53,149 bases of DNA from Longimicrobiales bacterium (GTDB taxonomy: Bacteria > Gemmatimonadota > Gemmatimonadetes > Longimicrobiales > RSA9). A program made the position numbers and the translations under genes. A model generated the notes under the pieces. It was not told where the DNA came from, searched no databases, and worked only from the letters and a program-made list of their open reading frames with translations. Shown here piece by piece: positions 1 through 53,149 of this stretch. The stretch covers positions 1 to 53,149 of the forward strand of contig DASTYK010000143.1 of the NCBI GenBank assembly GCA_035764935.1, in the 5' to 3' direction. How positions within the stretch are numbered: position 1 is the stretch's first letter; every line of letters begins with the position of its first letter.

Positions 1-23
1 CTACTGCGACCATGAGGTAAACG

Positions 24-57
24 GAATCCCCACAACGGTCAGCCGCTGTGGGGATTC
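24..57 (-). terminator. Strong stem-loop downstream of the metal ATPase gene
   Basis: Positions 24-34 and 47-57 form a perfect 11-bp inverted repeat. Inside it, CGG (36-38) pairs with CCG (43-45) around a TCAG tetraloop. It lies 55 bases past the ATPase stop codon. Read on the minus strand the stem is followed by CCGTTTACC, a weak T-rich tail. It is probably a terminator and could serve both strands, since whatever lies left of the window is unknown. Confidence 0.6.
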
Positions 58-112
58 GTGCATCTGCACACCGGCTCATCGACGCTGGCTGTCGCGCAGT
101 CGCGCCGCGCGC

Positions 113-2257
113 TCACAGGCGCAGCGCACGCATCCCGTTGATGATCACGAGCAGGCTCGCGCCCATGTCGGCGACGACGGCCATCCAGAGGGTGGCGACA
201 CCCGCCACGGCGAGCACGACGAACGCGGCCTTGGTGAGCAGGGCGAACGCGATGTTCGCGCGGATGATGCGTTCGGCCTTGCGCGCCAGGCCCACCGCTT
301 CGGGCAGCTTCAACAGATCATCGGCCATGAGCGCGATGTCGGCGGTCTCGAGCGCGACGTCGGTGCCGGCCGAGCCCATCGCGACACCGACGTCGGCGGC
401 GGCGAGCGCAGGAGCGTCGTTGACGCCGTCGCCGACCATGAGCACGCGTGCGCCGCGCGCCCGCAGGTCGCGCACGGCAGCGACCTTGTCACCCGGGAGC
501 AGGCCTGCGTGCACCTCGTCGATGCCGGGCGAGCCGAGCTCGCGTGCGACGGCGCGGGCGCTTGCCTCACTGTCGCCGGTGAGCATCACGACGCGCTCGA
601 TGCCGGCCGCGTGCAGCGCACGGAGCGCTGCGTCAGCCTGCGGCCGCGGCGTGTCGGCAAGCGCGAGTGCCCCCCGCAGCACCGGGCGTTCTGAACCTCC
701 GGACGTGCTGCCGACGAGAATGGCAGTGCGGCCGTCGGCGTGAAAGCGTGCGACCACATCCCGCGCCTGGTCGTTCATGGCGCCGAGCTCATCGAACATG
801 CGCTCACTGCCGACGTGGATGCGGGTTCCGTTCACGCGCGCCACGATCCCGCGACCCGGGATGGCAGTCGTGTCCACGGCAGGGTCCGAGCGGACTGTTT
901 CCTCCTCCGCTCGCCGGAGCACCGCACGCGCCAGGGGGTGCTCGCTGCGCCCTTCGGCAGCGGCAGCAAGCGCGAGCACGTCGCGAGGCGATGAGCCGTC
1001 GAGCGCGACGACGTCGACGACCTCCGGCTCGCCCCGGGTCAGCGTGCCAGTCTTGTCGAGTGCCACCACGGTCGCGCGACCGGCGTTCTCGAGGTGGAGC
1101 CCACCCTTGATCAGGATGCCACGGCGCGCGGCGCCCGTGAGCGCACTCACGACGGTGACCGGTGTCGAGATGACGAGCGCGCACGGGCATGCCACGACGA
1201 GCAGCACGAGCGCGCGGTAGAACCATTCACCCCAGCTGCCGGATCCGAGCAGCGGCGGCAACAGGAACACGGCGGCGGCGATCGCAATCACGATCGGCGT
1301 GTAGATGCGTGCGAATCGATCGACGAATGTCTGGCTGGGCGCACGGGTTGCCTGCGCCTCTTCGACCGAGTGGATGATCCGGGCCAGGGTGGTGTCGGAC
1401 GCGGCGCGACTGGAGCGGACCTCGAGCGCGCCGTCACCGTTCAGTGTTCCGGCGAACACGTCCGCCCCTGGCTCTTTGTCGACGGGCAGCGATTCACCGG
1501 TGATCGGCGCCTGGTCAACCGAAGACACGCCGGCGATCACGGTACCGTCAACGGCAATCTTTTCACCGGGCCGCACGACCACGATCTCGCCGACCTCCAC
1601 GCGGTCGGCGGCAACCCGCACCTCGCGCCCACCGCGCAGCACCGTCGCTTCGGCAGGGGAAAGGTCCATGAGGGCGCGGACCGCATGGCGCGCGCGATCC
1701 ATCGAATGCGATTCCAGGAGCTGCGCCACCGCGAACAGGAAGAGTGCGGACGCGGCTTCCTCGTACTCGCCGATGACGAGTGCCCCCAGTGCAGCAAGCG
1801 ACATGAGGACGTTCATGTCCAGCGCACGGTTCATGGCTGCACGTACGGCGCGCGGCACGATGAACCAACCACCCGCGACCATGGCCCCGACGGCGAGGGC
1901 GGCAGCCAGCGGCTCGATGCGCAGCACATGGCCGGCGATGAGCGCCATCGCCCACAGCAGACCGGACACTGCTGCCAGGGTCAGGCGGCCATGCCGCTCG
2001 AACCAGCTTCGCTGCACGACGTCGTTCTTCACGGAATAGCCGGCACGGGTAACGGCGCTCACGAGATCACTGCGTCGCAGCGCGCCATCCACGTAGTCGA
2101 CGTCGACGCGACCACCGACCACGTCGACGCGCACGCCCTCAACGCCGGCGACCTGCCGGAGCGCCTTTTCCACGGTCTGCGCGCAGCTCGAGCAATCCAT
2201 GCCGCCCACCTCGAGGGTGCACTGGGCTGGTTGCTGGCGGCTCGTGGCTGTGCTCAT
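113..2257 (-). CDS. P1B-type heavy-metal-transporting ATPase (Zn/Cd/Pb efflux type)
   Basis: ATP-driven export of divalent soft metals across the inner membrane. The roughly 714-residue protein has an N-terminal HMA domain with the GMDCSSC metal site, the actuator motif TGES, the CPC ion-binding motif in the sixth membrane helix, the phosphorylation site DKTGT, the SEHP nucleotide-binding motif and the GDGxND hinge. The last two membrane helices carry a Lys (ALLTKAAF) and an Asp in DMGAS, which in P1B ATPases is the signature of the Zn/Cd/Pb (P1B-2) class rather than the copper class. An in-frame GTG at 2305 would add 16 residues; I prefer the ATG at 2257, although neither has a clear ribosome site. 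No MerR or ArsR regulator lies next to it. The metal preference is inference from motifs. Confidence 0.93.
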   Translation of the reverse strand: MSTATSRQQPAQCTLEVGGMDCSSCAQTVEKALRQVAGVEGVRVDVVGGRVDVDYVDGALRRSDLVSAVTRAGYSVKNDVVQRSWFERHGRLTLAAVSGLLWAMALIAGHVLRIEPLAAALAVGAMVAGGWFIVPRAVRAAMNRALDMNVLMSLAALGALVIGEYEEAASALFLFAVAQLLESHSMDRARHAVRALMDLSPAEATVLRGGREVRVAADRVEVGEIVVVRPGEKIAVDGTVIAGVSSVDQAPITGESLPVDKEPGADVFAGTLNGDGALEVRSSRAASDTTLARIIHSVEEAQATRAPSQTFVDRFARIYTPIVIAIAAAVFLLPPLLGSGSWGEWFYRALVLLVVACPCALVISTPVTVVSALTGAARRGILIKGGLHLENAGRATVVALDKTGTLTRGEPEVVDVVALDGSSPRDVLALAAAAEGRSEHPLARAVLRRAEEETVRSDPAVDTTAIPGRGIVARVNGTRIHVGSERMFDELGAMNDQARDVVARFHADGRTAILVGSTSGGSERPVLRGALALADTPRPQADAALRALHAAGIERVVMLTGDSEASARAVARELGSPGIDEVHAGLLPGDKVAAVRDLRARGARVLMVGDGVNDAPALAAADVGVAMGSAGTDVALETADIALMADDLLKLPEAVGLARKAERIIRANIAFALLTKAAFVVLAVAGVATLWMAVVADMGASLLVIINGMRALRL

Positions 2258-2459
2258 CGTGTTCGGACGGGCTGCAGGTGTCTGGTCGCATGGACCGGTG
2301 CGCACGGCATGCCGCGTGTGGGGGCTTCAGCCATGCGCACCGGGTCGGCACTGCCGGATAGTATCTCCTCTTCTTCGTTACCGCTGTGGGCGGCTTTGGT
2401 TCGCATGCTGCCCTTCGAGGCAGCCGCCGGCAGTCGAGCGGGATCTCACGATGCTTGCC

Positions 2460-3872
2460 TCAGCCCAGCTGCCTTTCCACCTCCTGCCCGTCCAGCACGA
2501 CTCCGCCCATGGCCTCGATCGCGGCCTCGGTGGAGAAATCCGGCGCTGTTGCCGGCACCAGGTCATAGCCTTCACTGCGGGCGACCACGGCGGACGCGAG
2601 CAGGTCGCCGGTCACATTGGGGACGGTGCGCGCCATGTCGAGGATCCGGTCGACACCGAGGATGAGGGCAATGCCTTCTCCCGGGATGCCGACCATGATG
2701 AGCACCATGACCAGCAGCGGAATCGAGCCACCGGGGACGCCGGCGGCGCCGATGGCCGTGATGATCGACATGATGACGACGATAAGCTGCGCGCCGATTG
2801 ACAGGTCGATGCCGAACACCTGGGCCAGGAACAGCACCGTCATGCCCTCGAACAGTGCGGTGCCGTTCATGTTCATCGTCGCGCCGAGCGGAATCACGAA
2901 CCCGGCAATCTCGCGCGGCACGCCGAACTCCTCCTCGGCGGTGCGGAGCGTCGTCGGCATGGTGGCATTGGAGCTGGACGTCGAGAACGCCGTGATCATC
3001 ATGAAGCGCGCGCGGCTGTACAGCGTGCGCGGATGGATGCCGGCGAAAACGTGGCCAACAAGCGCGAGTGTGCCGAACTGATGGATCAGCAGTCCGAACA
3101 GGACCATCGCCACATAGAGCGCGAGCGAGCGTAACACGTCCAGGCCGAACTGCGCGGTGACTGAGAAGATGAGGCCCGCGACGCCGTACGGTGCGAGCCT
3201 CATGGCGAACCCGATGATCTCGATGATCGCCTGGGCGACACCTTCCAGCCAGCGGATCACCGGGCCCGACAGATCGGGGGGGATGCGCGTCAGCGCGATG
3301 CCGAACATCAGGGTGAAGAAGATCACGCCGAGCATGTCACCGGACACTGCCGCGGAGAGCGGGTTACGCGGCACGATGTTCACGAAGGTCTGGATCCCGA
3401 AGCTCGTGTTCTCGGAAGCAGTGACGCGGTCGGCGGCCTGCATCGAGTACTCCGCGAGCAGCGCGGACCGGACCGCCGGGTCGATGCTTTCGCCGGGAGC
3501 GACGAGGTTCGCCAGTGTCAGGCCGAGCACGACCGCGCAGAAGGTGGTCGCCAGGAAGAACGCGATCGTCTTGCCTCCTACGCGGCCGAGACTGCTCAGG
3601 TCGCCAAGGCCGGCCACGCCCACAGCGAGCGTCGTGAACACCAGCGGGATCACGACCATGAACAGCATGCCGAGAAAGACCTGCCCGACCGGCTGAGCGA
3701 CGTAGGTGATGACCAGCTCGACCCACCTCGCATCTGCCGCCAGGAGGTTGGTCGCAATACCGGCGACCGCGCCGAGCGCCAGTCCGAGCAGGATCTTCGT
3801 GTGCAGTGGAATGCGTGGACCTCTGCCGCGCGTTCTCCCGTCTTCCGGTGAACCGTGCTGCGTGCCGTGCAT
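2460..3872 (-). CDS. Dicarboxylate/amino acid:cation symporter (DAACS family)
   Basis: Sodium- or proton-coupled uptake of glutamate, aspartate or C4-dicarboxylates. The 470-residue protein has about eight membrane helices plus the two re-entrant loops of the GltPh fold. The serine-rich hairpin AFSTSSSNATMPTT, the NMNGTA motif of helix 7, the second hairpin GVPGGSIPLL and the helix 8 signature DRILDMARTVPNVTGD are all present. The substrate-carboxylate Arg of glutamate transporters sits in helix 8, and the DMARTVPN segment keeps an Arg there. GGAGG six bases before the ATG at 3872 supports the start. It stands alone with no apparent operon partner. The exact substrate cannot be read from sequence. 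Confidence 0.94.
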   Translation of the reverse strand: MHGTQHGSPEDGRTRGRGPRIPLHTKILLGLALGAVAGIATNLLAADARWVELVITYVAQPVGQVFLGMLFMVVIPLVFTTLAVGVAGLGDLSSLGRVGGKTIAFFLATTFCAVVLGLTLANLVAPGESIDPAVRSALLAEYSMQAADRVTASENTSFGIQTFVNIVPRNPLSAAVSGDMLGVIFFTLMFGIALTRIPPDLSGPVIRWLEGVAQAIIEIIGFAMRLAPYGVAGLIFSVTAQFGLDVLRSLALYVAMVLFGLLIHQFGTLALVGHVFAGIHPRTLYSRARFMMITAFSTSSSNATMPTTLRTAEEEFGVPREIAGFVIPLGATMNMNGTALFEGMTVLFLAQVFGIDLSIGAQLIVVIMSIITAIGAAGVPGGSIPLLVMVLIMVGIPGEGIALILGVDRILDMARTVPNVTGDLLASAVVARSEGYDLVPATAPDFSTEAAIEAMGGVVLDGQEVERQLG

Positions 3873-3944
3873 GGACCGCCTCCGTATGCGTACTCTCGTG
3901 TGAGCCGGCAGCGCCGCGGCCGGACGGACGCGGCGAAAAGCTGC

Positions 3945-3966
3945 GGAGCCCGACCTGCGGGGCTCC
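3945..3966 (-). terminator. Hairpin with T-run between two minus-strand genes
   Basis: GGAGCCC (3945-3951) and GGGCTCC (3960-3966) form a 7-bp stem with an 8-base loop. On the minus strand the stem is followed by GCAGC and then TTTT, resembling an intrinsic terminator. It lies 109 bases past the stop of the small exported protein and 72 bases before the symporter start, so it could alternatively act in the symporter leader. Confidence 0.45.
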
Positions 3967-4074
3967 TCCCGTGGGGCATCGCCTTCCTGTCCGGACCGCG
4001 ATCATCGGCGGTCTTCCCGGTCAGGGTGTGAGCCGGCTGGTGCCCGGACTCACGGGCGAACGGTCAGTGGCGGA

Positions 4075-4461
4075 TCAGCGGATGGCTGGCGGCGAGCGGG
4101 GCGCGCACGCGGGGCTGCCCAGGCTGGCAGCGCGGATCGATTGCAGAACGGCACGATGCTCGAGCGTCGCTGCCCTGCCGCTCGCAAACAGGGCAGCGGT
4201 CGTTTCGCGAGAGGTGTCGGGAATGCCGGCGGTGAAGCGGAACGAAACGTCGTTCGGCTGGCGCGTCGATTCGTTGAACAGCCGGAGCGGCTGCCCGGCC
4301 GAGACGAGCGGGTGAGATAGGACGTCAATGGATGAGGCGGTGCAGTACTCCGGGGCGCACGCAGCGACCGGCCGGAATGACGCGGCCGCCTGCCCCGGCT
4401 GGATCAGCGCGAGCAGGTAGACGAAGAAAAGAAGGGCGGACCTGCATCTTTCTGATGACAT
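4075..4461 (-). CDS. Small exported protein of unknown function
   Basis: I do not recognise this 128-residue protein. Its first 26 residues look like a Sec signal peptide: a short basic head (MSSERCRS), a hydrophobic core (ALLFFVYLLALI) and a likely cut after QAA. The mature part has two Cys close together (ACAPEYC) and a further Cys near the C-terminus, with no membrane segment or known motif. The ATG at 4461 is supported by GAGGAGG 12 bases upstream. The reading frame stays open upstream to 4716, but that part is arginine-rich and implausible. It is divergent from the secreted protein at 4734; the 272-bp gap between them holds no gene and must carry both promoters. Confidence 0.5.
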   Translation of the reverse strand: MSSERCRSALLFFVYLLALIQPGQAAASFRPVAACAPEYCTASSIDVLSHPLVSAGQPLRLFNESTRQPNDVSFRFTAGIPDTSRETTAALFASGRAATLEHRAVLQSIRAASLGSPACAPRSPPAIR

Positions 4462-4733
4462 TCGGCGATTGCGCCTCCTCCACCGAATATGCTGCAAGCA
4501 GCAGCAGAATTCCACGTCGCCGGGGGAATGCGCACCGGTGGCGCTGGTCCGTTCCTGAAAGAGTGGCGCGACGCCCCTCGCCGTGCCCATATTCGCCGCG
4601 CCCAGGGACCAGGTGCCCGGCCGGGCGACCCAGAATTTCACAACACGACTACTCCATGACGGAGCTTTCACGGTGCGCGCCGCACGCGCCGCCGACCGGC
4701 GGTCTGCCGTTCGCACGTTATTCAGGAAGCGGT

Positions 4734-5579
4734 ATGCAGCGAGTCAAGCTGATGTTGCTGACTGCGGTGTTGCTGACAGTGGCAGCGGCGCCTGCACTGG
4801 CGCAGACACAGGCGTTCGAGATGTGCGTCCTCGATGAAAAGGGCACGCTGCTTACAGCGGAGGCCACGTACAACGAGGAGACGGGCGAGACGCTCGTGCG
4901 TGGGCGATCCATCGACGCGGTGTATCCCTCGGGCTCACCGCCGTACGCGGCAGGAAAGGCGTGGTACATCAATGGCGAGCCGCTGCAGTTCACGGAAGGC
5001 AGGTACATCAAGTTCGGCCTGCCGCGCCTGCTGGGTGTGCACGCGGTGACGCGGGTAGCCGTGTATGACGGGGTCCCGCTCTTCATCGAAACAGCGGATG
5101 CTGCCGGGGACGTGCCGGCAGTCGTGTATGCGCCGGTCCGCATGGGCTGCGAGTTCCAGCCGTACAGGCGGAGCGATCTCCTCGAGCGGCGCATCCGGCC
5201 TGGTGCATTCGTGGTCGGGGAGGCTCCTGAGGCGAACATCACCATTCAGGAGATCGTGCTCACGCCTGACGTCACCGAGATCCGCCTCCGGATCTGGCCC
5301 CTGGCGAGCTATGCGGGAGTGCTGCACGCACCCGGCACCCCCAACGCCTTCGTCGTAACGGATTCGAGTGACGAGCCGAGGCTGCTGGTCAGTCAGGAAG
5401 GTTGGCCGGTCGCGCTGGGGGAGAGCTACGAGATGGAGGCAGGCGAGGTGCTCGAATTCGTGCTGCGCTTCGAGCCGTTCGAGAACTGGGCTGACGTCGA
5501 GGAGCTGTACCTCTGGGAAGGCAAGTGCGAAACCGGCTGCTGGCACTTCAGCGAGATCGATCTGGTCCCGCTCTACTGA
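4734..5579 (+). CDS. Secreted protein of unknown function
   Basis: I do not recognise the 281-residue product. It begins with a clear Sec signal peptide (MQRVKLMLLTAVLLTVAAAP, cut after ALA around residue 23). The mature part is acidic and looks beta-rich, with no catalytic motif I can name. It has a few Cys (MCVLDEKG, MGCEF, KCETGCW) that could form disulfides outside the cytoplasm. The start is chosen at 4734 because AGGAAG sits about five bases upstream and the signal peptide begins exactly there; the upstream in-frame extension to 4332 is arginine/proline-rich and not convincing. It ends convergently with the cupin gene, separated by strong hairpins. Confidence 0.75.
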   Translation: MQRVKLMLLTAVLLTVAAAPALAQTQAFEMCVLDEKGTLLTAEATYNEETGETLVRGRSIDAVYPSGSPPYAAGKAWYINGEPLQFTEGRYIKFGLPRLLGVHAVTRVAVYDGVPLFIETADAAGDVPAVVYAPVRMGCEFQPYRRSDLLERRIRPGAFVVGEAPEANITIQEIVLTPDVTEIRLRIWPLASYAGVLHAPGTPNAFVVTDSSDEPRLLVSQEGWPVALGESYEMEAGEVLEFVLRFEPFENWADVEELYLWEGKCETGCWHFSEIDLVPLY

Positions 5580-5584
5580 CAGCG

Positions 5585-5635
5585 CCGGTGCGTGGTCGGG
5601 TCCGGATGCCCAGCCCGACCACTGCACTGCACCGG
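5585..5635. terminator. Two-tier hairpin between convergent genes
   Basis: An outer 7-bp stem (CCGGTGC 5585-5591 with GCACCGG 5629-5635) encloses an inner 9-bp stem (GTGGTCGGG 5592-5600 with CCCGACCAC 5614-5622). It begins five bases after the stop of the plus-strand gene and lies 42 bases past the stop of the minus-strand cupin, so it can serve both. A second 7-bp hairpin (AACGCCG 5641-5647 with CGGCGTT 5661-5667) lies next to it on the cupin side. Confidence 0.6.
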
Positions 5636-5676
5636 AGGGCAACGCCGTCGACGTGCGCGGCGGCGTTCGACAACCT

Positions 5677-6078
5677 TCACCCCGGCTCCACCCACCCGCG
5701 CTTCTGCTCGTCGATCGAGCGGGTGATCGGGGCGACGGTATCGCCCGTGTGCGTCGTCGCAACCGGCTCGAACAGCGCAAGCCAGCACTCCTCCCGGGCG
5801 AGCGGCCTGTGGCGGACGCCCTTCGGCACGACGAACATGTCGCCTGCGTTCAGCGTCACCTGCTCCTGACCGTCGATCTCGATCAGCAGCGTGCCCCGGA
5901 GCACGAGGAACATCTCGTCCTCGTGCTCGTGGGCGTGCCATACGAAGTCGCCGTGTGCACGTGCGACCTTGACATAATGGTCGTTGACCCTGCCAACGAT
6001 GCGCGGCGAAAATATCTCGTCCAGGGCACCGGCGGCGTCGGCGAGGTTGACGGCGCGGGACGTCGTATGCGTCTGCAT
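5677..6078 (-). CDS. Cupin-domain protein
   Basis: Small 133-residue single-domain cupin, probably cytoplasmic. The metal-binding motif 1 reads HAHEHEDEMFLVLRG (His-x-His with a following Glu) and motif 2 reads GDMFVVPKGVRHRP, so the usual three His plus one Glu metal ligands are present. Cupins of this size include isomerases, dioxygenases and small-molecule sensors; I cannot tell which. The ATG at 6078 has AGGAG seven bases upstream and lies one base beyond the TGA of the MocR gene, so the two are almost certainly translationally coupled. This makes the cupin the last gene of a rhodanese-MocR-cupin operon and a likely partner or target of the regulator. Confidence 0.85.
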   Translation of the reverse strand: MQTHTTSRAVNLADAAGALDEIFSPRIVGRVNDHYVKVARAHGDFVWHAHEHEDEMFLVLRGTLLIEIDGQEQVTLNAGDMFVVPKGVRHRPLAREECWLALFEPVATTHTGDTVAPITRSIDEQKRGWVEPG

Positions 6079-6079
6079 T

Positions 6080-7669
6080 TCATCGCTCCTGTGACATGGC
6101 TGCCGTCTCCAGCAGCCGCGCGAGCCGGGCTGCGCCACTGTGGATTCGATCAGTGGCCGTCCCCGCGAAGTTGATCAGGAACCCGGGTTTCGCCGTTGGA
6201 CCCGCGTAGTAGCGGGACAGCGCGGGCAGATCGAGACACTCGTCGCGGGCCGCAGCCGAAAGTGCGAGGTCGTCCTGGCGCGCGCGCAGCTGTGCGGTGA
6301 CGTGCATGCCGGCTTCCGCCGGCCCCAGTTCCACGTGCTGTGTCAGCTGCTGCGCCGCCGCGTCCAGGAGTGCGTCACGGCGCTCGCGATAGATGTCGCG
6401 CGTGCGGCGGAGGTGGCTGGCGAACTGGCCGCTGTCGATGAACTCCGCAACGGCGGCCTGCAGGAATGTCGGCGGAGTTCCGCCCGTGATGTCCTGCCCG
6501 CTGGCAATCAGCTCCGTCAACCCCGGCGGCAGCACCAGGTACGCCAGTCGCAGCGACGGGTAGAGCACCTTGTTGAAGGTGCCGGCATAGATGACGCGAC
6601 CGTGCGTGTCGAGTCCCTGGATCGACGCGAGCGGCCTGCCGACGTAGCGGAACTCGCTGTCGTAGTCATCCTCCAGGATCCACGCATCGTTGCGTGCCGC
6701 CCAGTCGACGAGCGCCATCCGGCGCGCGAGCGTGAGCGTCACGCCCAGCGGGTACTGGTGTGATGGCGTGACGTACGCCATGCGCGCATCCGGCGCCAGC
6801 GCTTCGCCCGCGCGAATGTCGATGCCATCCCCATCCACCGGAACAGGCACCAGCTTCGCGCCCGAAAACATGAACGCCGTGCGCGCACCGGGATAGCCGG
6901 GTTCCTCCAGCCACACCGCGTCCCCCGGATCGAGCAGCATGCGACTCGCGAGCGCGATCCCCTGCTGGACACTGCCCACCACGAGCACCTGCCGCCAGTC
7001 GCAACGCACACCGCGGGAGGCAACGACATACGTCGCGATCGCCTCGCGCAGCGGACGGTAACCGGCACGCTCCGGCGGCAGCATCTCCGTGCGTGACCAC
7101 AGCCGGCTGCGCCTCGCGAGGATCTGCTTCCACCCGTTCAACGGCAGCACCTGCGCATCCGGTACGCACGGCGCAAATGCAAAACCGGTTCGCGACGTGA
7201 TCAGGTGATTCGAGTCGAGCGTCTGCCGTCCTCGTCCCGACAGCGCGCTCGCATCATGCGACGCTTCCGCGGCCGGTGACGTGCGCGCATGCGCGCGAAA
7301 GCGCTGCGGCGAACGCGGGTTCGCGGGAAGATCGGGCGCGACGATCGAGCCGGCTCCGACTCGCCGCTGCACGAAACCCTCCGCACGCAGCTGCTCCAGC
7401 GCCGATTCCACCGTGTTGCGCGAAACGCGCAGGTCCTCGGCAAGCGTCCGACTCGCGGGGAGCCGCTGGCCCGGAGAAAGTGCGCCGCTCACGATCGCGT
7501 CGCGCACGTGCTGATACAGACGCACGTACAAAGGCGCGTCCGCCGTTTCGTGGATGCCTTCCAGGATCTGCAGCACGGGAGCCGCACCCCGCCTCGGCGA
7601 CGTCGCATCGTCGCCGTTGCCCTGCGCAACCGTCGCACGAGGTCGTCGCTGCTGCTGTACGCTTTGCAC
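6080..7669 (-). CDS. MocR/PdxR-type transcription factor (GntR HTH fused to aminotransferase)
   Basis: The 529-residue protein joins an N-terminal winged helix of the GntR family (about residues 45-115, with ASRTLAEDLRVSRNTVESAL as the recognition helix region) to a fold-type I aminotransferase domain. The PLP Schiff-base lysine lies in GTFNKVLYPSLR and the phosphate/pyridine region in LEDDYDSEFR, both typical of MocR regulators that sense PLP or amino compounds and act as dimers. Known members control vitamin B6, GABA or taurine genes. The GTG start at 7669 is the only upstream option before a proline-poor basic leader. The gene follows the rhodanese after 22 bases and precedes the cupin by one base, so it may regulate its own operon. 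The ligand is unknown. Confidence 0.93.
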   Translation of the reverse strand: MQSVQQQRRPRATVAQGNGDDATSPRRGAAPVLQILEGIHETADAPLYVRLYQHVRDAIVSGALSPGQRLPASRTLAEDLRVSRNTVESALEQLRAEGFVQRRVGAGSIVAPDLPANPRSPQRFRAHARTSPAAEASHDASALSGRGRQTLDSNHLITSRTGFAFAPCVPDAQVLPLNGWKQILARRSRLWSRTEMLPPERAGYRPLREAIATYVVASRGVRCDWRQVLVVGSVQQGIALASRMLLDPGDAVWLEEPGYPGARTAFMFSGAKLVPVPVDGDGIDIRAGEALAPDARMAYVTPSHQYPLGVTLTLARRMALVDWAARNDAWILEDDYDSEFRYVGRPLASIQGLDTHGRVIYAGTFNKVLYPSLRLAYLVLPPGLTELIASGQDITGGTPPTFLQAAVAEFIDSGQFASHLRRTRDIYRERRDALLDAAAQQLTQHVELGPAEAGMHVTAQLRARQDDLALSAAARDECLDLPALSRYYAGPTAKPGFLINFAGTATDRIHSGAARLARLLETAAMSQER

Positions 7670-7691
7670 TGCTACCTGCCTTGCTGTCGAT

Positions 7692-8156
7692 TCAACCGAC
7701 CAGCGGCGCGGCGTCGCCCAGCGCGCCTTCCACCGGATGACCCTCGCGCCGCCAGTACTCGATCCCGCCGATCATCTCCTTCACCCGGTAGCCGAGCGCG
7801 CTCAGGCGCAGCGCAGCCTTGCTGGCACCATTGCAGCCCGGACCCCAGCAGTAGACCACCATCACATCCTCGGGCGAGAGACCCGCCGCACGCGTCGTGG
7901 CGGCATCGATGCTCCGGGCCGGAAGGCTCAAGGCACCCGGGATGTGGCACTGCTCGTAATGCGCGGCGCTGCGCACGTCCAGGAGCCGGAACCCGCGCGC
8001 GCCGCGCTCCAGGTCGGCATGCACGTCGGCAGCATCGGTTTCCACGGACAGCTTCGCGGCGAAATGCCGCTGCGCCGTCACCGGCTCCGCCGCCCCCGTC
8101 TCCAGCACGAACGAGAACGCGGCCGCGCGTCCCTGTTCCTGAACCCCTGCTCCCAT
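7692..8156 (-). CDS. Rhodanese-like sulfurtransferase domain protein
   Basis: Single rhodanese domain of 154 residues. The LLDVRSAAHYEQCHIPGA segment is the CH2A-like motif and the active-site loop reads YCWGPGCNGAS, with the catalytic Cys plus a second Cys four residues on, which suggests persulfide/disulfide chemistry or redox sensing rather than plain cyanide detoxification. The C-terminal MIGGIEYWRREGHPVE motif is typical of this small subgroup. The ATG at 8156 has GGAGGG four bases upstream. It is the first gene of the operon with the MocR regulator and cupin. The 233-bp gap upstream (8157-8389) carries its promoter and nothing else that I see. Confidence 0.88.
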   Translation of the reverse strand: MGAGVQEQGRAAAFSFVLETGAAEPVTAQRHFAAKLSVETDAADVHADLERGARGFRLLDVRSAAHYEQCHIPGALSLPARSIDAATTRAAGLSPEDVMVVYCWGPGCNGASKAALRLSALGYRVKEMIGGIEYWRREGHPVEGALGDAAPLVG

Positions 8157-8389
8157 GTCGCCCTCCGCCCTGTTCGAGAATGCGTGAACCACCTCAAGCT
8201 CGGCGGGAATTGGTCGCGATGGTAGAGCCAATCCGGCGTCGTTACAGGGTCCAATCGTCCGCGGCCTGGGAATGTGGCGCGGGTGGGGCGAATCACATCC
8301 CTGTGACGAAGGAGGGGTGGCGGGAGTGACACTGCGGGGGGAGCCCGGCCGCCCCGGACGTCGAGAACATCCGGCGGCTGGTGCCTGAT

Positions 8390-9364
8390 TCAGGCGAATG
8401 CCGGCAGCACGTGCTCGCCGAAGTCGTCGATGAAGCGTTGCTGGTCGCGGCTGACGCTGTGGAGGTAGATCCGTTCGAACCCGAGGGCGACGTCGTCGTG
8501 CAGCCATTCGATGTGTTGACCGATGTCGCCGGCGATCCGCACGCGACCCTCGAGATCTTCGCGGCGGATGAAGCGACCGATCTCCTCGAACTCGGCCGGA
8601 TTGCGGAGGTTCGCGAGCACTCCGCTGCCGGCCATCAGCGAGCCCCACTGGTGAAGCGCATCGTTCCAGGCTTCCTCTTCGGAATCGGCGTAGCTCATCT
8701 GGACCTGGAGGAACATCGGCTTGCCGTCACCGCCGCCTCGGCGGAACGCGTCGATGATGCGCCGGAGCGCGTCGCGGGGCTGTCCGGTCGTGACGAGGGC
8801 GTCGGCCCAGCCGCCCAGCCATTCGGCGGTTGCGGGCGTCAGTGCAGCACCGACGAGCAGCGGCGGTTCGGGCGGGAGCGTGTAGAGTTTGGCGTCCTCC
8901 ACGGCAACGAGGCCGTCATGCGTGACCGTTTCCCCGGCCCAGAGTGCGCGCATCACGTCCGCGCACTCGCGCAGCCGGTGGTTCCGCTCCTCCTTGGCGG
9001 GCCAGCGATCGCCCGTGATGTGCTCGTTCAGCCATTCCCCCGATCCGATTGCAACCCAGAACCGCCCGGGATACATGGACGCGAGCGTTGCCGCGGCCTG
9101 TGCGATGATGGCGGGGTGGTAGCGGTAGCCCGGGGCGTTCACGACCCCGAATGACAGGCTCGTAGACTGCAGCGCCGCACCGAGCCAGGACCATGCGAAG
9201 CCGGATTCACCCTGCTGTGATGTCCAGGGGTGGAAGTGATCGGAGCACATGGCCGCGTGGAACCCGGCGCGCTCGGCGTGCTGCACGTGTCGCAGCAATT
9301 CACCGGGCGGATACTGTTCGTGGGAGGCGTGGTAGCCGATCAGCGGCTTGCGGGATCTCGTCAT
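8390..9364 (-). CDS. LLM-class flavin oxidoreductase (F420-type fold, probable non-F420 subgroup)
   Basis: Luciferase-like TIM-barrel oxidoreductase of 324 residues. The N-terminal IGYHASHEQYPPGELL, SDHFHPW and the phosphate-binding stretch GRFWVAIGSGEWLNEHI are characteristic of the group of F420-like flavin oxidoreductases annotated as probable non-F420 enzymes. It would use FMN or F420 to oxidise or reduce a small molecule; the substrate is unknown. It starts nine bases after the stop of the GH13 enzyme gene upstream and is probably cotranscribed with it, an association I cannot explain mechanistically. Confidence 0.88.
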   Translation of the reverse strand: MTRSRKPLIGYHASHEQYPPGELLRHVQHAERAGFHAAMCSDHFHPWTSQQGESGFAWSWLGAALQSTSLSFGVVNAPGYRYHPAIIAQAAATLASMYPGRFWVAIGSGEWLNEHITGDRWPAKEERNHRLRECADVMRALWAGETVTHDGLVAVEDAKLYTLPPEPPLLVGAALTPATAEWLGGWADALVTTGQPRDALRRIIDAFRRGGGDGKPMFLQVQMSYADSEEEAWNDALHQWGSLMAGSGVLANLRNPAEFEEIGRFIRREDLEGRVRIAGDIGQHIEWLHDDVALGFERIYLHSVSRDQQRFIDDFGEHVLPAFA

Positions 9365-9373
9365 GGCAGCGCC

Positions 9374-11041
9374 TCACTCGATCTTCTGCGGCCTGCTTGC
9401 GTTGAGGGCGTAGTTGAGGTTCCCCACGCGGAACCAGCGGTAGCCGTACGGGTCGAGCACGATCTCGTGGGTGCCGGACTTTCCGGCACGTGATTCCTCC
9501 TCGATGCGCAGCTCGACCAGTCGGTCGCTGTCCGCGGCGCGGGGACGCACGCGTGCACTGACTGCGCGCTCGGAGAAGTTGTGCAGGATCACGAGCGAGT
9601 TGCCGCGCCAGTCGTACTGCATGGCGAGCACGTGCGGGGAGCCGCTCCCGAGGATCCGCCATTCGCCCCAGCCGATCTCCGGGCACTCCTTGCGCAGCCG
9701 GATCATCGACGCATTCCAGTTGAGCAACGAGCCCGGATCGCGCTGCTGGCTTTCCACGTTCAGCCGCTCGTATCCGTACACGCCGCCACTGACGACGGGA
9801 TTGACCGGCCTGTCGGCGAGTGTGAAGCCGCCGTGGCGCTCGGAGGACCACTGCATGGGTGTTCGTACGGCCTCGCGCTCGGGGAGTGACAGGTCGTCGC
9901 CCATGCCGATCTCGTCACCGTACCGGAATGTCGGTGTGCCGGGCAGGGAGAACATGAGGCTGTGCGCGAGCTCGTAGTGCTGGCGGTCGCCGAGCATCGG
10001 TGCGAGACGACGTCGCACGCCGCGGTTGTATAGCCACATGCCGTCATCCGGTGCGAACCGCTGCGCCACGATCGCACGCCCCTTCGCATCCAGCCGTCCG
10101 AGATCCAGCTCGTCGTGCGTGCGCAGAAAGATGCCCCACTGGCACCCGTTCGGTACGCCGCGCGTCGCGCGCAGCGCATCGGCGAGCGGGGCAGCGCGCT
10201 CTGTGGCGAGGCTGAGAAACAGGTGCTGGTTGACCCAGAAGTTGAACAGCATCTGCATGCCTTCGCCGCGCGCGCCGAAGTACTGTTTCTCTTCGCCGGG
10301 CGGCACGTTGACTTCACCGAGCAGGAGGCCATTGCCGTTGCGCAGCTGGAGCAGCCGGCGCAGCTCGTAGAGGAAGTCGAACTCGCGATTCCAGGTCTTC
10401 CTGGTGACGTCGGGCACCTCGAGGATGAACGGAACCGCGTCGACCCGGAAGCCCGCCACGCCGTGCGACAGCCAGTAGCCCATCATGCGCCGGATCTCTT
10501 CGCGCACCTCGGGATTCTGCGTGTTCAGATCGGGCTGGAAATCGTAGAAACGGTGGTAGTAGTACGCCCGCGCCTTCTGGTCGTACGACCACGTGGACTC
10601 CTGGTGCCCGGGGAAGACCATGCCCTGGTCCCAGTACTTCGGCTTCTTCTTCGACCACACGTACCAGTCCCGGTAGCGCGACTCCGGATCACTGCGCGCC
10701 TGCCGGAACCAGGTATGCTGGTCGGATGTGTGATTGATGACCAGGTCGAGAATGACGCGCATGCCGCGCTTGTCAGCCTCGCGCATGAACTCGACGAAGT
10801 CCCCGCTCGAGCCGTAGCGCGGGTCGACGGCGTAGAAGTCGCTGATGTCGTAGCCGTCGTCCCGGTCCGGCGACTTCTGGAACGGGGCGAGCCAGAGCGT
10901 GTTGACGCCGAGCGCGTCGAGGTAGTCGAGTCGCCGGATCAGCCCCTCGAAGTCACCTACACCGTCGCCATTGGCGTCGAGAAACGTCTCGACGTCCAGG
11001 CTGTAGATGATCGCGTTGCGGTACCAGAGGTCTGCAATCAT
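9374..11041 (-). CDS. treS: GH13 alpha-glucosidase/trehalose-synthase-like enzyme
   Basis: Intramolecular isomerisation of maltose to trehalose is the likely reaction. The 555-residue protein has a complete GH13 barrel: the nucleophile Asp in FRVDAVPF, the acid/base Glu in LLLGEVNVP and the transition-state Asp in RTHDELDL. The N-terminus (WYRNAIIYSLDVETFLDANG), the DGYDISDFYAVDPRYG stretch and VINHTSDQHTWFRQAR follow the trehalose synthase (TreS) pattern closely. It lacks a fused maltokinase domain. Other GH13 subfamilies (oligo-1,6-glucosidase-like) remain possible because the local motifs are shared. No strong terminator separates it from the LLM gene behind it. Upstream, 11042-11166 has several CCGGATC/GGTGCCGG half-repeats but no gene. 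Confidence 0.8.
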   Translation of the reverse strand: MIADLWYRNAIIYSLDVETFLDANGDGVGDFEGLIRRLDYLDALGVNTLWLAPFQKSPDRDDGYDISDFYAVDPRYGSSGDFVEFMREADKRGMRVILDLVINHTSDQHTWFRQARSDPESRYRDWYVWSKKKPKYWDQGMVFPGHQESTWSYDQKARAYYYHRFYDFQPDLNTQNPEVREEIRRMMGYWLSHGVAGFRVDAVPFILEVPDVTRKTWNREFDFLYELRRLLQLRNGNGLLLGEVNVPPGEEKQYFGARGEGMQMLFNFWVNQHLFLSLATERAAPLADALRATRGVPNGCQWGIFLRTHDELDLGRLDAKGRAIVAQRFAPDDGMWLYNRGVRRRLAPMLGDRQHYELAHSLMFSLPGTPTFRYGDEIGMGDDLSLPEREAVRTPMQWSSERHGGFTLADRPVNPVVSGGVYGYERLNVESQQRDPGSLLNWNASMIRLRKECPEIGWGEWRILGSGSPHVLAMQYDWRGNSLVILHNFSERAVSARVRPRAADSDRLVELRIEEESRAGKSGTHEIVLDPYGYRWFRVGNLNYALNASRPQKIE

Positions 11042-11166
11042 GCGGCGCGGAGCTGGCAGGATCCGCGCCGGTTCCGCACCGGACCAGGTCGGCTCTCACC
11101 GGTCTTGTGCCGGATCCTCACCGCCAGGTGCCGGGCCTCACGGATCATGTTCCGGTCAGCGCCGGA

Positions 11167-11565
11167 TCAGGTGCCGGTCCGCGCCTGTGCGCCCGCCTGC
11201 GCTGCCCGGTACCGCGCACCCCAGTCGGCCAGCGCCTCCACGACCGGCGCGGTGCTCCTCCCGAGCTCCGTCAACCAGTACTCCACGCGCGGCGGCACCG
11301 TCGGGTACACGCGCCGGCCGATCAGGCCCGCTGCTTCGAGTGCACGCAGATGCTTCGCCAGCTCCTTGGGCGTGATTGTTCCAATCCGCCGCTGCAGCTC
11401 CGCATACCGCAGCGGCCTGCACCACGTCTTCAGCGCAACCAGGATCGGCACTGCCCAGCGAGACCCGATCACATCGAGTGTCGCGCGGGCGAGTGCAGGG
11501 CACAGCGCGGCGCACGGTTCGCCGTCTCGCGGAGCGCGCGGCACATCGTGCTCGTTCGTTCTCAT
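11167..11565 (-). CDS. HxlR-family winged-helix transcription regulator
   Basis: The 132-residue protein is a MarR-like winged helix of the HxlR class. The opening CPALARATLDVIGSRWAVPI with its Cys, the recognition region RIGTITPKELAKHLRALEAAG and the wing YPTVPPRVEYWLTELG are standard. Family members respond to formaldehyde, redox or quinone stress, often through Cys near the N-terminus. The ATG at 11565 is chosen for the GGAAGGG just upstream; an in-frame ATG at 11640 is possible. It is divergent from the SnoaL-like gene at 11684, with 118 bases between, so it probably controls both. Confidence 0.9.
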   Translation of the reverse strand: MRTNEHDVPRAPRDGEPCAALCPALARATLDVIGSRWAVPILVALKTWCRPLRYAELQRRIGTITPKELAKHLRALEAAGLIGRRVYPTVPPRVEYWLTELGRSTAPVVEALADWGARYRAAQAGAQARTGT

Positions 11566-11683
11566 GCTACCCTTCCGGAAAGCTGCTTTCCTGCCGGTGC
11601 GTTCTTGAGCGCATCGCGCGGCGTGTCGAGATTCGATCACGCCAGGCGACGTACCCGTTCCGTCTGCTCACAAGGACGACACA

Positions 11684-12199
11684 ATGATCCCATCTGCAAC
11701 ACAGCGCGGCAGCACACGCGCGCTGAATACGCCGGCAACGATCGAAGCGATCGCCGATCTGCACGAGGTCGTCGATGCACTGTACCGCTTTGCAGCCGGC
11801 CAGGACGAGCGCGATCGCGAGCTGTTCGAATCGGCGTTCGCAGACGACGCCACCGTTGATTTCACCGGGCCTGCACGCCGGTTCGGTGTGGCGATCCCGG
11901 TATTCGTGGGACGTACGGCCATCGCGGATACGATCATGGGCACCACGGCGGGATTGCATACGACGCATACCGTCACGAATCCCCGCATCCGGATCGAGCA
12001 CGATCGCGCATCCCTGTCCGCGCTGGTGGAGGCGCAGCACGTGTCACGAGACGATCACAGCCGCCACCTGCTCCTCAAGAACCGCTACTCCGTCGAGCTG
12101 GTGCGCGAGGGTAGTCGCTGGGCCATCACGCACATGGGGATCGAGAATGTCTGGTTCACGGGCGATCCGGGGGTGCTGTTCCCGGTAGTGGCGGCCTAG
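11684..12199 (+). CDS. SnoaL-like (NTF2-fold) protein
   Basis: The 171-residue protein has the cone-shaped NTF2/SnoaL fold: an N-terminal helix pair (IADLHEVVDALYRFAAGQDE, FESAFADDATVDFTGPA), then IRIEHDRASLSALVEAQH and a closing WAITHMGIENVWFTGD strand. The family covers small polyketide cyclases, hydratases and detoxifying enzymes; the His and Asp seen here could form such an active site, but I cannot assign a substrate. It is divergently arranged with the HxlR regulator, the classic layout of a regulator and its target. Confidence 0.82.
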   Translation: MIPSATQRGSTRALNTPATIEAIADLHEVVDALYRFAAGQDERDRELFESAFADDATVDFTGPARRFGVAIPVFVGRTAIADTIMGTTAGLHTTHTVTNPRIRIEHDRASLSALVEAQHVSRDDHSRHLLLKNRYSVELVREGSRWAITHMGIENVWFTGDPGVLFPVVAA

Positions 12200-12306
12200 A
12201 CAGCCACGGGAGGCGCTCTGTGGCGTGACGACGTGCTCGTGACGCCCGGCGGGGAGCGCGGCCCAGCCACCTGCTCCGCGGCGCCAGATCGAGGCCGTGG
12301 CCCGTT

Positions 12307-12352
12307 CTGTCCAATTCCGGCGGAACTCCCCGTCCCGGGCGGGGTTGGACAG
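12307..12352 (+). promoter_or_regulatory. Compact three-way-junction inverted repeat upstream of the transglycosylase gene
   Basis: An outer perfect 8-bp stem (CTGTCCAA 12307-12314 with TTGGACAG 12345-12352) encloses two adjacent hairpins: TTCC-GGC-GGAA at 12315-12325 and CCCCG-TCCCGGG-CGGGG at 12328-12344. Only two bases (CT) are unpaired between them. As RNA this is a fully paired three-helix junction in 46 bases. It lies 61 bases before the transglycosylase ATG and 108 bases after the SnoaL-like stop. It may be a leader element or an unusual terminator. TTGGAC could also serve as a -35 box, but I find no matching -10. Confidence 0.45.
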
Positions 12353-12412
12353 AGCGTGCCCGGCCCGAATGGGCGTATCTGACTGTCACTGCATCACTTG
12401 GAAGGAGGCGCG

Positions 12413-13417
12413 ATGAGGCGCTTTGCACTGAACCGACGGGATGGGGTTCTGCTCGCGACCGGCGCGGCGCTGGCCGTGGCGGGGTTCGGCGTGGCGATCC
12501 CGGAGCGGGAATCGGCCGGGCCGGCGGCCGAGCTGGCCGGGCTGGGCGAGGCTACGCCCCTGGCCGGCTCCGGAACGACGGAGGTGACCGCCGGCCTGGG
12601 CCCGGAGTGGGACCTGCCGAACCTGGACCATGCACGCGTGGACTACTGGATCGCGCGTTTCGACAGCGTGCCGGACATGCGCGAGAAGTTCCAGGGCTTC
12701 CTGGATCGGGGCGGTGAGTATGCGCCTATGATCCTTGCCGCGCTGGAGGAGCGCGACATGCCGCGCGACCTGCTGTACCTGGCGATGATCGAGTCCGGGT
12801 TCCAGCCGCACGCGACGTCGCATGCAGCGGCTGTGGGGCTGTGGCAGTTCATCCGCGAGACGGGTGAGCGGTACGGCCTGGACGTGGACCGTGCCGTGGA
12901 CGAGCGACGCGACCCGGTGCGTGCGACGGAGGCGGCGCTGGACTACCTGGAGGAGCTGCACGACCGCTTCGACTCCTGGTACCTCGCGGCGGCCGCATAC
13001 AACTCGGGTGAGAACCGGGTGAGCCGCGCGATGCGCGCGCAGTTCGGCCGTGAGCGCGCGCGGAGTGAGGCGGACTACTACGCCATCTGGGACCGGCTGC
13101 CGAAGGAGACGCGCGACTACGTTCCGCTGATGATCGCGGCCGGGCGCATCACCAAGGATGCGGAGACGTACGGGTTCCGGCCGATGACGCTGGAGTCCCG
13201 TTCGTGGGATGAAGTGACGGTGCCGCCCGCGACGCAGCTCAGCGCGATTGCGGCGACGTACGGCACGACGGTGCAGACGCTGAAGGAGCTGAATCCGCAG
13301 TTCAAGCTGGAGCGCACGCCGAACAACCGGCAGTACACCGTGCGGGTTCCCGAGGGCTCCGCCGCGCGGTTCGCGCAGGCGGGCGCAGCGAGCGGGACCA
13401 CCTCCACGGCCGACTGA
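12413..13417 (+). CDS. mltD: Membrane-anchored lytic transglycosylase, MltD-like, with C-terminal LysM-like domain
   Basis: Cleaves peptidoglycan glycan strands with anhydro-muramyl formation in the periplasm. The 334-residue protein begins with a basic head and hydrophobic segment (GVLLATGAALAVAGFGVAI), then a goose-lysozyme-like SLT domain: catalytic Glu in AMIESGFQPHATS, then GLWQFI and AAAAYNSGENRVSRA. The region DYVPLMIAAGRITKDAE is the extended MltD-type C-lobe. The last 70 residues (LSAIAATYGTTVQTLKELNP) form one LysM-like repeat for glycan binding. GGAGG four bases before the ATG fixes the start at 12413; the ATG at 12398 is less likely. A strong hairpin follows the stop. Confidence 0.92.
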   Translation: MRRFALNRRDGVLLATGAALAVAGFGVAIPERESAGPAAELAGLGEATPLAGSGTTEVTAGLGPEWDLPNLDHARVDYWIARFDSVPDMREKFQGFLDRGGEYAPMILAALEERDMPRDLLYLAMIESGFQPHATSHAAAVGLWQFIRETGERYGLDVDRAVDERRDPVRATEAALDYLEELHDRFDSWYLAAAAYNSGENRVSRAMRAQFGRERARSEADYYAIWDRLPKETRDYVPLMIAAGRITKDAETYGFRPMTLESRSWDEVTVPPATQLSAIAATYGTTVQTLKELNPQFKLERTPNNRQYTVRVPEGSAARFAQAGAASGTTSTAD

Positions 13418-13424
13418 TCCGCTG

Positions 13425-13451
13425 GTGCGGGCGGCGCCCTGCCGCCCGCAC
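13425..13451 (+). terminator. GC-rich terminator hairpin after the transglycosylase gene
   Basis: A perfect 11-bp inverted repeat (GTGCGGGCGGC 13425-13435 with GCCGCCCGCAC 13441-13451) with loop GCCCT starts eight bases after the stop codon. There is no T-run. Confidence 0.6.
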
Positions 13452-13511
13452 TCGCGCACACGCCTTGCACCTGTTCGCTGCGTATCGATTCACGCAGCAG
13501 CAGGAGGCAGC

Positions 13512-14075
13512 ATGGCGAGAAATCTCAGCGGCAAACGCGTCGCAGTCCTGGTCGACAACGGCTTCGAGCAGGTTGAGCTCACATCACCGATCGAGGCGCT
13601 GCGCGACGCGGGCGCCGAGGCGGTCGTCGTTTCACCGCAGCAGGACAAAGTCAGAGCCTGGGACAGGAAGGACTGGGGCGAGACGTTCGACGTGGACATG
13701 CCGCTCGATCGTGCGCGCGCCGATGACTTCGACGCGCTCGTCCTGCCGGGCGGCGTGATGAATCCCGACCACCTCCGCACCAACGAGCGCGCCGTTCAGT
13801 TCACGCGCGCGTTCTTCGACGCCGGCAAGCCCGTTGCCTCCATCTGTCACGGGCCCTGGCTGCTCGCGGAGGCCAATGTCGTGCGCGGGCGTCGCCTGAC
13901 GTCGTACCCGTCACTCCGCACGGATCTGCGCAATGCCGGCGCGGAGTGGGTGGACGAGTCCGTGGTGGTCGACTCCGGGCTGGTGACGAGCCGCAACCCG
14001 GACGACCTGCCGGACTTCAACCGGAAGATGGTGGAGGAGATCGCGGAGGGCGTGCACGCCGGCCAGTCCGCCTGA
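13512..14075 (+). CDS. DJ-1/PfpI family protein (YhbO/Hsp31-like)
   Basis: The 187-residue cytoplasmic protein has the flavodoxin-like DJ-1/PfpI fold. It starts KRVAVLVDNGFEQVELTSPI, with the conserved Glu, and carries the nucleophile elbow SICHGPWLL with catalytic Cys and neighbouring His. The DWGETFDVDMPLDR stretch resembles the YhbO/PfpI subgroup rather than ThiJ or GATase. Proposed roles in the family are protein/methylglyoxal deglycation or stress protection; which one applies is not visible. AGGAGG just upstream of the ATG fixes the start at 13512. The thioesterase follows 48 bases later. Confidence 0.92.
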   Translation: MARNLSGKRVAVLVDNGFEQVELTSPIEALRDAGAEAVVVSPQQDKVRAWDRKDWGETFDVDMPLDRARADDFDALVLPGGVMNPDHLRTNERAVQFTRAFFDAGKPVASICHGPWLLAEANVVRGRRLTSYPSLRTDLRNAGAEWVDESVVVDSGLVTSRNPDDLPDFNRKMVEEIAEGVHAGQSA

Positions 14076-14123
14076 CGCGACGAACGGTTGCATCCTTCAG
14101 TGCGAAGCGGTCCATTGCAGGGC

Positions 14124-14567
14124 ATGGACGCGCACGCACTGCAGGAGTACCTGCACCGCAACATCCCGGTATCGCAGGCGATGGGCATCACGGTGCTTTC
14201 CGCATCGCCTGACATCATCGTCCTGCGAGCCGCGCTGGAACCGAATCTGAACCACCGGAGCACCGCGTTCGGCGGCAGTGTCGCGTCGCTCGCGGTGCTC
14301 GCGGGCTGGAGCGTGCTCCGGCTCGGTCTCGACTCGTTCACACCCACCCCGCAGATCGTCATCCAGCGCAGCAGCATGCAGTACACGCTGCCCATTGCGG
14401 CCGACTTCGACGCCGTGTGCCGGCGACCGGACGCAGCTGCATGGGAGCGGTTCATGCGCGCCTTCGAGCGCCGCGGCCGCGGGCGGCTGGAGGTCGACGT
14501 CGACGTGCGCGTCGACGGCGAATCGGCCGCGCACCTGCACGCTGGCTTTGTCGCGCTGCGCGGCTGA
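14124..14567 (+). CDS. Hot-dog fold thioesterase, YiiD C-terminal domain type
   Basis: The 147-residue protein matches the single hot-dog domain found at the C-terminus of YiiD-like acyltransferases. The helix start IPVSQAMGITV, the core LEPNLNHRSTAFGGSVASLAVLAGW (split here by a conserved Asn-His-Arg) and the strand pair ending the domain are typical. It should hydrolyse an acyl-CoA or acyl-carrier thioester; the substrate is unknown. The start is uncertain: ATG 14124, GTG 14100 and TTG 14088 are in frame, none with a good ribosome site. The 190-bp gap to the next gene holds no gene I can support. Confidence 0.82.
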   Translation: MDAHALQEYLHRNIPVSQAMGITVLSASPDIIVLRAALEPNLNHRSTAFGGSVASLAVLAGWSVLRLGLDSFTPTPQIVIQRSSMQYTLPIAADFDAVCRRPDAAAWERFMRAFERRGRGRLEVDVDVRVDGESAAHLHAGFVALRG

Positions 14568-14757
14568 CGCAGGTTGCACGATCACGATCCGAAGCGCCCC
14601 GATTCCCGCCCGCAGGACCCGAACACCCACCGCAGAACGGAACGTCCATCCCGAGGCGCCGCTTGCCGGCGCGGCGGGCAGGGGAGAACGTCCGGAGCGC
14701 CGGGGTGACGCGGCCCGCTTCCTTCGCATCGTTTCCCCCAACGGATGTGAGGTGCGT

Positions 14758-15285
14758 ATGTGGAGAGCTGGAGCAGGGATGGGCCTCGCACTGGCGCTGC
14801 TCGCCGGCTGCGCGGAAGACAGCGCGCCACCCACGGGGCCGGAGCTGCAGCCACTCGCCGTCTTCGAACAGTCAGCAGCGCACTACGGCGCGCATGCGCG
14901 CGGCCGCGATGAGGTGCCGCCGAACGCATCGCGTGCGCAGGGGCAGCTGCTGCTGCGCCTGAGCGAGGATGGAACCGAGCTGCATTACAAACTGATCGTG
15001 GCGAACATCACCAACGTCACCCAGTCACACATCCATCTCGCGCCCGCGGGCGTGAACGGCCCCATCGTCGCGTGGCTGTACCCCTCCGCGCCGCCGGCTC
15101 AGCTCCTCCCCGGCCGCAGCGACGGAGTACTCGCGACCGGCACGATCACCGCCGCATCGCTGGTCGGTCCGCTCGCGGGCATGCCACTGGAGGCGCTGAT
15201 CAGCGCCATCGAAGCGGGGACCACCTACGTGAACGTGCACACACAGCAGTTCCCGCCCGGCGAGATCCGCGGGCAGCTCCCGTAA
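14758..15285 (+). CDS. CHRD-domain lipoprotein
   Basis: The 175-residue protein has a lipoprotein signal (MGLALALLAGC, lipobox LAGC, lipidated Cys at residue 18) and then one CHRD domain. The domain is recognised by RDEVPPNASRAQGQLLLRLS, the central SHIHLAPAGVNGPIVAWLY and the end TTYVNVHTQQFPPGEIRGQL, as in chordin-type repeats. CHRD domains are beta-rich extracytoplasmic modules of unknown molecular role, common in Gemmatimonadota, Acidobacteriota and Bacteroidota. GAGGTG directly before the ATG supports the start. It ends in a strong terminator. Confidence 0.92.
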   Translation: MWRAGAGMGLALALLAGCAEDSAPPTGPELQPLAVFEQSAAHYGAHARGRDEVPPNASRAQGQLLLRLSEDGTELHYKLIVANITNVTQSHIHLAPAGVNGPIVAWLYPSAPPAQLLPGRSDGVLATGTITAASLVGPLAGMPLEALISAIEAGTTYVNVHTQQFPPGEIRGQLP

Positions 15286-15311
15286 CAGGGCGCCAGCTAG
15301 CGGTTCTCCAG

Positions 15312-15343
15312 CGCGGCAGGATCCGGCACAGGGTCCTGCCGCG
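15312..15343 (+). terminator. Terminator hairpin after the CHRD gene
   Basis: A perfect 10-bp stem (CGCGGCAGGA 15312-15321 with TCCTGCCGCG 15334-15343) lies 27 bases after the stop, followed by a moderately T-rich stretch TGTTACGTTAC. Confidence 0.65.
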
Positions 15344-15400
15344 TGTTACGTTACACGCGCGCTGCCGTGGCGGGGTACGCGGCTTGCCGCACGCGTGCAC

Positions 15401-15428
15401 GTGCGTGTCGGCGTGGCCGACACCGCAC
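15401..15428 (+). promoter_or_regulatory. Leader hairpin upstream of the oxidoreductase/GT20 operon
   Basis: GTGCGTGTCGG (15401-15411) pairs with CCGACAC-c-GCAC (15417-15428): seven continuous pairs, one bulged C and four more pairs around loop CGTGG. It lies 72 bases before the chosen GTG start of the oxidoreductase, so it probably sits in the 5' leader of this operon. Its role is unknown. Confidence 0.35.
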
Positions 15429-15499
15429 ATCGCCCGCGAGAGAGGCGTTTACGTGCCGCCCGGCGCGGCGCGCATCGCGACCCCGGCAGCAGGAGCGAC

Positions 15500-16831
15500 G
15501 TGGAGGCAAGAGGAGAGGAACAGATCCGGGCAGTGATCATCGGCGCCGGCGCCCGTGGCAACCAGGTGTTCGCCGAGCTGATGCGGCGCCATGCCATGGG
15601 CTGGCGCGTGAGCGCCGTCGTGGAGCCGGACGAGCTGCGCCGCAGTGCGTTCTGCGTGCGGCACGAGATCCCGCCCGAGCGTGCCTTCCAGGACCTGGAG
15701 CAGCTGCTGGAGCAGCCGAAGCTCGGCGACGTCGCATTCATCTGCACGCCGGACGTGACCCACTACAGCATCTGCGCCCGTGTCTCGGCGGCAGGCTACG
15801 ATGTGCTGCTGGAGAAGCCGATTGCGACGTCGCTGCCCGACTGTCTCGCGCTGCTCGACGTGCAGCGAACGCATCGTAACCGTATCTTCGTCGCTCATGT
15901 CCTGCGCTACTCGCCCTTCTTTCGCACGCTGAAGGAGATCGTGGCGTCGCGCCAGTACGGCCTGGTGCGTAACATCCGGTTGACGGAAAACGTGGGGCAC
16001 TGGCACTTCGCGCACAGCTACGTGCGGGGGAGCTGGCGCAGGCGCGAGGACAGCGCACCGATCGTGCTGACGAAGAGCTCGCACGATCTCGACCTGATCG
16101 CGTGGCTGCTGGAGACCGATCGACCGGCGTTCGTCAGCTCGTTCGGCACGCTGGAGTACTTCACCCCGGTGAATGCGCCGCCCGAGGCGGCGGGTCGCTG
16201 CCTCGACTGCGTGCTCAAGGACACGTGCCGCTACAGCGCGACGCAGTTCTACCTGCACGATCGACCGGGCTGGCCGTACGACGTGGTCGCGCCTGCACAG
16301 GCGGGCATCGAGGCACGACACGAGGCGCTGCGCACCGGCCCGTACGGGCGGTGTGTCTGGCACTCGGACAACGACGTGTGCGACAACCAGACGGTGTCGA
16401 TCCAGTTCGAGTCCGGCATTCATGCGACGTTCGGGCTGTACGCACTGAGTGCCGACAACACGCGCCGTGTCACGGTGCTCACCGACGCAGCGGAGATCGG
16501 CGGCGACCTGCACCAGGGGCTGCTCACGGTGACGCCGCTGACCGGCCGCGTCGACGACGTGAGACCGGAGGCGATCGAGCTGCCGCAGGCCGAGGATCAC
16601 CATGGTGGTGGCGATTACATGCTGCTGCGAACGCTGTACGAGCATCTGACGACCGGTGCGCACGCGCACGTGATGAGCTCGCTGGAAAGCTCGATCGCGA
16701 GCCACGTGCTCGCGTTCCTGGCCGACGAGTCGCGTCGCATGGGCGGCTCACCGATGCCGGTCCCGGCGATCTTCCAGCTGTCGGGTATGGGCCGGCAGGA
16801 GGAGGACAGGGGCGCGGCGTGGAGCGCATGA
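15500..16831 (+). CDS. Gfo/Idh/MocA-family NAD(P)-dependent oxidoreductase
   Basis: The 443-residue protein has an N-terminal Rossmann domain (AVIIGAGARGNQVFAELMRR), the family motif LLEKPIATS with the catalytic Lys, and a C-terminal substrate domain. An inserted Cys cluster, RCLDCVLKDTCRYSA, with three Cys in C-x2-C-x5-C spacing, may bind metal; it recurs in one branch of the family. The enzyme should oxidise or reduce a sugar, inositol or sugar alcohol. The GTG at 15500 is chosen for AGGAG four bases upstream; in-frame sequence further upstream is arginine-rich. It overlaps the HAD phosphatase start by ATGA, so it is coupled to the phosphatase/GT20 pair and may handle the same solute or its precursor. 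Confidence 0.9.
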   Translation: MEARGEEQIRAVIIGAGARGNQVFAELMRRHAMGWRVSAVVEPDELRRSAFCVRHEIPPERAFQDLEQLLEQPKLGDVAFICTPDVTHYSICARVSAAGYDVLLEKPIATSLPDCLALLDVQRTHRNRIFVAHVLRYSPFFRTLKEIVASRQYGLVRNIRLTENVGHWHFAHSYVRGSWRRREDSAPIVLTKSSHDLDLIAWLLETDRPAFVSSFGTLEYFTPVNAPPEAAGRCLDCVLKDTCRYSATQFYLHDRPGWPYDVVAPAQAGIEARHEALRTGPYGRCVWHSDNDVCDNQTVSIQFESGIHATFGLYALSADNTRRVTVLTDAAEIGGDLHQGLLTVTPLTGRVDDVRPEAIELPQAEDHHGGGDYMLLRTLYEHLTTGAHAHVMSSLESSIASHVLAFLADESRRMGGSPMPVPAIFQLSGMGRQEEDRGAAWSA

Positions 16832-17637
16832 CCATACGATACGTGCTGGCCAGTGACCTGGACGGCACACTCGCGGACGGCAGCGACGAGGCACGTCGGG
16901 AGCTGATCGAGTGGCTGCAGGAGCGCGACGACGCCCGGCTCGTCTACGTGACGGGTCGCGCTCCCGCGTCCGCCCGGACGCTGATGCAGCGGGCGGCGCT
17001 GCCGGCGCCCGACGTGCTGATCGCCGATGTCGGAACCACTGTCCTCGAGGGTTCCTCGCTCGCGCCGATCGCGCCGATCGAGGCGGAGATGGAGCGGGAG
17101 TGGCCGGGAGCGGACGTGGTGCGCGAGCGACTCGCGCAGATGACGTCGCTGCGGCCCCAGGATGTCGACGCGCCGCGCCGCGTATCCTGGTGGATCGAGC
17201 CGGTGCGGCAGCAGCGCGCTCCCGGCGACGACCCCTTTGCGGCGCGCGCGCCGGATGATGCATCGATGCAGGCCGACGCAGCACGAATTGCACGGGAGGC
17301 CGGTGCCGAGGCGGCCGAGCGGCTGGCGCCACTTGCCGTCGATGTGCTGGTATCGGCGAACGTGTTTCTGGATGTGCTGCCGCGGGGAGTCAACAAGGGC
17401 AGCACACTGCTCCGCGTGCTCGAGTGGATGGGAGCGGACCGGGCGAGCTGTGTCGTGGCTGGCGATTCATTGAATGATCTTGCCCTGTTCACCACGGGCC
17501 TGCGCGGTATCGTGGTCGGCAACTGCGAGCCCGCGCTCGCGGAACGGGTGAACGGGATGGGACAGGTCTACCGCGCGCGGGAGGCCGGTGCGGGTGGTGT
17601 GCTCGAAGGGCTGCGCCATCACCGCTGGCTGGAATGA
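16828..17637 (+). CDS. HAD-superfamily sugar phosphatase (S6PP/TPP type), likely partner of the GT20 enzyme
   Basis: The 269-residue protein is a HAD IIB phosphatase. Motif I is DLDGTLAD (nucleophile and acid Asp), motif II lies in VTGRA, motif III Lys in GVNKGSTLLRVLEWMG and motif IV is AGDSLNDLALF. The C2-type cap and closeness to sucrose-phosphate and trehalose-phosphate phosphatases point to dephosphorylation of a glycosyl phosphate. It sits between the oxidoreductase (ATGA overlap) and the GT20 synthase (45 bases later), so it very probably removes the phosphate from the GT20 product. If GT20 is a glucosylglycerol-phosphate synthase, this is glucosylglycerol-3-phosphatase. Confidence 0.85.
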   Translation: MTIRYVLASDLDGTLADGSDEARRELIEWLQERDDARLVYVTGRAPASARTLMQRAALPAPDVLIADVGTTVLEGSSLAPIAPIEAEMEREWPGADVVRERLAQMTSLRPQDVDAPRRVSWWIEPVRQQRAPGDDPFAARAPDDASMQADAARIAREAGAEAAERLAPLAVDVLVSANVFLDVLPRGVNKGSTLLRVLEWMGADRASCVVAGDSLNDLALFTTGLRGIVVGNCEPALAERVNGMGQVYRAREAGAGGVLEGLRHHRWLE

Positions 17638-17682
17638 GCGCGCCGCACCGGACGTCGGCGGTGCAGGAGGGAGGAGGAGCAG

Positions 17683-19167
17683 ATGGCGGGCAGTGATTTC
17701 ATCGTGCTGTCGCACAGGGAGCCGTACCAGGAGCATACGACGCCGGAAGGCGACGTCGTACTGCGCCGGAAGACGAACGGTGTGTTCACGACACTGGACT
17801 CCGTGATGCGACAGAAACGCGGCACCTGGATCGCGTGGCGCGAGCACACGGAGGGCACCGAGTTCGTGCCGCGGGTGCGCGTACCGGATGCGGACGACCC
17901 GTCCGCCTACAACGTGCGTCGCATTCCGCTGACCCCGGACGAGGCCCGCCGCTTCTACTACGACTTCACCTCCACAGCGCTCTGGCCGGTGCTCTTCTCG
18001 CTGCTCGACAGGGCCCGCTTCACGGCGGAAGCGTGGGAGACCTACCAGCGTGTGAACCACATGTTCACGGATGCGGTGTGCGAAGAGGCCGCGCCGGATG
18101 CGCTCGTCTGGGTCAACGATTTTCACCTGATGCTGACTCCGCGGCTGATCAAGGAGCGGCGTCCCGATCTCCGGCTCGCGCTGTTCCTGCACACCACGTT
18201 TCCCCCACCCGACGTCTTCGGTATCCTGCCCTGGCGGGAGGAACTGCTGGACGGGCTGCTGCACCTCGACCTGATCGGCTTCCACATCGCATCGTACGCA
18301 CAGAACTTCGCCGATACGGCCGAGCGCTTCATGAACGCGGAGGTGCTCGCGGTCGAGGAATCGAGCCTGGTGAAGCACGGGCCGGCGGTCGCAGTGCCGC
18401 GCTATCCGCGCACGCTGCGGTATGGCGAGCGGCGCATCGAGCTGGGCGAGTTCCCCGTCGGCGCGGACGTCGACTACTTCACGGGCGAGGCGCAGGCGGA
18501 GACGACGAAGCACGCCGCGGAGGAGGTGCGCGAGCGGACCGGCGCGGACACGATCATCGTCTCGGCCGAGCGACTGGACTACGTCAAGGGCGTGCTGGAG
18601 CGGCTGGAGTGCTTCGAGCGCTACCTGGAGCGTCACCCGGAACGCCACGGCAACGTGTCCTTCATCCAGATCGCCGTGCCGACGCGCACGGGGATGGAGG
18701 AGTTCCAGGCGATGCGGCGGCAGGTCGAGGAGGCGGTCGGCAGGATCAACGGCCGCTTCGGCGGGCTGGAGTGGCAGCCCGTGCTGCACCTGTACGGTTC
18801 GCTCGACCGTCCCGAGCTGGTTGGCCTTTACGTTGCCGCGGACATAGCGTGGGTCACACCGTTGCGCGACGGCCTGAACCTGGTCGCCAAGGAGTACGTG
18901 GCGGCGCAGATTGGCGGGACCGGTGCCGTCATCCTGTCCGAGTTCGCCGGGGCGGCGGCCGAGCTGCGCGGCGCGATCCTGACCAACCCGTACTCGCCCG
19001 ACGACATGGATCGCGCGCTCGAAGAGGCAATGGACATGGACGAAGGGGAGCGCACGGGGCGCATGCTGATGCTGCGGGACCGCGTGCTGTCCTGGGACGT
19101 GCACCGCTGGTCCCGGGCATTTCTCGACGCGGCGGAGCGCGCAGGCGCAGCGACCGCGCATACCTGA
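17683..19167 (+). CDS. ggpS: GT20 glycosyltransferase, probable glucosylglycerol-phosphate synthase
   Basis: Transfers glucose from a nucleotide sugar to a phosphorylated acceptor. The 494-residue protein has the GT20 core: HTTFPPPDVFGILPWREELL, SAERLDYVKGV (Arg and Lys that bind the donor phosphates), TPLRDGLNLVAKEYVAAQ and ILSEFAGAAAELRGA. Several features match glucosylglycerol-phosphate synthase (GgpS) better than trehalose-6-phosphate synthase: the start IVLSHREPY, RRKTNGV where OtsA has its GGL loop, GTWIAWRE, WVNDFHLML where OtsA has HDYHL, and INGRF. The comparison is from memory. GgpS uses ADP-glucose and glycerol-3-phosphate and makes an osmolyte. GGAGG upstream supports the start. 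Trehalose-6-phosphate synthase remains the alternative. Confidence 0.85.
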   Translation: MAGSDFIVLSHREPYQEHTTPEGDVVLRRKTNGVFTTLDSVMRQKRGTWIAWREHTEGTEFVPRVRVPDADDPSAYNVRRIPLTPDEARRFYYDFTSTALWPVLFSLLDRARFTAEAWETYQRVNHMFTDAVCEEAAPDALVWVNDFHLMLTPRLIKERRPDLRLALFLHTTFPPPDVFGILPWREELLDGLLHLDLIGFHIASYAQNFADTAERFMNAEVLAVEESSLVKHGPAVAVPRYPRTLRYGERRIELGEFPVGADVDYFTGEAQAETTKHAAEEVRERTGADTIIVSAERLDYVKGVLERLECFERYLERHPERHGNVSFIQIAVPTRTGMEEFQAMRRQVEEAVGRINGRFGGLEWQPVLHLYGSLDRPELVGLYVAADIAWVTPLRDGLNLVAKEYVAAQIGGTGAVILSEFAGAAAELRGAILTNPYSPDDMDRALEEAMDMDEGERTGRMLMLRDRVLSWDVHRWSRAFLDAAERAGAATAHT

Positions 19168-19187
19168 TACTGAACCGAGAGTCGGAT

Positions 19188-20264
19188 ATGGCCGTGCAGG
19201 GTCGGCAGACGGAAGACATCACCAGCGCTCGCGTGCTGATCGTCGACGACGAGGAGGCGGTGATCCGCCTGACGGAGCGCGTGCTCAGCCGTCAGGGCAT
19301 TGCGAACATCCGGACCACGACCGACCCGCGGCGGGTGCTGCCGCTGTTCCGGGAAGTGGAGCCCGACCTGGTGCTGCTGGACCTCCACATGCCCGGGCTC
19401 GACGGCTTCGCAGTGCTCCGGCAGCTCACCGCGCGCGTGCCCGAGGGTGAGTACCTGCCGATCCTGGTCGTCTCGGGTGACCTCACGGCAGAAGCCAAGC
19501 AGAAGGCACTCTCGTTCGGGGCCAGCGACTTCGTGCACAAGCCGTTCGACGTCGCCGAGCTGCAGCTGCGCGTGCGCAACCTGCTGCGCATCCGCGAGAT
19601 GACGGGCCGACTCGAGCAGCGGGTGCGGGATACCGCCACGGAGGCAACGGTCGCCGAGCTGGAGCACGTGAGCCGCCTGGCGCTGGTCGCGGAGCTCTCC
19701 GATTATGGCGATGGCGCGCACGTGCAGCGGGTCGGGCGCACCTCGGCCCTGGTCGGCGAGCGGCTCGGCATGGAGCCCGACGAGGTGCACCGGCTGCGCT
19801 ATGCCGCGCCGCTGCACGACATCGGCAAGATCGCGCTGCCGGACAGCATTCTCCTCAAGCCGGACGCGCTCTCGCTGGACGAGTGGGACGTGCTCAAGAC
19901 GCACACCACGATCGGCGCCCAGATGTTCACGGGCAGCCGCTCCCTGATCCTGCAGATGGCCGAGGAAATCGCGCTTTACCACCACGAAAACTGGGACGGC
20001 ACCGGCTACACGCCCGGGCTCGGCGGCGCCGACATTCCCCTCGTCGGCAGGATCGTTGCAGTGGCGGATGTATTCGACGCCCTCACGCACGAGCGGCCGT
20101 ACAAGGCGGCGTGGTCCGTGGAGGACACGGTGGAGTGGATGGAGAGCATGCGGGGGCGGAAGTTCGACCCCGGCGTGCTCGACGCGCTCTTCGCCGTTCT
20201 CGGTACGCAGGACCTCGCCACGCTCGACCCGGAGGACGAGGCGCTCGGGTACACGATCATCTGA
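19188..20264 (+). CDS. Response regulator with HD-GYP-type (c-di-GMP phosphodiesterase) output domain
   Basis: The 358-residue protein has an N-terminal receiver (residues about 15-135; phospho-acceptor Asp in PDLVLLDLHMPG, Lys in FVHKPFD), a short helical linker and an HD-GYP domain. The HD pair is in PLHDIGKIALPDSIL, followed by HTTIGAQMF and HHENWDGTGYTPGL. The name-giving GYP is GYT here, with the Pro one place later; all metal ligands (H, HD, H, HH, D) look present. It should hydrolyse cyclic di-GMP when phosphorylated. No histidine kinase is adjacent. It follows the GT20 gene by 20 bases and precedes the duplicated membrane protein by 13, so it is part of that operon and may couple signalling to solute synthesis. 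Confidence 0.93.
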   Translation: MAVQGRQTEDITSARVLIVDDEEAVIRLTERVLSRQGIANIRTTTDPRRVLPLFREVEPDLVLLDLHMPGLDGFAVLRQLTARVPEGEYLPILVVSGDLTAEAKQKALSFGASDFVHKPFDVAELQLRVRNLLRIREMTGRLEQRVRDTATEATVAELEHVSRLALVAELSDYGDGAHVQRVGRTSALVGERLGMEPDEVHRLRYAAPLHDIGKIALPDSILLKPDALSLDEWDVLKTHTTIGAQMFTGSRSLILQMAEEIALYHHENWDGTGYTPGLGGADIPLVGRIVAVADVFDALTHERPYKAAWSVEDTVEWMESMRGRKFDPGVLDALFAVLGTQDLATLDPEDEALGYTII

Positions 20265-20277
20265 ACGGGGAGGATGC

Positions 20278-21264
20278 ATGGGAAGCACGCGGAGCTGGGT
20301 CCGGAGCGGCGTCATCGCGGGCGTCGCGGCAGCAGTCGTCGTGATTCTCTGGTTCCTCGCGGTCGATCTCATCGCCGGCGAGCCGTTCCGTACCCCCGCG
20401 TTCCTGGCCGGCGCACTCTTCGGCGCCGATACGCCCGATTTCAGCGCGGGCAACATCGCGCTCTACACCGTCGTTCACCTGCTGGTCTTCGCGCTGATCG
20501 GCGTCGTCGTCGCCTGGGTCGTGTCGCATCTCGACGTGGTCCCGCCCGTCCTGCTCGGACTGGCGCTGGGGTTCCTGATGTTCGACCTGATCTTCTACGG
20601 CAGTGTCATGGCGACCGGTGTGGACGTGATCCAGTCGCTCGGCTGGCCCGCCCTGCTCGCGGGCAACCTGATCGCGGGAATCGTCCTCGTGGTAACGCTC
20701 ACGATGCTGAAGGTGGCGCTGCCGGTGAGCTGGTCGGAGGCGCTGGAGTCGTGGGGCACGATCCGCGAAGGCGTCGTCGCGGGGCTGATCGGCGCGGGCG
20801 TCGTCGCATTCTGGTTCCTCATTGTGGACCTCGTCCAGGGTCGCGTATTCTTCACCCCCGCGGCGATCGGCTCGGCGCTGATCGGCGGCGCGCGGGCGCC
20901 GTCCGAAGTCGACGTGAGCGCGCTCACGATCCTGACGTTCACGATCGTGCACGTGTTCGCCTTCGTGGTGACCGGCCTGGTCGCTGCCGCCGTGCTGCGG
21001 GCTGCAGAGCGCACATCCAGTGTCGTGCTGATCGGGGGTGTGCTGCTCTTCTTCGTCTTCGAGGCGTTCTCGATCGGCCTGCTCGCCATCGTGTCGATGT
21101 GGCTGTTCGACGCGCTGTCCTGGTGGAGCATCGCCGCTGCCAACCTGATTGCCGCGCTCGCGATGGGGACCTACCTCGCGCGCAGACATTCACGGCTCCT
21201 CAGTGATTTCCGCGACATGGACGCCGAGGAGCGCTTCGACAACCCGCCGCTGACGGCGCGGTAG
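20278..21264 (+). CDS. Internally duplicated integral membrane protein of unknown function
   Basis: The 328-residue protein has about eight membrane helices and consists of two homologous halves of about 130 residues. LWFLAVDLIAGEPFRTP (about 24-40) matches FWFLIVDLVQGRVFFTP (about 179-194), TVVHLLVFALIG matches TIVHVFAFVVTG, and LGWPALLAGNLIAG matches LSWWSIAAANLIAA. No catalytic or transport motif that I know is present, apart from repeated Asp in WFL-VDL and a His in VVH/IVH at equivalent positions of both halves. The tail (residues 300-328) is charged and cytoplasmic-looking. AACGGGGAGGATGC upstream supports the ATG at 20278. It closes the GT20/HD-GYP operon. Confidence 0.8.
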   Translation: MGSTRSWVRSGVIAGVAAAVVVILWFLAVDLIAGEPFRTPAFLAGALFGADTPDFSAGNIALYTVVHLLVFALIGVVVAWVVSHLDVVPPVLLGLALGFLMFDLIFYGSVMATGVDVIQSLGWPALLAGNLIAGIVLVVTLTMLKVALPVSWSEALESWGTIREGVVAGLIGAGVVAFWFLIVDLVQGRVFFTPAAIGSALIGGARAPSEVDVSALTILTFTIVHVFAFVVTGLVAAAVLRAAERTSSVVLIGGVLLFFVFEAFSIGLLAIVSMWLFDALSWWSIAAANLIAALAMGTYLARRHSRLLSDFRDMDAEERFDNPPLTAR

Positions 21265-21303
21265 CACAGGACTCCTGTCCCGCGCGGCGAAGTGGCCGCA
21301 GGC

Positions 21304-21321
21304 ACGAACGACGTCGTTCGT
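21304..21321. repeat. 18-bp perfect palindrome
   Basis: ACGAACGACGTCGTTCGT is self-complementary over its full length with no spacer, the geometry of a dimeric repressor site. It lies 39 bases after the membrane protein stop and 190 bases before the alkaline phosphatase start. A second odd palindrome, ACAGGA-c-TCCTGT, lies at 21266-21278. Confidence 0.4.
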
Positions 21322-21410
21322 ACGGCTTCTTCATCGGCGCGATGCTGTTCGTGATGCATCTCGGCTTCGTCAGCTACGTGAGTCGGCGACTGCCGATGAC
21401 ATCGATGTGA
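21321..21410 (+). pseudogene. Possible remnant of a small membrane protein gene
   Basis: The frame from 21321 to the TGA at 21408-21410 encodes YGFFIGAMLFVMHLGFVSYV and then a basic tail, a clean single membrane helix with flanking charge. Upstream in this frame the codons are arginine-rich and there is no ATG, GTG or TTG with a ribosome site, so a start has probably been lost or lies at the internal ATG 21342. It could instead be a real short gene with an unusual start. Confidence 0.3.
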
Positions 21411-21510
21411 CGACTCAGTGACCAAAACACGGTTGGTTCCGGGGCGCCGCGCGGGCTAGACTGTCGCGCGGCGCCGTCGCGGCGCCGCTCGTGTTCAGCC
21501 AGGAGCAGTC

Positions 21511-22638
21511 ATGAAGAATCGGAATACCATGGACCGGGCGGCCGTCCTGATCGCAACCGTGTTCACGGGCCTGGCCTGCAGCACCACCGTCGCGCAGAAC
21601 AGCACGGGGCACGCTACGGGCAGTGCGGCTCCGCCGACGCGCGTCATCTTCATCGTTGGTGACGGGAGTGGCCTGGCGCAGTGGAGCGCGCTCAGGCTCG
21701 CGCAGGACGCGCTTCCCGCCGTTGCGGAGCTGCCGGTGATCGGCCTCGTCGACACGCGCTGCGATTGCCCGCTCACCACCGACAGCGGCGCGGGTGCGAC
21801 CGCCTACTCGATCGGCATCCGGACCGGCTACACCATGATCGGCGTGGATGCCGACTCGGTGCCGCACACGACCGTCCTCGAAGCGGCCGAGGCGCGCGGG
21901 CTGTCCACGGGCATGGTGACGACCACCCACATCACGGATGCGACGCCCGCGGCGTTCGGCGCGCACGTCCCATCGCGCTACGACCGGTACGGCATCGCCG
22001 CGCAGTACGCGGACAGGGACATCGAGGTGCTGCTCGGTGGCGGTCGCTGGTTCTTCGAGCACCACCCATCCGGCTCGCTGCTCGAGCGGCTGCGCACGCG
22101 CTACACCTTCGTCGCCACCCCGGCGGAGTTCGCCCGGGTGGACTTCGCGAACACGGACCGGTTGCTGGGCCTGTTTGCCGACTCGACGACGTACCCCGAC
22201 GCGAGCGTGCGGCCGTCGCTGCCGGACATGGCGCGCGCCGCGCTGACCATCCTCGATCGCAACCCGCGCGGCTTCTTCCTGCTGCTCGAGAACGAGGATA
22301 CCGACGACCTGAACCATGACAACCAGCCGTTCGACCAGGTCGTGGGCGGCATGCGGGAGCTGGACGACATGATCGCGGTCGCGCTGGAGTACCAGCAGCG
22401 CAATCCGGAAACGCTGATCGTCGTCGTGGGCGACCACGAGACGGGCGGGCTGATGGTGACACTGCCGCGCGGCCAGGCACCGAAGGCGACGTTCAGCACG
22501 CGCGGGCACTCCTCATCGATGGTCCCGCTGTTTGCCGGCGGCCCGGGCGCCGAGGCCTTCGGAAACTGGCTGACGAACGCCCAGGTCGGACAGCTGCTCA
22601 TGCGTGCCGTCACCGGCGGCAGCGCAAGCGCGCAGTGA
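21511..22638 (+). CDS. Exported alkaline phosphatase family enzyme
   Basis: Hydrolyses phosphomonoesters outside the cytoplasm. The 375-residue protein has an N-terminal signal (VLIATVFTGLACSTTVAQ; possibly lipid-anchored at the Cys). Family motifs are present in order: IFIVGDGSG (first metal Asp), the nucleophile region TTDSGAGATAYS, TTHITDATPAAFGAHVPSRY, VVGDHETGG (Asp-His metal ligands) and HSSSMVPLFAGGPGAE (last His). The canonical nucleophile motif DSAAS/DSASS reads DSGAG here, still with the Ser. The Glu-rich ENEDTDDLNHDN replaces the common EGSRIDxAxH motif but keeps acidic and His ligands. It overlaps the YigZ gene by GTGA. Confidence 0.9.
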   Translation: MKNRNTMDRAAVLIATVFTGLACSTTVAQNSTGHATGSAAPPTRVIFIVGDGSGLAQWSALRLAQDALPAVAELPVIGLVDTRCDCPLTTDSGAGATAYSIGIRTGYTMIGVDADSVPHTTVLEAAEARGLSTGMVTTTHITDATPAAFGAHVPSRYDRYGIAAQYADRDIEVLLGGGRWFFEHHPSGSLLERLRTRYTFVATPAEFARVDFANTDRLLGLFADSTTYPDASVRPSLPDMARAALTILDRNPRGFFLLLENEDTDDLNHDNQPFDQVVGGMRELDDMIAVALEYQQRNPETLIVVVGDHETGGLMVTLPRGQAPKATFSTRGHSSSMVPLFAGGPGAEAFGNWLTNAQVGQLLMRAVTGGSASAQ

Positions 22639-23258
22639 GCGGGCAGGGTTACCCGATCCCCGCGACGACGCATCGCACCGAGCAGACGGTCCAGCGCAGT
22701 CGCTTTGTCGCAACACTCGCACATGCACCGGACGTGGACGCCGCGCGCACCTTCATCGAGAGGGTGCGCGCGGAGTTTTCGGATGCGACACACAACTGCT
22801 GGGCCTTTCTTGCAGGGCGGCCCGGCAGCACCAGCCATGTCGGCTTCAGCGACGCCGGCGAGCCGCACGGCACCGCCGGTCGACCCATGCTCGATGTACT
22901 GCTGCATTCCGGGATCGGCGAGGTCGCGGCAGTCGTGACGCGCTGGTACGGTGGCGTCAAGCTGGGCAAGGGCGGGCTCGTCCGGGCGTACGGCGGCGCG
23001 GTGCAGTACAACCTGGAAACGCTGCCGACGAAGCTGCTCGTCGAGCGGATCACGCTGGACGTGCATGTCGGCTACCCGGAGGTCGAGCCGCTGCGCCGAC
23101 TCCTGGCGGAGGCGGGCGCCGACGTGCTCGAAGAGCATTACGGAGCAGACGTTCGCTACCGCACCGCGGTACCGGTCTCCAACGCACCCGCCCTGCGCCA
23201 GGGGGTAGCGGATATCAGCGCGGGACGCGCCCGCATCGAGGACGTGGAACAGGCGTGA
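22635..23258 (+). CDS. yigZ: YigZ/IMPACT family protein
   Basis: The 207-residue protein has the UPF0029 (Impact) N-terminal domain, recognised by SRFVATLAHAPDVDAARTFI, THNCWAFLAG, SDAGEPHGTAGRPML and VVTRWYGGVKLGKGGLVRAY, followed by the DUF1949 domain. Its bacterial role is not settled; proposals include translation control and proline-peptide handling. The GTG at 22635 overlaps the stop of the phosphatase gene by four bases, so the two are translationally coupled, although no functional link is known. Confidence 0.94.
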   Translation: MSGQGYPIPATTHRTEQTVQRSRFVATLAHAPDVDAARTFIERVRAEFSDATHNCWAFLAGRPGSTSHVGFSDAGEPHGTAGRPMLDVLLHSGIGEVAAVVTRWYGGVKLGKGGLVRAYGGAVQYNLETLPTKLLVERITLDVHVGYPEVEPLRRLLAEAGADVLEEHYGADVRYRTAVPVSNAPALRQGVADISAGRARIEDVEQA

Positions 23259-23307
23259 GGCACCGTTCGTGCTGCCACGGCGCCCGACGACTACATCGGA
23301 GGAACCC

Positions 23308-24312
23308 ATGCAGGCCAGGCTCCTGCACGTGCTGCTGCCAACCGTCCTGATCGCGTGCAACGGCGCACCCGCCCAGACGAATGGCGACATCACCACCCAG
23401 CAGCAGGCTCAGTTCACCCCCGGCGAGGCCCTGCTGATCGGAATCGTTCGCGACGTCTCACCGGCCGTGGTCGGCATCCGCACGTCCAGCGGCTCCGGCT
23501 CGGGCGTGATCATCACACCGGACGGACTGATCATCACCAATGCGCACGTCGTCGGACGTGGCGGCAACGTACGCGTTTCGCTCGCCAACGGCAGCGAAGT
23601 CGACGGCCGCGTGCTCGGTATCGCGCAGACGGTCGACATCGCGGTGATCGACATCCAGGGCGACGACCTGCCGCACGCGGTGCTGGGCGACTCGGACGCG
23701 CTGCAGGTCGGCCAGTCCGCGATCGCGATCGGCAACCCCATCGGCTTCGAGCGGACGGTGACCACGGGTGTGCTGAGCGCCATGAACCGTTCGCTCGGCT
23801 TCGGCTACGAGGAGCTGATCCAGACCGATGCCGCCATCAATCCCGGCAACTCGGGTGGGCCGCTGCTCAACTCGAGTGGGCAGGTGATCGGCATCAACAC
23901 GGCGGCCGTGCGCGAGGTGCCCGGCCAGGGTCCGCTCGCCGGCCTGGGCTTCGCGATACCCATCAACCTCGCGCGCGACATCGCCAACCAGCTCGCCACG
24001 CAGGGCGTCGTGCGACGCGCGCTGCTCGGCATCCAGCACCGCGAGGTGGATCCGGTCATCGCGGATCAGTTCGGCCTGCCCGTGAATCGCGGCGCAATCG
24101 TGCTGTACGTGGCGCCCGCGTCGCCGGCGCAGCGCGCCGGGCTCCGGCAGGGCGACATCATCACGCACATCGATGACGAGGAGCTGGATGACGCGAGTGA
24201 CCTGCGCCGGATCCTGCGGCAGCACGACCCCGGCGACGTGATCACGGTGCGCGGATTACGGCCCCAGGGCCAGTTCACCGTACGCGTGGAGCTCGGCGAA
24301 GCGGTGGGCTGA
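23308..24312 (+). CDS. HtrA/DegP-like serine protease with one PDZ domain (probable lipoprotein)
   Basis: Periplasmic quality-control protease. The 334-residue protein begins with a lipoprotein-type signal (LLPTVLIAC, Cys at about residue 16). The trypsin-like domain has the triad His in TNAHVVGRG, Asp in VDIAVIDI and Ser in NPGNSGGPLL. One C-terminal PDZ domain follows (about residues 235-325), with the carboxylate loop region GAIVLYVAPASPAQRAGLRQGD. The single PDZ makes it DegS/HtrA-like in layout. CGGAGGA seven bases before the ATG at 23308 supports the start. It ends convergently with the Csp-like gene. Confidence 0.93.
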   Translation: MQARLLHVLLPTVLIACNGAPAQTNGDITTQQQAQFTPGEALLIGIVRDVSPAVVGIRTSSGSGSGVIITPDGLIITNAHVVGRGGNVRVSLANGSEVDGRVLGIAQTVDIAVIDIQGDDLPHAVLGDSDALQVGQSAIAIGNPIGFERTVTTGVLSAMNRSLGFGYEELIQTDAAINPGNSGGPLLNSSGQVIGINTAAVREVPGQGPLAGLGFAIPINLARDIANQLATQGVVRRALLGIQHREVDPVIADQFGLPVNRGAIVLYVAPASPAQRAGLRQGDIITHIDDEELDDASDLRRILRQHDPGDVITVRGLRPQGQFTVRVELGEAVG

Positions 24313-24318
24313 TGTCGA

Positions 24319-24350
24319 AGCGGGCGCACGTCGATGGACGCGCGCCCGCT
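24319..24350. terminator. Hairpin between convergent protease and Csp-like genes
   Basis: AGCGGGCGC (24319-24327) and GCGCCCGCT (24342-24350) form a perfect 9-bp stem with a 14-base loop, starting six bases after the protease stop. No T-run. Confidence 0.5.
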
Positions 24351-24418
24351 GCTGACCAGCTCGGTTCCCGTCCGTTCCACCGGCGGGAAGCGCGAGCCTC
24401 AGCCGGACTGCCCGCAGG

Positions 24419-24826
24419 TCACGGGACCAGCGCGCCGATCATCACCTCACACGCCTCTGCACACGCCCGGCACGCTTCGGCGCACACGGCACAGTGCTTC
24501 ATGTGCTCACCGTGGCGCGCGCACTCGTCGCCGCAGGCACGACAGATCTCGATGCACGCCTGGAGCTGCGCGCGCAGCGCGGGCGCGTCCCGGTGACTCG
24601 GCCGCGTCATCAGTGTGCCCGTGACCCGGCAGACCTCCGCGCAATCCAGGTTCAGCCGGATGCACGTCACCATTTCCTGGACGTTCTGTTCTTCGAGACA
24701 CGCGTCGGCACACACCGTACACGTCTCTGCGCACTCCATGCATGCCTCGATGCAACGCAGTGCCTCCGCACCGTTGTGCCCCGCAGGATGCGGATGCGCG
24801 TCCAGCATCTGCTCGAGTCTGCTCAT
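24419..24826 (-). CDS. Csp-like four-helix-bundle Cys-rich copper-binding protein
   Basis: The 135-residue protein has about 15 Cys spaced C-x3-C along four amphipathic helices (for example CIEACMECAETCTVCADAC, and CAVCAEACRACAEAC near the end). This is the DUF326 / copper storage protein pattern, in which Cys line the core of a helical bundle and bind many Cu(I) ions. There is no signal peptide, so it resembles the cytosolic Csp3 type rather than exported Csp1. His residues cluster at the N-terminus (AHPHPAGH). Role as copper store or buffer is inferred from the family. No copper exporter lies next to it. Confidence 0.92.
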   Translation of the reverse strand: MSRLEQMLDAHPHPAGHNGAEALRCIEACMECAETCTVCADACLEEQNVQEMVTCIRLNLDCAEVCRVTGTLMTRPSHRDAPALRAQLQACIEICRACGDECARHGEHMKHCAVCAEACRACAEACEVMIGALVP

Positions 24827-25079
24827 CGTTCCTCCCTCTGCGGTGTCATCGTGTCAGTGGTCGTCCCGGCCGTGTCCGGATCGGGGCCGCGGTGCCGATG
24901 CGACCCTGCTCCGGGGCGTCAGCACTGCCGCTCTGACGACCATGCGACGTCCGGTCCGCCGGAGCGTCGCGCACTGTCTCCTCTGGCACATATCGCTCCA
25001 CGACTTCCGCCGCGAAGCTGGCGAACTCGCCGATGTCGAGCGGTCGGGCCACTCCCGGGCGCCGGGCCGGTACCAGTCA

Positions 25080-25240
25080 CCCCGGCTGATGCCGGTCCGC
25101 AGCCGGCTGACGCCGAGCCAGAGCGCCTGGCGCGTGCCGTAGACGTTGGAGAAGCGGAGCGCGACCGCGGGGATACGACCCGTCCGCCCGGCGTGCGCTA
25201 CAGCCCCTCGCCGTAGGTGCTCATGCTCGAGACGACCGCT
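25080..25240 (-). pseudogene. Remnant of an NAD-dependent epimerase/dehydratase gene
   Basis: Two typical epimerase fragments lie on the minus strand in different frames. VVSSMSTYGEGL (25201-25236, the active-site Ser/Tyr strand region) runs into a TAG, and IPAVALRFSNVYGTRQAL (about 25120-25174) follows after only 26 bases. In intact proteins about 60 residues with the YxxxK helix lie between, so that part has been deleted, and what follows RQAL no longer resembles the family. The whole gap between the Csp-like gene and the DUF983 gene (24827-25295) otherwise holds no gene I can support. Confidence 0.6.
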
Positions 25241-25295
25241 GCTGCCACCGGACGCGGCCACTGGAAATCGGCGGGAGAATTGGCCATATTGCGCT

Positions 25296-25733
25296 ATGAC
25301 AACAAGTTCGGTCACTTCGACGAAGAGCGGCGTCCGGCCGCAGGCGCGGCCCGGCGCCTGGACGGTCATCGGGCGATCCATGCTGCTGCGCTGCCCCGCG
25401 TGCGGTGAGCGGCAGGTGCGCCGGACGTACTTCGATTTCGCGGAATCATGCCCGGCGTGCGGGCTGCGCTTCGATCGCGGCGAGCACGACTACTGGATCG
25501 GCGGGTTCATGCTGAACTTCGTGGTGGGTGAGCTGATCGCGGTCGCATTCTTTCTCACCGCAATCGTGGTGACCTGGCCGGATGTGCCGTGGTCCTGGGT
25601 GCTGTACGGCTCGATCCTGCCCGCAGCGCTCGGGCCGGCGCTGGCGTATCCCTTCTCGCGCAACCTGTGGTTCGCGCTGGACCTGATCTTCCGGCCCGCT
25701 GAGCCGCACGAGTTCGTCGAGCCGTTGGCCTGA
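25296..25733 (+). CDS. DUF983 family small membrane protein
   Basis: The 145-residue protein has a zinc-ribbon-like head (CPACGERQVRRTYFDFAESCPACG, two CPxCG knuckles about 18 residues apart), the conserved FDRGEHDYWIGG stretch and two membrane helices (LIAVAFFLTAIVVTW and VLYGSILPAALGPALAYPF). This is the DUF983 layout; function unknown, found near respiratory and redox genes in many bacteria. The start is uncertain: ATG 25296 has no ribosome site but has CATATT five bases upstream, which would fit a leaderless transcript; ATG 25380, directly before LLRCPACGE, is the alternative. Confidence 0.85.
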   Translation: MTTSSVTSTKSGVRPQARPGAWTVIGRSMLLRCPACGERQVRRTYFDFAESCPACGLRFDRGEHDYWIGGFMLNFVVGELIAVAFFLTAIVVTWPDVPWSWVLYGSILPAALGPALAYPFSRNLWFALDLIFRPAEPHEFVEPLA

Positions 25734-25758
25734 CCGGCTGGATGTGCTAATGTGCGCG

Positions 25759-25776
25759 GGGCGGCGCTCGCCGCCC
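25759..25776 (+). terminator. Short GC hairpin after the DUF983 gene
   Basis: GGGCGGC (25759-25765) and GCCGCCC (25770-25776) form a 7-bp stem with loop GCTC, 26 bases after the DUF983 stop and 32 bases before the chosen start of the next gene. It could be a terminator or part of the next gene's leader. Confidence 0.4.
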
Positions 25777-25807
25777 GCAGCACATGAATCATATCCTGGA
25801 GGTCAGG

Positions 25808-26500
25808 TTGTCGGAATCGACGCCGCGCACGCTCACCCACTACGCACTCGCGCGGTTCACACAGGAATACTGGAACCTTGCTGAATCCGAGCGTGAGCGG
25901 ATCCATTCCCGGCTGCTCGCCGATCTGCGCGCAGCAACGCGCAAGCTGGACATCTACCAGGTCTTTCCGACCGAGCATCGCGCTGACATCTGCATCTGGT
26001 CAGCGATCGATGCAACCGAGCTCGGCGCGCCGGCGGCGTTCTTCGAGGCGTTCACGCGTGCGCTGAACCAGCATCGCCGCCATATCGAGATCGTCGACAC
26101 GCTCTGGGGGCTGACACGCCCATCGCAGTACAGCCGCGCGCAGCGCTCCACGCAGGAGATCGATCCGTTTGCAGAGGAGCGGCTGCCCTACCTCGTCATC
26201 TATCCGTTCGTGAAAACGGCGGAATGGTACATTCTGCCGCGCGAGGAGCGGCAGCGGATGATGAACGAGCACATCCGCATCGGCAAACAGTATCCCGAGA
26301 TCACGCAGCTTCTGCTCTACTCGTTCGGGCTGCAGGACCAGGAGTTCGTGGTGGTCTACGAGATGGAAAACCTGCAGCAGTTTTCCGACCTGGTGGCGGA
26401 GCTGCGCAGCAGCGAGGGGCGGATCTACACGGTGCGCGACACACCGCTCCACACCTGCATCTATCGGCCGGCGGAGGAGACACTCGCACTGTTCCGGTAG
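25808..26500 (+). CDS. Chlorite dismutase / HemQ family protein
   Basis: The protein (about 230 residues) has the Cld-family ferredoxin-like repeat fold. The C-terminal half carries LPYLVIYPFVKTAEWYILP, MMNEHIRIGKQYPE with the likely proximal heme His, and YSFGLQDQEFVVVYEME. The Tyr in VIYPF corresponds, from memory, to the catalytic Tyr of coproheme decarboxylase (HemQ/ChdC) in Gram-positives, which would place it in heme synthesis; chlorite detoxification seems less likely but is not excluded. The start is chosen at TTG 25808 because GGAGG lies five bases upstream; ATG 25784 would add eight residues and has no ribosome site. Confidence 0.85.
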   Translation: MSESTPRTLTHYALARFTQEYWNLAESERERIHSRLLADLRAATRKLDIYQVFPTEHRADICIWSAIDATELGAPAAFFEAFTRALNQHRRHIEIVDTLWGLTRPSQYSRAQRSTQEIDPFAEERLPYLVIYPFVKTAEWYILPREERQRMMNEHIRIGKQYPEITQLLLYSFGLQDQEFVVVYEMENLQQFSDLVAELRSSEGRIYTVRDTPLHTCIYRPAEETLALFR

Positions 26501-26539
26501 GCGTTACCGGTCGATGCAACGAGCAACCTCGGGGAAACC

Positions 26540-27487
26540 ATGACGAGCACACGGGCGGTTCATGGACGGGACGTGTCGGACGGGTTGCGCCATGTGGTTG
26601 CTGCGCTGGCTCTCCTGCTGGCCGGAGGGGCGTGCACGACCGGCGGCCAGTCGGAGCAGGCTGCGTCCGCCACCCTCCAGGACACCACGGCTCGCGTTGC
26701 GCAGATCACCGGGCTCACGCGCCCCGAAGCGGTACGTTACGACCCGGAGCAGGATGTCTGGTTCGTGTCGAACTACGGGCCCAGCCAGGACAGCGTGCGC
26801 GACGCCAACGGCTACATCTCCAGGGTGAGCGCCGACGGCACCATGGAGCAGCTCCGCTTCATGAGCGGCACGCCGCAGGCGCCGCTGCACGCACCGCGCG
26901 GCATGATCATCCGTGGCGACACGCTGTTCGTGGCGGATGCGGACGGCGTGCACGGGTTCCATCGCACCACCGGCGCGCACCTCGCCTTCATCGACATGAG
27001 CGCGCTGGAGCCGGGCTTCATCAACGACCTCGCCTTTGACGCGGACGGTGTGCTGTACGCCACGGACACGGGGCGCGCACGCGTGTACCGCATCCGCGGC
27101 GGGCGGGCGGAGATCGCCGTCGAAGGAGAGGAGACCGGTCCGCCGAACGGCATCACCTGGGACGCAGCGCGCGCCGCGTTGCTGCTTGCTCCCTGGAACG
27201 GCGAACAGCGGCTGCGCGCATGGGACCCTGCAAGGAATTCCTTCACGGTGGTCGGTCGACTGACGGGCGGCAATTTCGACGGCATCGAGATCGTCCCGGC
27301 CGGTGTGCTCGTCGCGAGCCAGGTCGATTCGACCCTGTACGTGTTCGACGGTGAACGCTCGACGCCGGTAGTGCGTGTGCCGGGCGCGCCCGCCGACATC
27401 GGGTACGATACGCGCCGCGGTCGTGTGGCCGTGCCGTACATCGCGCTGGACCGCGTCGATATCTGGGACCTGGCACAGCCGCAGTAG
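26540..27487 (+). CDS. Exported SMP-30/gluconolactonase-like beta-propeller protein
   Basis: The 315-residue protein has an N-terminal export signal (HVVAALALLLAGGACTTGG, possibly lipid-anchored) and a six-bladed propeller. Blade motifs include LTRPEAVRYDPEQDVWFVSN, LHAPRGMIIRGDTLFVADADG, FINDLAFDADGVLYATDTGR and PPNGITWDAARAALLLAPW, the last close to the SMP-30 metal-site pattern with Asn and Asp. It may be a lactonase or a ligand-binding propeller without catalysis; I cannot decide. It follows the Cld-family gene after 39 bases and ends in a clear terminator hairpin. Confidence 0.85.
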   Translation: MTSTRAVHGRDVSDGLRHVVAALALLLAGGACTTGGQSEQAASATLQDTTARVAQITGLTRPEAVRYDPEQDVWFVSNYGPSQDSVRDANGYISRVSADGTMEQLRFMSGTPQAPLHAPRGMIIRGDTLFVADADGVHGFHRTTGAHLAFIDMSALEPGFINDLAFDADGVLYATDTGRARVYRIRGGRAEIAVEGEETGPPNGITWDAARAALLLAPWNGEQRLRAWDPARNSFTVVGRLTGGNFDGIEIVPAGVLVASQVDSTLYVFDGERSTPVVRVPGAPADIGYDTRRGRVAVPYIALDRVDIWDLAQPQ

Positions 27488-27528
27488 CTGCGTACGGCTC
27501 ATAGCCGCGCTCGATGCATCTGCAGACG

Positions 27529-27554
27529 CCGCGCGGGCTCAGCTCCCCGCGCGG
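27529..27554 (+). terminator. Terminator hairpin after the SMP-30-like gene
   Basis: CCGCGCGGG (27529-27537) and CCCGCGCGG (27546-27554) form a perfect 9-bp stem with an 8-base loop, 41 bases after the stop. Confidence 0.6.
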
Positions 27555-27669
27555 CCTCGTGTACCACCTCTCCCGGGACTCATCGGGCGGTGCCGCACAT
27601 CGCCACTCCACTGCCTCGACTGGCCCGCATCCTGCCCGCTGCCCGCCGGACCTGGCGCGGAGGTGATGC

Positions 27670-28557
27670 GTGCTCGACCTGCTGAAGGATACGGTCAGGG
27701 AATTCCTGGACGACCGCTGCACGACCCTGGCCGCTGCGATTTCGTACTACACCGTCTTCGCGCTGCCACCACTGCTCGTGCTGATCCTGACCGTGGTCGG
27801 TCTGCTCGTCGATCCAAACGAAGTGCAGGGGCGCATCAGCCAGGAGGTCGGCTCGCTGATCGGGCCGGACGCCGCGCGGATGGTGGGCACGATGATCGAA
27901 CAGGCGGGACAGCTGCAGAGCGGGCCCGCGGCGCTCATCGGCGTGGTCGCGCTGCTCTTCGGCGCGACCGGCGCATTCATGCAGCTGCAGGGTGCTCTGA
28001 ACCAGGCGTGGGAGGTACCGCAGCAGAAGCAGACAGGCGGCATCAAGGGGCAGGTGGTGAAGCGTGTGCTGTCGCTCGGAATGATCCTCGGCGTCGGCTT
28101 CCTGCTCCTGGTTTCCATGGTGCTCGGCGCAGTCGTGACTGCGGCAGGTGATACGCTTTCAGCGTTCCTGCCGGAGTTCCTGTCGGGAACCATGCTGCAG
28201 GTGCTTCAGACTGTGGTGAGCCTGCTGCTCGTTTCGGCCCTGTTCGCGGCCATCTTCGAGATCCTGCCGGATGCCAGCATCGCGTGGCGTGACGCGGTCG
28301 TGGGTGGCGTGGTCACGGGTCTGCTCTTCGTGATCGGCAAGACACTGATCGGGGTGTACCTCGGCAGCAGCGATCCGGGCAGTGCTTTCGGCGCGGCCGG
28401 CGCACTCGCGGCGATCCTCGTGTGGATCTACTACTCGGCGATTATCGTGCTGCTCGGCGCCGAGTTCACGCAGGTGTGGGCGCGCCATCATGGGCGCGGG
28501 CCTTCTCAGCAGACGACCGTGCTGGAGGTCCCGCCCGCAGCCGCGTCGGGGGCGTAG
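27670..28557 (+). CDS. YihY/virulence factor BrkB family inner-membrane protein
   Basis: The 295-residue protein has six membrane helices. Family landmarks are CTTLAAAISYYTVFALPPLL at the N-terminus, the LLFGATGAFMQLQGALNQAWEV stretch (split by the conserved Gly-Ala), WRDAVVGGVVTGLLFVIGK and GAAGALAAILVWIYYSA near the end. Members were once misannotated as RNase BN; the true role (transport or envelope function) is unsettled. The GTG start at 27670 has GGAGG six bases upstream. It converges with the hydrogenase operon, only 36 bases away. Confidence 0.92.
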   Translation: MLDLLKDTVREFLDDRCTTLAAAISYYTVFALPPLLVLILTVVGLLVDPNEVQGRISQEVGSLIGPDAARMVGTMIEQAGQLQSGPAALIGVVALLFGATGAFMQLQGALNQAWEVPQQKQTGGIKGQVVKRVLSLGMILGVGFLLLVSMVLGAVVTAAGDTLSAFLPEFLSGTMLQVLQTVVSLLLVSALFAAIFEILPDASIAWRDAVVGGVVTGLLFVIGKTLIGVYLGSSDPGSAFGAAGALAAILVWIYYSAIIVLLGAEFTQVWARHHGRGPSQQTTVLEVPPAAASGA

Positions 28558-28593
28558 CGCTCATCCGGCGCGTGCGGGCGGCACGTCCCCGCT

Positions 28594-29817
28594 TCATCCC
28601 GTTGCGTGCGCGACCGGCGTCTCCTGCCGTGCGACCTTCTGCGCCGGCTTCGGCGGCAGTGCGGCCAGGATCGGGAAGCGCCGGACGATGAAGATGTAGG
28701 CCGCGATCTCGGCCGCGACGAGTCCCACCGTGACCATGATCTCCCCGACGGACGGGAAGTACACCGCGCCCGGAGCCGGCTGGTACGCGATCAGAAAGAC
28801 CGAGAAGCGGTAGAGAGTTCCCGCGAGCAGGATCAGCATGCCGCCGCGGAACAGGTTGCTGCGCGCGATGTTCGGCTGCAGCAGCACACCGATGCTGGCG
28901 ACGGCGAGCAGCATCTCGACGGTGAACCAGAACGTGAAGCGGTCGAACGCGAGCAGCAGGCCGAGCTGGCCGCGCAATGCGAGGTCGCCGACGCGCAGCA
29001 CGAGGAACAGGCCCATCAATCCGGCGGCAATGCGTCCCAATGGGGCCAGCAGCCGGTACTCGGACGGGCGGCCGAACGCCCGGCTCGAGACCGACGACTC
29101 GAGCACCACGCCGCCATAGCCCATCGCGATGCAGGTGATCAGGAAGAGCAGGGGCAGCAGTGGTGTGCTCCAGAGCGCGTGCACCTTCGGTCCCGCGAGC
29201 AGCATCAGCGAGCCGAGCGACGACTGGTGCATCGTCGGCAGCAGGATGCCGAGCGCGATGATGAACGGCAGTGCGCGCTCCATGCGTGGCAGCCAGCGCT
29301 CGGAGAAACGGCGCAGTCCGGGATTGCGGGCCGCGCGTCCGCCCTCGAGGAACGCGGGTGCCAGCTCGATCCATCCGACGAACACGTAGAGCGTGATGCA
29401 GAGCGCGACCTCGAGCAGGATCGAGTTGAGGTTCCAGCTCCACACGGCAGCGAGGCCGTAGAGGTTCCAGTAGCGGCCGAGGTCGATCACCACGCTCAGC
29501 CCCGCGATCGTGTAGCCGAGCGCGCTGGTCAGGATCGCCGACCGCACGAGCGGGTGGTACTGCCCGCGGTTGAGTGCGTAGACGAGGATCGCGACTGCAT
29601 AGCCACCGCAGGCGATCGCTGTGCCGGTCACGACGTCGAACGCGATCCAGATCCCCCAGGGATACGCGTCCGACAGCGCGGTGACCGAGCCGATCCCGAA
29701 CAGGAATCGCCAGGCGAGGATCGCCGCGGCAATGCCGACGAGGCCGAGCAGGACCAGGTACGAGGGTGTCATCAGGCGCCCGCCGACGGGCGCAGCCGCT
29801 GCGTGTGCCATGCTCAT
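28594..29817 (-). CDS. hybB: NiFe-hydrogenase integral membrane subunit HybB (NrfD/PsrC family)
   Basis: Membrane subunit that passes electrons between the HybA Fe-S protein and the quinone pool and can move protons. The 407-residue protein has about ten membrane helices and no heme-ligating His pattern, as usual for the NrfD/PsrC fold. Landmarks are SDAYPWGIWIAFDVVTGTA near the N-terminus, YTIAGLSVVIDLGRYWNLYG and the long central SSLGSLMLLAGPKVHALW. The start ATG overlaps the HybA stop (ATGA). As the last gene of the structural operon it completes a Hyd-2-type four-subunit enzyme facing the periplasm. Confidence 0.93.
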   Translation of the reverse strand: MSMAHAAAAPVGGRLMTPSYLVLLGLVGIAAAILAWRFLFGIGSVTALSDAYPWGIWIAFDVVTGTAIACGGYAVAILVYALNRGQYHPLVRSAILTSALGYTIAGLSVVIDLGRYWNLYGLAAVWSWNLNSILLEVALCITLYVFVGWIELAPAFLEGGRAARNPGLRRFSERWLPRMERALPFIIALGILLPTMHQSSLGSLMLLAGPKVHALWSTPLLPLLFLITCIAMGYGGVVLESSVSSRAFGRPSEYRLLAPLGRIAAGLMGLFLVLRVGDLALRGQLGLLLAFDRFTFWFTVEMLLAVASIGVLLQPNIARSNLFRGGMLILLAGTLYRFSVFLIAYQPAPGAVYFPSVGEIMVTVGLVAAEIAAYIFIVRRFPILAALPPKPAQKVARQETPVAHATG

Positions 29818-30707
29818 GCCTCCCGGTTCTCTGCGGCGGCGTCGTCCGCGGGCGGCTGCCGGCGATTGCGCCACACCGAAACGGCGAGCACACCGTACAG
29901 CGCGATCGGCGCGATGAATCCCTTGTAGACAGCGTGCTGAATCGTTTCCGGCAGGCTTGGCACGGAGCGTGTGCCGAGATCGGGCAGGCCGAGACTGGCA
30001 AACTGAACGCCCCGTGGCGCCAGGTAGAGCACCTGCGTGCCGCCGCCGTCGAACTCGCCGTACACCTTCGCCTCGTAGCGCTCCGGCTCTGCCTCGAGCC
30101 GCCGATGCGCCTCGGCGAGCAGCTCCTCGCGCGTGCCGTAGATCACGGCCTGGCGCGGGCAGACCTCCACGCACGCCGGAATGCCGCCCTCGGCGATCCG
30201 GTGCGCGCACAGCTCGCATTTCACGATCTTCGGCAGGGCCGCGTTCCACTCGAACTGCGGCACGCCGTACGGGCAGCCGATCTGGCAATACCGGCAGCCG
30301 ACGCACTTGCTGCCGTCCCACGTGACGATGCCGTGCTCCCGCTTCTGGAACGCGCCCAGCATGCACGCCGACACGCACCCCGGATCGACGCAGTGCATGC
30401 ACTGCATCTTCATGAACGAGGACTGCTCGCCGTCGCTGTAGTACTTGATGATGTTCTTGGTGTTGCCGGAGAGCGAGTCGGGCGAGTCCCAGCGGCTCTC
30501 CGGATCCTCCGGCTTCAGACCGTTCGCCTCACGACAGGCGACCATGCATGCCTTGCAGCCGACGCACAGCGTCGCATCGTAGAGCAGGCCGACGGCGTCG
30601 GCAGGCGCCTGTTTCGGCTCGCGCGCGTGTGCGGGCGCGACTGTCGAGGCAACTGCCGCCCCCGCGGCGGCCAGCGTCTTGAGCGCGGAACGACGGGACA
30701 ACGACAT
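29814..30707 (-). CDS. hybA: HybA-type periplasmic ferredoxin subunit with four [4Fe-4S] clusters
   Basis: Electron relay between the hydrogenase small subunit and HybB. The 297-residue protein starts with a twin-arginine signal (SRRSALK then a hydrophobic stretch, cut after AHA). Four Cys sets follow: CVGCKACMVACREAN, CMHCVDPGCVSAC, CVGCRYCQIGC and CELCAHRIAEGGIPACVEVC, enough for four cubane clusters. A C-terminal hydrophobic helix (GFIAPIALYGVLAVSVW) anchors it, as in HybA of E. coli hydrogenase 2. GGAGGTGAGC before the ATG at 30707 supports the start over the upstream in-frame alternative at 30770. It begins two bases before the end of the spacer after the maturation protease. Confidence 0.94.
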   Translation of the reverse strand: MSLSRRSALKTLAAAGAAVASTVAPAHAREPKQAPADAVGLLYDATLCVGCKACMVACREANGLKPEDPESRWDSPDSLSGNTKNIIKYYSDGEQSSFMKMQCMHCVDPGCVSACMLGAFQKREHGIVTWDGSKCVGCRYCQIGCPYGVPQFEWNAALPKIVKCELCAHRIAEGGIPACVEVCPRQAVIYGTREELLAEAHRRLEAEPERYEAKVYGEFDGGGTQVLYLAPRGVQFASLGLPDLGTRSVPSLPETIQHAVYKGFIAPIALYGVLAVSVWRNRRQPPADDAAAENREA

Positions 30708-30709
30708 GC

Positions 30710-31285
30710 TCACCTCCCCGCGATCGGGGGTGACAGTGCTGGATGAGACAGTGTTTCCATGCGCAGCCACCAGAGGTCCGGCGCTTCGGGCTCCGACCGT
30801 TGCCGGACCGGCCGGCCGAGCCGCGCCAGCTCCTCTGCAACTGCGGCCAGCGCGTCCGGTACGCTGCGGAGTACGGCGTCGCTCAGACCGAGGTGCGTAT
30901 CCACCGTCTCCGGGACGACGCCGACGAGAACCACGTCCTGCGGCGCGCTGCCCTGCAGCTCGAGCAGCATGAGCGTCGCGCCGAGCCCGGGATCGTGCGG
31001 GCTCAGCCGCTCCTTCGGCGGCTGCCGCACCAGGTCCGCCTTCCGATAAATCCGGATGCTGCCGGGCGGCGCGTCGAGCCGGACCGTGTCCAGCACGATG
31101 ACGGCCTCGTAGACCATGAGGTATGGTGAGAGGTCCAGCCCCGGTGTGCCGACGTCCGTTACGGCGACATCCGGGTGCAGCTCGTACGCGGCGCTGAAGC
31201 AGCGGGCCGCGTACGGGCCGAAGCCGTCATCATGCATGAGCACGTTGCCGAGGCCGAGAACGCCGCAGGCCGGTGCCGGTCTCAT
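30710..31285 (-). CDS. hybD: Hydrogenase maturation endopeptidase (HyaD/HybD family)
   Basis: Removes the C-terminal peptide of the large subunit after nickel insertion. The 191-residue protein has the HycI/HybD fold: GLGNVLMHDDGFGPY (first nickel-sensing acidic residue; Asp where HybD has Glu), then DVGTPGLDL (second acidic residue) and LSPHDPGL with the His ligand. It is longer than HybD (164) through a C-terminal tail. Its ATG overlaps the large-subunit stop, so it is made together with its substrate. Placing the protease between the catalytic and electron-transfer genes differs from the E. coli hyb order (OABCDEFG). Confidence 0.92.
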   Translation of the reverse strand: MRPAPACGVLGLGNVLMHDDGFGPYAARCFSAAYELHPDVAVTDVGTPGLDLSPYLMVYEAVIVLDTVRLDAPPGSIRIYRKADLVRQPPKERLSPHDPGLGATLMLLELQGSAPQDVVLVGVVPETVDTHLGLSDAVLRSVPDALAAVAEELARLGRPVRQRSEPEAPDLWWLRMETLSHPALSPPIAGR

Positions 31286-32988
31286 GAGCCGAGCACCTTC
31301 ACGCGCGAGACCTCGTTGCCCTCGACGTCCTGCGTGTGGATCGCACAGGCGATGCACGGGTCGAACGAATGGATCGTGCGGATCACCTCGAGCGGCCGCT
31401 CGGGGTCGGCCACCGGATTCGCGATCAGCGACGCCTCGTAGGGGCCGAGCCGGTTGCGCTCGTCACGCGGGCCCGCGTTCCATGTGGAGGGCACGACGGC
31501 CTGGTAGTTCCTGATCGCGCCGTCGTCGATCACGACCCAGTGGGACAGCGTGCCGCGCGGCGCCTCGTGGAAGCCGAAGCCGCGCACCTCGCCCTTCGGG
31601 AAGACCGGCTCGTTGAACGTCGCGGTGTCGCCCGACCCGATGTTGTCGAGCAGCAATTGCCAGTGCTTCGGGCCGAGGTCAGCCAGCACACTGGCGCGGA
31701 TCGCGCGCGCGAGATGGCGCCCCAGCGTCGAGTGCAGTGCACCGATACCGACCTCCGTGCCCGCGATCGATGACGCAGTTGCAAGTGCGAGGTCCACGTA
31801 CTGACGGAAGCGCGGATCACCCGCCGCGTAGCCGACGAGCACGTGCGCCAGCGGTCCGACCTGCATGGGTTCGCCGTTGAAGCGCGGCGCCTTCACCCAC
31901 GAGTACCTGCCGTCGTCCTGGAAGCCGGTGTAGTTCGGGACCGTATCCTCCTCGTAGGGATGCCGCGTCCAGTCGCCATCGTACCACGCATGCGCGATGG
32001 ACTCGGTGACACCATCGCGGAAGTAGGCATCGTCGAACCGGGTGATTGGCCGGTACGTGCCGAGGTCCCGGTTCATGATCGTGCCGCCGGGCAGGTCGAA
32101 CTCCGTGCCGGCCGTGTCGAGCGGCAGGTCGGGCACGGCGAGGTAGTTGGTGACGCCGGCACCGTGGCCGAGCCACTCCGGGTACATCGCGCCGACCGCG
32201 ATCACGTCCAGCAGATACACCTGGTGCACGAACTGCGAGACCTCGCCGAGCAGGCTCTGCACCTGCGCGAGCTTCGTCATGTTCAGCGTCGCCTGGTTGT
32301 CCAGGTTGATCGCGTTCGCGACACCGCCCACGGCCAGGTTCTGGATGTTCGGCGTCTTGCTGCCCAGGATCGCGACGACCTGGTTCGCCTTGCGCTGGTA
32401 CTCGAGCGCCTGCAGGTAGTGCGCTGTGGCCAGCAGGTTCACCTCCGGCGACAGCCGCATCGCCGGGTGCCCCCAGTAGCCGTTGGTGAAGATGCCGAGC
32501 TGACCGCTGTCGACGACCGACTGCACCTTGTCGCGCACGGCGGACAGCTCGCGCCAGTGGTTGTGCGGCCACTCCGAAATGCTGTCCGCGATGCGTGCGG
32601 CCTCTCGCGGGTCGGCCTTCAACGCAGACGTGACATCCACCCAGTCCAGCGCCGAGAGGTGATAGAAGTGCACGATGTGATCGTGCAGCGCGTGCGCGAT
32701 CAGGATCAGGTTGCGGATGTACTGCGCATTCTTCGGCACTTCCAGATTCAGCGCGTTCTCCACAGCGCGCACCGATGCGATCGCGTGCACGGTGGTGCAC
32801 ACGCCGCAGATGCGCTGCGTGAACAGCCAGGCCTCACGCGGATCGCGCCCCTCGAGGATCAGCTCGATGCCGCGCCACATCGTCCCCGAGGACCACGCAT
32901 TGCGCACCGCGCCACCATCGACCTCCACGTCGACGCGCAGGTGACCCTCGATGCGGGTCACGGGGTCGACCACGATTCGCTGACTCAT
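31282..32988 (-). CDS. hybC: [NiFe]-hydrogenase large (catalytic) subunit, group 1
   Basis: Carries the Ni-Fe active site that splits H2. The 568-residue protein has both Cys pairs: RICGVCTTVHA (L1 motif, N-terminal) and DPCIACAIH (L2 motif) near the end. The 17 residues after that His (TQDVEGNEVSRVKVLGS) are the peptide removed by the maturation protease, and VDPVTRIEGHLRVDVEVDG is the conserved start. No selenocysteine. It has no own signal and would be exported by Tat with the small subunit. The sequence and the HybA/HybB partners place it in group 1 (membrane-bound respiratory uptake); subgroup (1c, 1f or 1l) needs a tree. Its ATG overlaps the small-subunit stop. Confidence 0.96.
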   Translation of the reverse strand: MSQRIVVDPVTRIEGHLRVDVEVDGGAVRNAWSSGTMWRGIELILEGRDPREAWLFTQRICGVCTTVHAIASVRAVENALNLEVPKNAQYIRNLILIAHALHDHIVHFYHLSALDWVDVTSALKADPREAARIADSISEWPHNHWRELSAVRDKVQSVVDSGQLGIFTNGYWGHPAMRLSPEVNLLATAHYLQALEYQRKANQVVAILGSKTPNIQNLAVGGVANAINLDNQATLNMTKLAQVQSLLGEVSQFVHQVYLLDVIAVGAMYPEWLGHGAGVTNYLAVPDLPLDTAGTEFDLPGGTIMNRDLGTYRPITRFDDAYFRDGVTESIAHAWYDGDWTRHPYEEDTVPNYTGFQDDGRYSWVKAPRFNGEPMQVGPLAHVLVGYAAGDPRFRQYVDLALATASSIAGTEVGIGALHSTLGRHLARAIRASVLADLGPKHWQLLLDNIGSGDTATFNEPVFPKGEVRGFGFHEAPRGTLSHWVVIDDGAIRNYQAVVPSTWNAGPRDERNRLGPYEASLIANPVADPERPLEVIRTIHSFDPCIACAIHTQDVEGNEVSRVKVLGS

Positions 32989-34100
32989 GCGTTGCTCCCG
33001 GGCTCGGGCTGCGTCTCCGTTTCCATCTTCTTCGCGGCGCGCACACCGGCCCCGACGAGACCGCCAACGACCAGTCCGGCAACGCCGGTAGCGATCGCGC
33101 CGACATTCCCGGCAGGTGCCGATATGGGCGCATGCCCGGCTCCCGGTGTCGTGAAGGGAATGCCGATGGTGGCGTGCAGCGGGACCTTGAAGGCGATGTC
33201 CTGCTCCGTGCATCCGAAGCACGGGTGGCCGATGCCGATCGGCCATGCGTCCGGCACGTCACAGAACGCCTGGGTCGAGCAGTTCGCGAAGGTCTGCGGC
33301 CCCTTGCAGCCGAGCTCGTAGAGGCACCAGCCCTGGCGGTGCCCCTCGTCACCGAACTTCTTCGCGAAACGGCCCGCATCGAAGTGCGGCCGGCGCGGGC
33401 AGTGCTCGTGGATCGTGCGGCCGTACGCGAACAGCGGGCGGCCCTTGTCATCGAGTGCCGGCAGCGACCCGAGTGTCGCGTACTGCAGCACCACGCCAAG
33501 GAAGTTGTACGGGTTGGGCGGGCAGCCCGGGATCGTGACCACGGTCTTCCCGGCCAGCACCTGCGGTGCGCCCTGCGCGCCGGTCGGGTTGGGACCGGAC
33601 GACGGGATGCCGCCCCAGGATGCACAGCTGCCGATGGCGATGATCGCGCCGGCCTGCGCGGCAGTCTCCTCCAGCATGTCCACGGCCGTCTGGCCACCGA
33701 TCATGCAGTAGATGCCGTTGTCCTTCGTCGGGATCGCGCCTTCGACCACGAGCACGTACTTGCCGGCATTGTCCGCCATGGCCTGGCGGCGCGCGGCCTC
33801 GGCCTGGTGGCCTGCGGCGACGAACAGGGTTTCGTGGTAGTCGAGGGACACGAAGTCGAAGATGACGTCGGCGATGTCGGGGTGGCTCGCGCGCAGCAGC
33901 GACTCCGTACACCCCGTGCACTCCTGGAAGTGCAGCCAGATGACCGACGGCTTGCGACCCGCCTGCGCCTCCTGCGCGAAGCTCGCCGCCACCTGCGATG
34001 GCAGCCCCACCGCCGCCGCGGCGAGCGAACACACCTTGAGAAAGTCACGGCGGTCGACCACCGTGGCCGCGGACTTCCGCAGCAGCATCTCCGGAACCAT
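32985..34100 (-). CDS. hybO: [NiFe]-hydrogenase small subunit with Tat signal
   Basis: Electron-transfer subunit with three Fe-S clusters. The 371-residue precursor has a twin-arginine signal (DRRDFLKVCSLAAAAVG, cut after SFA or nearby). Proximal cluster Cys lie in ECTGCTES, GSCASWGG and PGCPPNP; distal and medial ligands in EHCPRRPHF, GWCLYELGCKGP, NCSTQAFC and HPCFGCTEQ. Both extra Cys of oxygen-tolerant enzymes are Gly here (CTG rather than CTC, and SWGG rather than SWGC), so the proximal cluster should be a standard [4Fe-4S]. A C-terminal hydrophobic helix (GAIATGVAGLVVGGLVGAG) anchors it. AGGAGG four bases before the ATG at 34100 fixes the start. Confidence 0.96.
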   Translation of the reverse strand: MVPEMLLRKSAATVVDRRDFLKVCSLAAAAVGLPSQVAASFAQEAQAGRKPSVIWLHFQECTGCTESLLRASHPDIADVIFDFVSLDYHETLFVAAGHQAEAARRQAMADNAGKYVLVVEGAIPTKDNGIYCMIGGQTAVDMLEETAAQAGAIIAIGSCASWGGIPSSGPNPTGAQGAPQVLAGKTVVTIPGCPPNPYNFLGVVLQYATLGSLPALDDKGRPLFAYGRTIHEHCPRRPHFDAGRFAKKFGDEGHRQGWCLYELGCKGPQTFANCSTQAFCDVPDAWPIGIGHPCFGCTEQDIAFKVPLHATIGIPFTTPGAGHAPISAPAGNVGAIATGVAGLVVGGLVGAGVRAAKKMETETQPEPGSNA

Positions 34101-34425
34101 GCGACCTCCTGTAACCGTCGCCGTCAGGCGGGAGCCTGTGGCCGCTGCGCAGGAGGACGAACACTCGTTCGAGGTCTGCGACAGCGATGAATCGCACGTC
34201 GCCGGCAGAGGGGGGAGTACCGCCGATGGTCCTATTCCTAGGGTGCGGTGCTGTGCGCGGGTGTAGGGCAGTGGCGGAACCTGCGTAGGGCAGGCCCCCA
34301 GCCAGGCAGGGTGCGGCTGCCGCATCTGCCGGAAATGGGCAGAACTGCGACGTGGTGCCGCGTGCCGACGCTGCGTGCAGGGCGCCGGCACGCGGGGGCG
34401 GGAGCCGCGGAGCGATGCGGAGGAT
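34101..34425 (-). promoter_or_regulatory. Gap between hyp and structural hydrogenase genes; probable promoter region
   Basis: No gene is supported in this stretch upstream of the small-subunit gene. It contains two direct copies of GTAGGGCAG, at 34263-34271 and 34285-34293, spaced 22 bases (two helical turns), and a further TGGGCAG at 34336-34342 that is part of an inverted pair with CTGCC (34326-34330). On the minus strand TGGCTGGGGGCCTGC (34304 down to 34290) has the GG-N10-GC geometry of a sigma-54 promoter, though several bases differ from the consensus. Confidence 0.35.
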
Positions 34426-34450
34426 ACGACGGCTGCGCGCCCGCCGTCGT
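34426..34450 (-). terminator. Hairpin overlapping the hypE stop codon
   Basis: ACGACGGC (34426-34433) and GCCGTCGT (34443-34450) form a perfect 8-bp stem with a 9-base loop that begins in the hypE stop codon. It probably ends or attenuates the hyp transcript before the structural genes. Confidence 0.5.
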
Positions 34451-35505
34451 CAGCAGATGCGGGGCAGCTGCTCGCCGCTCAGCATCTCGATCGCGCGCAG
34501 CCCGCCGATGCGGCTGCGCTGGAGCACATGACCCGGGTGTTCGTCCGTCACCGTTCCGATGCGCGCGGCGTCCCTGCCGAGCGGATGCGCGCGCAGCGCG
34601 TCGAGTGCCTGCTCGGCACGATCCGCTGCCACAAAGGCGATCAGCTTGCCCTCATTGGCGACGTACAGCGGATCGAAGCCGAGGATCTCGCATGCGCCAC
34701 GCACCTCGTCGAGCACCGGGATCGCAGCCTCGTCGATGCGGATCCCGACGCGGGCCGAGTCCGCGATCTCGCACAGCGCGGATGCGACGCCGCCACGCGT
34801 CGGATCGCGCAGGACGTGCACATCGGTGCCGATCGCATCGAGCAGGGCGGCGACCATGCCGTGCAGCGCCGCAGAGTCGGTCGCCAGCGCGGTCTCGAAT
34901 TCGAGGCCTTCGCGGATCGACATGATGGCGATGCCGTGGGTGGCGATCGAGCCGCTCACGAGCACGGCGTCGCCCGGCCGGGCGCGGCGCGGCGCGAGCT
35001 CGATGCCGGCCGGCACGATGCCGACACCCGTCGTGTTGATGAAGATGCCGTCGCCCTTGCCGCGGTCGACGACCTTGGTGTCACCCGTGACGATCGGCGT
35101 GCTCGCGGCCGCCGCGGCGTTGCGCATGGACAGTGCGATGCGCCACAGGTCCGCCATCGGGAACCCCTCCTCCAGGATGAACCCGGCGGACAGCGCCAGT
35201 GGCCGCGCACCGCACATGGCCAGGTCGTTGATCGTGCCGTGCACCGCCAGCGACCCGATGTCGCCGCCCGGGAAGAAGGGCGGATCGATCACGTAGGAAT
35301 CGGTCGAGAAGGCGACGCGGCCGCCGTGCACGTCGAGCACGGCGCCGTCGTGCAGCGCGGCGAGTACGTCGTTCGGGTACGCGCCCAGGAAGATCTTCTC
35401 GACCAGTGTGCGCGACAGCCTGCCGCCGCCGCCGTGCGCGAGCACGACGTTCGGGTAATCGACGATCGGCAGCGGGCACTCGAGCTGCATCGTCTCCACG
35501 CTCAT
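34450..35505 (-). CDS. hypE: Hydrogenase maturation factor HypE
   Basis: Dehydrates the thiocarboxamide on its own C-terminal Cys to a thiocyanate that supplies the CN ligands of the active-site iron. The 351-residue protein ends in the required PRIC. The ATP-binding AIR-synthase fold is visible in [52 protein letters not shown] and [15 protein letters not shown]. The ATG at 35505 overlaps the HypD stop. It is the last gene of the hyp operon. Confidence 0.97.
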
Positions 35506-36593
35506 ACGAGCACCCTCCCGTAGTTGTAGTACGCGGCGCAGGCACCCTCGGAGGAGACCATCGGTGCGCCGAGCGGGTGCTCCGGTGTGCAGCGCCTGCC
35601 AAAGGCGGGGCACTCGTGCGGCTTGTGGTGGCCCTGCATGATCGCGCCGGAGATGCACTCCGCAGGCTCATCGGCGGTGATCGCGCCGACCTGGAAGCGC
35701 AGCTCGGCGTCGTGTGCGGCGAACTCGGGGCGCAGCGACAGCCCGCTCGCGGGGATCTCGCCGATGCCGCGCCACTTCCGCTCGCCCGCCATGAACACCT
35801 GCGTGACGATCTGCTGCGCGAGCGTGTTGCCCTCGCGGCGCACGGCGCGCACGTACTGGTTCTCCACGCCGATGCGCCCGTCCTCCAGCATGTCGATGAG
35901 CATCAGCGTGCCGTGCAGCAGGTCGAGCGGCTCGAACCCCGTGACGACCATGGGCACCTGGTACTTCTGCGCGATCGGCTCATACTCGTGGTAGCCCATG
36001 ATCGCGCAGACGTGCCCCGCGGCGAGGAACCCCTGCACGCGGTTGGTCGCGGCACCGAGGATTGCCTCCATGGCGGGCGGCACGAGCACGTGCGAGACCA
36101 GCATGCTGAAGTTGTGGACACCGCGGTGCGCGGCTTCCCACACGGCCATGGCATTCGCGGGCGCTGTCGTCTCGAACCCCACGGCGAAGAACACCACCTC
36201 GCGCCCGGGGTTCTGCTGCGCGATGCGCACGGCATCGAGCGGCGAGTACACGATGCGGACGTCGCCACCCGCGGCCTTGACGCTGAGCAGGTCCGTCTCG
36301 CTGCCCGGCACGCGCAGCATGTCTCCGAACGACGTGAAGATGACGCCCGGCATGCGCGCGATCGCGATCGCGCGGTCGATCATCTCGAGCGGCGTGACAC
36401 ACACCGGGCAGCCCGGGCCGTGCACGATGTGCACCTGCTCCGGCAGCATGCGGTCGATGCCGAACTTGATCAGCGTGTGCGTCTGTCCGCCGCACACCTC
36501 CATGAGCGTCCACTCGCGTGTGACGCGCTGGTGGATCGCGGCGAGCATCTTCTGCGCGTCGGCCGCATCGCGGTACTCGTCGACGTATTTCAT
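35502..36593 (-). CDS. hypD: Hydrogenase maturation factor HypD
   Basis: Scaffold on which the Fe(CN)2CO group is assembled together with HypC. The 363-residue protein has the conserved EVCGGQTH (essential Cys), [21 protein letters not shown] and VGFETTAPA motifs and the four Cys of the [4Fe-4S] cluster in [18 protein letters not shown] and [13 protein letters not shown] overlaps link it both to HypC upstream and HypE downstream. Confidence 0.97.
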
Positions 36594-36856
36594 GATGCCG
36601 CCTCCGGCTGGGGTATCGCGAGCTCACCGAGCTCGTCCATCGACTCCAGGTACGCAAAGACGCGCGTGGCCTCCTCCTCGTCGATGATCGAGATCGCGAA
36701 GCCGACGTGCACGACGACGAAATCGCCGACGCTCGCCTCCGGTGTGTATGCGAGGCAGACCTCCTTCACGATGCCCGCGAAGCTGACCCGCGCCATGGCC
36801 ATGCCGACCGGGCTCTCGTCGATGCTGATGATCCTGCCGGGAACGCCGAGGCACAC
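36590..36856 (-). CDS. hypC: Hydrogenase maturation chaperone HypC
   Basis: Small 88-residue chaperone that carries the iron group from HypD to the large-subunit precursor. The start is GTG at 36856, giving [13 protein letters not shown] with the essential Cys at position 2; AGGAGGTG lies six bases upstream. The middle [18 protein letters not shown] and [15 protein letters not shown] are typical of HypC/HybG. It begins one base after the HypF stop. The same frame stays open far upstream, but only this start places Cys at residue 2. Confidence 0.95.
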
Positions 36857-36857
36857 G

Positions 36858-39158
36858 TTACACCTCCTGTTGCGCGAGCCGGGCGGCTGCGACCGCGATC
36901 TGGCCGAGCGCAATGCCGCCGTCATTGGGGGGTACCTGCGCATGCAGCAGCACCTCGTGCCCCTGCGTGCGCAGCAGCGAGACCGTCCGCTCCAGCAGCA
37001 GCCGGTTCTGGAAGCAGCCGCCGGACAGTGCAACGGTCTCGACGTCAGCGCGCGCGCACACCTGCGCGATGCCGGCGGCGAGGCCGTTGTGGATGCGGGC
37101 GGCGATACGGGTGCGATCGATGCCACGCACCAGGTCGGCGAGTACTGCATCGAGCAGGGGCCGCCAGTCGAGCACGAGCGCGCCGTCCTCGCTCTGCAAT
37201 GCCAGCGGATACCGGGCGTTCTCCGTGCCGGCGGCCAGCGCCTCCAGCTCGATTGCCGCCTGGCCCTCGTACGTGGCGACCGGTGAAAGGCCGAGCAGTA
37301 CTGCAAGCCCATCGAGCAGGCGACCGGCACTGCTCGTCACTGGCGTGTGGAAGTTGCGCTCGAGCATGCGCAGCAGCAGATCGCGCCGGTTCTCATCGAT
37401 GCTCTCGAGCGCGAGGAGACTGCGGGAACGCAATGCATCCGCACCGAACCGCTCGTGCAGCAGCGCGAGCGTGGACCGGCGCGGCTCCTGGATCGCCGCA
37501 TCGCCCCCCGGCAGCCGGAACGTGCGCAGGTGTGCCACGCGCGTGACGCCGGCAGCGTCGCCGAGCAGGAACTCGCCTCCCCAGATCGTGCGATCCGTGC
37601 CGAGGCCCGTGCCGTCCCACACGACGCCCAGTGCCGGGCCCTCCCGGCGGTTCTCCGCCAGGCACGCGGCGTGGTGCGCATGATGGTGCTGCACACTTAT
37701 CAGCGGGACACCGGACTCTGCTGCAAAGCGCGCTGCCCACTGTGTCGCCGCGTAGTCCGGATGCAGGTCGTGCGCGATCGCGACCGGGCGGCCCTGGTAC
37801 ATCCGCAGGAAATCCGAGATCACCCGCTCGAAGGCGCGCTGCGCGGGCACGGCCTCCAGGTCCCCGATGTGCTGGCTCAGGAAGACGTCGCGGCCGCGTG
37901 CGAGTGCGATCGTGTTCTTGAGCTGGGCGCCGACCGCCAGCAGGTCGGGCACGGGCCGCCGCAGCGTGACGGGCAGCGGCGCATAGCCGCGTGCGCGTCG
38001 CAGCAGGCGCGGTGCGCCGGCAGCAAAGAAGGCGACACTGTCGTCCACGTGGCGGGCAATCGGACGGTCGTGCGTGAGGAACAGGTCGGCAACGTCCCGC
38101 AGGCGATCGAACGCCTCTTCGCTGCTGATGCAGATCGGCTCGTCGCTCAGGTTGCCGCTGGTCGCGACGACAGGACGCCGGAACGCTGCGAGCAACAGGT
38201 GCTGCAGCGGCATTGCGGGCAGCATCACGCCCAGCCGCTGCTGGCCGGGCGCCACCGCTGCAGCCGCGCATGCATCCTCGCGCCTGTCCAGCAGCACGAT
38301 CGGTGCGGCGGGCCCGCGGAGCAGCAGTGCCGCTTCCTCGCCGACCGTGCATAGAGCACGCGCTGCGTCCGCGTCACGCACCATCAGTGCGAACGGCCGC
38401 ACCGGCCGGTGCTTGCGCTCCCGCAGCCGCCGCACCGCAGGCTCGCTGGTGGCGTCCACCATGAGATGAAAGCCGCCCAGCCCCTTGATTGCCAGGATGC
38501 GGCCGGCCTCGAGCTCGGCGACCGCACGCCGGATGATCGCGCCGTCGTCGCCGGCATCGAGGACGTCACCGGCGGCATCGTGCAGCGCCAGGTGCGGCCC
38601 GCACGAGGGGCACGCGTTCGGCTGCGCGTGGAAGCGACGATCGAGCGGCTCGTGGTACTCGGCGTCGCACGTGCCGCACATGCGGAAGCCGCTCATGGTC
38701 GTGTTCGGCCGATCGTAGGGCAGCGCCTGTATGATCGTGAAGCGCGGGCCGCAGCTGGTGCAGTTGGTGAACGCGTAGCCGGATCGGCGGTCCGCAGGAT
38801 CGAGCACCTCCGCGAGGCACTCGCCACACGTCGCCAGGTCGGGCAGCATGACCGTTTCGAGCAGGCCAGTGGTCTGGCTCGGCAGAATCGAGAAGCCGGC
38901 AGCACCCAGTGCGGCGATCGGTCGCTCGTCCACGGCCTGGACCCTTGCCTGCGGCGGCGCCTGCTGCGCGAGAGCGGCCAGGAACGCGCGCAGCACCGAT
39001 GGCGCGGCTTCCGCCTCGATGATCACGCCGCCCGTGTCGTTAGAGACCCAGCCCGCAACGCCGAGCGAGTGCGCGAGCCGGTACACGAAGGGGCGGAAGC
39101 CGACGCCCTGCACCGCACCACGCACGCGGATGCGCAGGCGCGCGGGTGCCCCGCTCAC
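36858..39158 (-). CDS. hypF: Carbamoyltransferase HypF
   Basis: Converts carbamoyl phosphate and ATP to a carbamoyl adenylate and transfers the carbamoyl group to the HypE C-terminal Cys. The 766-residue protein has in order an acylphosphatase domain (IRVRGAVQGVGFRPFVYRLA), a double zinc ribbon (CGECLAEVLDPADRR..CTSCG and CGTCDAEYHE..CPSCG), a YrdC-like domain (residues about 195-370) and a Kae1-like domain with QHHHAHHAACLAE. The GTG at 39158 gives a GTGA overlap with the HypB stop and a normal N-terminus; the ATG at 39200 would overlap HypB by 46 bases. Confidence 0.96.
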   Translation of the reverse strand: MSGAPARLRIRVRGAVQGVGFRPFVYRLAHSLGVAGWVSNDTGGVIIEAEAAPSVLRAFLAALAQQAPPQARVQAVDERPIAALGAAGFSILPSQTTGLLETVMLPDLATCGECLAEVLDPADRRSGYAFTNCTSCGPRFTIIQALPYDRPNTTMSGFRMCGTCDAEYHEPLDRRFHAQPNACPSCGPHLALHDAAGDVLDAGDDGAIIRRAVAELEAGRILAIKGLGGFHLMVDATSEPAVRRLRERKHRPVRPFALMVRDADAARALCTVGEEAALLLRGPAAPIVLLDRREDACAAAAVAPGQQRLGVMLPAMPLQHLLLAAFRRPVVATSGNLSDEPICISSEEAFDRLRDVADLFLTHDRPIARHVDDSVAFFAAGAPRLLRRARGYAPLPVTLRRPVPDLLAVGAQLKNTIALARGRDVFLSQHIGDLEAVPAQRAFERVISDFLRMYQGRPVAIAHDLHPDYAATQWAARFAAESGVPLISVQHHHAHHAACLAENRREGPALGVVWDGTGLGTDRTIWGGEFLLGDAAGVTRVAHLRTFRLPGGDAAIQEPRRSTLALLHERFGADALRSRSLLALESIDENRRDLLLRMLERNFHTPVTSSAGRLLDGLAVLLGLSPVATYEGQAAIELEALAAGTENARYPLALQSEDGALVLDWRPLLDAVLADLVRGIDRTRIAARIHNGLAAGIAQVCARADVETVALSGGCFQNRLLLERTVSLLRTQGHEVLLHAQVPPNDGGIALGQIAVAAARLAQQEV

Positions 39159-39820
39159 GCGGGCTGCAGGGCGAGCTGCTGCAGCAGTTCGGACAGCCAT
39201 GCCTGCACGCCGTCTCCTGTACGTGCCGAGACGCGGTGGATGGGAGCGGTCGGGTTGACCATGCGGACGCCGCGCTCGAACGCGGCATCGTCGAACTCGA
39301 AGACGTCGGCGAGGTCGTACTTGTTCAGCACGACGAGGTCGGCGCTCGCGAACATGCCCGGATACTTGTACGGCTTGTCGTGACCCTCCGGCACGCTCGC
39401 GATCACCAGGTTCAGGTCGGCGCCGAGCCGGTAGTTCGCCGGACAGATCAGGTTGCCGACGTTCTCGATGAACAGCAGGTCGATCGAGTCGAGCGGCAGG
39501 TGCTCCAGTGCGGAGCGGATCATCGGCGCGTCCAGGTGGCAGTTGCCGCCCGTGTTGATCTGGACGACGGGCACACCGTGCGCCGCGATCAGGTCGGCAT
39601 CGATGCTGGATGCGATGTCACCCTCGATCACCCCCGCCCCGAGCTGCTCCGGCAGACTGCGGAGCCGCTCCAGCACCTGCAGGATCAGCGATGTCTTGCC
39701 GGCCCCCGGCGACGCCATGACGTTGACCACGCGCACGCCGTTCGCCCGGAAGGTCTTCTCGTTCTCCAGCGCGACCTGGTCGTTCGCCTTCAGGATCTGC
39801 TGGACCACCGGTACCTGCAT
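39155..39820 (-). CDS. hypB: Hydrogenase nickel-insertion GTPase HypB
   Basis: GTPase that drives nickel insertion with HypA. The 221-residue protein has the P-loop ASPGAGKTS, switch regions EGDIASSIDAD and INTGGNCHLD, the metal-binding Cys-Pro region ENVGNLICPANY and the base-recognition NKYDL. The N-terminal CxxCGC motif and the His-rich stretch of nickel-storing HypB are both absent, so it should act as a GTPase with only the G-domain metal site. GAGGTG before the ATG at 39820 supports the start. It begins within the open HypA frame. Confidence 0.96.
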   Translation of the reverse strand: MQVPVVQQILKANDQVALENEKTFRANGVRVVNVMASPGAGKTSLILQVLERLRSLPEQLGAGVIEGDIASSIDADLIAAHGVPVVQINTGGNCHLDAPMIRSALEHLPLDSIDLLFIENVGNLICPANYRLGADLNLVIASVPEGHDKPYKYPGMFASADLVVLNKYDLADVFEFDDAAFERGVRMVNPTAPIHRVSARTGDGVQAWLSELLQQLALQPA

Positions 39821-40163
39821 CTTCCACCTCGATGCTCTCCACGTGGAACGACTGGCCGCCGTGGACGGTGAGCGTGAGCGCGTCGCAGGCGGGGCATGTG
39901 AACGGGAGCGGTGGCGCGACGTCGCGCTGCAGGCCGCAGCCTGCACAGGTCAGCACCGCGGGCTCGCGGCGCGTCCGCAGCACGGCGTTCTCCGCCAGGG
40001 TGCCGCGGCTGAGCACGTCGAAGTAGAACTGCACGGAATCGTCGACGATGCTCGTCAGTTCGCCGATCGCCAGGTCGATCGCGAGAATGCGCCGGCCGCC
40101 CGCCTGTCGCGCGGCCTCCAGCGCCGTCGCCAGGATGCCCTGTGTGGCAGGCAGCTCGTGCAT
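39618..40163 (-). CDS. hypA: Hydrogenase/urease nickel metallochaperone HypA with unusual 3' extension
   Basis: Delivers nickel to the large subunit with HypB. The N-terminal MHEL holds the nickel-binding His2, and the zinc site is CAGC and CPAC 17 residues apart. The normal domain ends at SIEVE, residue 114 (down to base 39822), directly before the HypB ATG at 39820. However there is no stop there: the frame stays open for another 67 residues of Gly/Arg/Ala-rich, low-complexity sequence to 39618, overlapping HypB out of phase by 203 bases. This is either a true long overlap, a recent loss of the stop by indel, or a sequence error. No clear ribosome site precedes the ATG. Confidence 0.9.
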   Translation of the reverse strand: MHELPATQGILATALEAARQAGGRRILAIDLAIGELTSIVDDSVQFYFDVLSRGTLAENAVLRTRREPAVLTCAGCGLQRDVAPPLPFTCPACDALTLTVHGGQSFHVESIEVEDAGTGGPADPEGERPGRAGEREDLPGERRARGQRHGVAGGRQDIADPAGAGAAPQSAGAARGGGDRG

Positions 40164-40203
40164 AGGCCAACGCTATGGCCGGCCGCACACGCGTCGTTAT
40201 GGG

Positions 40204-40245
40204 GACGCGGCGGAATCCTGCGTGGGGAAGCGACCCCGCCGCGTC
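40204..40245 (-). promoter_or_regulatory. Nested hairpin 41 bases upstream of hypA
   Basis: GACGCGGCGG (40204-40213) and CCGCCGCGTC (40236-40245) form a perfect 10-bp stem; inside it, GGGG and CCCC pair on the minus strand around TCGCTT. It may be a hyp leader structure or a distal terminator of the upstream amidohydrolase transcript. Confidence 0.4.
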
Positions 40246-40302
40246 AGGGAATGGATTACGGAGGGGAGGGTGTGAAATGGTGCAACGCGCGCACGCGCGT
40301 GA

Positions 40303-40333
40303 GGGCGGCCCGGCAGCGGAGGCCGGACCGCCC
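40303..40333 (-). terminator. Hairpin downstream of the amidohydrolase gene
   Basis: GGGCGGCCCGG (40303-40313) and CCGGACCGCCC (40323-40333) form an 11-bp stem with one mismatch and a 9-base loop, starting 13 bases past the stop codon. No T-run follows. Confidence 0.5.
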
Positions 40334-40345
40334 CTTCGGCTGGCT

Positions 40346-43300
40346 CTACGGGTTCTCGAAGTACAGCGGCGGCCGCTCGGCCCAGCGCTCGCGGCCAGCC
40401 AGCTCCTGCAGGGTGGCGGCATCGAAGAGACGGCCGTTGACCATGACCATCTGCACGCTGTCGGTGTTGCGGATGTTCTCGAGCGGGTTGCGCTCCAGCA
40501 CGACGAGGTCCGCGAGCTTGCCCGGCTCCAGTGAGCCGAGGTCGCGGTCCATCCCCAGGTAGCGGGCGCCCATCAGTGTAGCGACGTCCAGCGCCTCGAT
40601 CGGGCTCATGCCGCCCTGCTCGAACATCCACAGCTCCCAGTGGGCGCCCAGCCCCTGGAGCTGGCCGTGCGCGCCCAGCTGCACGAGGCCACCGGCGTCG
40701 TACACCTCCTTCGCGCCCTGCATGATGCGGATGTGATTCCAGTCGTCGTCCGCGGCCATGAGCCGGCGCCGCGAGCGGGGCAGCACCACGTCGCGCGGCG
40801 TGAAGCGGTTCAGCAATTCGTGCCGCCACACGTCCATGTGCTGGTAGAAGTAGTACTCGCCAGACAGTCCGCCGTAGCCGACGATCGCGGTCGGCGTGTA
40901 GCCGACCTGGCTCTCGGCGAACAGCGTCACGATGTCATCGTACAGCACGGGCACCGGCAGCGAGTGCTCGACACCGGTGTGGCCGTCCAGGATGTGCGAG
41001 ACGTTGAAGTAGTAGAGCGAGCCGCCCTCCGGCACGACCATGATGCCGGTCTCATGGCCCGCCTTCACGATCATCTGCCGCGCGTCGCGCCGCTGGTGGT
41101 TGTAGCTCTTCACGCTGATCGCGCCGACCGCCTTCATGCGGCGCAGGTGCGAGAGCGCATCCTCGTAGTTCTCGACCACCGCCTTGAACGGCGTCTCCGC
41201 GCCGTACAGGATCGTGCCCGTCGAGTACAGTCGCGGCCCGAGCTTCAGCCCCGCACGGATCATCTCGCTGTTGGTGAAGACCGTCTCCGTGCTGTTGGAC
41301 GGGTCGTGCGAGGTGGTCACGCCGAAGGCCAGGTTCGCCAGCAGCGGCCAGCTCTGCTGCGCGAGGATGCCGGCGCTCTCGCCTCCCACGTGCGCATGGA
41401 CGTCGATGATGCCGGGGATGATCGTGCGGCCGGTGACGTCGACGCGCTCGGCGTCGCCGGGCACCTGCACGCTGGCGGCAGGTCCCACCGCGACGATGCG
41501 GTTCTCGCGCACGACGATCGTGCCGTTCTCGATCACGCGGGGCGTGCTGCCGCCCTCGGGCGCCATCGTGATGATGCGGCCGCCGGTCAGCGCGACCGTG
41601 CCGGTCGGGGTGTCGGCCGACGTCGTGAAGCCGATCTGCACACCGGCGGCTTCCGGCTCGGCAGGCTCTGCACCGCCGTCGGAGAGGAACGCGAACGTGC
41701 GGTCGAGCGTGCGGGTGAAGTATTCCGGCCCCAGCGTCCAGTGCACGCGGCTGCCGTCGCCCGACCAGTGCAGGTACATGCCGGCGTCGCGCGAGATGCG
41801 CGCGACGGGGTAGCCGCTCACGCGCGGCCCGAGCGTGATCGTGCGGCCGGTGTGCGGGAACGCAGCGACGTAGGCGTGATACCGCTCGGCGAATGCCACC
41901 CACTGGCCGTCCGGTGACGGCACGATGTCCGTCGCGTTCTCCGACTCGAAGTGCACGACCTCGTCGGCGCCGTTCAGGTCCACCGAGTACAGCGTCATCT
42001 TGCCGTCACGGCTGCCGCGCAGGTAGATGCGCTCGCCCGTGTGATCGAACATCGGCGCGTTGCCGCTGTCGGTCACCTTGCGCGGCTCGCCGCGGCCGTC
42101 GGCGCTCACGACGAAGACGCCTGGGCTCTCGGCATACATGAGGCCGCGGATGTCGTCGTCACCGACGGCGCGATAGACGATCCAGCGGCCGTCGGGCGAG
42201 AACGACGGCTGCGTGTAGTGGCCTGGCGTGGTCACCACGTCGCGCAGGTTGGAACCGTCGACGAGCGCGACGCGGATGCGGCCGGCATCCGTATCGTCCC
42301 AGCTCGCGAATACGATCGAGCGGCCGTCGGGCGAGAAGCGGGGCGCGGATTCCGTGGCATCGCCGCGCGTGAGCCGCCTCGGCTCGCCGTCGGGCATCTG
42401 CCTGACGTAGATGCGGCCGAGTGCGGAGTAGGCGACGTGGCGCCCGTCGGGTGACGTCGTGACGTCGCGCAGCATGCGCACCGGGAACTCGTCCGGCGCG
42501 ACCTCGACCGGGAACCGCAGCGGCTCGTGCACCACCTGCTCGACCTGCACGCGATACGGGATCTCCGCGAACTGCTGCGTCTCCGTGTCCACACGCCAGA
42601 GCTTGCCCTCGCCCCAGATCACGATCGTGCGGTCGTCCGGCAGCCACGCGTACTGAGGGTAGACGCCGTGGATCGACCAGGCCTCCTGCATGTCGCGGTC
42701 GAGCCGGTCGAAGACCGGCCACTCGCGCCCCGTCTCGACGTCCTTCAGGAACAGCACGGTCTCGAGATCGACGCGGCGGATGAACGCCAGGCGACGTCCG
42801 TCCGGCGACGGCAGCGGCGTGATCGAGCCGCCCGGCCGGTTCACGTACCGCTCCTCCTCGCCGGTCCGCAGGTCGCGCCGGATGATCGCGTAGATGGTGC
42901 CGTACGGGTCCTTGTTGTACTCGAACGTCTGGCCCGGCGTGACGTCCCTGCTGTAATACAGGTAGCGGCCGTCGGGCGAGATCGCCGGCTCACCCGCATC
43001 CTTCTGCCAGCCGTTGCGCTCGGTGACCTGCAGCCCGTCGCCGCCGCTCACGTGGTACATCCACACCTCGCCCGCCCCCAGCGAGCGCTGCTGCACGAAA
43101 TGCTTGCGCACGTAGATGTACTGGCCGTCCGGCGACCAGGCGGGGCTGTTGACCAGGCGCTGCTGCTCCTCGGTGAGCTGGCGCGGATTCGTGAAGTCCG
43201 CGTCCATCACCCACACGTTGTGGCCGCCGCCCGCGTCGCTGATGTACGCGATCATGCTGCCGTCCGGGCTGTAGCGCGGCTGCATGTCATACGCGGGGCC

Positions 43301-43600
43301 AGACGTGATCCGGCGCGCCTCACCACCCGTGATCGGCATGGCATAGAGGTCACCCAGCACGTCGAAGACGATCGTGCCGCCGTCGGGGCTCACCGTGACG
43401 TTGACCCACGTCGCCTCGTCGGTCTCGAACCGGATCGTCTGCGTCGGGCCGAGGCTCCGCGCGACGTCCCACTTCCCGTTCGACGTGTCCGCCGAGTCCT
43501 GCTGCGCGCTCAGTCCGGCGGGCGCCAGCAGCAGCATGAAAGGGGCGATGATGGATGCGGTCGCCGCGCGTGCTCGCGCGGCGGTGAGCAGTCTCGACAT
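40346..43600 (-). CDS. Exported amidohydrolase with N-terminal TolB-like beta-propeller
   Basis: The 1084-residue protein has a Sec signal (ASIIAPFMLLLAPAGLSAQ), then about 600 residues of TolB/WD40-like propeller built from repeated xSPDGxxIxF blades (RYSPDGSMIAYISD, AWSPDGQYIYVRK, RFSPDGRSIVFAS and more). The last 430 residues are a metal-dependent amidohydrolase: IIDVHAHVGGES (the HxH pair), SVKSYNHQRR with the likely bridging Lys, DGHTGVEHSLP and the closing GSLEPGKLADLVVLERNP. The design resembles imidazolonepropionase- or prolidase-like periplasmic peptidases of Gemmatimonadota and Bacteroidota. The substrate is unknown; a dipeptide or hydantoin-type amide is likely. GGAGG eight bases before the ATG supports the start. 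It shares a 140-bp divergent region with the next gene. Confidence 0.9.
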   Translation of the reverse strand: MSRLLTAARARAATASIIAPFMLLLAPAGLSAQQDSADTSNGKWDVARSLGPTQTIRFETDEATWVNVTVSPDGGTIVFDVLGDLYAMPITGGEARRITSGPAYDMQPRYSPDGSMIAYISDAGGGHNVWVMDADFTNPRQLTEEQQRLVNSPAWSPDGQYIYVRKHFVQQRSLGAGEVWMYHVSGGDGLQVTERNGWQKDAGEPAISPDGRYLYYSRDVTPGQTFEYNKDPYGTIYAIIRRDLRTGEEERYVNRPGGSITPLPSPDGRRLAFIRRVDLETVLFLKDVETGREWPVFDRLDRDMQEAWSIHGVYPQYAWLPDDRTIVIWGEGKLWRVDTETQQFAEIPYRVQVEQVVHEPLRFPVEVAPDEFPVRMLRDVTTSPDGRHVAYSALGRIYVRQMPDGEPRRLTRGDATESAPRFSPDGRSIVFASWDDTDAGRIRVALVDGSNLRDVVTTPGHYTQPSFSPDGRWIVYRAVGDDDIRGLMYAESPGVFVVSADGRGEPRKVTDSGNAPMFDHTGERIYLRGSRDGKMTLYSVDLNGADEVVHFESENATDIVPSPDGQWVAFAERYHAYVAAFPHTGRTITLGPRVSGYPVARISRDAGMYLHWSGDGSRVHWTLGPEYFTRTLDRTFAFLSDGGAEPAEPEAAGVQIGFTTSADTPTGTVALTGGRIITMAPEGGSTPRVIENGTIVVRENRIVAVGPAASVQVPGDAERVDVTGRTIIPGIIDVHAHVGGESAGILAQQSWPLLANLAFGVTTSHDPSNSTETVFTNSEMIRAGLKLGPRLYSTGTILYGAETPFKAVVENYEDALSHLRRMKAVGAISVKSYNHQRRDARQMIVKAGHETGIMVVPEGGSLYYFNVSHILDGHTGVEHSLPVPVLYDDIVTLFAESQVGYTPTAIVGYGGLSGEYYFYQHMDVWRHELLNRFTPRDVVLPRSRRRLMAADDDWNHIRIMQGAKEVYDAGGLVQLGAHGQLQGLGAHWELWMFEQGGMSPIEALDVATLMGARYLGMDRDLGSLEPGKLADLVVLERNPLENIRNTDSVQMVMVNGRLFDAATLQELAGRERWAERPPLYFENP

Positions 43601-43740
43601 GAAGAGAGCCTCCGGCAGATGGCGATGGGTCGCGCGGGCAAAGTAGGCCTGGGCGCAGGCGGCGCGAAAGCCGTCCTTCCGCTCCGCAGCGCGTCGCAGT
43701 ATCCTATCCGCCCCACGTCAGCCAACCAGCCGGAGGCGGC

Positions 43741-44127
43741 ATGCGCGAGCGCAAGTTCTACGCTGAACGAGTACGTCGATACGTCCAGAAGATCGAGGGC
43801 GTCCTCTATGACGCCTACCTCAAGATCGACGAGGAGCGCGAGAAGGCGGGCCTCGATCACCCCGCACCCGAGGACATCGACGTCCTCTCCTGGCCGCAGA
43901 CCTGGACCGACACGCGCGCCGGCTTCGACAGGCCGCTGCGCGACACCCGGCTGACCGAGCAGACCAATGTCGTGCTCGATTCCGTGCTGGGCATCGCCCT
44001 CGTCTATCACGCCGGCCACTTCGCCCGGCGCGTGGAGCAGCGCTCGGAAGCGTTCTGGGACGCGGTTCGCCAGCGGAAGCTGCCCGGCGCAACCGACGAA
44101 GCCGCATGGCAGGCGCTCGGCGCCTGA
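43741..44127 (+). CDS. Small conserved-looking protein of unknown function
   Basis: I do not recognise this 128-residue protein. It is soluble and mostly helical, with a charged N-terminus (MRERKFYAERVRRYVQKIEG) and a central DIDVLSWPQTWTDTRAGFD. There is no signal, membrane segment or Cys. CGGAGG four bases before the ATG and normal codon use support it as real. TATCCT at about 43698, 38 bases upstream, may be a -10 box. The M28 peptidase gene starts 26 bases after its stop, so the two may form a small operon. Confidence 0.7.
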   Translation: MRERKFYAERVRRYVQKIEGVLYDAYLKIDEEREKAGLDHPAPEDIDVLSWPQTWTDTRAGFDRPLRDTRLTEQTNVVLDSVLGIALVYHAGHFARRVEQRSEAFWDAVRQRKLPGATDEAAWQALGA

Positions 44128-44153
44128 GTCTCTCTTCGACCAAGGAGGTCCAC

Positions 44154-45518
44154 GTGGCCAGGCTGGGAACCGCCACGCTGCTGCTGGCACTCGCACTGCC
44201 CGCACCCCTTTCCGCGCAGGCGACGTCCGCCACCGTACCACCCGCCCGCGATCCACGCATCCGCGCCATCGCCGAAGCACCGCAGGCGGACCGGATCGAG
44301 CGTGACATCCGGACGCTCGTCGGGTTCGGCACCCGCAGCACGCTCTCGGACACGCTCTCCGATACACGCGGCATCGGCGCGGCCCGCCGCTGGATCAAGG
44401 CGGAGTTCGACCGCATCTCCGCCGCGTGCGGCGGCTGCCTCGAGGTCGGCTACCAGCGCATGCTCGTAAAGGGGGACCCGGAGAGCCGGATCAAGGAGGA
44501 CACCTGGGTCGTCAGCGTGGTCGCCATCCAGCGCGGCGCGACCATGCCGGACCGCTACGTCATCATGAGCGGCGACATCGATTCGCGCGTCTCCGACGTG
44601 ATGGACGCGACCTCGGAGAACCCCGGCGCGAACGACAACGCCAGCGGGATGGCCGGCGTGCTCGAGGCCGCACGCGTCCTCTCGCAGTACGACTTCGACA
44701 AGTCCATCGTCTATGCCGGGCTCTCGGGTGAAGAGCAGGGTCTGTTCGGCGGGCAGCACATGGCCGACGTCGCCGTGCAGGAGGGCTGGATCATCGAGGC
44801 CGTCCTCAACAACGACATGATCGGCAACATCCAGGGCGTCAATGGCGTCATCGACAACACCAGCTTCCGCGTCTTCTCCGAGCCGACGCCGGTCACGGAG
44901 ACGGAGCGCGCGCGCCAGCGCCGCCGCTTCACCGGCGGCGAGGTGGATGGGCCGTCGCGACAGCTCGCACGCTACGTCGATCGCATCACCGGGATGTACT
45001 TCACCAACCTCGACGCCATGATGATCTACCGTCTCGACCGGTTCGGTCGCGGCGGCCACCACCGCCCGTTCAACGATCGCGGCTTCCCGGGCGTGCGCAT
45101 CATGGAGACCAACGAGAACTACAACCGGCAGCACCAGGACCTGCGCACCGAGAACGGCGTGGAGTACGGCGACGTGATCGAGTGGGTCGACTTCGATTAT
45201 GCCGCGAAGCTGACCGGCGTCAATGCGGCCGTCCTCGCGGCCCTCGCCTGGGCGCCCGCGCCACCGCAGAACGTGCGCATCAGCGGCGCCGTACGGCCGT
45301 CGACGACGTTGGAGTGGGAAGCGTCCCCCGGACCCAACGTCGCGGGCTACAAGGTCTACTGGCGCCTGACCACCGAACCGCAGTGGACCGACTGGGTCTG
45401 GGTCGGCAACGTCAACGAGCACACGCTCGAGAACGTGGTGATCGACAACTACCTGTTCGGTGTGGCGGCCGTGGCGCCAAACGGCAACGAGAGCGTGGTG
45501 GTGTTTCCGGGAAGCTGA
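44154..45518 (+). CDS. Exported M28-family metallopeptidase with C-terminal fibronectin III-like domain
   Basis: Secreted aminopeptidase-like zinc enzyme of 454 residues. A Sec signal (TATLLLALALPAPLSAQ) is followed by the M28 domain: IMSGDIDSR, GANDNASGMAG (bridging Asp), SGEEQGLFGG (catalytic Glu pair), NNDMIGN (Asp ligand) and HHRPFNDRGFPG (His ligand). The first zinc ligand, normally His in GHxD, is Asp (GDID). The last 85 residues (PPQNVRISGAVRPSTTLEWE to the end) form one FnIII-like domain. AAGGAGGT before the GTG at 44154 supports the start over an in-frame ATG at 44106. It converges with the antiporter across the long inverted repeat. Confidence 0.9.
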   Translation: MARLGTATLLLALALPAPLSAQATSATVPPARDPRIRAIAEAPQADRIERDIRTLVGFGTRSTLSDTLSDTRGIGAARRWIKAEFDRISAACGGCLEVGYQRMLVKGDPESRIKEDTWVVSVVAIQRGATMPDRYVIMSGDIDSRVSDVMDATSENPGANDNASGMAGVLEAARVLSQYDFDKSIVYAGLSGEEQGLFGGQHMADVAVQEGWIIEAVLNNDMIGNIQGVNGVIDNTSFRVFSEPTPVTETERARQRRRFTGGEVDGPSRQLARYVDRITGMYFTNLDAMMIYRLDRFGRGGHHRPFNDRGFPGVRIMETNENYNRQHQDLRTENGVEYGDVIEWVDFDYAAKLTGVNAAVLAALAWAPAPPQNVRISGAVRPSTTLEWEASPGPNVAGYKVYWRLTTEPQWTDWVWVGNVNEHTLENVVIDNYLFGVAAVAPNGNESVVVFPGS

Positions 45519-45528
45519 TCTCGTTTTT

Positions 45529-45883
45529 CTTCACACAGAGGTCACTGAGGGGCACCGCGGACACAGAGGTTTGTCGCGGTGCTCCTTTTCACGCGGGCTC
45601 CTCCTTTTCACGCAGAGACGCGGAGGAGCGGAGACGCAGGGTCTAACTTAGAGGTGCTGCGTCCGGATCCTCGCGCAGCGCTCTTTTTTTGGTTTGCGGT
45701 TCCGTTGCGTGTGCACTACCCGGGTGGAGTGCACTTCAAGAAGATGAAGCAAGCCGGCGTCGCACGTTCGGATCCACGAGAGCGCCCTCTGCGCCTCTGC
45801 TCCTCTGCGGCTCTGCGTGAAAACGAGCACCTCCGAAACACCTCTGTGTCCGCTGTGCCCCTCCGTGACCTCCGTGTGAAAAC
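45529..45883. repeat. Long imperfect inverted repeat in a convergent intergenic gap
   Basis: The left arm (about 45529-45641) and right arm (about 45785-45883) are imperfect reverse complements over about 100 bases. Exact blocks include GCGGACACAGAGGT (45557-45570) with 45840-45853, TTTTCACGCAGAG (45605-45617) with 45811-45823, GAGGTCAC with GTGACCTC and GAGGGGCAC with GTGCCCCTC. The left arm also repeats CTCCTTTTCACGC directly (45582 and 45601). The 140-base centre has its own hairpin GTGCACT/AGTGCAC (45711-45734). No gene is supported in 45519-45902. Base use is far less GC-rich than its surroundings. Confidence 0.8.
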
Positions 45884-45902
45884 CTCCAGAGGACGAAAAA
45901 AA

Positions 45903-47243
45903 CTACCGCTGACCCATCTCCCCAGCCCGCCGCAACCCGTACTGCATGGCGACCGGCCCGATCAGCTCGTGGATCGCGACCATCGACACGAACAGCGTGC
46001 GCAGCTCCGCGCCCCATTCCGGGAAGGCCCGTCCCGCGATCACGACCATGCCGAGTGTGACGCCGGCCTGCGAGATGAAGCCGAGCCAGGCATAGCGCTG
46101 CACTTCCGGCTCGGCGCCGGCCATGCGGGCGCCCGCAACCGTTCCCCCGAAGATCGCCGCAGCGCGCAGCCCGACGAACAGCAGCGCGAACATCCACAGT
46201 TCGCGCAGCTCGCCGATGTGGATGCTGGCGCCGGCGAGGGCGAAGAAGAGGGCGTAGAGCGGCAGCGAGTTGCGGTGCACGCCGTCGACGAAGGGATCGG
46301 CCTCGACGGGGCTGATGTTCTCCAGGAAGAATCCCGCGGTGAGCGAGACGAGCAGGATCTCGAGGTGGAGCTCGCGTGCGAGCGTCGCATTGATGAACGC
46401 GACGGCGAACGTGAACAGCACGATGTTGGTGCCGACGCGGCGCAGGTAGACCGAGATCAGCCAGCCGATGATGGCGCCCGCGACGATGGAGCCGCCGATC
46501 TCGCGGCCGATGTCGAAGAAGAACGCAGTGTCGAAGCCCACGCCTTCGGCGACGAGCGTGCGCGCGACCGAGAGTGCGATCGCGAACAGCACGATCACGA
46601 CGACATCCTTGATCACGGTTACGCTCAGGATCGTCGTCGTGACGGGACCGGCCGAGCGCGTGTCGTTGATCACGGCGATCGCGACCGACGGAGAGTTCGC
46701 GATGGCGATGCTTCCGAGGATCAGGGCGATCGCGCCGACCTCGATGACTGGCAGGCCGGCGGTGAACGGCAGCACGCTCTGCAGCAGCAGGACCGTACCC
46801 GCGACGACCACGAATACGGCGGCCATCTCGAAGGACATGATCGAGAGGATCGCGCGCATCCGCTCGCGCAGCTCGCTCAGCCGCAGCTCGGCGCCCGCGG
46901 ACAGCGCGATCAGGCTGATCGCGAGGTCATCGATCAGGCGGAGCTGTGCGATGTCGCGCTCGGTGACCAGCCCCAGCACGCCCGGGCCCGCGACGAGGCC
47001 GAGCAGGATGTAGCCGGTGATGCGGGGCAGCCCCACGCCGTTGAGGATGCGGCCGGCGACGAAGGAGCTGAGGAGCAGGAAGCCGAGCGCGAGGGTCGCG
47101 AGGATCGGCGCGGGCCGGCTGCCCACCAGGCCGAGCCCCTCGCGCAGCAGCAGCATGAACGCGAGGATGACCACGAGCGTGAAGGCACGCTGGATCGTCG
47201 CCCGGGCCGGCTCCGTCGCCTGCGTCGATTCCGCGGCGGTCAT
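45903..47243 (-). CDS. Cation/proton antiporter (CPA2-type, Na+/H+ or K+/H+ exchanger family)
   Basis: Exchanges Na+ or K+ for protons across the inner membrane. The 446-residue protein has about 12-13 membrane helices and no C-terminal TrkA domain. GLPRITGYILLGLVAGPGVLG is the family start, and LILGSIAIANSPSVAIAVINDT carries the unwound helix; the expected ion-binding Asp pair is replaced by an Asn-Ser (ANSPS) at that site, so selectivity or coupling may differ. The ATG at 47243 overlaps the stop of the debranching enzyme (ATGA). In-frame sequence upstream to 47345 overlaps that gene and is rejected. The substrate ion is unknown. Confidence 0.9.
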   Translation of the reverse strand: MTAAESTQATEPARATIQRAFTLVVILAFMLLLREGLGLVGSRPAPILATLALGFLLLSSFVAGRILNGVGLPRITGYILLGLVAGPGVLGLVTERDIAQLRLIDDLAISLIALSAGAELRLSELRERMRAILSIMSFEMAAVFVVVAGTVLLLQSVLPFTAGLPVIEVGAIALILGSIAIANSPSVAIAVINDTRSAGPVTTTILSVTVIKDVVVIVLFAIALSVARTLVAEGVGFDTAFFFDIGREIGGSIVAGAIIGWLISVYLRRVGTNIVLFTFAVAFINATLARELHLEILLVSLTAGFFLENISPVEADPFVDGVHRNSLPLYALFFALAGASIHIGELRELWMFALLFVGLRAAAIFGGTVAGARMAGAEPEVQRYAWLGFISQAGVTLGMVVIAGRAFPEWGAELRTLFVSMVAIHELIGPVAMQYGLRRAGEMGQR

Positions 47244-49336
47244 GCGGGAGGGTAGGCGCCGCTCCTGCCTCCGGCAAGGTCGTCTTCCGCACCCAGGCGC
47301 CAGCAGCGCAGCACCTCCGCGACGCTCCATGCCTGCGCCACGCAACCTCGTCCCGTGTACGGCTCCTCGGCGTCGAAGATCTCCGCGATGCTGCCGACAC
47401 CGAAGTCATCCAGGTGCTGGATCAATCCCCGGAGCAGCGCGCGCGTTTCGTACGCGCGCTCGGGGTGCACGCGGCGCCACGCACTGATGTAGGGGCCGAT
47501 CAGCCAGCCCCACACGGTTCCCTGGTGGTACGCGGCATCGCGCGCGCGCAGGTCGCCCCAGTAGCGGGAGGCGTAGCCCGGTGAGCCCGGCGCGAGCGAG
47601 CGCAGCCCCACGGGCGTCAGCAGCTCGCGTGATACGACGTCGAGCACCTGCGTCCAGCGCGACTCGTCGAGCACGGCATGCGGCAGGGAAATCGAGAACA
47701 CCTGGTTCGGCCGCAGCGCCGCGTCGTCGCCGTTCTCGCCGTCCACGACGTCGTACAGGTAGCCGCCCTCGTCGAACCAGAACCGTTCGTTGAACGATGT
47801 GCGCGTGCGCTCGGCCGCGGCGCCGAGTCGATCCGCTGCGTCGGTGTTGCCCGCTTCTCGCTCCCACCCCTCCAGCAGCCGCTGGGCGTTGTACCACAGC
47901 GCATTGATCTCCACCGCCTTGCCACGCCTGGGCGTCACCACCCAGTCGTCTACCTTGGCGTCCATCCAGGTGAGCTGGTAACCCGCTTCGCCCTGCCGCA
48001 GCAGCCCGTCCACCGGGTCCACGCCTATGCCGAAGCGCGTGCCGCGCATGTGGTGCTGCACGATGTCGCGCAGCACCGGGAGCAGGCGCTCGAGCGTGTC
48101 GCGGTCACGGCTCGCCTGAACGTAGCGATCGATCGCGTGGAAGAACCACATCGTCGCATCGGCGGTGTGGTAGAGTCCTTCCGTCGCGTGGTCCGGGAAC
48201 ATGTTGGGAATCAGCCCGTCCCGGACATGGCTCGCGAACGTGCGCAGGATGTAACCGGCCTCGCGCCGGCGTCCCGTCGAGAGTGTCAGTCCTTCCAGCG
48301 AGATCATCGTGTCGCGGCCCCAGTCCGTGAACCAGTGGTAGCCGGCGATGATCGTGCGCGCCTCGTCGCCCGCCGCGTGCGCACGCGCCAGCTCACCGGC
48401 GCGCGTCGCGGGCCTGACGATGAACTGGTCCGCCGCAAGCACGAGGTGACCGGCGATCGCGTCGTCGGGCGGAACCTGCGCGAGCTGGATCAGCCGGTCG
48501 CGCCGCTGCAGCTCGGCCTCGATCACGTCGTCTGCCCGGAGGTCCTGTACCGATTCGTACGGCTCCGTCGAGGCGATCAGCATGACCTCGCCGCCCGGCT
48601 CGATCGGCGCCCGGAAGTAGCCGGGTGTCCACAGCTCGCCATGGTCACGAAAGCCGCGGTTCGCCTCCACCCGGTAGAGCAGCTCGTTGACGCGTCGCTC
48701 CTCCTGCACGAGCAGTGCATCGCGGCAGAGGAGTCGGAGCGGCGGATGCGGACCGCCGCCGATCAGGCGGAACCGGTGATCACCGTCCGCCAGGATCGTG
48801 TGCGGCTCGAGCAGCGGGGCGCTCACCGGATCCTCGTGTCCGCGGAAATGCGCAAAGGGATGCAGCCGCAGTGTGGCGTTCCCCGGCCCCTCGAGCAGCC
48901 GGTACACGATGCAGGTCGTGTTCTGCCCGTGGGGCATCAGCACGCGTCGTTCGATGCGGTAGCCCTGGATGTCGAAATCCCAGATCGGCAGCCCCGCCTC
49001 GAGACGGAAGGCGACCAGGTAGTCGGACGCCGGAACCTCGGTTGCACTCGCCGATTCCGTAGCGCCGAACGGGATCACCGTTCGATCCTCGAGCTCCAGC
49101 TCTTCCCACAGGTGGTTCAACATCACCGAGCGGCCGAGCGGCGCGGGCAGCGCAGCGACGAGCAGGCCGTGGTAACGACGCGTGAGCGCACCCGCGATCG
49201 TCGTCGACGCATACCCTCCGAGTCCGTTCGTAACGAGCCACTCGCGCTCCAGCAACGGTTCCGGCCCGGATCCCGGCTCCAGCGTGAGTGGTCTCCGTAT
49301 CTGACAGCGATGCATCCGCTCGACCGTCGAGCTCAT
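47240..49336 (-). CDS. Glycogen debranching enzyme (amylo-alpha-1,6-glucosidase, GH133 type)
   Basis: Removes alpha-1,6 branch stubs from glycogen. The 698-residue protein has the N-terminal GDE_N beta-domain (EWLVTNGLGGYASTTIAGAL, TRRYHGLLVAALP) and a C-terminal (alpha/alpha)6 barrel with WFTDWGRDTMISLEGLTLST (catalytic Asp), YHTADATMWFFHAIDRYV, TWMDAKVDDWVVTPRRGKAV and YHQGTVWGWLIGPYISA. This matches the archaeal/bacterial GDE family. GGAAGGGGAA before the ATG supports the start. It follows TreZ by 147 bases (no gene in that gap) and is coupled to the antiporter. Confidence 0.94.
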   Translation of the reverse strand: MSSTVERMHRCQIRRPLTLEPGSGPEPLLEREWLVTNGLGGYASTTIAGALTRRYHGLLVAALPAPLGRSVMLNHLWEELELEDRTVIPFGATESASATEVPASDYLVAFRLEAGLPIWDFDIQGYRIERRVLMPHGQNTTCIVYRLLEGPGNATLRLHPFAHFRGHEDPVSAPLLEPHTILADGDHRFRLIGGGPHPPLRLLCRDALLVQEERRVNELLYRVEANRGFRDHGELWTPGYFRAPIEPGGEVMLIASTEPYESVQDLRADDVIEAELQRRDRLIQLAQVPPDDAIAGHLVLAADQFIVRPATRAGELARAHAAGDEARTIIAGYHWFTDWGRDTMISLEGLTLSTGRRREAGYILRTFASHVRDGLIPNMFPDHATEGLYHTADATMWFFHAIDRYVQASRDRDTLERLLPVLRDIVQHHMRGTRFGIGVDPVDGLLRQGEAGYQLTWMDAKVDDWVVTPRRGKAVEINALWYNAQRLLEGWEREAGNTDAADRLGAAAERTRTSFNERFWFDEGGYLYDVVDGENGDDAALRPNQVFSISLPHAVLDESRWTQVLDVVSRELLTPVGLRSLAPGSPGYASRYWGDLRARDAAYHQGTVWGWLIGPYISAWRRVHPERAYETRALLRGLIQHLDDFGVGSIAEIFDAEEPYTGRGCVAQAWSVAEVLRCWRLGAEDDLAGGRSGAYPPA

Positions 49337-49483
49337 TCGTTCCCCTTCCGCACTGTTTCGGTTCGGGCAGCGCGCGAGACCCGGCGCCGCGCCCTCTCCG
49401 CCTTTCCACTCGTGCCGCTCACGACGTCGAAACGCCGAGCGTCCACGTTCCCGTCTGCGCGTCGTTGCAGGTTCGGCGCCGCT

Positions 49484-51544
49484 TCACTGCTTCCGCTCAC
49501 GCAACGCTTCGGCACTCGGCCGCAGAAGCACGGCAGCATGCGCCGGCAGCTGCCAGCCACGCGCGGTCTCCACCTGCGGTGTGCCCGGACCGCCGTAACG
49601 GACGTCGTCACTGGACCACTGCACGGACCATGCATGACCCGGCGGCGGCGCGAGCAGGGGCTCGGCAATGGAGCGACGCCGGATGCGACGTCCCAGGTTC
49701 ACGAGCAGCAGACGTGCGTCGCGCGGAGCGTCACCGTCCCAGCGCAACGCGAACGCGCGAGGGCCGAGCACTGCGCCGGCGGGAATACGGTCCTGCAATG
49801 CCGGCTCGGAGCGGCCAAGCGCAATCAGATCGCGGTGCAGCGCCAGCCAGTGCGCATGCGCAGGGTCGTCGCGCTCGGAAATGTCGAGCGTGCTGCGCTC
49901 GAGTGTCTGTCGCTCGCGGGGGTCGGCAGGCGCGACGCCGGCAGCGGCAAAACTCTCGAACTGCTGCAGGAACTCCACCCTGCCCTTTGCAACGTTGCTG
50001 CCCAGCTCACCCGAATGATCAGCCATGTAGAGGTAGGGCTGGGCCGCCGCGTACTCCTGGCCCTGGAAGAGCAGGGCATGCGACGGGCCGAGCAGCAGGA
50101 ACGCCGTCAGTGCACGTACGACACCCGGATCCGCGATCGCATGCAGTCGCTCGCCGCGCAGCGAGTTCGCGACCTGGTCGTGGTTCTGCAGGTATGCGAC
50201 CAGCCGCATCGGCCCGATGTCGGTGGCATACGCGCCCCGACGCTTGTCCTGCCACGCGTAGCGCTGCCCTTGGAACAGCCAGCCGCGCGTCGCGAGCGAC
50301 ACCAGCTCCTGCGCGCTGCCGGTGTAGTCCGCATAGTACGCCTCGTTGCGCCCCGTGGCGGCCACGCGCGCGCTGTGGTGAAAGTCGTCGTTCCACAGCG
50401 CATCCATGCCGTGGCCACCCTCCCCGGGTGGACGCAGCATGTGAGGCTCCTGCGGCTCGTTCTCCGACGTGATCAGTATGCGACGTCCCGCCGCTGCGTC
50501 CCGCGCCGTGCGCACGATCTCGGCAAGGATGTGCGGCTCGCTCGTGTCCTTGACGTCCTGCGTCGCGTCGAGCCGCAGGCCGTCGAAGTGGAACGCGCTG
50601 ATCCAGTACGCGACATTCTGCAGCACGTATGCGCGTGCGATCGGCGCCCCCGGACCATCGAAGTCCGGGCACTCGCCCCAGTCGGTGACATGACGCTTTG
50701 AGAGGAACTCCGGCACGTAGTGCAACATGTAGTTGCCGTCGGGGCCGAAGTGGTTGTAGACGACATCGAGGATCACGGCCATGCCCAGCGCGTGCGCGCG
50801 ATCGACGAACGCACGCACGTCGTGTGGCGTGCCGTACGGGTGGTACGGCGCGAAGTGCAGCACGCCGTCATAGCCCCAGCCGAACTCGCCCGAAAACTCC
50901 GCGATCGGCATCACCTCGATCACCGTGATGCCCAGCTGCGCGAGATGCTCGAGCTGCGCCGTCGCCGCACGCCATGTCCGCTCCGCGGTGAACGTCCCGA
51001 TGTGCATTTCGTAGATGTACTGCTTACCCGCGGTGACGCCGGTCCAGTGCTGGTCGGTCCAGTCGAAGGAGGGATCCACCACGCACGACGCGCCATGCGG
51101 GCCGTCCGGCTGCCAGCGCGACCACGGATCCGGCAACGCCTCGCCGCCGTCCAGGCTGTAGCGGTAGCGTGCACCGGCACCGATGCCCGGAACACGCGCA
51201 GCAAACGTTGTCGAATCGACGCGCTCGAGCGGAACACGCGCATCGTCGAGCACGACGTCCACGCGACGCGCACGCGTCGCATGAACGCGGAACTCGACGC
51301 CGTCAGCGTGCAGTGTTGCGCCAGGCAACGGTGTCGCAGTGGCGGCAGAGGCGGATCGTGGGCCGCCGCGCGGCGTGCTCGACGGATGCGCGGCGGTGTC
51401 CGCGCGTTGGATCTTCGAGGACGGCGCGGCCCGGCGGTCGCGCTGCGCGCCCGGCGGCTGCGCGATCGTGTCCTCGGGTTGGGTCTTCGAGGACGGCGCG
51501 GCCGGGCGATTGCCCCGCCCGCCCGCGCCTTCAGTGCGCGACAC
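49484..51544 (-). CDS. treZ: Malto-oligosyltrehalose trehalohydrolase (TreZ)
   Basis: Releases trehalose from maltooligosyl-trehalose in the TreY-TreZ route. The 686-residue protein has a 70-residue low-complexity Pro/Ala/Ser head with a duplicated 24-residue unit, a CBM48-like domain ([19 protein letters not shown]), the [11 protein letters not shown] hallmark and a GH13 barrel: [20 protein letters not shown], nucleophile Asp in [10 protein letters not shown], acid/base Glu in [12 protein letters not shown] and [15 protein letters not shown] plus GPDGNY points to TreZ rather than branching enzyme. The GTG at 51544 is chosen; ATG 51592 would extend further into the amine oxidase gene. It overlaps that gene by 14 bases. 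No TreY is in the window. Confidence 0.92.
51407..51508. repeat. 72-bp tandem duplication in the treZ N-terminal coding region
   Basis: Positions 51407-51436 and 51479-51508 agree at 28 of 30 bases; the period is 72 bases, exactly 24 codons. In the protein the units read [18 protein letters not shown] and [18 protein letters not shown], so the duplication keeps the reading frame and lengthens the disordered head of TreZ. Confidence 0.8.
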
Positions 51545-52841
51545 GGGAAAGCACCTGCTCCGCTGCCGCCAACCCGCTGGCAAGCGCGCCATGCACGGTT
51601 CCTCGCGCCGCACCCCCGGCGCACGCTTCGCCAGCAAAGAAGAGCGTGTCCGCGACCGGGCGCGTGATCAGGCCGCCCGCGCCCATCCCGCCGTTCAGCA
51701 TGTAGCTGTACGCCCCGCGCGCGAACGGATCCGTTTCCCAGCGCGAGCGCCAGAACCCCTCCAGCTGCCCGTCCAGGCGAGTGCGGTCCACCCCGAGCTG
51801 CGTCGAGAGCACATCCAGCGCGACCGTGCGCAGCGCCGCATCATCCAGTGAAGACAGCTCCAGCGCCGGCGGGCCGCCCGCCCAGCCGACGAGAAGCGGG
51901 ACGTCGCGAGGATGCTGCGTCCACCAGACGGGCAGCCGCTCCGACGTCGTATGGAAGAACGACGCATCGGCTGCGGAGTGGCCGCGCCCGTCGGACAGCT
52001 CCGTCCAGAACCGCTCACGGAACAGCAGCACCACGCGCAGTGCAGCACCCATGGCGATGGCATCGAGTGTCTCGTCCAGCACCGGCGGGTCCGGCTCGAA
52101 GTCGATGTCCGGCACCGCAGACGTGAGCACTCCGAGCGGCACCGTGACAATAACGCTCGACGCGCTGTCCGCGCGGGACGCGCCCTGCGGGCTCAGTGAA
52201 GTCACCCGGACGTCGCCGACCCGCCACGCGATCCGCGCGACCCGCGCGCCAAGTGTGATCGCGTCAGGAGGCAACGCAACTGCGAGCGCCTCCACGAGCG
52301 CGGCGTACCCGCCGCGCACCCGGTACTGATCGCCAGCGACGCCACCGCCATCCGATTCGGCATCGGCGATCGCGGCAATGCTTGCACGCGCGGGATCCGC
52401 AGCGTGAAACCCGCGCACGTACTGCAGCACGCTGCGCCGGTCGTCGTCGGAAACATCGGACAGCAGCGCCAGTGCCTCCTCGACGCTGCGATCCGGCGGC
52501 GTCGTGCGTCCCATCCGCTCGATGATGTCCGCGACGCGCGAGAACGTGCGCTCATCCCGCGTCAGCCGGCCATGATCCGCACGCCACTGCTCCCCCTCCA
52601 GCGGAATCAGCTCGATGCTCGCGCGCTCCAGGACCGACCGCAGCGCGGGCGTCAGGTCGTGCACGAATTCCGCCCCCAGCTCGACAGGCACTGCGAGCGA
52701 AGCGTCCCGCAGCGTGTGAATCCGCCCGCCGATCCGATCCCGCGCCTCCAGGACCCGCACGCGCACCCCGGCGCGCGCCAGTTCGCCCGCCGCCGCCAGA
52801 CCGGCCACGCCGGCGCCAATGACCAGCACATCTGTGTTCAC
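51531..52841 (-). CDS. FAD-dependent flavin amine oxidase family protein
   Basis: The 436-residue protein begins with the FAD Rossmann motif [20 protein letters not shown] and [14 protein letters not shown], followed by [11 protein letters not shown], and ends with the second flavin motif [24 protein letters not shown]. It oxidises an amine (polyamine- or monoamine-type) to an imine and H2O2; there is no signal, so it is cytoplasmic, and the substrate is unknown. The GTG at 52841 has GGAGGAGG nine bases upstream; in-frame sequence beyond is arginine-rich. It heads the TreZ/debranching/antiporter run, overlapping TreZ by 14 bases. Confidence 0.92.
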
Positions 52842-53149
52842 GTTCGGAAGCCTCCTCCCCGTGCCGCCGCCCAGACTTGCACGGAGCGAGCCGGGGCGCG
52901 GGTATCGGCGGGTTCGAAGGGATGGCGGCAGGGGATCGGGATCCGACGGCGCCGAGCGGGTGGGGTTCCGTCGCCGCCACCGCACGCGCCGAAGCACGCC
53001 CGCCGATCGGTTAGCCCGGGAGCGGATGGGGGGGCTTCACTGGGCAAGGCTGCCAGGGCTGGGGCGGTGCCAGGTGTGTGTTTCCGCCCCGAGAGCGGAG
53101 CGCGGGCCCTCCGCAGAGGAGGGTGCGCGGGCTCGGGTGGCGCCGCGTG
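52842..53149. other. Terminal gap with two tandem hairpins; no gene supported
   Basis: No coding region is convincing between the amine oxidase start and the window end. It must contain that gene's promoter. Two hairpins lie near the end: GGGGCGG (53061-53067) with CCGCCCC (53084-53090), and CCCTCC (53107-53112) with GGAGGG (53118-53123) around loop GCAGA. They may terminate a gene beyond the window edge. Confidence 0.4.

Follow-up and report, generated by a model that had tools for sequence, protein, structure and literature searches.

A rare GT20 glycosyltransferase lineage encoded with a GgpP-type phosphatase and a Gfo/Idh/MocA-family oxidoreductase in Gemmatimonadota

The window analysed here, a stretch of 53,149 nucleotides from a Longimicrobiales bacterium, carries a three-gene operon whose GT20 glycosyltransferase, judged by its sequence, is of a rare lineage distinct from both the trehalose and the glucosylglycerol enzymes. 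GT20 enzymes divide by acceptor, and the predicted active site of this protein is mixed, combining a GgpS-like donor loop with an OtsA-type acceptor-phosphate site.

Operon organization and conservation

The first gene, encoding an oxidoreductase of the Gfo/Idh/MocA family (15500..16831, forward strand as for all features below; 443 aa), has a GTG start preceded by AGGAG. As read from the sequence, its stop overlaps the start of the phosphatase gene in an ATGA at 16828..16831. The phosphatase, of the HAD-IIB (sucrose-phosphatase-like) type, is encoded at 16828..17637 (269 aa; PF05116, 161.9 bits). The GT20 gene (17683..19167; 494 aa) starts 45 bases past the phosphatase gene and is preceded by a Shine-Dalgarno-type sequence with a strong GGAGG site (AGGAGGGAGGAGGAG, 17664..17680). 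The three genes and the overlap that an earlier note had described are thereby located.

Among 395 Gemmatimonadota genomes surveyed for presence, the GT20 lineage has four members: the window's genome (G000), G011, G015 and G031. Gene order and reading frames are identical in G011 (GT20 protein 84% identical) and G015 (68%); the four-base overlap between oxidoreductase and phosphatase recurs in G011 (L035, 7844-7847), and the same two genes adjoin in G015. The dN/dS ratios against G011 are about 0.17 for the oxidoreductase, 0.26 for the phosphatase and 0.11 for the GT20 gene. With order and frames kept in both genomes and dN/dS low, the operon is conserved and selected and not a chance arrangement. 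G031 possesses the phosphatase and GT20 pair without any oxidoreductase. When the genome contigs were scanned for exact matches to six GT20 peptides, including WVNDFHLM, nothing was found beyond the copy in G015 and one short relic (L034); WVNDFHLM is present in all four lineage members.

The oxidoreductase

The oxidoreductase has the N-terminal Rossmann domain of its family (PF01408, 70.2 bits) with an invariant LEKP catalytic-lysine motif, an SSHDLDLI motif and five invariant cysteines (C230, C233, C239, C281 and C290, numbered as in alignment A1). It scores under every named equivalog cut-off, the best being IolG with 62.6 bits against 355. A profile search of the PDB with its alignment matched mostly the N-terminal half of many members with differing functions, and because the matches are N-terminal and functionally mixed, no substrate can be read from them. 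The AlphaFold model, made from two sequences, had a pLDDT of 40.7. No relative of the oxidoreductase was found in the viral contigs scanned.

Orthologues with 54-78% identity occur in five other Gemmatimonadota. Those of at least 54% identity are confined to 6 of the 395 genomes, all of them among the 14 that have a GgpP-type phosphatase together with GgpS or a window-type GT20 protein; counted by genus and ignoring kinship, the probability of this co-occurrence by chance is 3e-7. It is possible, though we consider it the lesser probability, that the oxidoreductase is a mere neighbour, serving general sugar metabolism and having no part in the pathway. It is missing in G031, its gene lies apart from the GT20 gene in three genomes with fused GgpPS (G003, G019 and G332), and its remoter relatives (36-40% identity) are found in varied clusters for sugar or glycoside uptake and degradation. 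The first two of these observations show that it is not tied to the window-type GT20 protein. However, its overlap with the phosphatase gene in two genomes, the adjacency in a third and the presence of the partner enzymes in six out of six genomes with close orthologues speak against a mere neighbour. By analogy with operons of the type glycerol-3-phosphate dehydrogenase-HAD-ggpS, it is plausible that the oxidoreductase provides a third pathway step.

The phosphatase

HAD motifs I-IV are intact in the phosphatase (DLDGT, VTGR, GVNKG with the lysine, and GDSLND), and a cap insertion of about 30 aa is found in G000 and G011 only. In the HAD tree the protein groups with separately encoded GgpPs (95/93) inside a GgpP-type group of 17 rows. 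Enzymes of this type occur, among the 395 genomes, only in the 14 with GgpS or a window-type GT20 protein and in G093. By its motifs and its place in the tree it is classified as a GgpP-type HAD enzyme, as the earlier note had suspected for the partner directly upstream of the GT20 gene.

Family scores and phylogeny of the GT20 protein

Membership of the GT20 family is clear from PF00982 (437.8 bits, gathering cut-off 32.5) and the intact donor-site residues. All four lineage members score under every NCBIfam cut-off. The window protein reached 485 bits with the GgpS model TIGR02398 (curated cut-off 569, i.e. 84 bits short), 443 bits with the OtsA model TIGR02400 (cut-off 565) and 493 bits, its top NCBIfam score, with NF011071 for bifunctional TPS/TPP (cut-off 634, 141 bits short). 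The three orthologues obtained 480-496 bits with TIGR02398, also under its cut-off of 569, compared to 653-684 bits for the GgpS proteins scanned from Gemmatimonadota, the same order included, and from Tistrella.

In the GT20 tree the window protein and its orthologues form a separate lineage (100/100), with branches to both GgpS and TPS supported by 100/99. It is left out of the GgpS-type clade (17 sequences, 100/99; cyanobacterial GgpS was not among the sequences sampled) and of the TPS clade (32 sequences, 100/99). Mean identity is slightly higher to GgpS (39.8%) than to TPS (35.3%). The AlphaFold model of the GT20 protein, made from one sequence, had a pLDDT of 36.5.

The GT20 active site

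Donor and glucose-6-phosphate (G6P) contact positions were taken from structural work on OtsA, in which Arg324 of the mycobacterial enzyme is an acceptor-phosphate residue (PMC6879718). All four members retain the donor contacts Gly39, His168, Arg286, Lys291, Asp385 and Glu393, and likewise the five G6P-contact positions Arg18, Tyr90, Asp144, His146 (as in E. coli) and Arg324. The equivalent of the last is Arg335 in the window protein (18685..18687), a residue missing from every GgpS examined. In the loop RRKTNGV (17764..17784) the GG of OtsA has its first Gly replaced by Asn, as in GgpS, while the donor-contact Gly is retained. In the motif NDFHL (18115..18129) His/Gln143 is changed to Asn and Tyr145 to Phe, and position 146 has the OtsA-type His, where GgpS has Asn.

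A divergent glucosylglycerol-phosphate synthase, sharing acceptor (glycerol-3-phosphate) and product with its relatives' fused GgpPS, is in our opinion unlikely, although several observations favour it. The partner is a GgpP-type phosphatase grouped with split GgpPs, the oxidoreductase is common to both kinds of genome, and His17, Asn38 and three more positions of the window protein are shared with GgpS. Within one genus (g4), G011 has the split pair and G003 the fused GgpPS, an alternation that may point to a shared function. Against this reading stand the deficit of 84 bits, the position outside the GgpS clade and the acceptor residues. All 17 GgpS-type proteins have Lys95, Asn146 and Trp148 and have lost Arg324, whereas the window protein has none of the three (Ser at 95, His at 146) and has kept the Arg. 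As all five G6P contacts are retained, Arg324 included, glycerol-3-phosphate is probably not the favoured acceptor. A search of the PDB matched no chain named as GgpS; on that evidence the residues that shift acceptor use from G6P to glycerol-3-phosphate lack a GgpS crystal structure.

The earlier note was right in separating the protein from OtsA, as shown by the score under the OtsA cut-off and the position outside the TPS clade. Its assignment to glucosylglycerol-phosphate synthase is not upheld, given the missed TIGR02398 cut-off, the separate lineage and the retention of two G6P-contact residues not found in GgpS. The motifs cited for that assignment (RRKTNGV, WVNDFHL, HREPY and INGRF) are all present, and the Asn-Gly loop and the His preceding Arg are indeed shared with GgpS. 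The remaining features do not point to it: WVNDFHL was in no GgpS examined, the GgpS motif there being HDYNLW and the His of WVNDFHL an OtsA-type residue; REPY is also found in the OtsA-like protein of the same genome; and INGRF or near variants are present in both families.

Slightly less probable still is that the protein serves as another trehalose-6-phosphate synthase, divergent and equipped with a phosphatase of its own, beside the existing one. The five conserved G6P-contact positions and the top score with the TPS/TPP model agree with it, and redundant trehalose routes are common. However, that score is 141 bits under the cut-off, the protein lies outside the TPS clade, five invariant or near-invariant TPS positions are altered (17, 38, 95, 143 and 145, with N95 changed to S, H/Q143 to N and Y145 to F), the partner is a GgpP/SPP-type HAD enzyme and not OtsB, and the genome already holds an OtsA-like protein and an OtsB. 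A separate OtsA-type GT20 protein is in fact encoded in all four lineage genomes. A glucosylglycerate-type product, proposed earlier, was rejected, as nothing supports it and the operon contains no GpgS-type gene.

Proposed pathway

We give about an even chance to a two-step glucoside pathway with a phosphorylated acceptor of hexose-phosphate size and, probably, a compatible solute as product. The GT20 enzyme would transfer glucose from a nucleotide sugar to the phosphorylated acceptor, and the HAD enzyme would then take the phosphate off the glucosylated product; this reaction class is inferred from knowledge of the two families. The acceptor phosphate would likely be placed like that of G6P in OtsA, which hints at a hexose-, polyol- or modified-hexose-phosphate rather than glycerol-3-phosphate. 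The oxidoreductase might most likely produce the acceptor or alter a sugar part, and an osmotic purpose is similarly only hinted at. The fixed differences between GgpS and TPS, of which the GT20 protein matches GgpS at five positions and TPS at one, and the nesting of the phosphatase in the GgpP types count against this proposal, as do the alternation of split pair and fused GgpPS in genus g4 and the loose tie of the oxidoreductase to the GT20 gene.

More tentatively, and with the odds rather against it, the GT20 protein could represent a third functional class beside the trehalose-6-phosphate and glucosylglycerol-phosphate synthases, whose acceptor, a new phosphorylated sugar or polyol, comes from the Gfo/Idh/MocA enzyme and is glucosylated to form an undescribed compatible solute of Gemmatimonadota. 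The lineage is a candidate in the search for new solutes. It uncouples the GgpS-type donor loop from the OtsA-type acceptor-phosphate site and so offers a natural test of which set of changes determines acceptor specificity. Automatic annotation would probably name the protein a trehalose or a glucosylglycerol synthase, and either name may be wrong.

Comparison with known systems

A literature search for glucosylglycerol-phosphate synthase in Gemmatimonadetes returned no paper, and in the portion of the literature covered that names both glucosylglycerol and Gemmatimonadota no such system is described. Fused phosphatase-synthases (GgpPS) are known from heterotrophic bacteria, e.g. Stenotrophomonas and Marinobacter (PMC10873239). 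They share with the window the two enzyme families, the phosphatase-first order and a related HAD domain, whereas the window proteins are separate, the GT20 protein is of another lineage and residues 95, 146, 148 and 324 are not of the GgpS type. Fused GgpPS is also encoded in G003 and G019, of the same order as the window's genome.

The unfused layout is nothing unusual, split HAD-GgpS pairs being known in Alphaproteobacteria and other Gemmatimonadota. The phosphatase-first arrangement is found in Tistrella, Dinoroseobacter and Falsirhodobacter, a glycerol-3-phosphate dehydrogenase replacing the oxidoreductase in two of them. Dinoroseobacter shibae (pDSHI02) and Falsirhodobacter algicola have the same dehydrogenase-HAD-GT20 order, the dehydrogenase and HAD genes overlapping by four bases, and their HAD enzymes are the nearest relatives of the window phosphatase. 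Unlike the window's Gfo/Idh/MocA enzyme, their dehydrogenase is annotated as acting on glycerol-3-phosphate, and the accompanying GT20 gene is annotated as ggpS.

NtdC and KabC belong to the Gfo/Idh family. They are the glucose-6-phosphate 3-dehydrogenases of kanosamine operons (PMC8788734), which also combine a dehydrogenase and a sugar-phosphate phosphatase; this gene context provides a lead for the oxidoreductase, although the window operon has no aminotransferase. OtsA of E. coli and of M. thermoresistibile (5JIJ, PMC6879718) is a GT20 enzyme with the same donor and five G6P contacts, from which the window protein differs in having NG instead of GG in the loop, altered positions 17, 95, 143 and 145, and a partner other than OtsB.

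Operon layout and distribution

Three rightward genes form the operon, coding for a Gfo/Idh/MocA oxidoreductase (15500-16831), an HAD-IIB phosphatase (16828-17637) and a GT20 glycosyltransferase (17683-19167). The first two genes overlap at ATGA, and the GT20 gene starts 45 bases past the phosphatase gene, behind a strong ribosome-binding site. The assembly is 3.83 Mb in size and 96 % complete. An HD-domain (HD_5) response regulator (19188-20264) begins 20 bases past the GT20 gene; in G011, another Gemmatimonadota genome, an unrelated gene occupies the matching position. A gene for a GH13 protein (9374-11041), most similar to trehalose synthase TreS (582 bits against a cut-off of 678), lies 4.4 kb upstream of the operon on the other strand. 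No such gene was found in the flanks read of other operon copies; the separate GgpS of Tistrella has a partial GH13 match nearby. The minus strand carries a [NiFe] hydrogenase region (28594-39946) with the large subunit (31282-33246, minus), the maturation protease HycI, HypD, HypF and an NrfD-type membrane protein.

Among 395 sampled Gemmatimonadota genomes and all 154 searched for the order, represented by fragmented assemblies, this GT20 lineage was restricted to four: the present genome, G011 (84 % identity), G031 (72 %) and G015 (68 %). The three-gene order is intact in all except G031, which has the phosphatase and GT20 genes only. Sampling beyond the phylum covered plasmids, phages and one peptide scan. 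Between the present genome and G011, dN and dS were 0.18 and 1.06 for the oxidoreductase, 0.29 and 1.10 for the phosphatase, and 0.125 and 1.16 for the GT20; dN is well under dS throughout, and all three genes are thus under purifying selection. A frame-broken relic of the lineage, about 200 bases long, was found in Gemmatimonadota assembly OFTM400 (L034, 6001-6205). The flanking sequence holds no more of a GT20, and the relic reflects either gene loss or a chimeric join.

Placement and active site of the glycosyltransferase

The GT20 protein is neither a GgpS nor an OtsA by curated models: it scored 485 against GgpS (cut-off 569), 443 against OtsA (565) and 493 against bifunctional TPS/TPP (634), and its orthologues showed the same pattern. 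The fused GgpPS of G003 and G019, from the same family and order, and the separate Tistrella GgpS reached 653-684 with the GgpS model. In a 53-protein tree the four proteins formed a lineage of their own (100/100), flanked by a group of 17 GgpS-type sequences and another of 32 TPS-type sequences, each supported at 100/99; because the tree is unrooted and contains no cyanobacterial GgpS, it does not give the sister of the lineage. Of the earlier description of the protein as a glucosylglycerol-phosphate synthase and not an OtsA, the second half is supported and the first is not.

Mycobacterial OtsA holds glucose-6-phosphate by Arg18, Tyr90, Asp144, Gln146 and Arg324, and its donor contacts include Gly39, His168, Arg286, Lys291, Asp385 and Glu393 (PMC6879718). 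All of these are kept in the four lineage members, position 146 being filled by His, the E. coli residue. The 17 GgpS-type proteins all have Asn at 146 and have all lost Arg324, replaced by Ala, Asn or Glu; the counterpart of a glucose-6-phosphate-site Arg is also missing in PhTPS4, a red-algal relative using glycerol-3-phosphate (PMC6642608). At position 95 the lineage has Ser, against Asn in TPS and Lys in GgpS, and it alone has Asn and Phe at 143 and 145. Its GgpS-like traits are a His before Arg18 and the Asn-Gly loop, and it shares five strictly fixed positions with GgpS and one with TPS. With OtsA-type contacts and a GgpS-type loop and fixed positions, the protein reads as a mosaic of the two types. 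The motifs listed in the earlier note as signs of GgpS were therefore borne out only in the His and the loop.

Phosphatase and oxidoreductase

The phosphatase has its four catalytic motifs intact and falls inside the GgpP-type HADs, with separately encoded ones as its closest relatives (95/93). Of the 395 genomes, the 14 that have either GgpS or this GT20 carry enzymes of this type, as does one more (G093). Its cap carries an insertion of about 30 residues around QRAPGDDPFAARAPDDASMQADAAR, common to G011 alone.

No named equivalog in the curated model scan fitted the oxidoreductase. Six genomes had orthologues of at least 54 % identity: in three of them this GT20 is present, while the other three (G003, G019 and G332) have a fused GgpPS, on a different contig from the oxidoreductase; the chance probability of this co-occurrence is 3e-7 by genus, kinship ignored. 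In genus g4, G011 has this GT20 pair and G003 the fused GgpPS, and their oxidoreductases are 82 % identical, with apparently the same upstream neighbour, judged by eye from predicted proteins. The gene seems to have been inherited in place in this genus. More distant relatives are found in clusters of various kinds, several of which concern sugars.

Predicted acceptor and product

Based on the enzyme families, the GT20 would glucosylate a phosphorylated acceptor from a nucleotide sugar, and the phosphatase would then dephosphorylate the product. The phosphate site, as aligned to one solved enzyme, favours a hexose-phosphate-like acceptor; the phosphatase type and the exchange of the GT20 pair and GgpPS between genomes favour something close to glucosylglycerol. 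We give about even chances that the acceptor is something other than glycerol-3-phosphate or plain glucose-6-phosphate. Glucosylglycerol itself, for which the phosphatase and the exchange speak, is a rather unlikely product. Trehalose, in spite of the OtsA-type contacts, is slightly less likely still.

Comparison with known systems

The unfused, phosphatase-first layout pointed out in the earlier note has precedents: the phosphatase and GgpS are likewise encoded apart, and in this order, in Tistrella, Dinoroseobacter shibae, Falsirhodobacter algicola and the Gemmatimonadota G117 and G064. Behind the fused GgpPS of Gemmatimonadota (L090, L091 and L092) a sodium:solute symporter gene, assigned by PF00474 in L091, the one locus tested, follows within a few bases and is likely the transporter for the solute. 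Streptomycetaceae plasmids (L047, L048, L051 and L052) encode fused HAD-GT20 proteins whose annotation, where there is one, goes no further than 'HAD-IIB family hydrolase'. These proteins make up a long branch attached to GgpS and have Glu in place of Arg324 and Phe in place of Tyr90. In the Rhodobacterales D. shibae and F. algicola an annotated glycerol-3-phosphate dehydrogenase gene, presumably supplying the acceptor, immediately precedes the phosphatase gene and overlaps it by four bases, whereas in the present operon this slot is taken by the Gfo/Idh/MocA oxidoreductase, which by analogy may supply a different acceptor.
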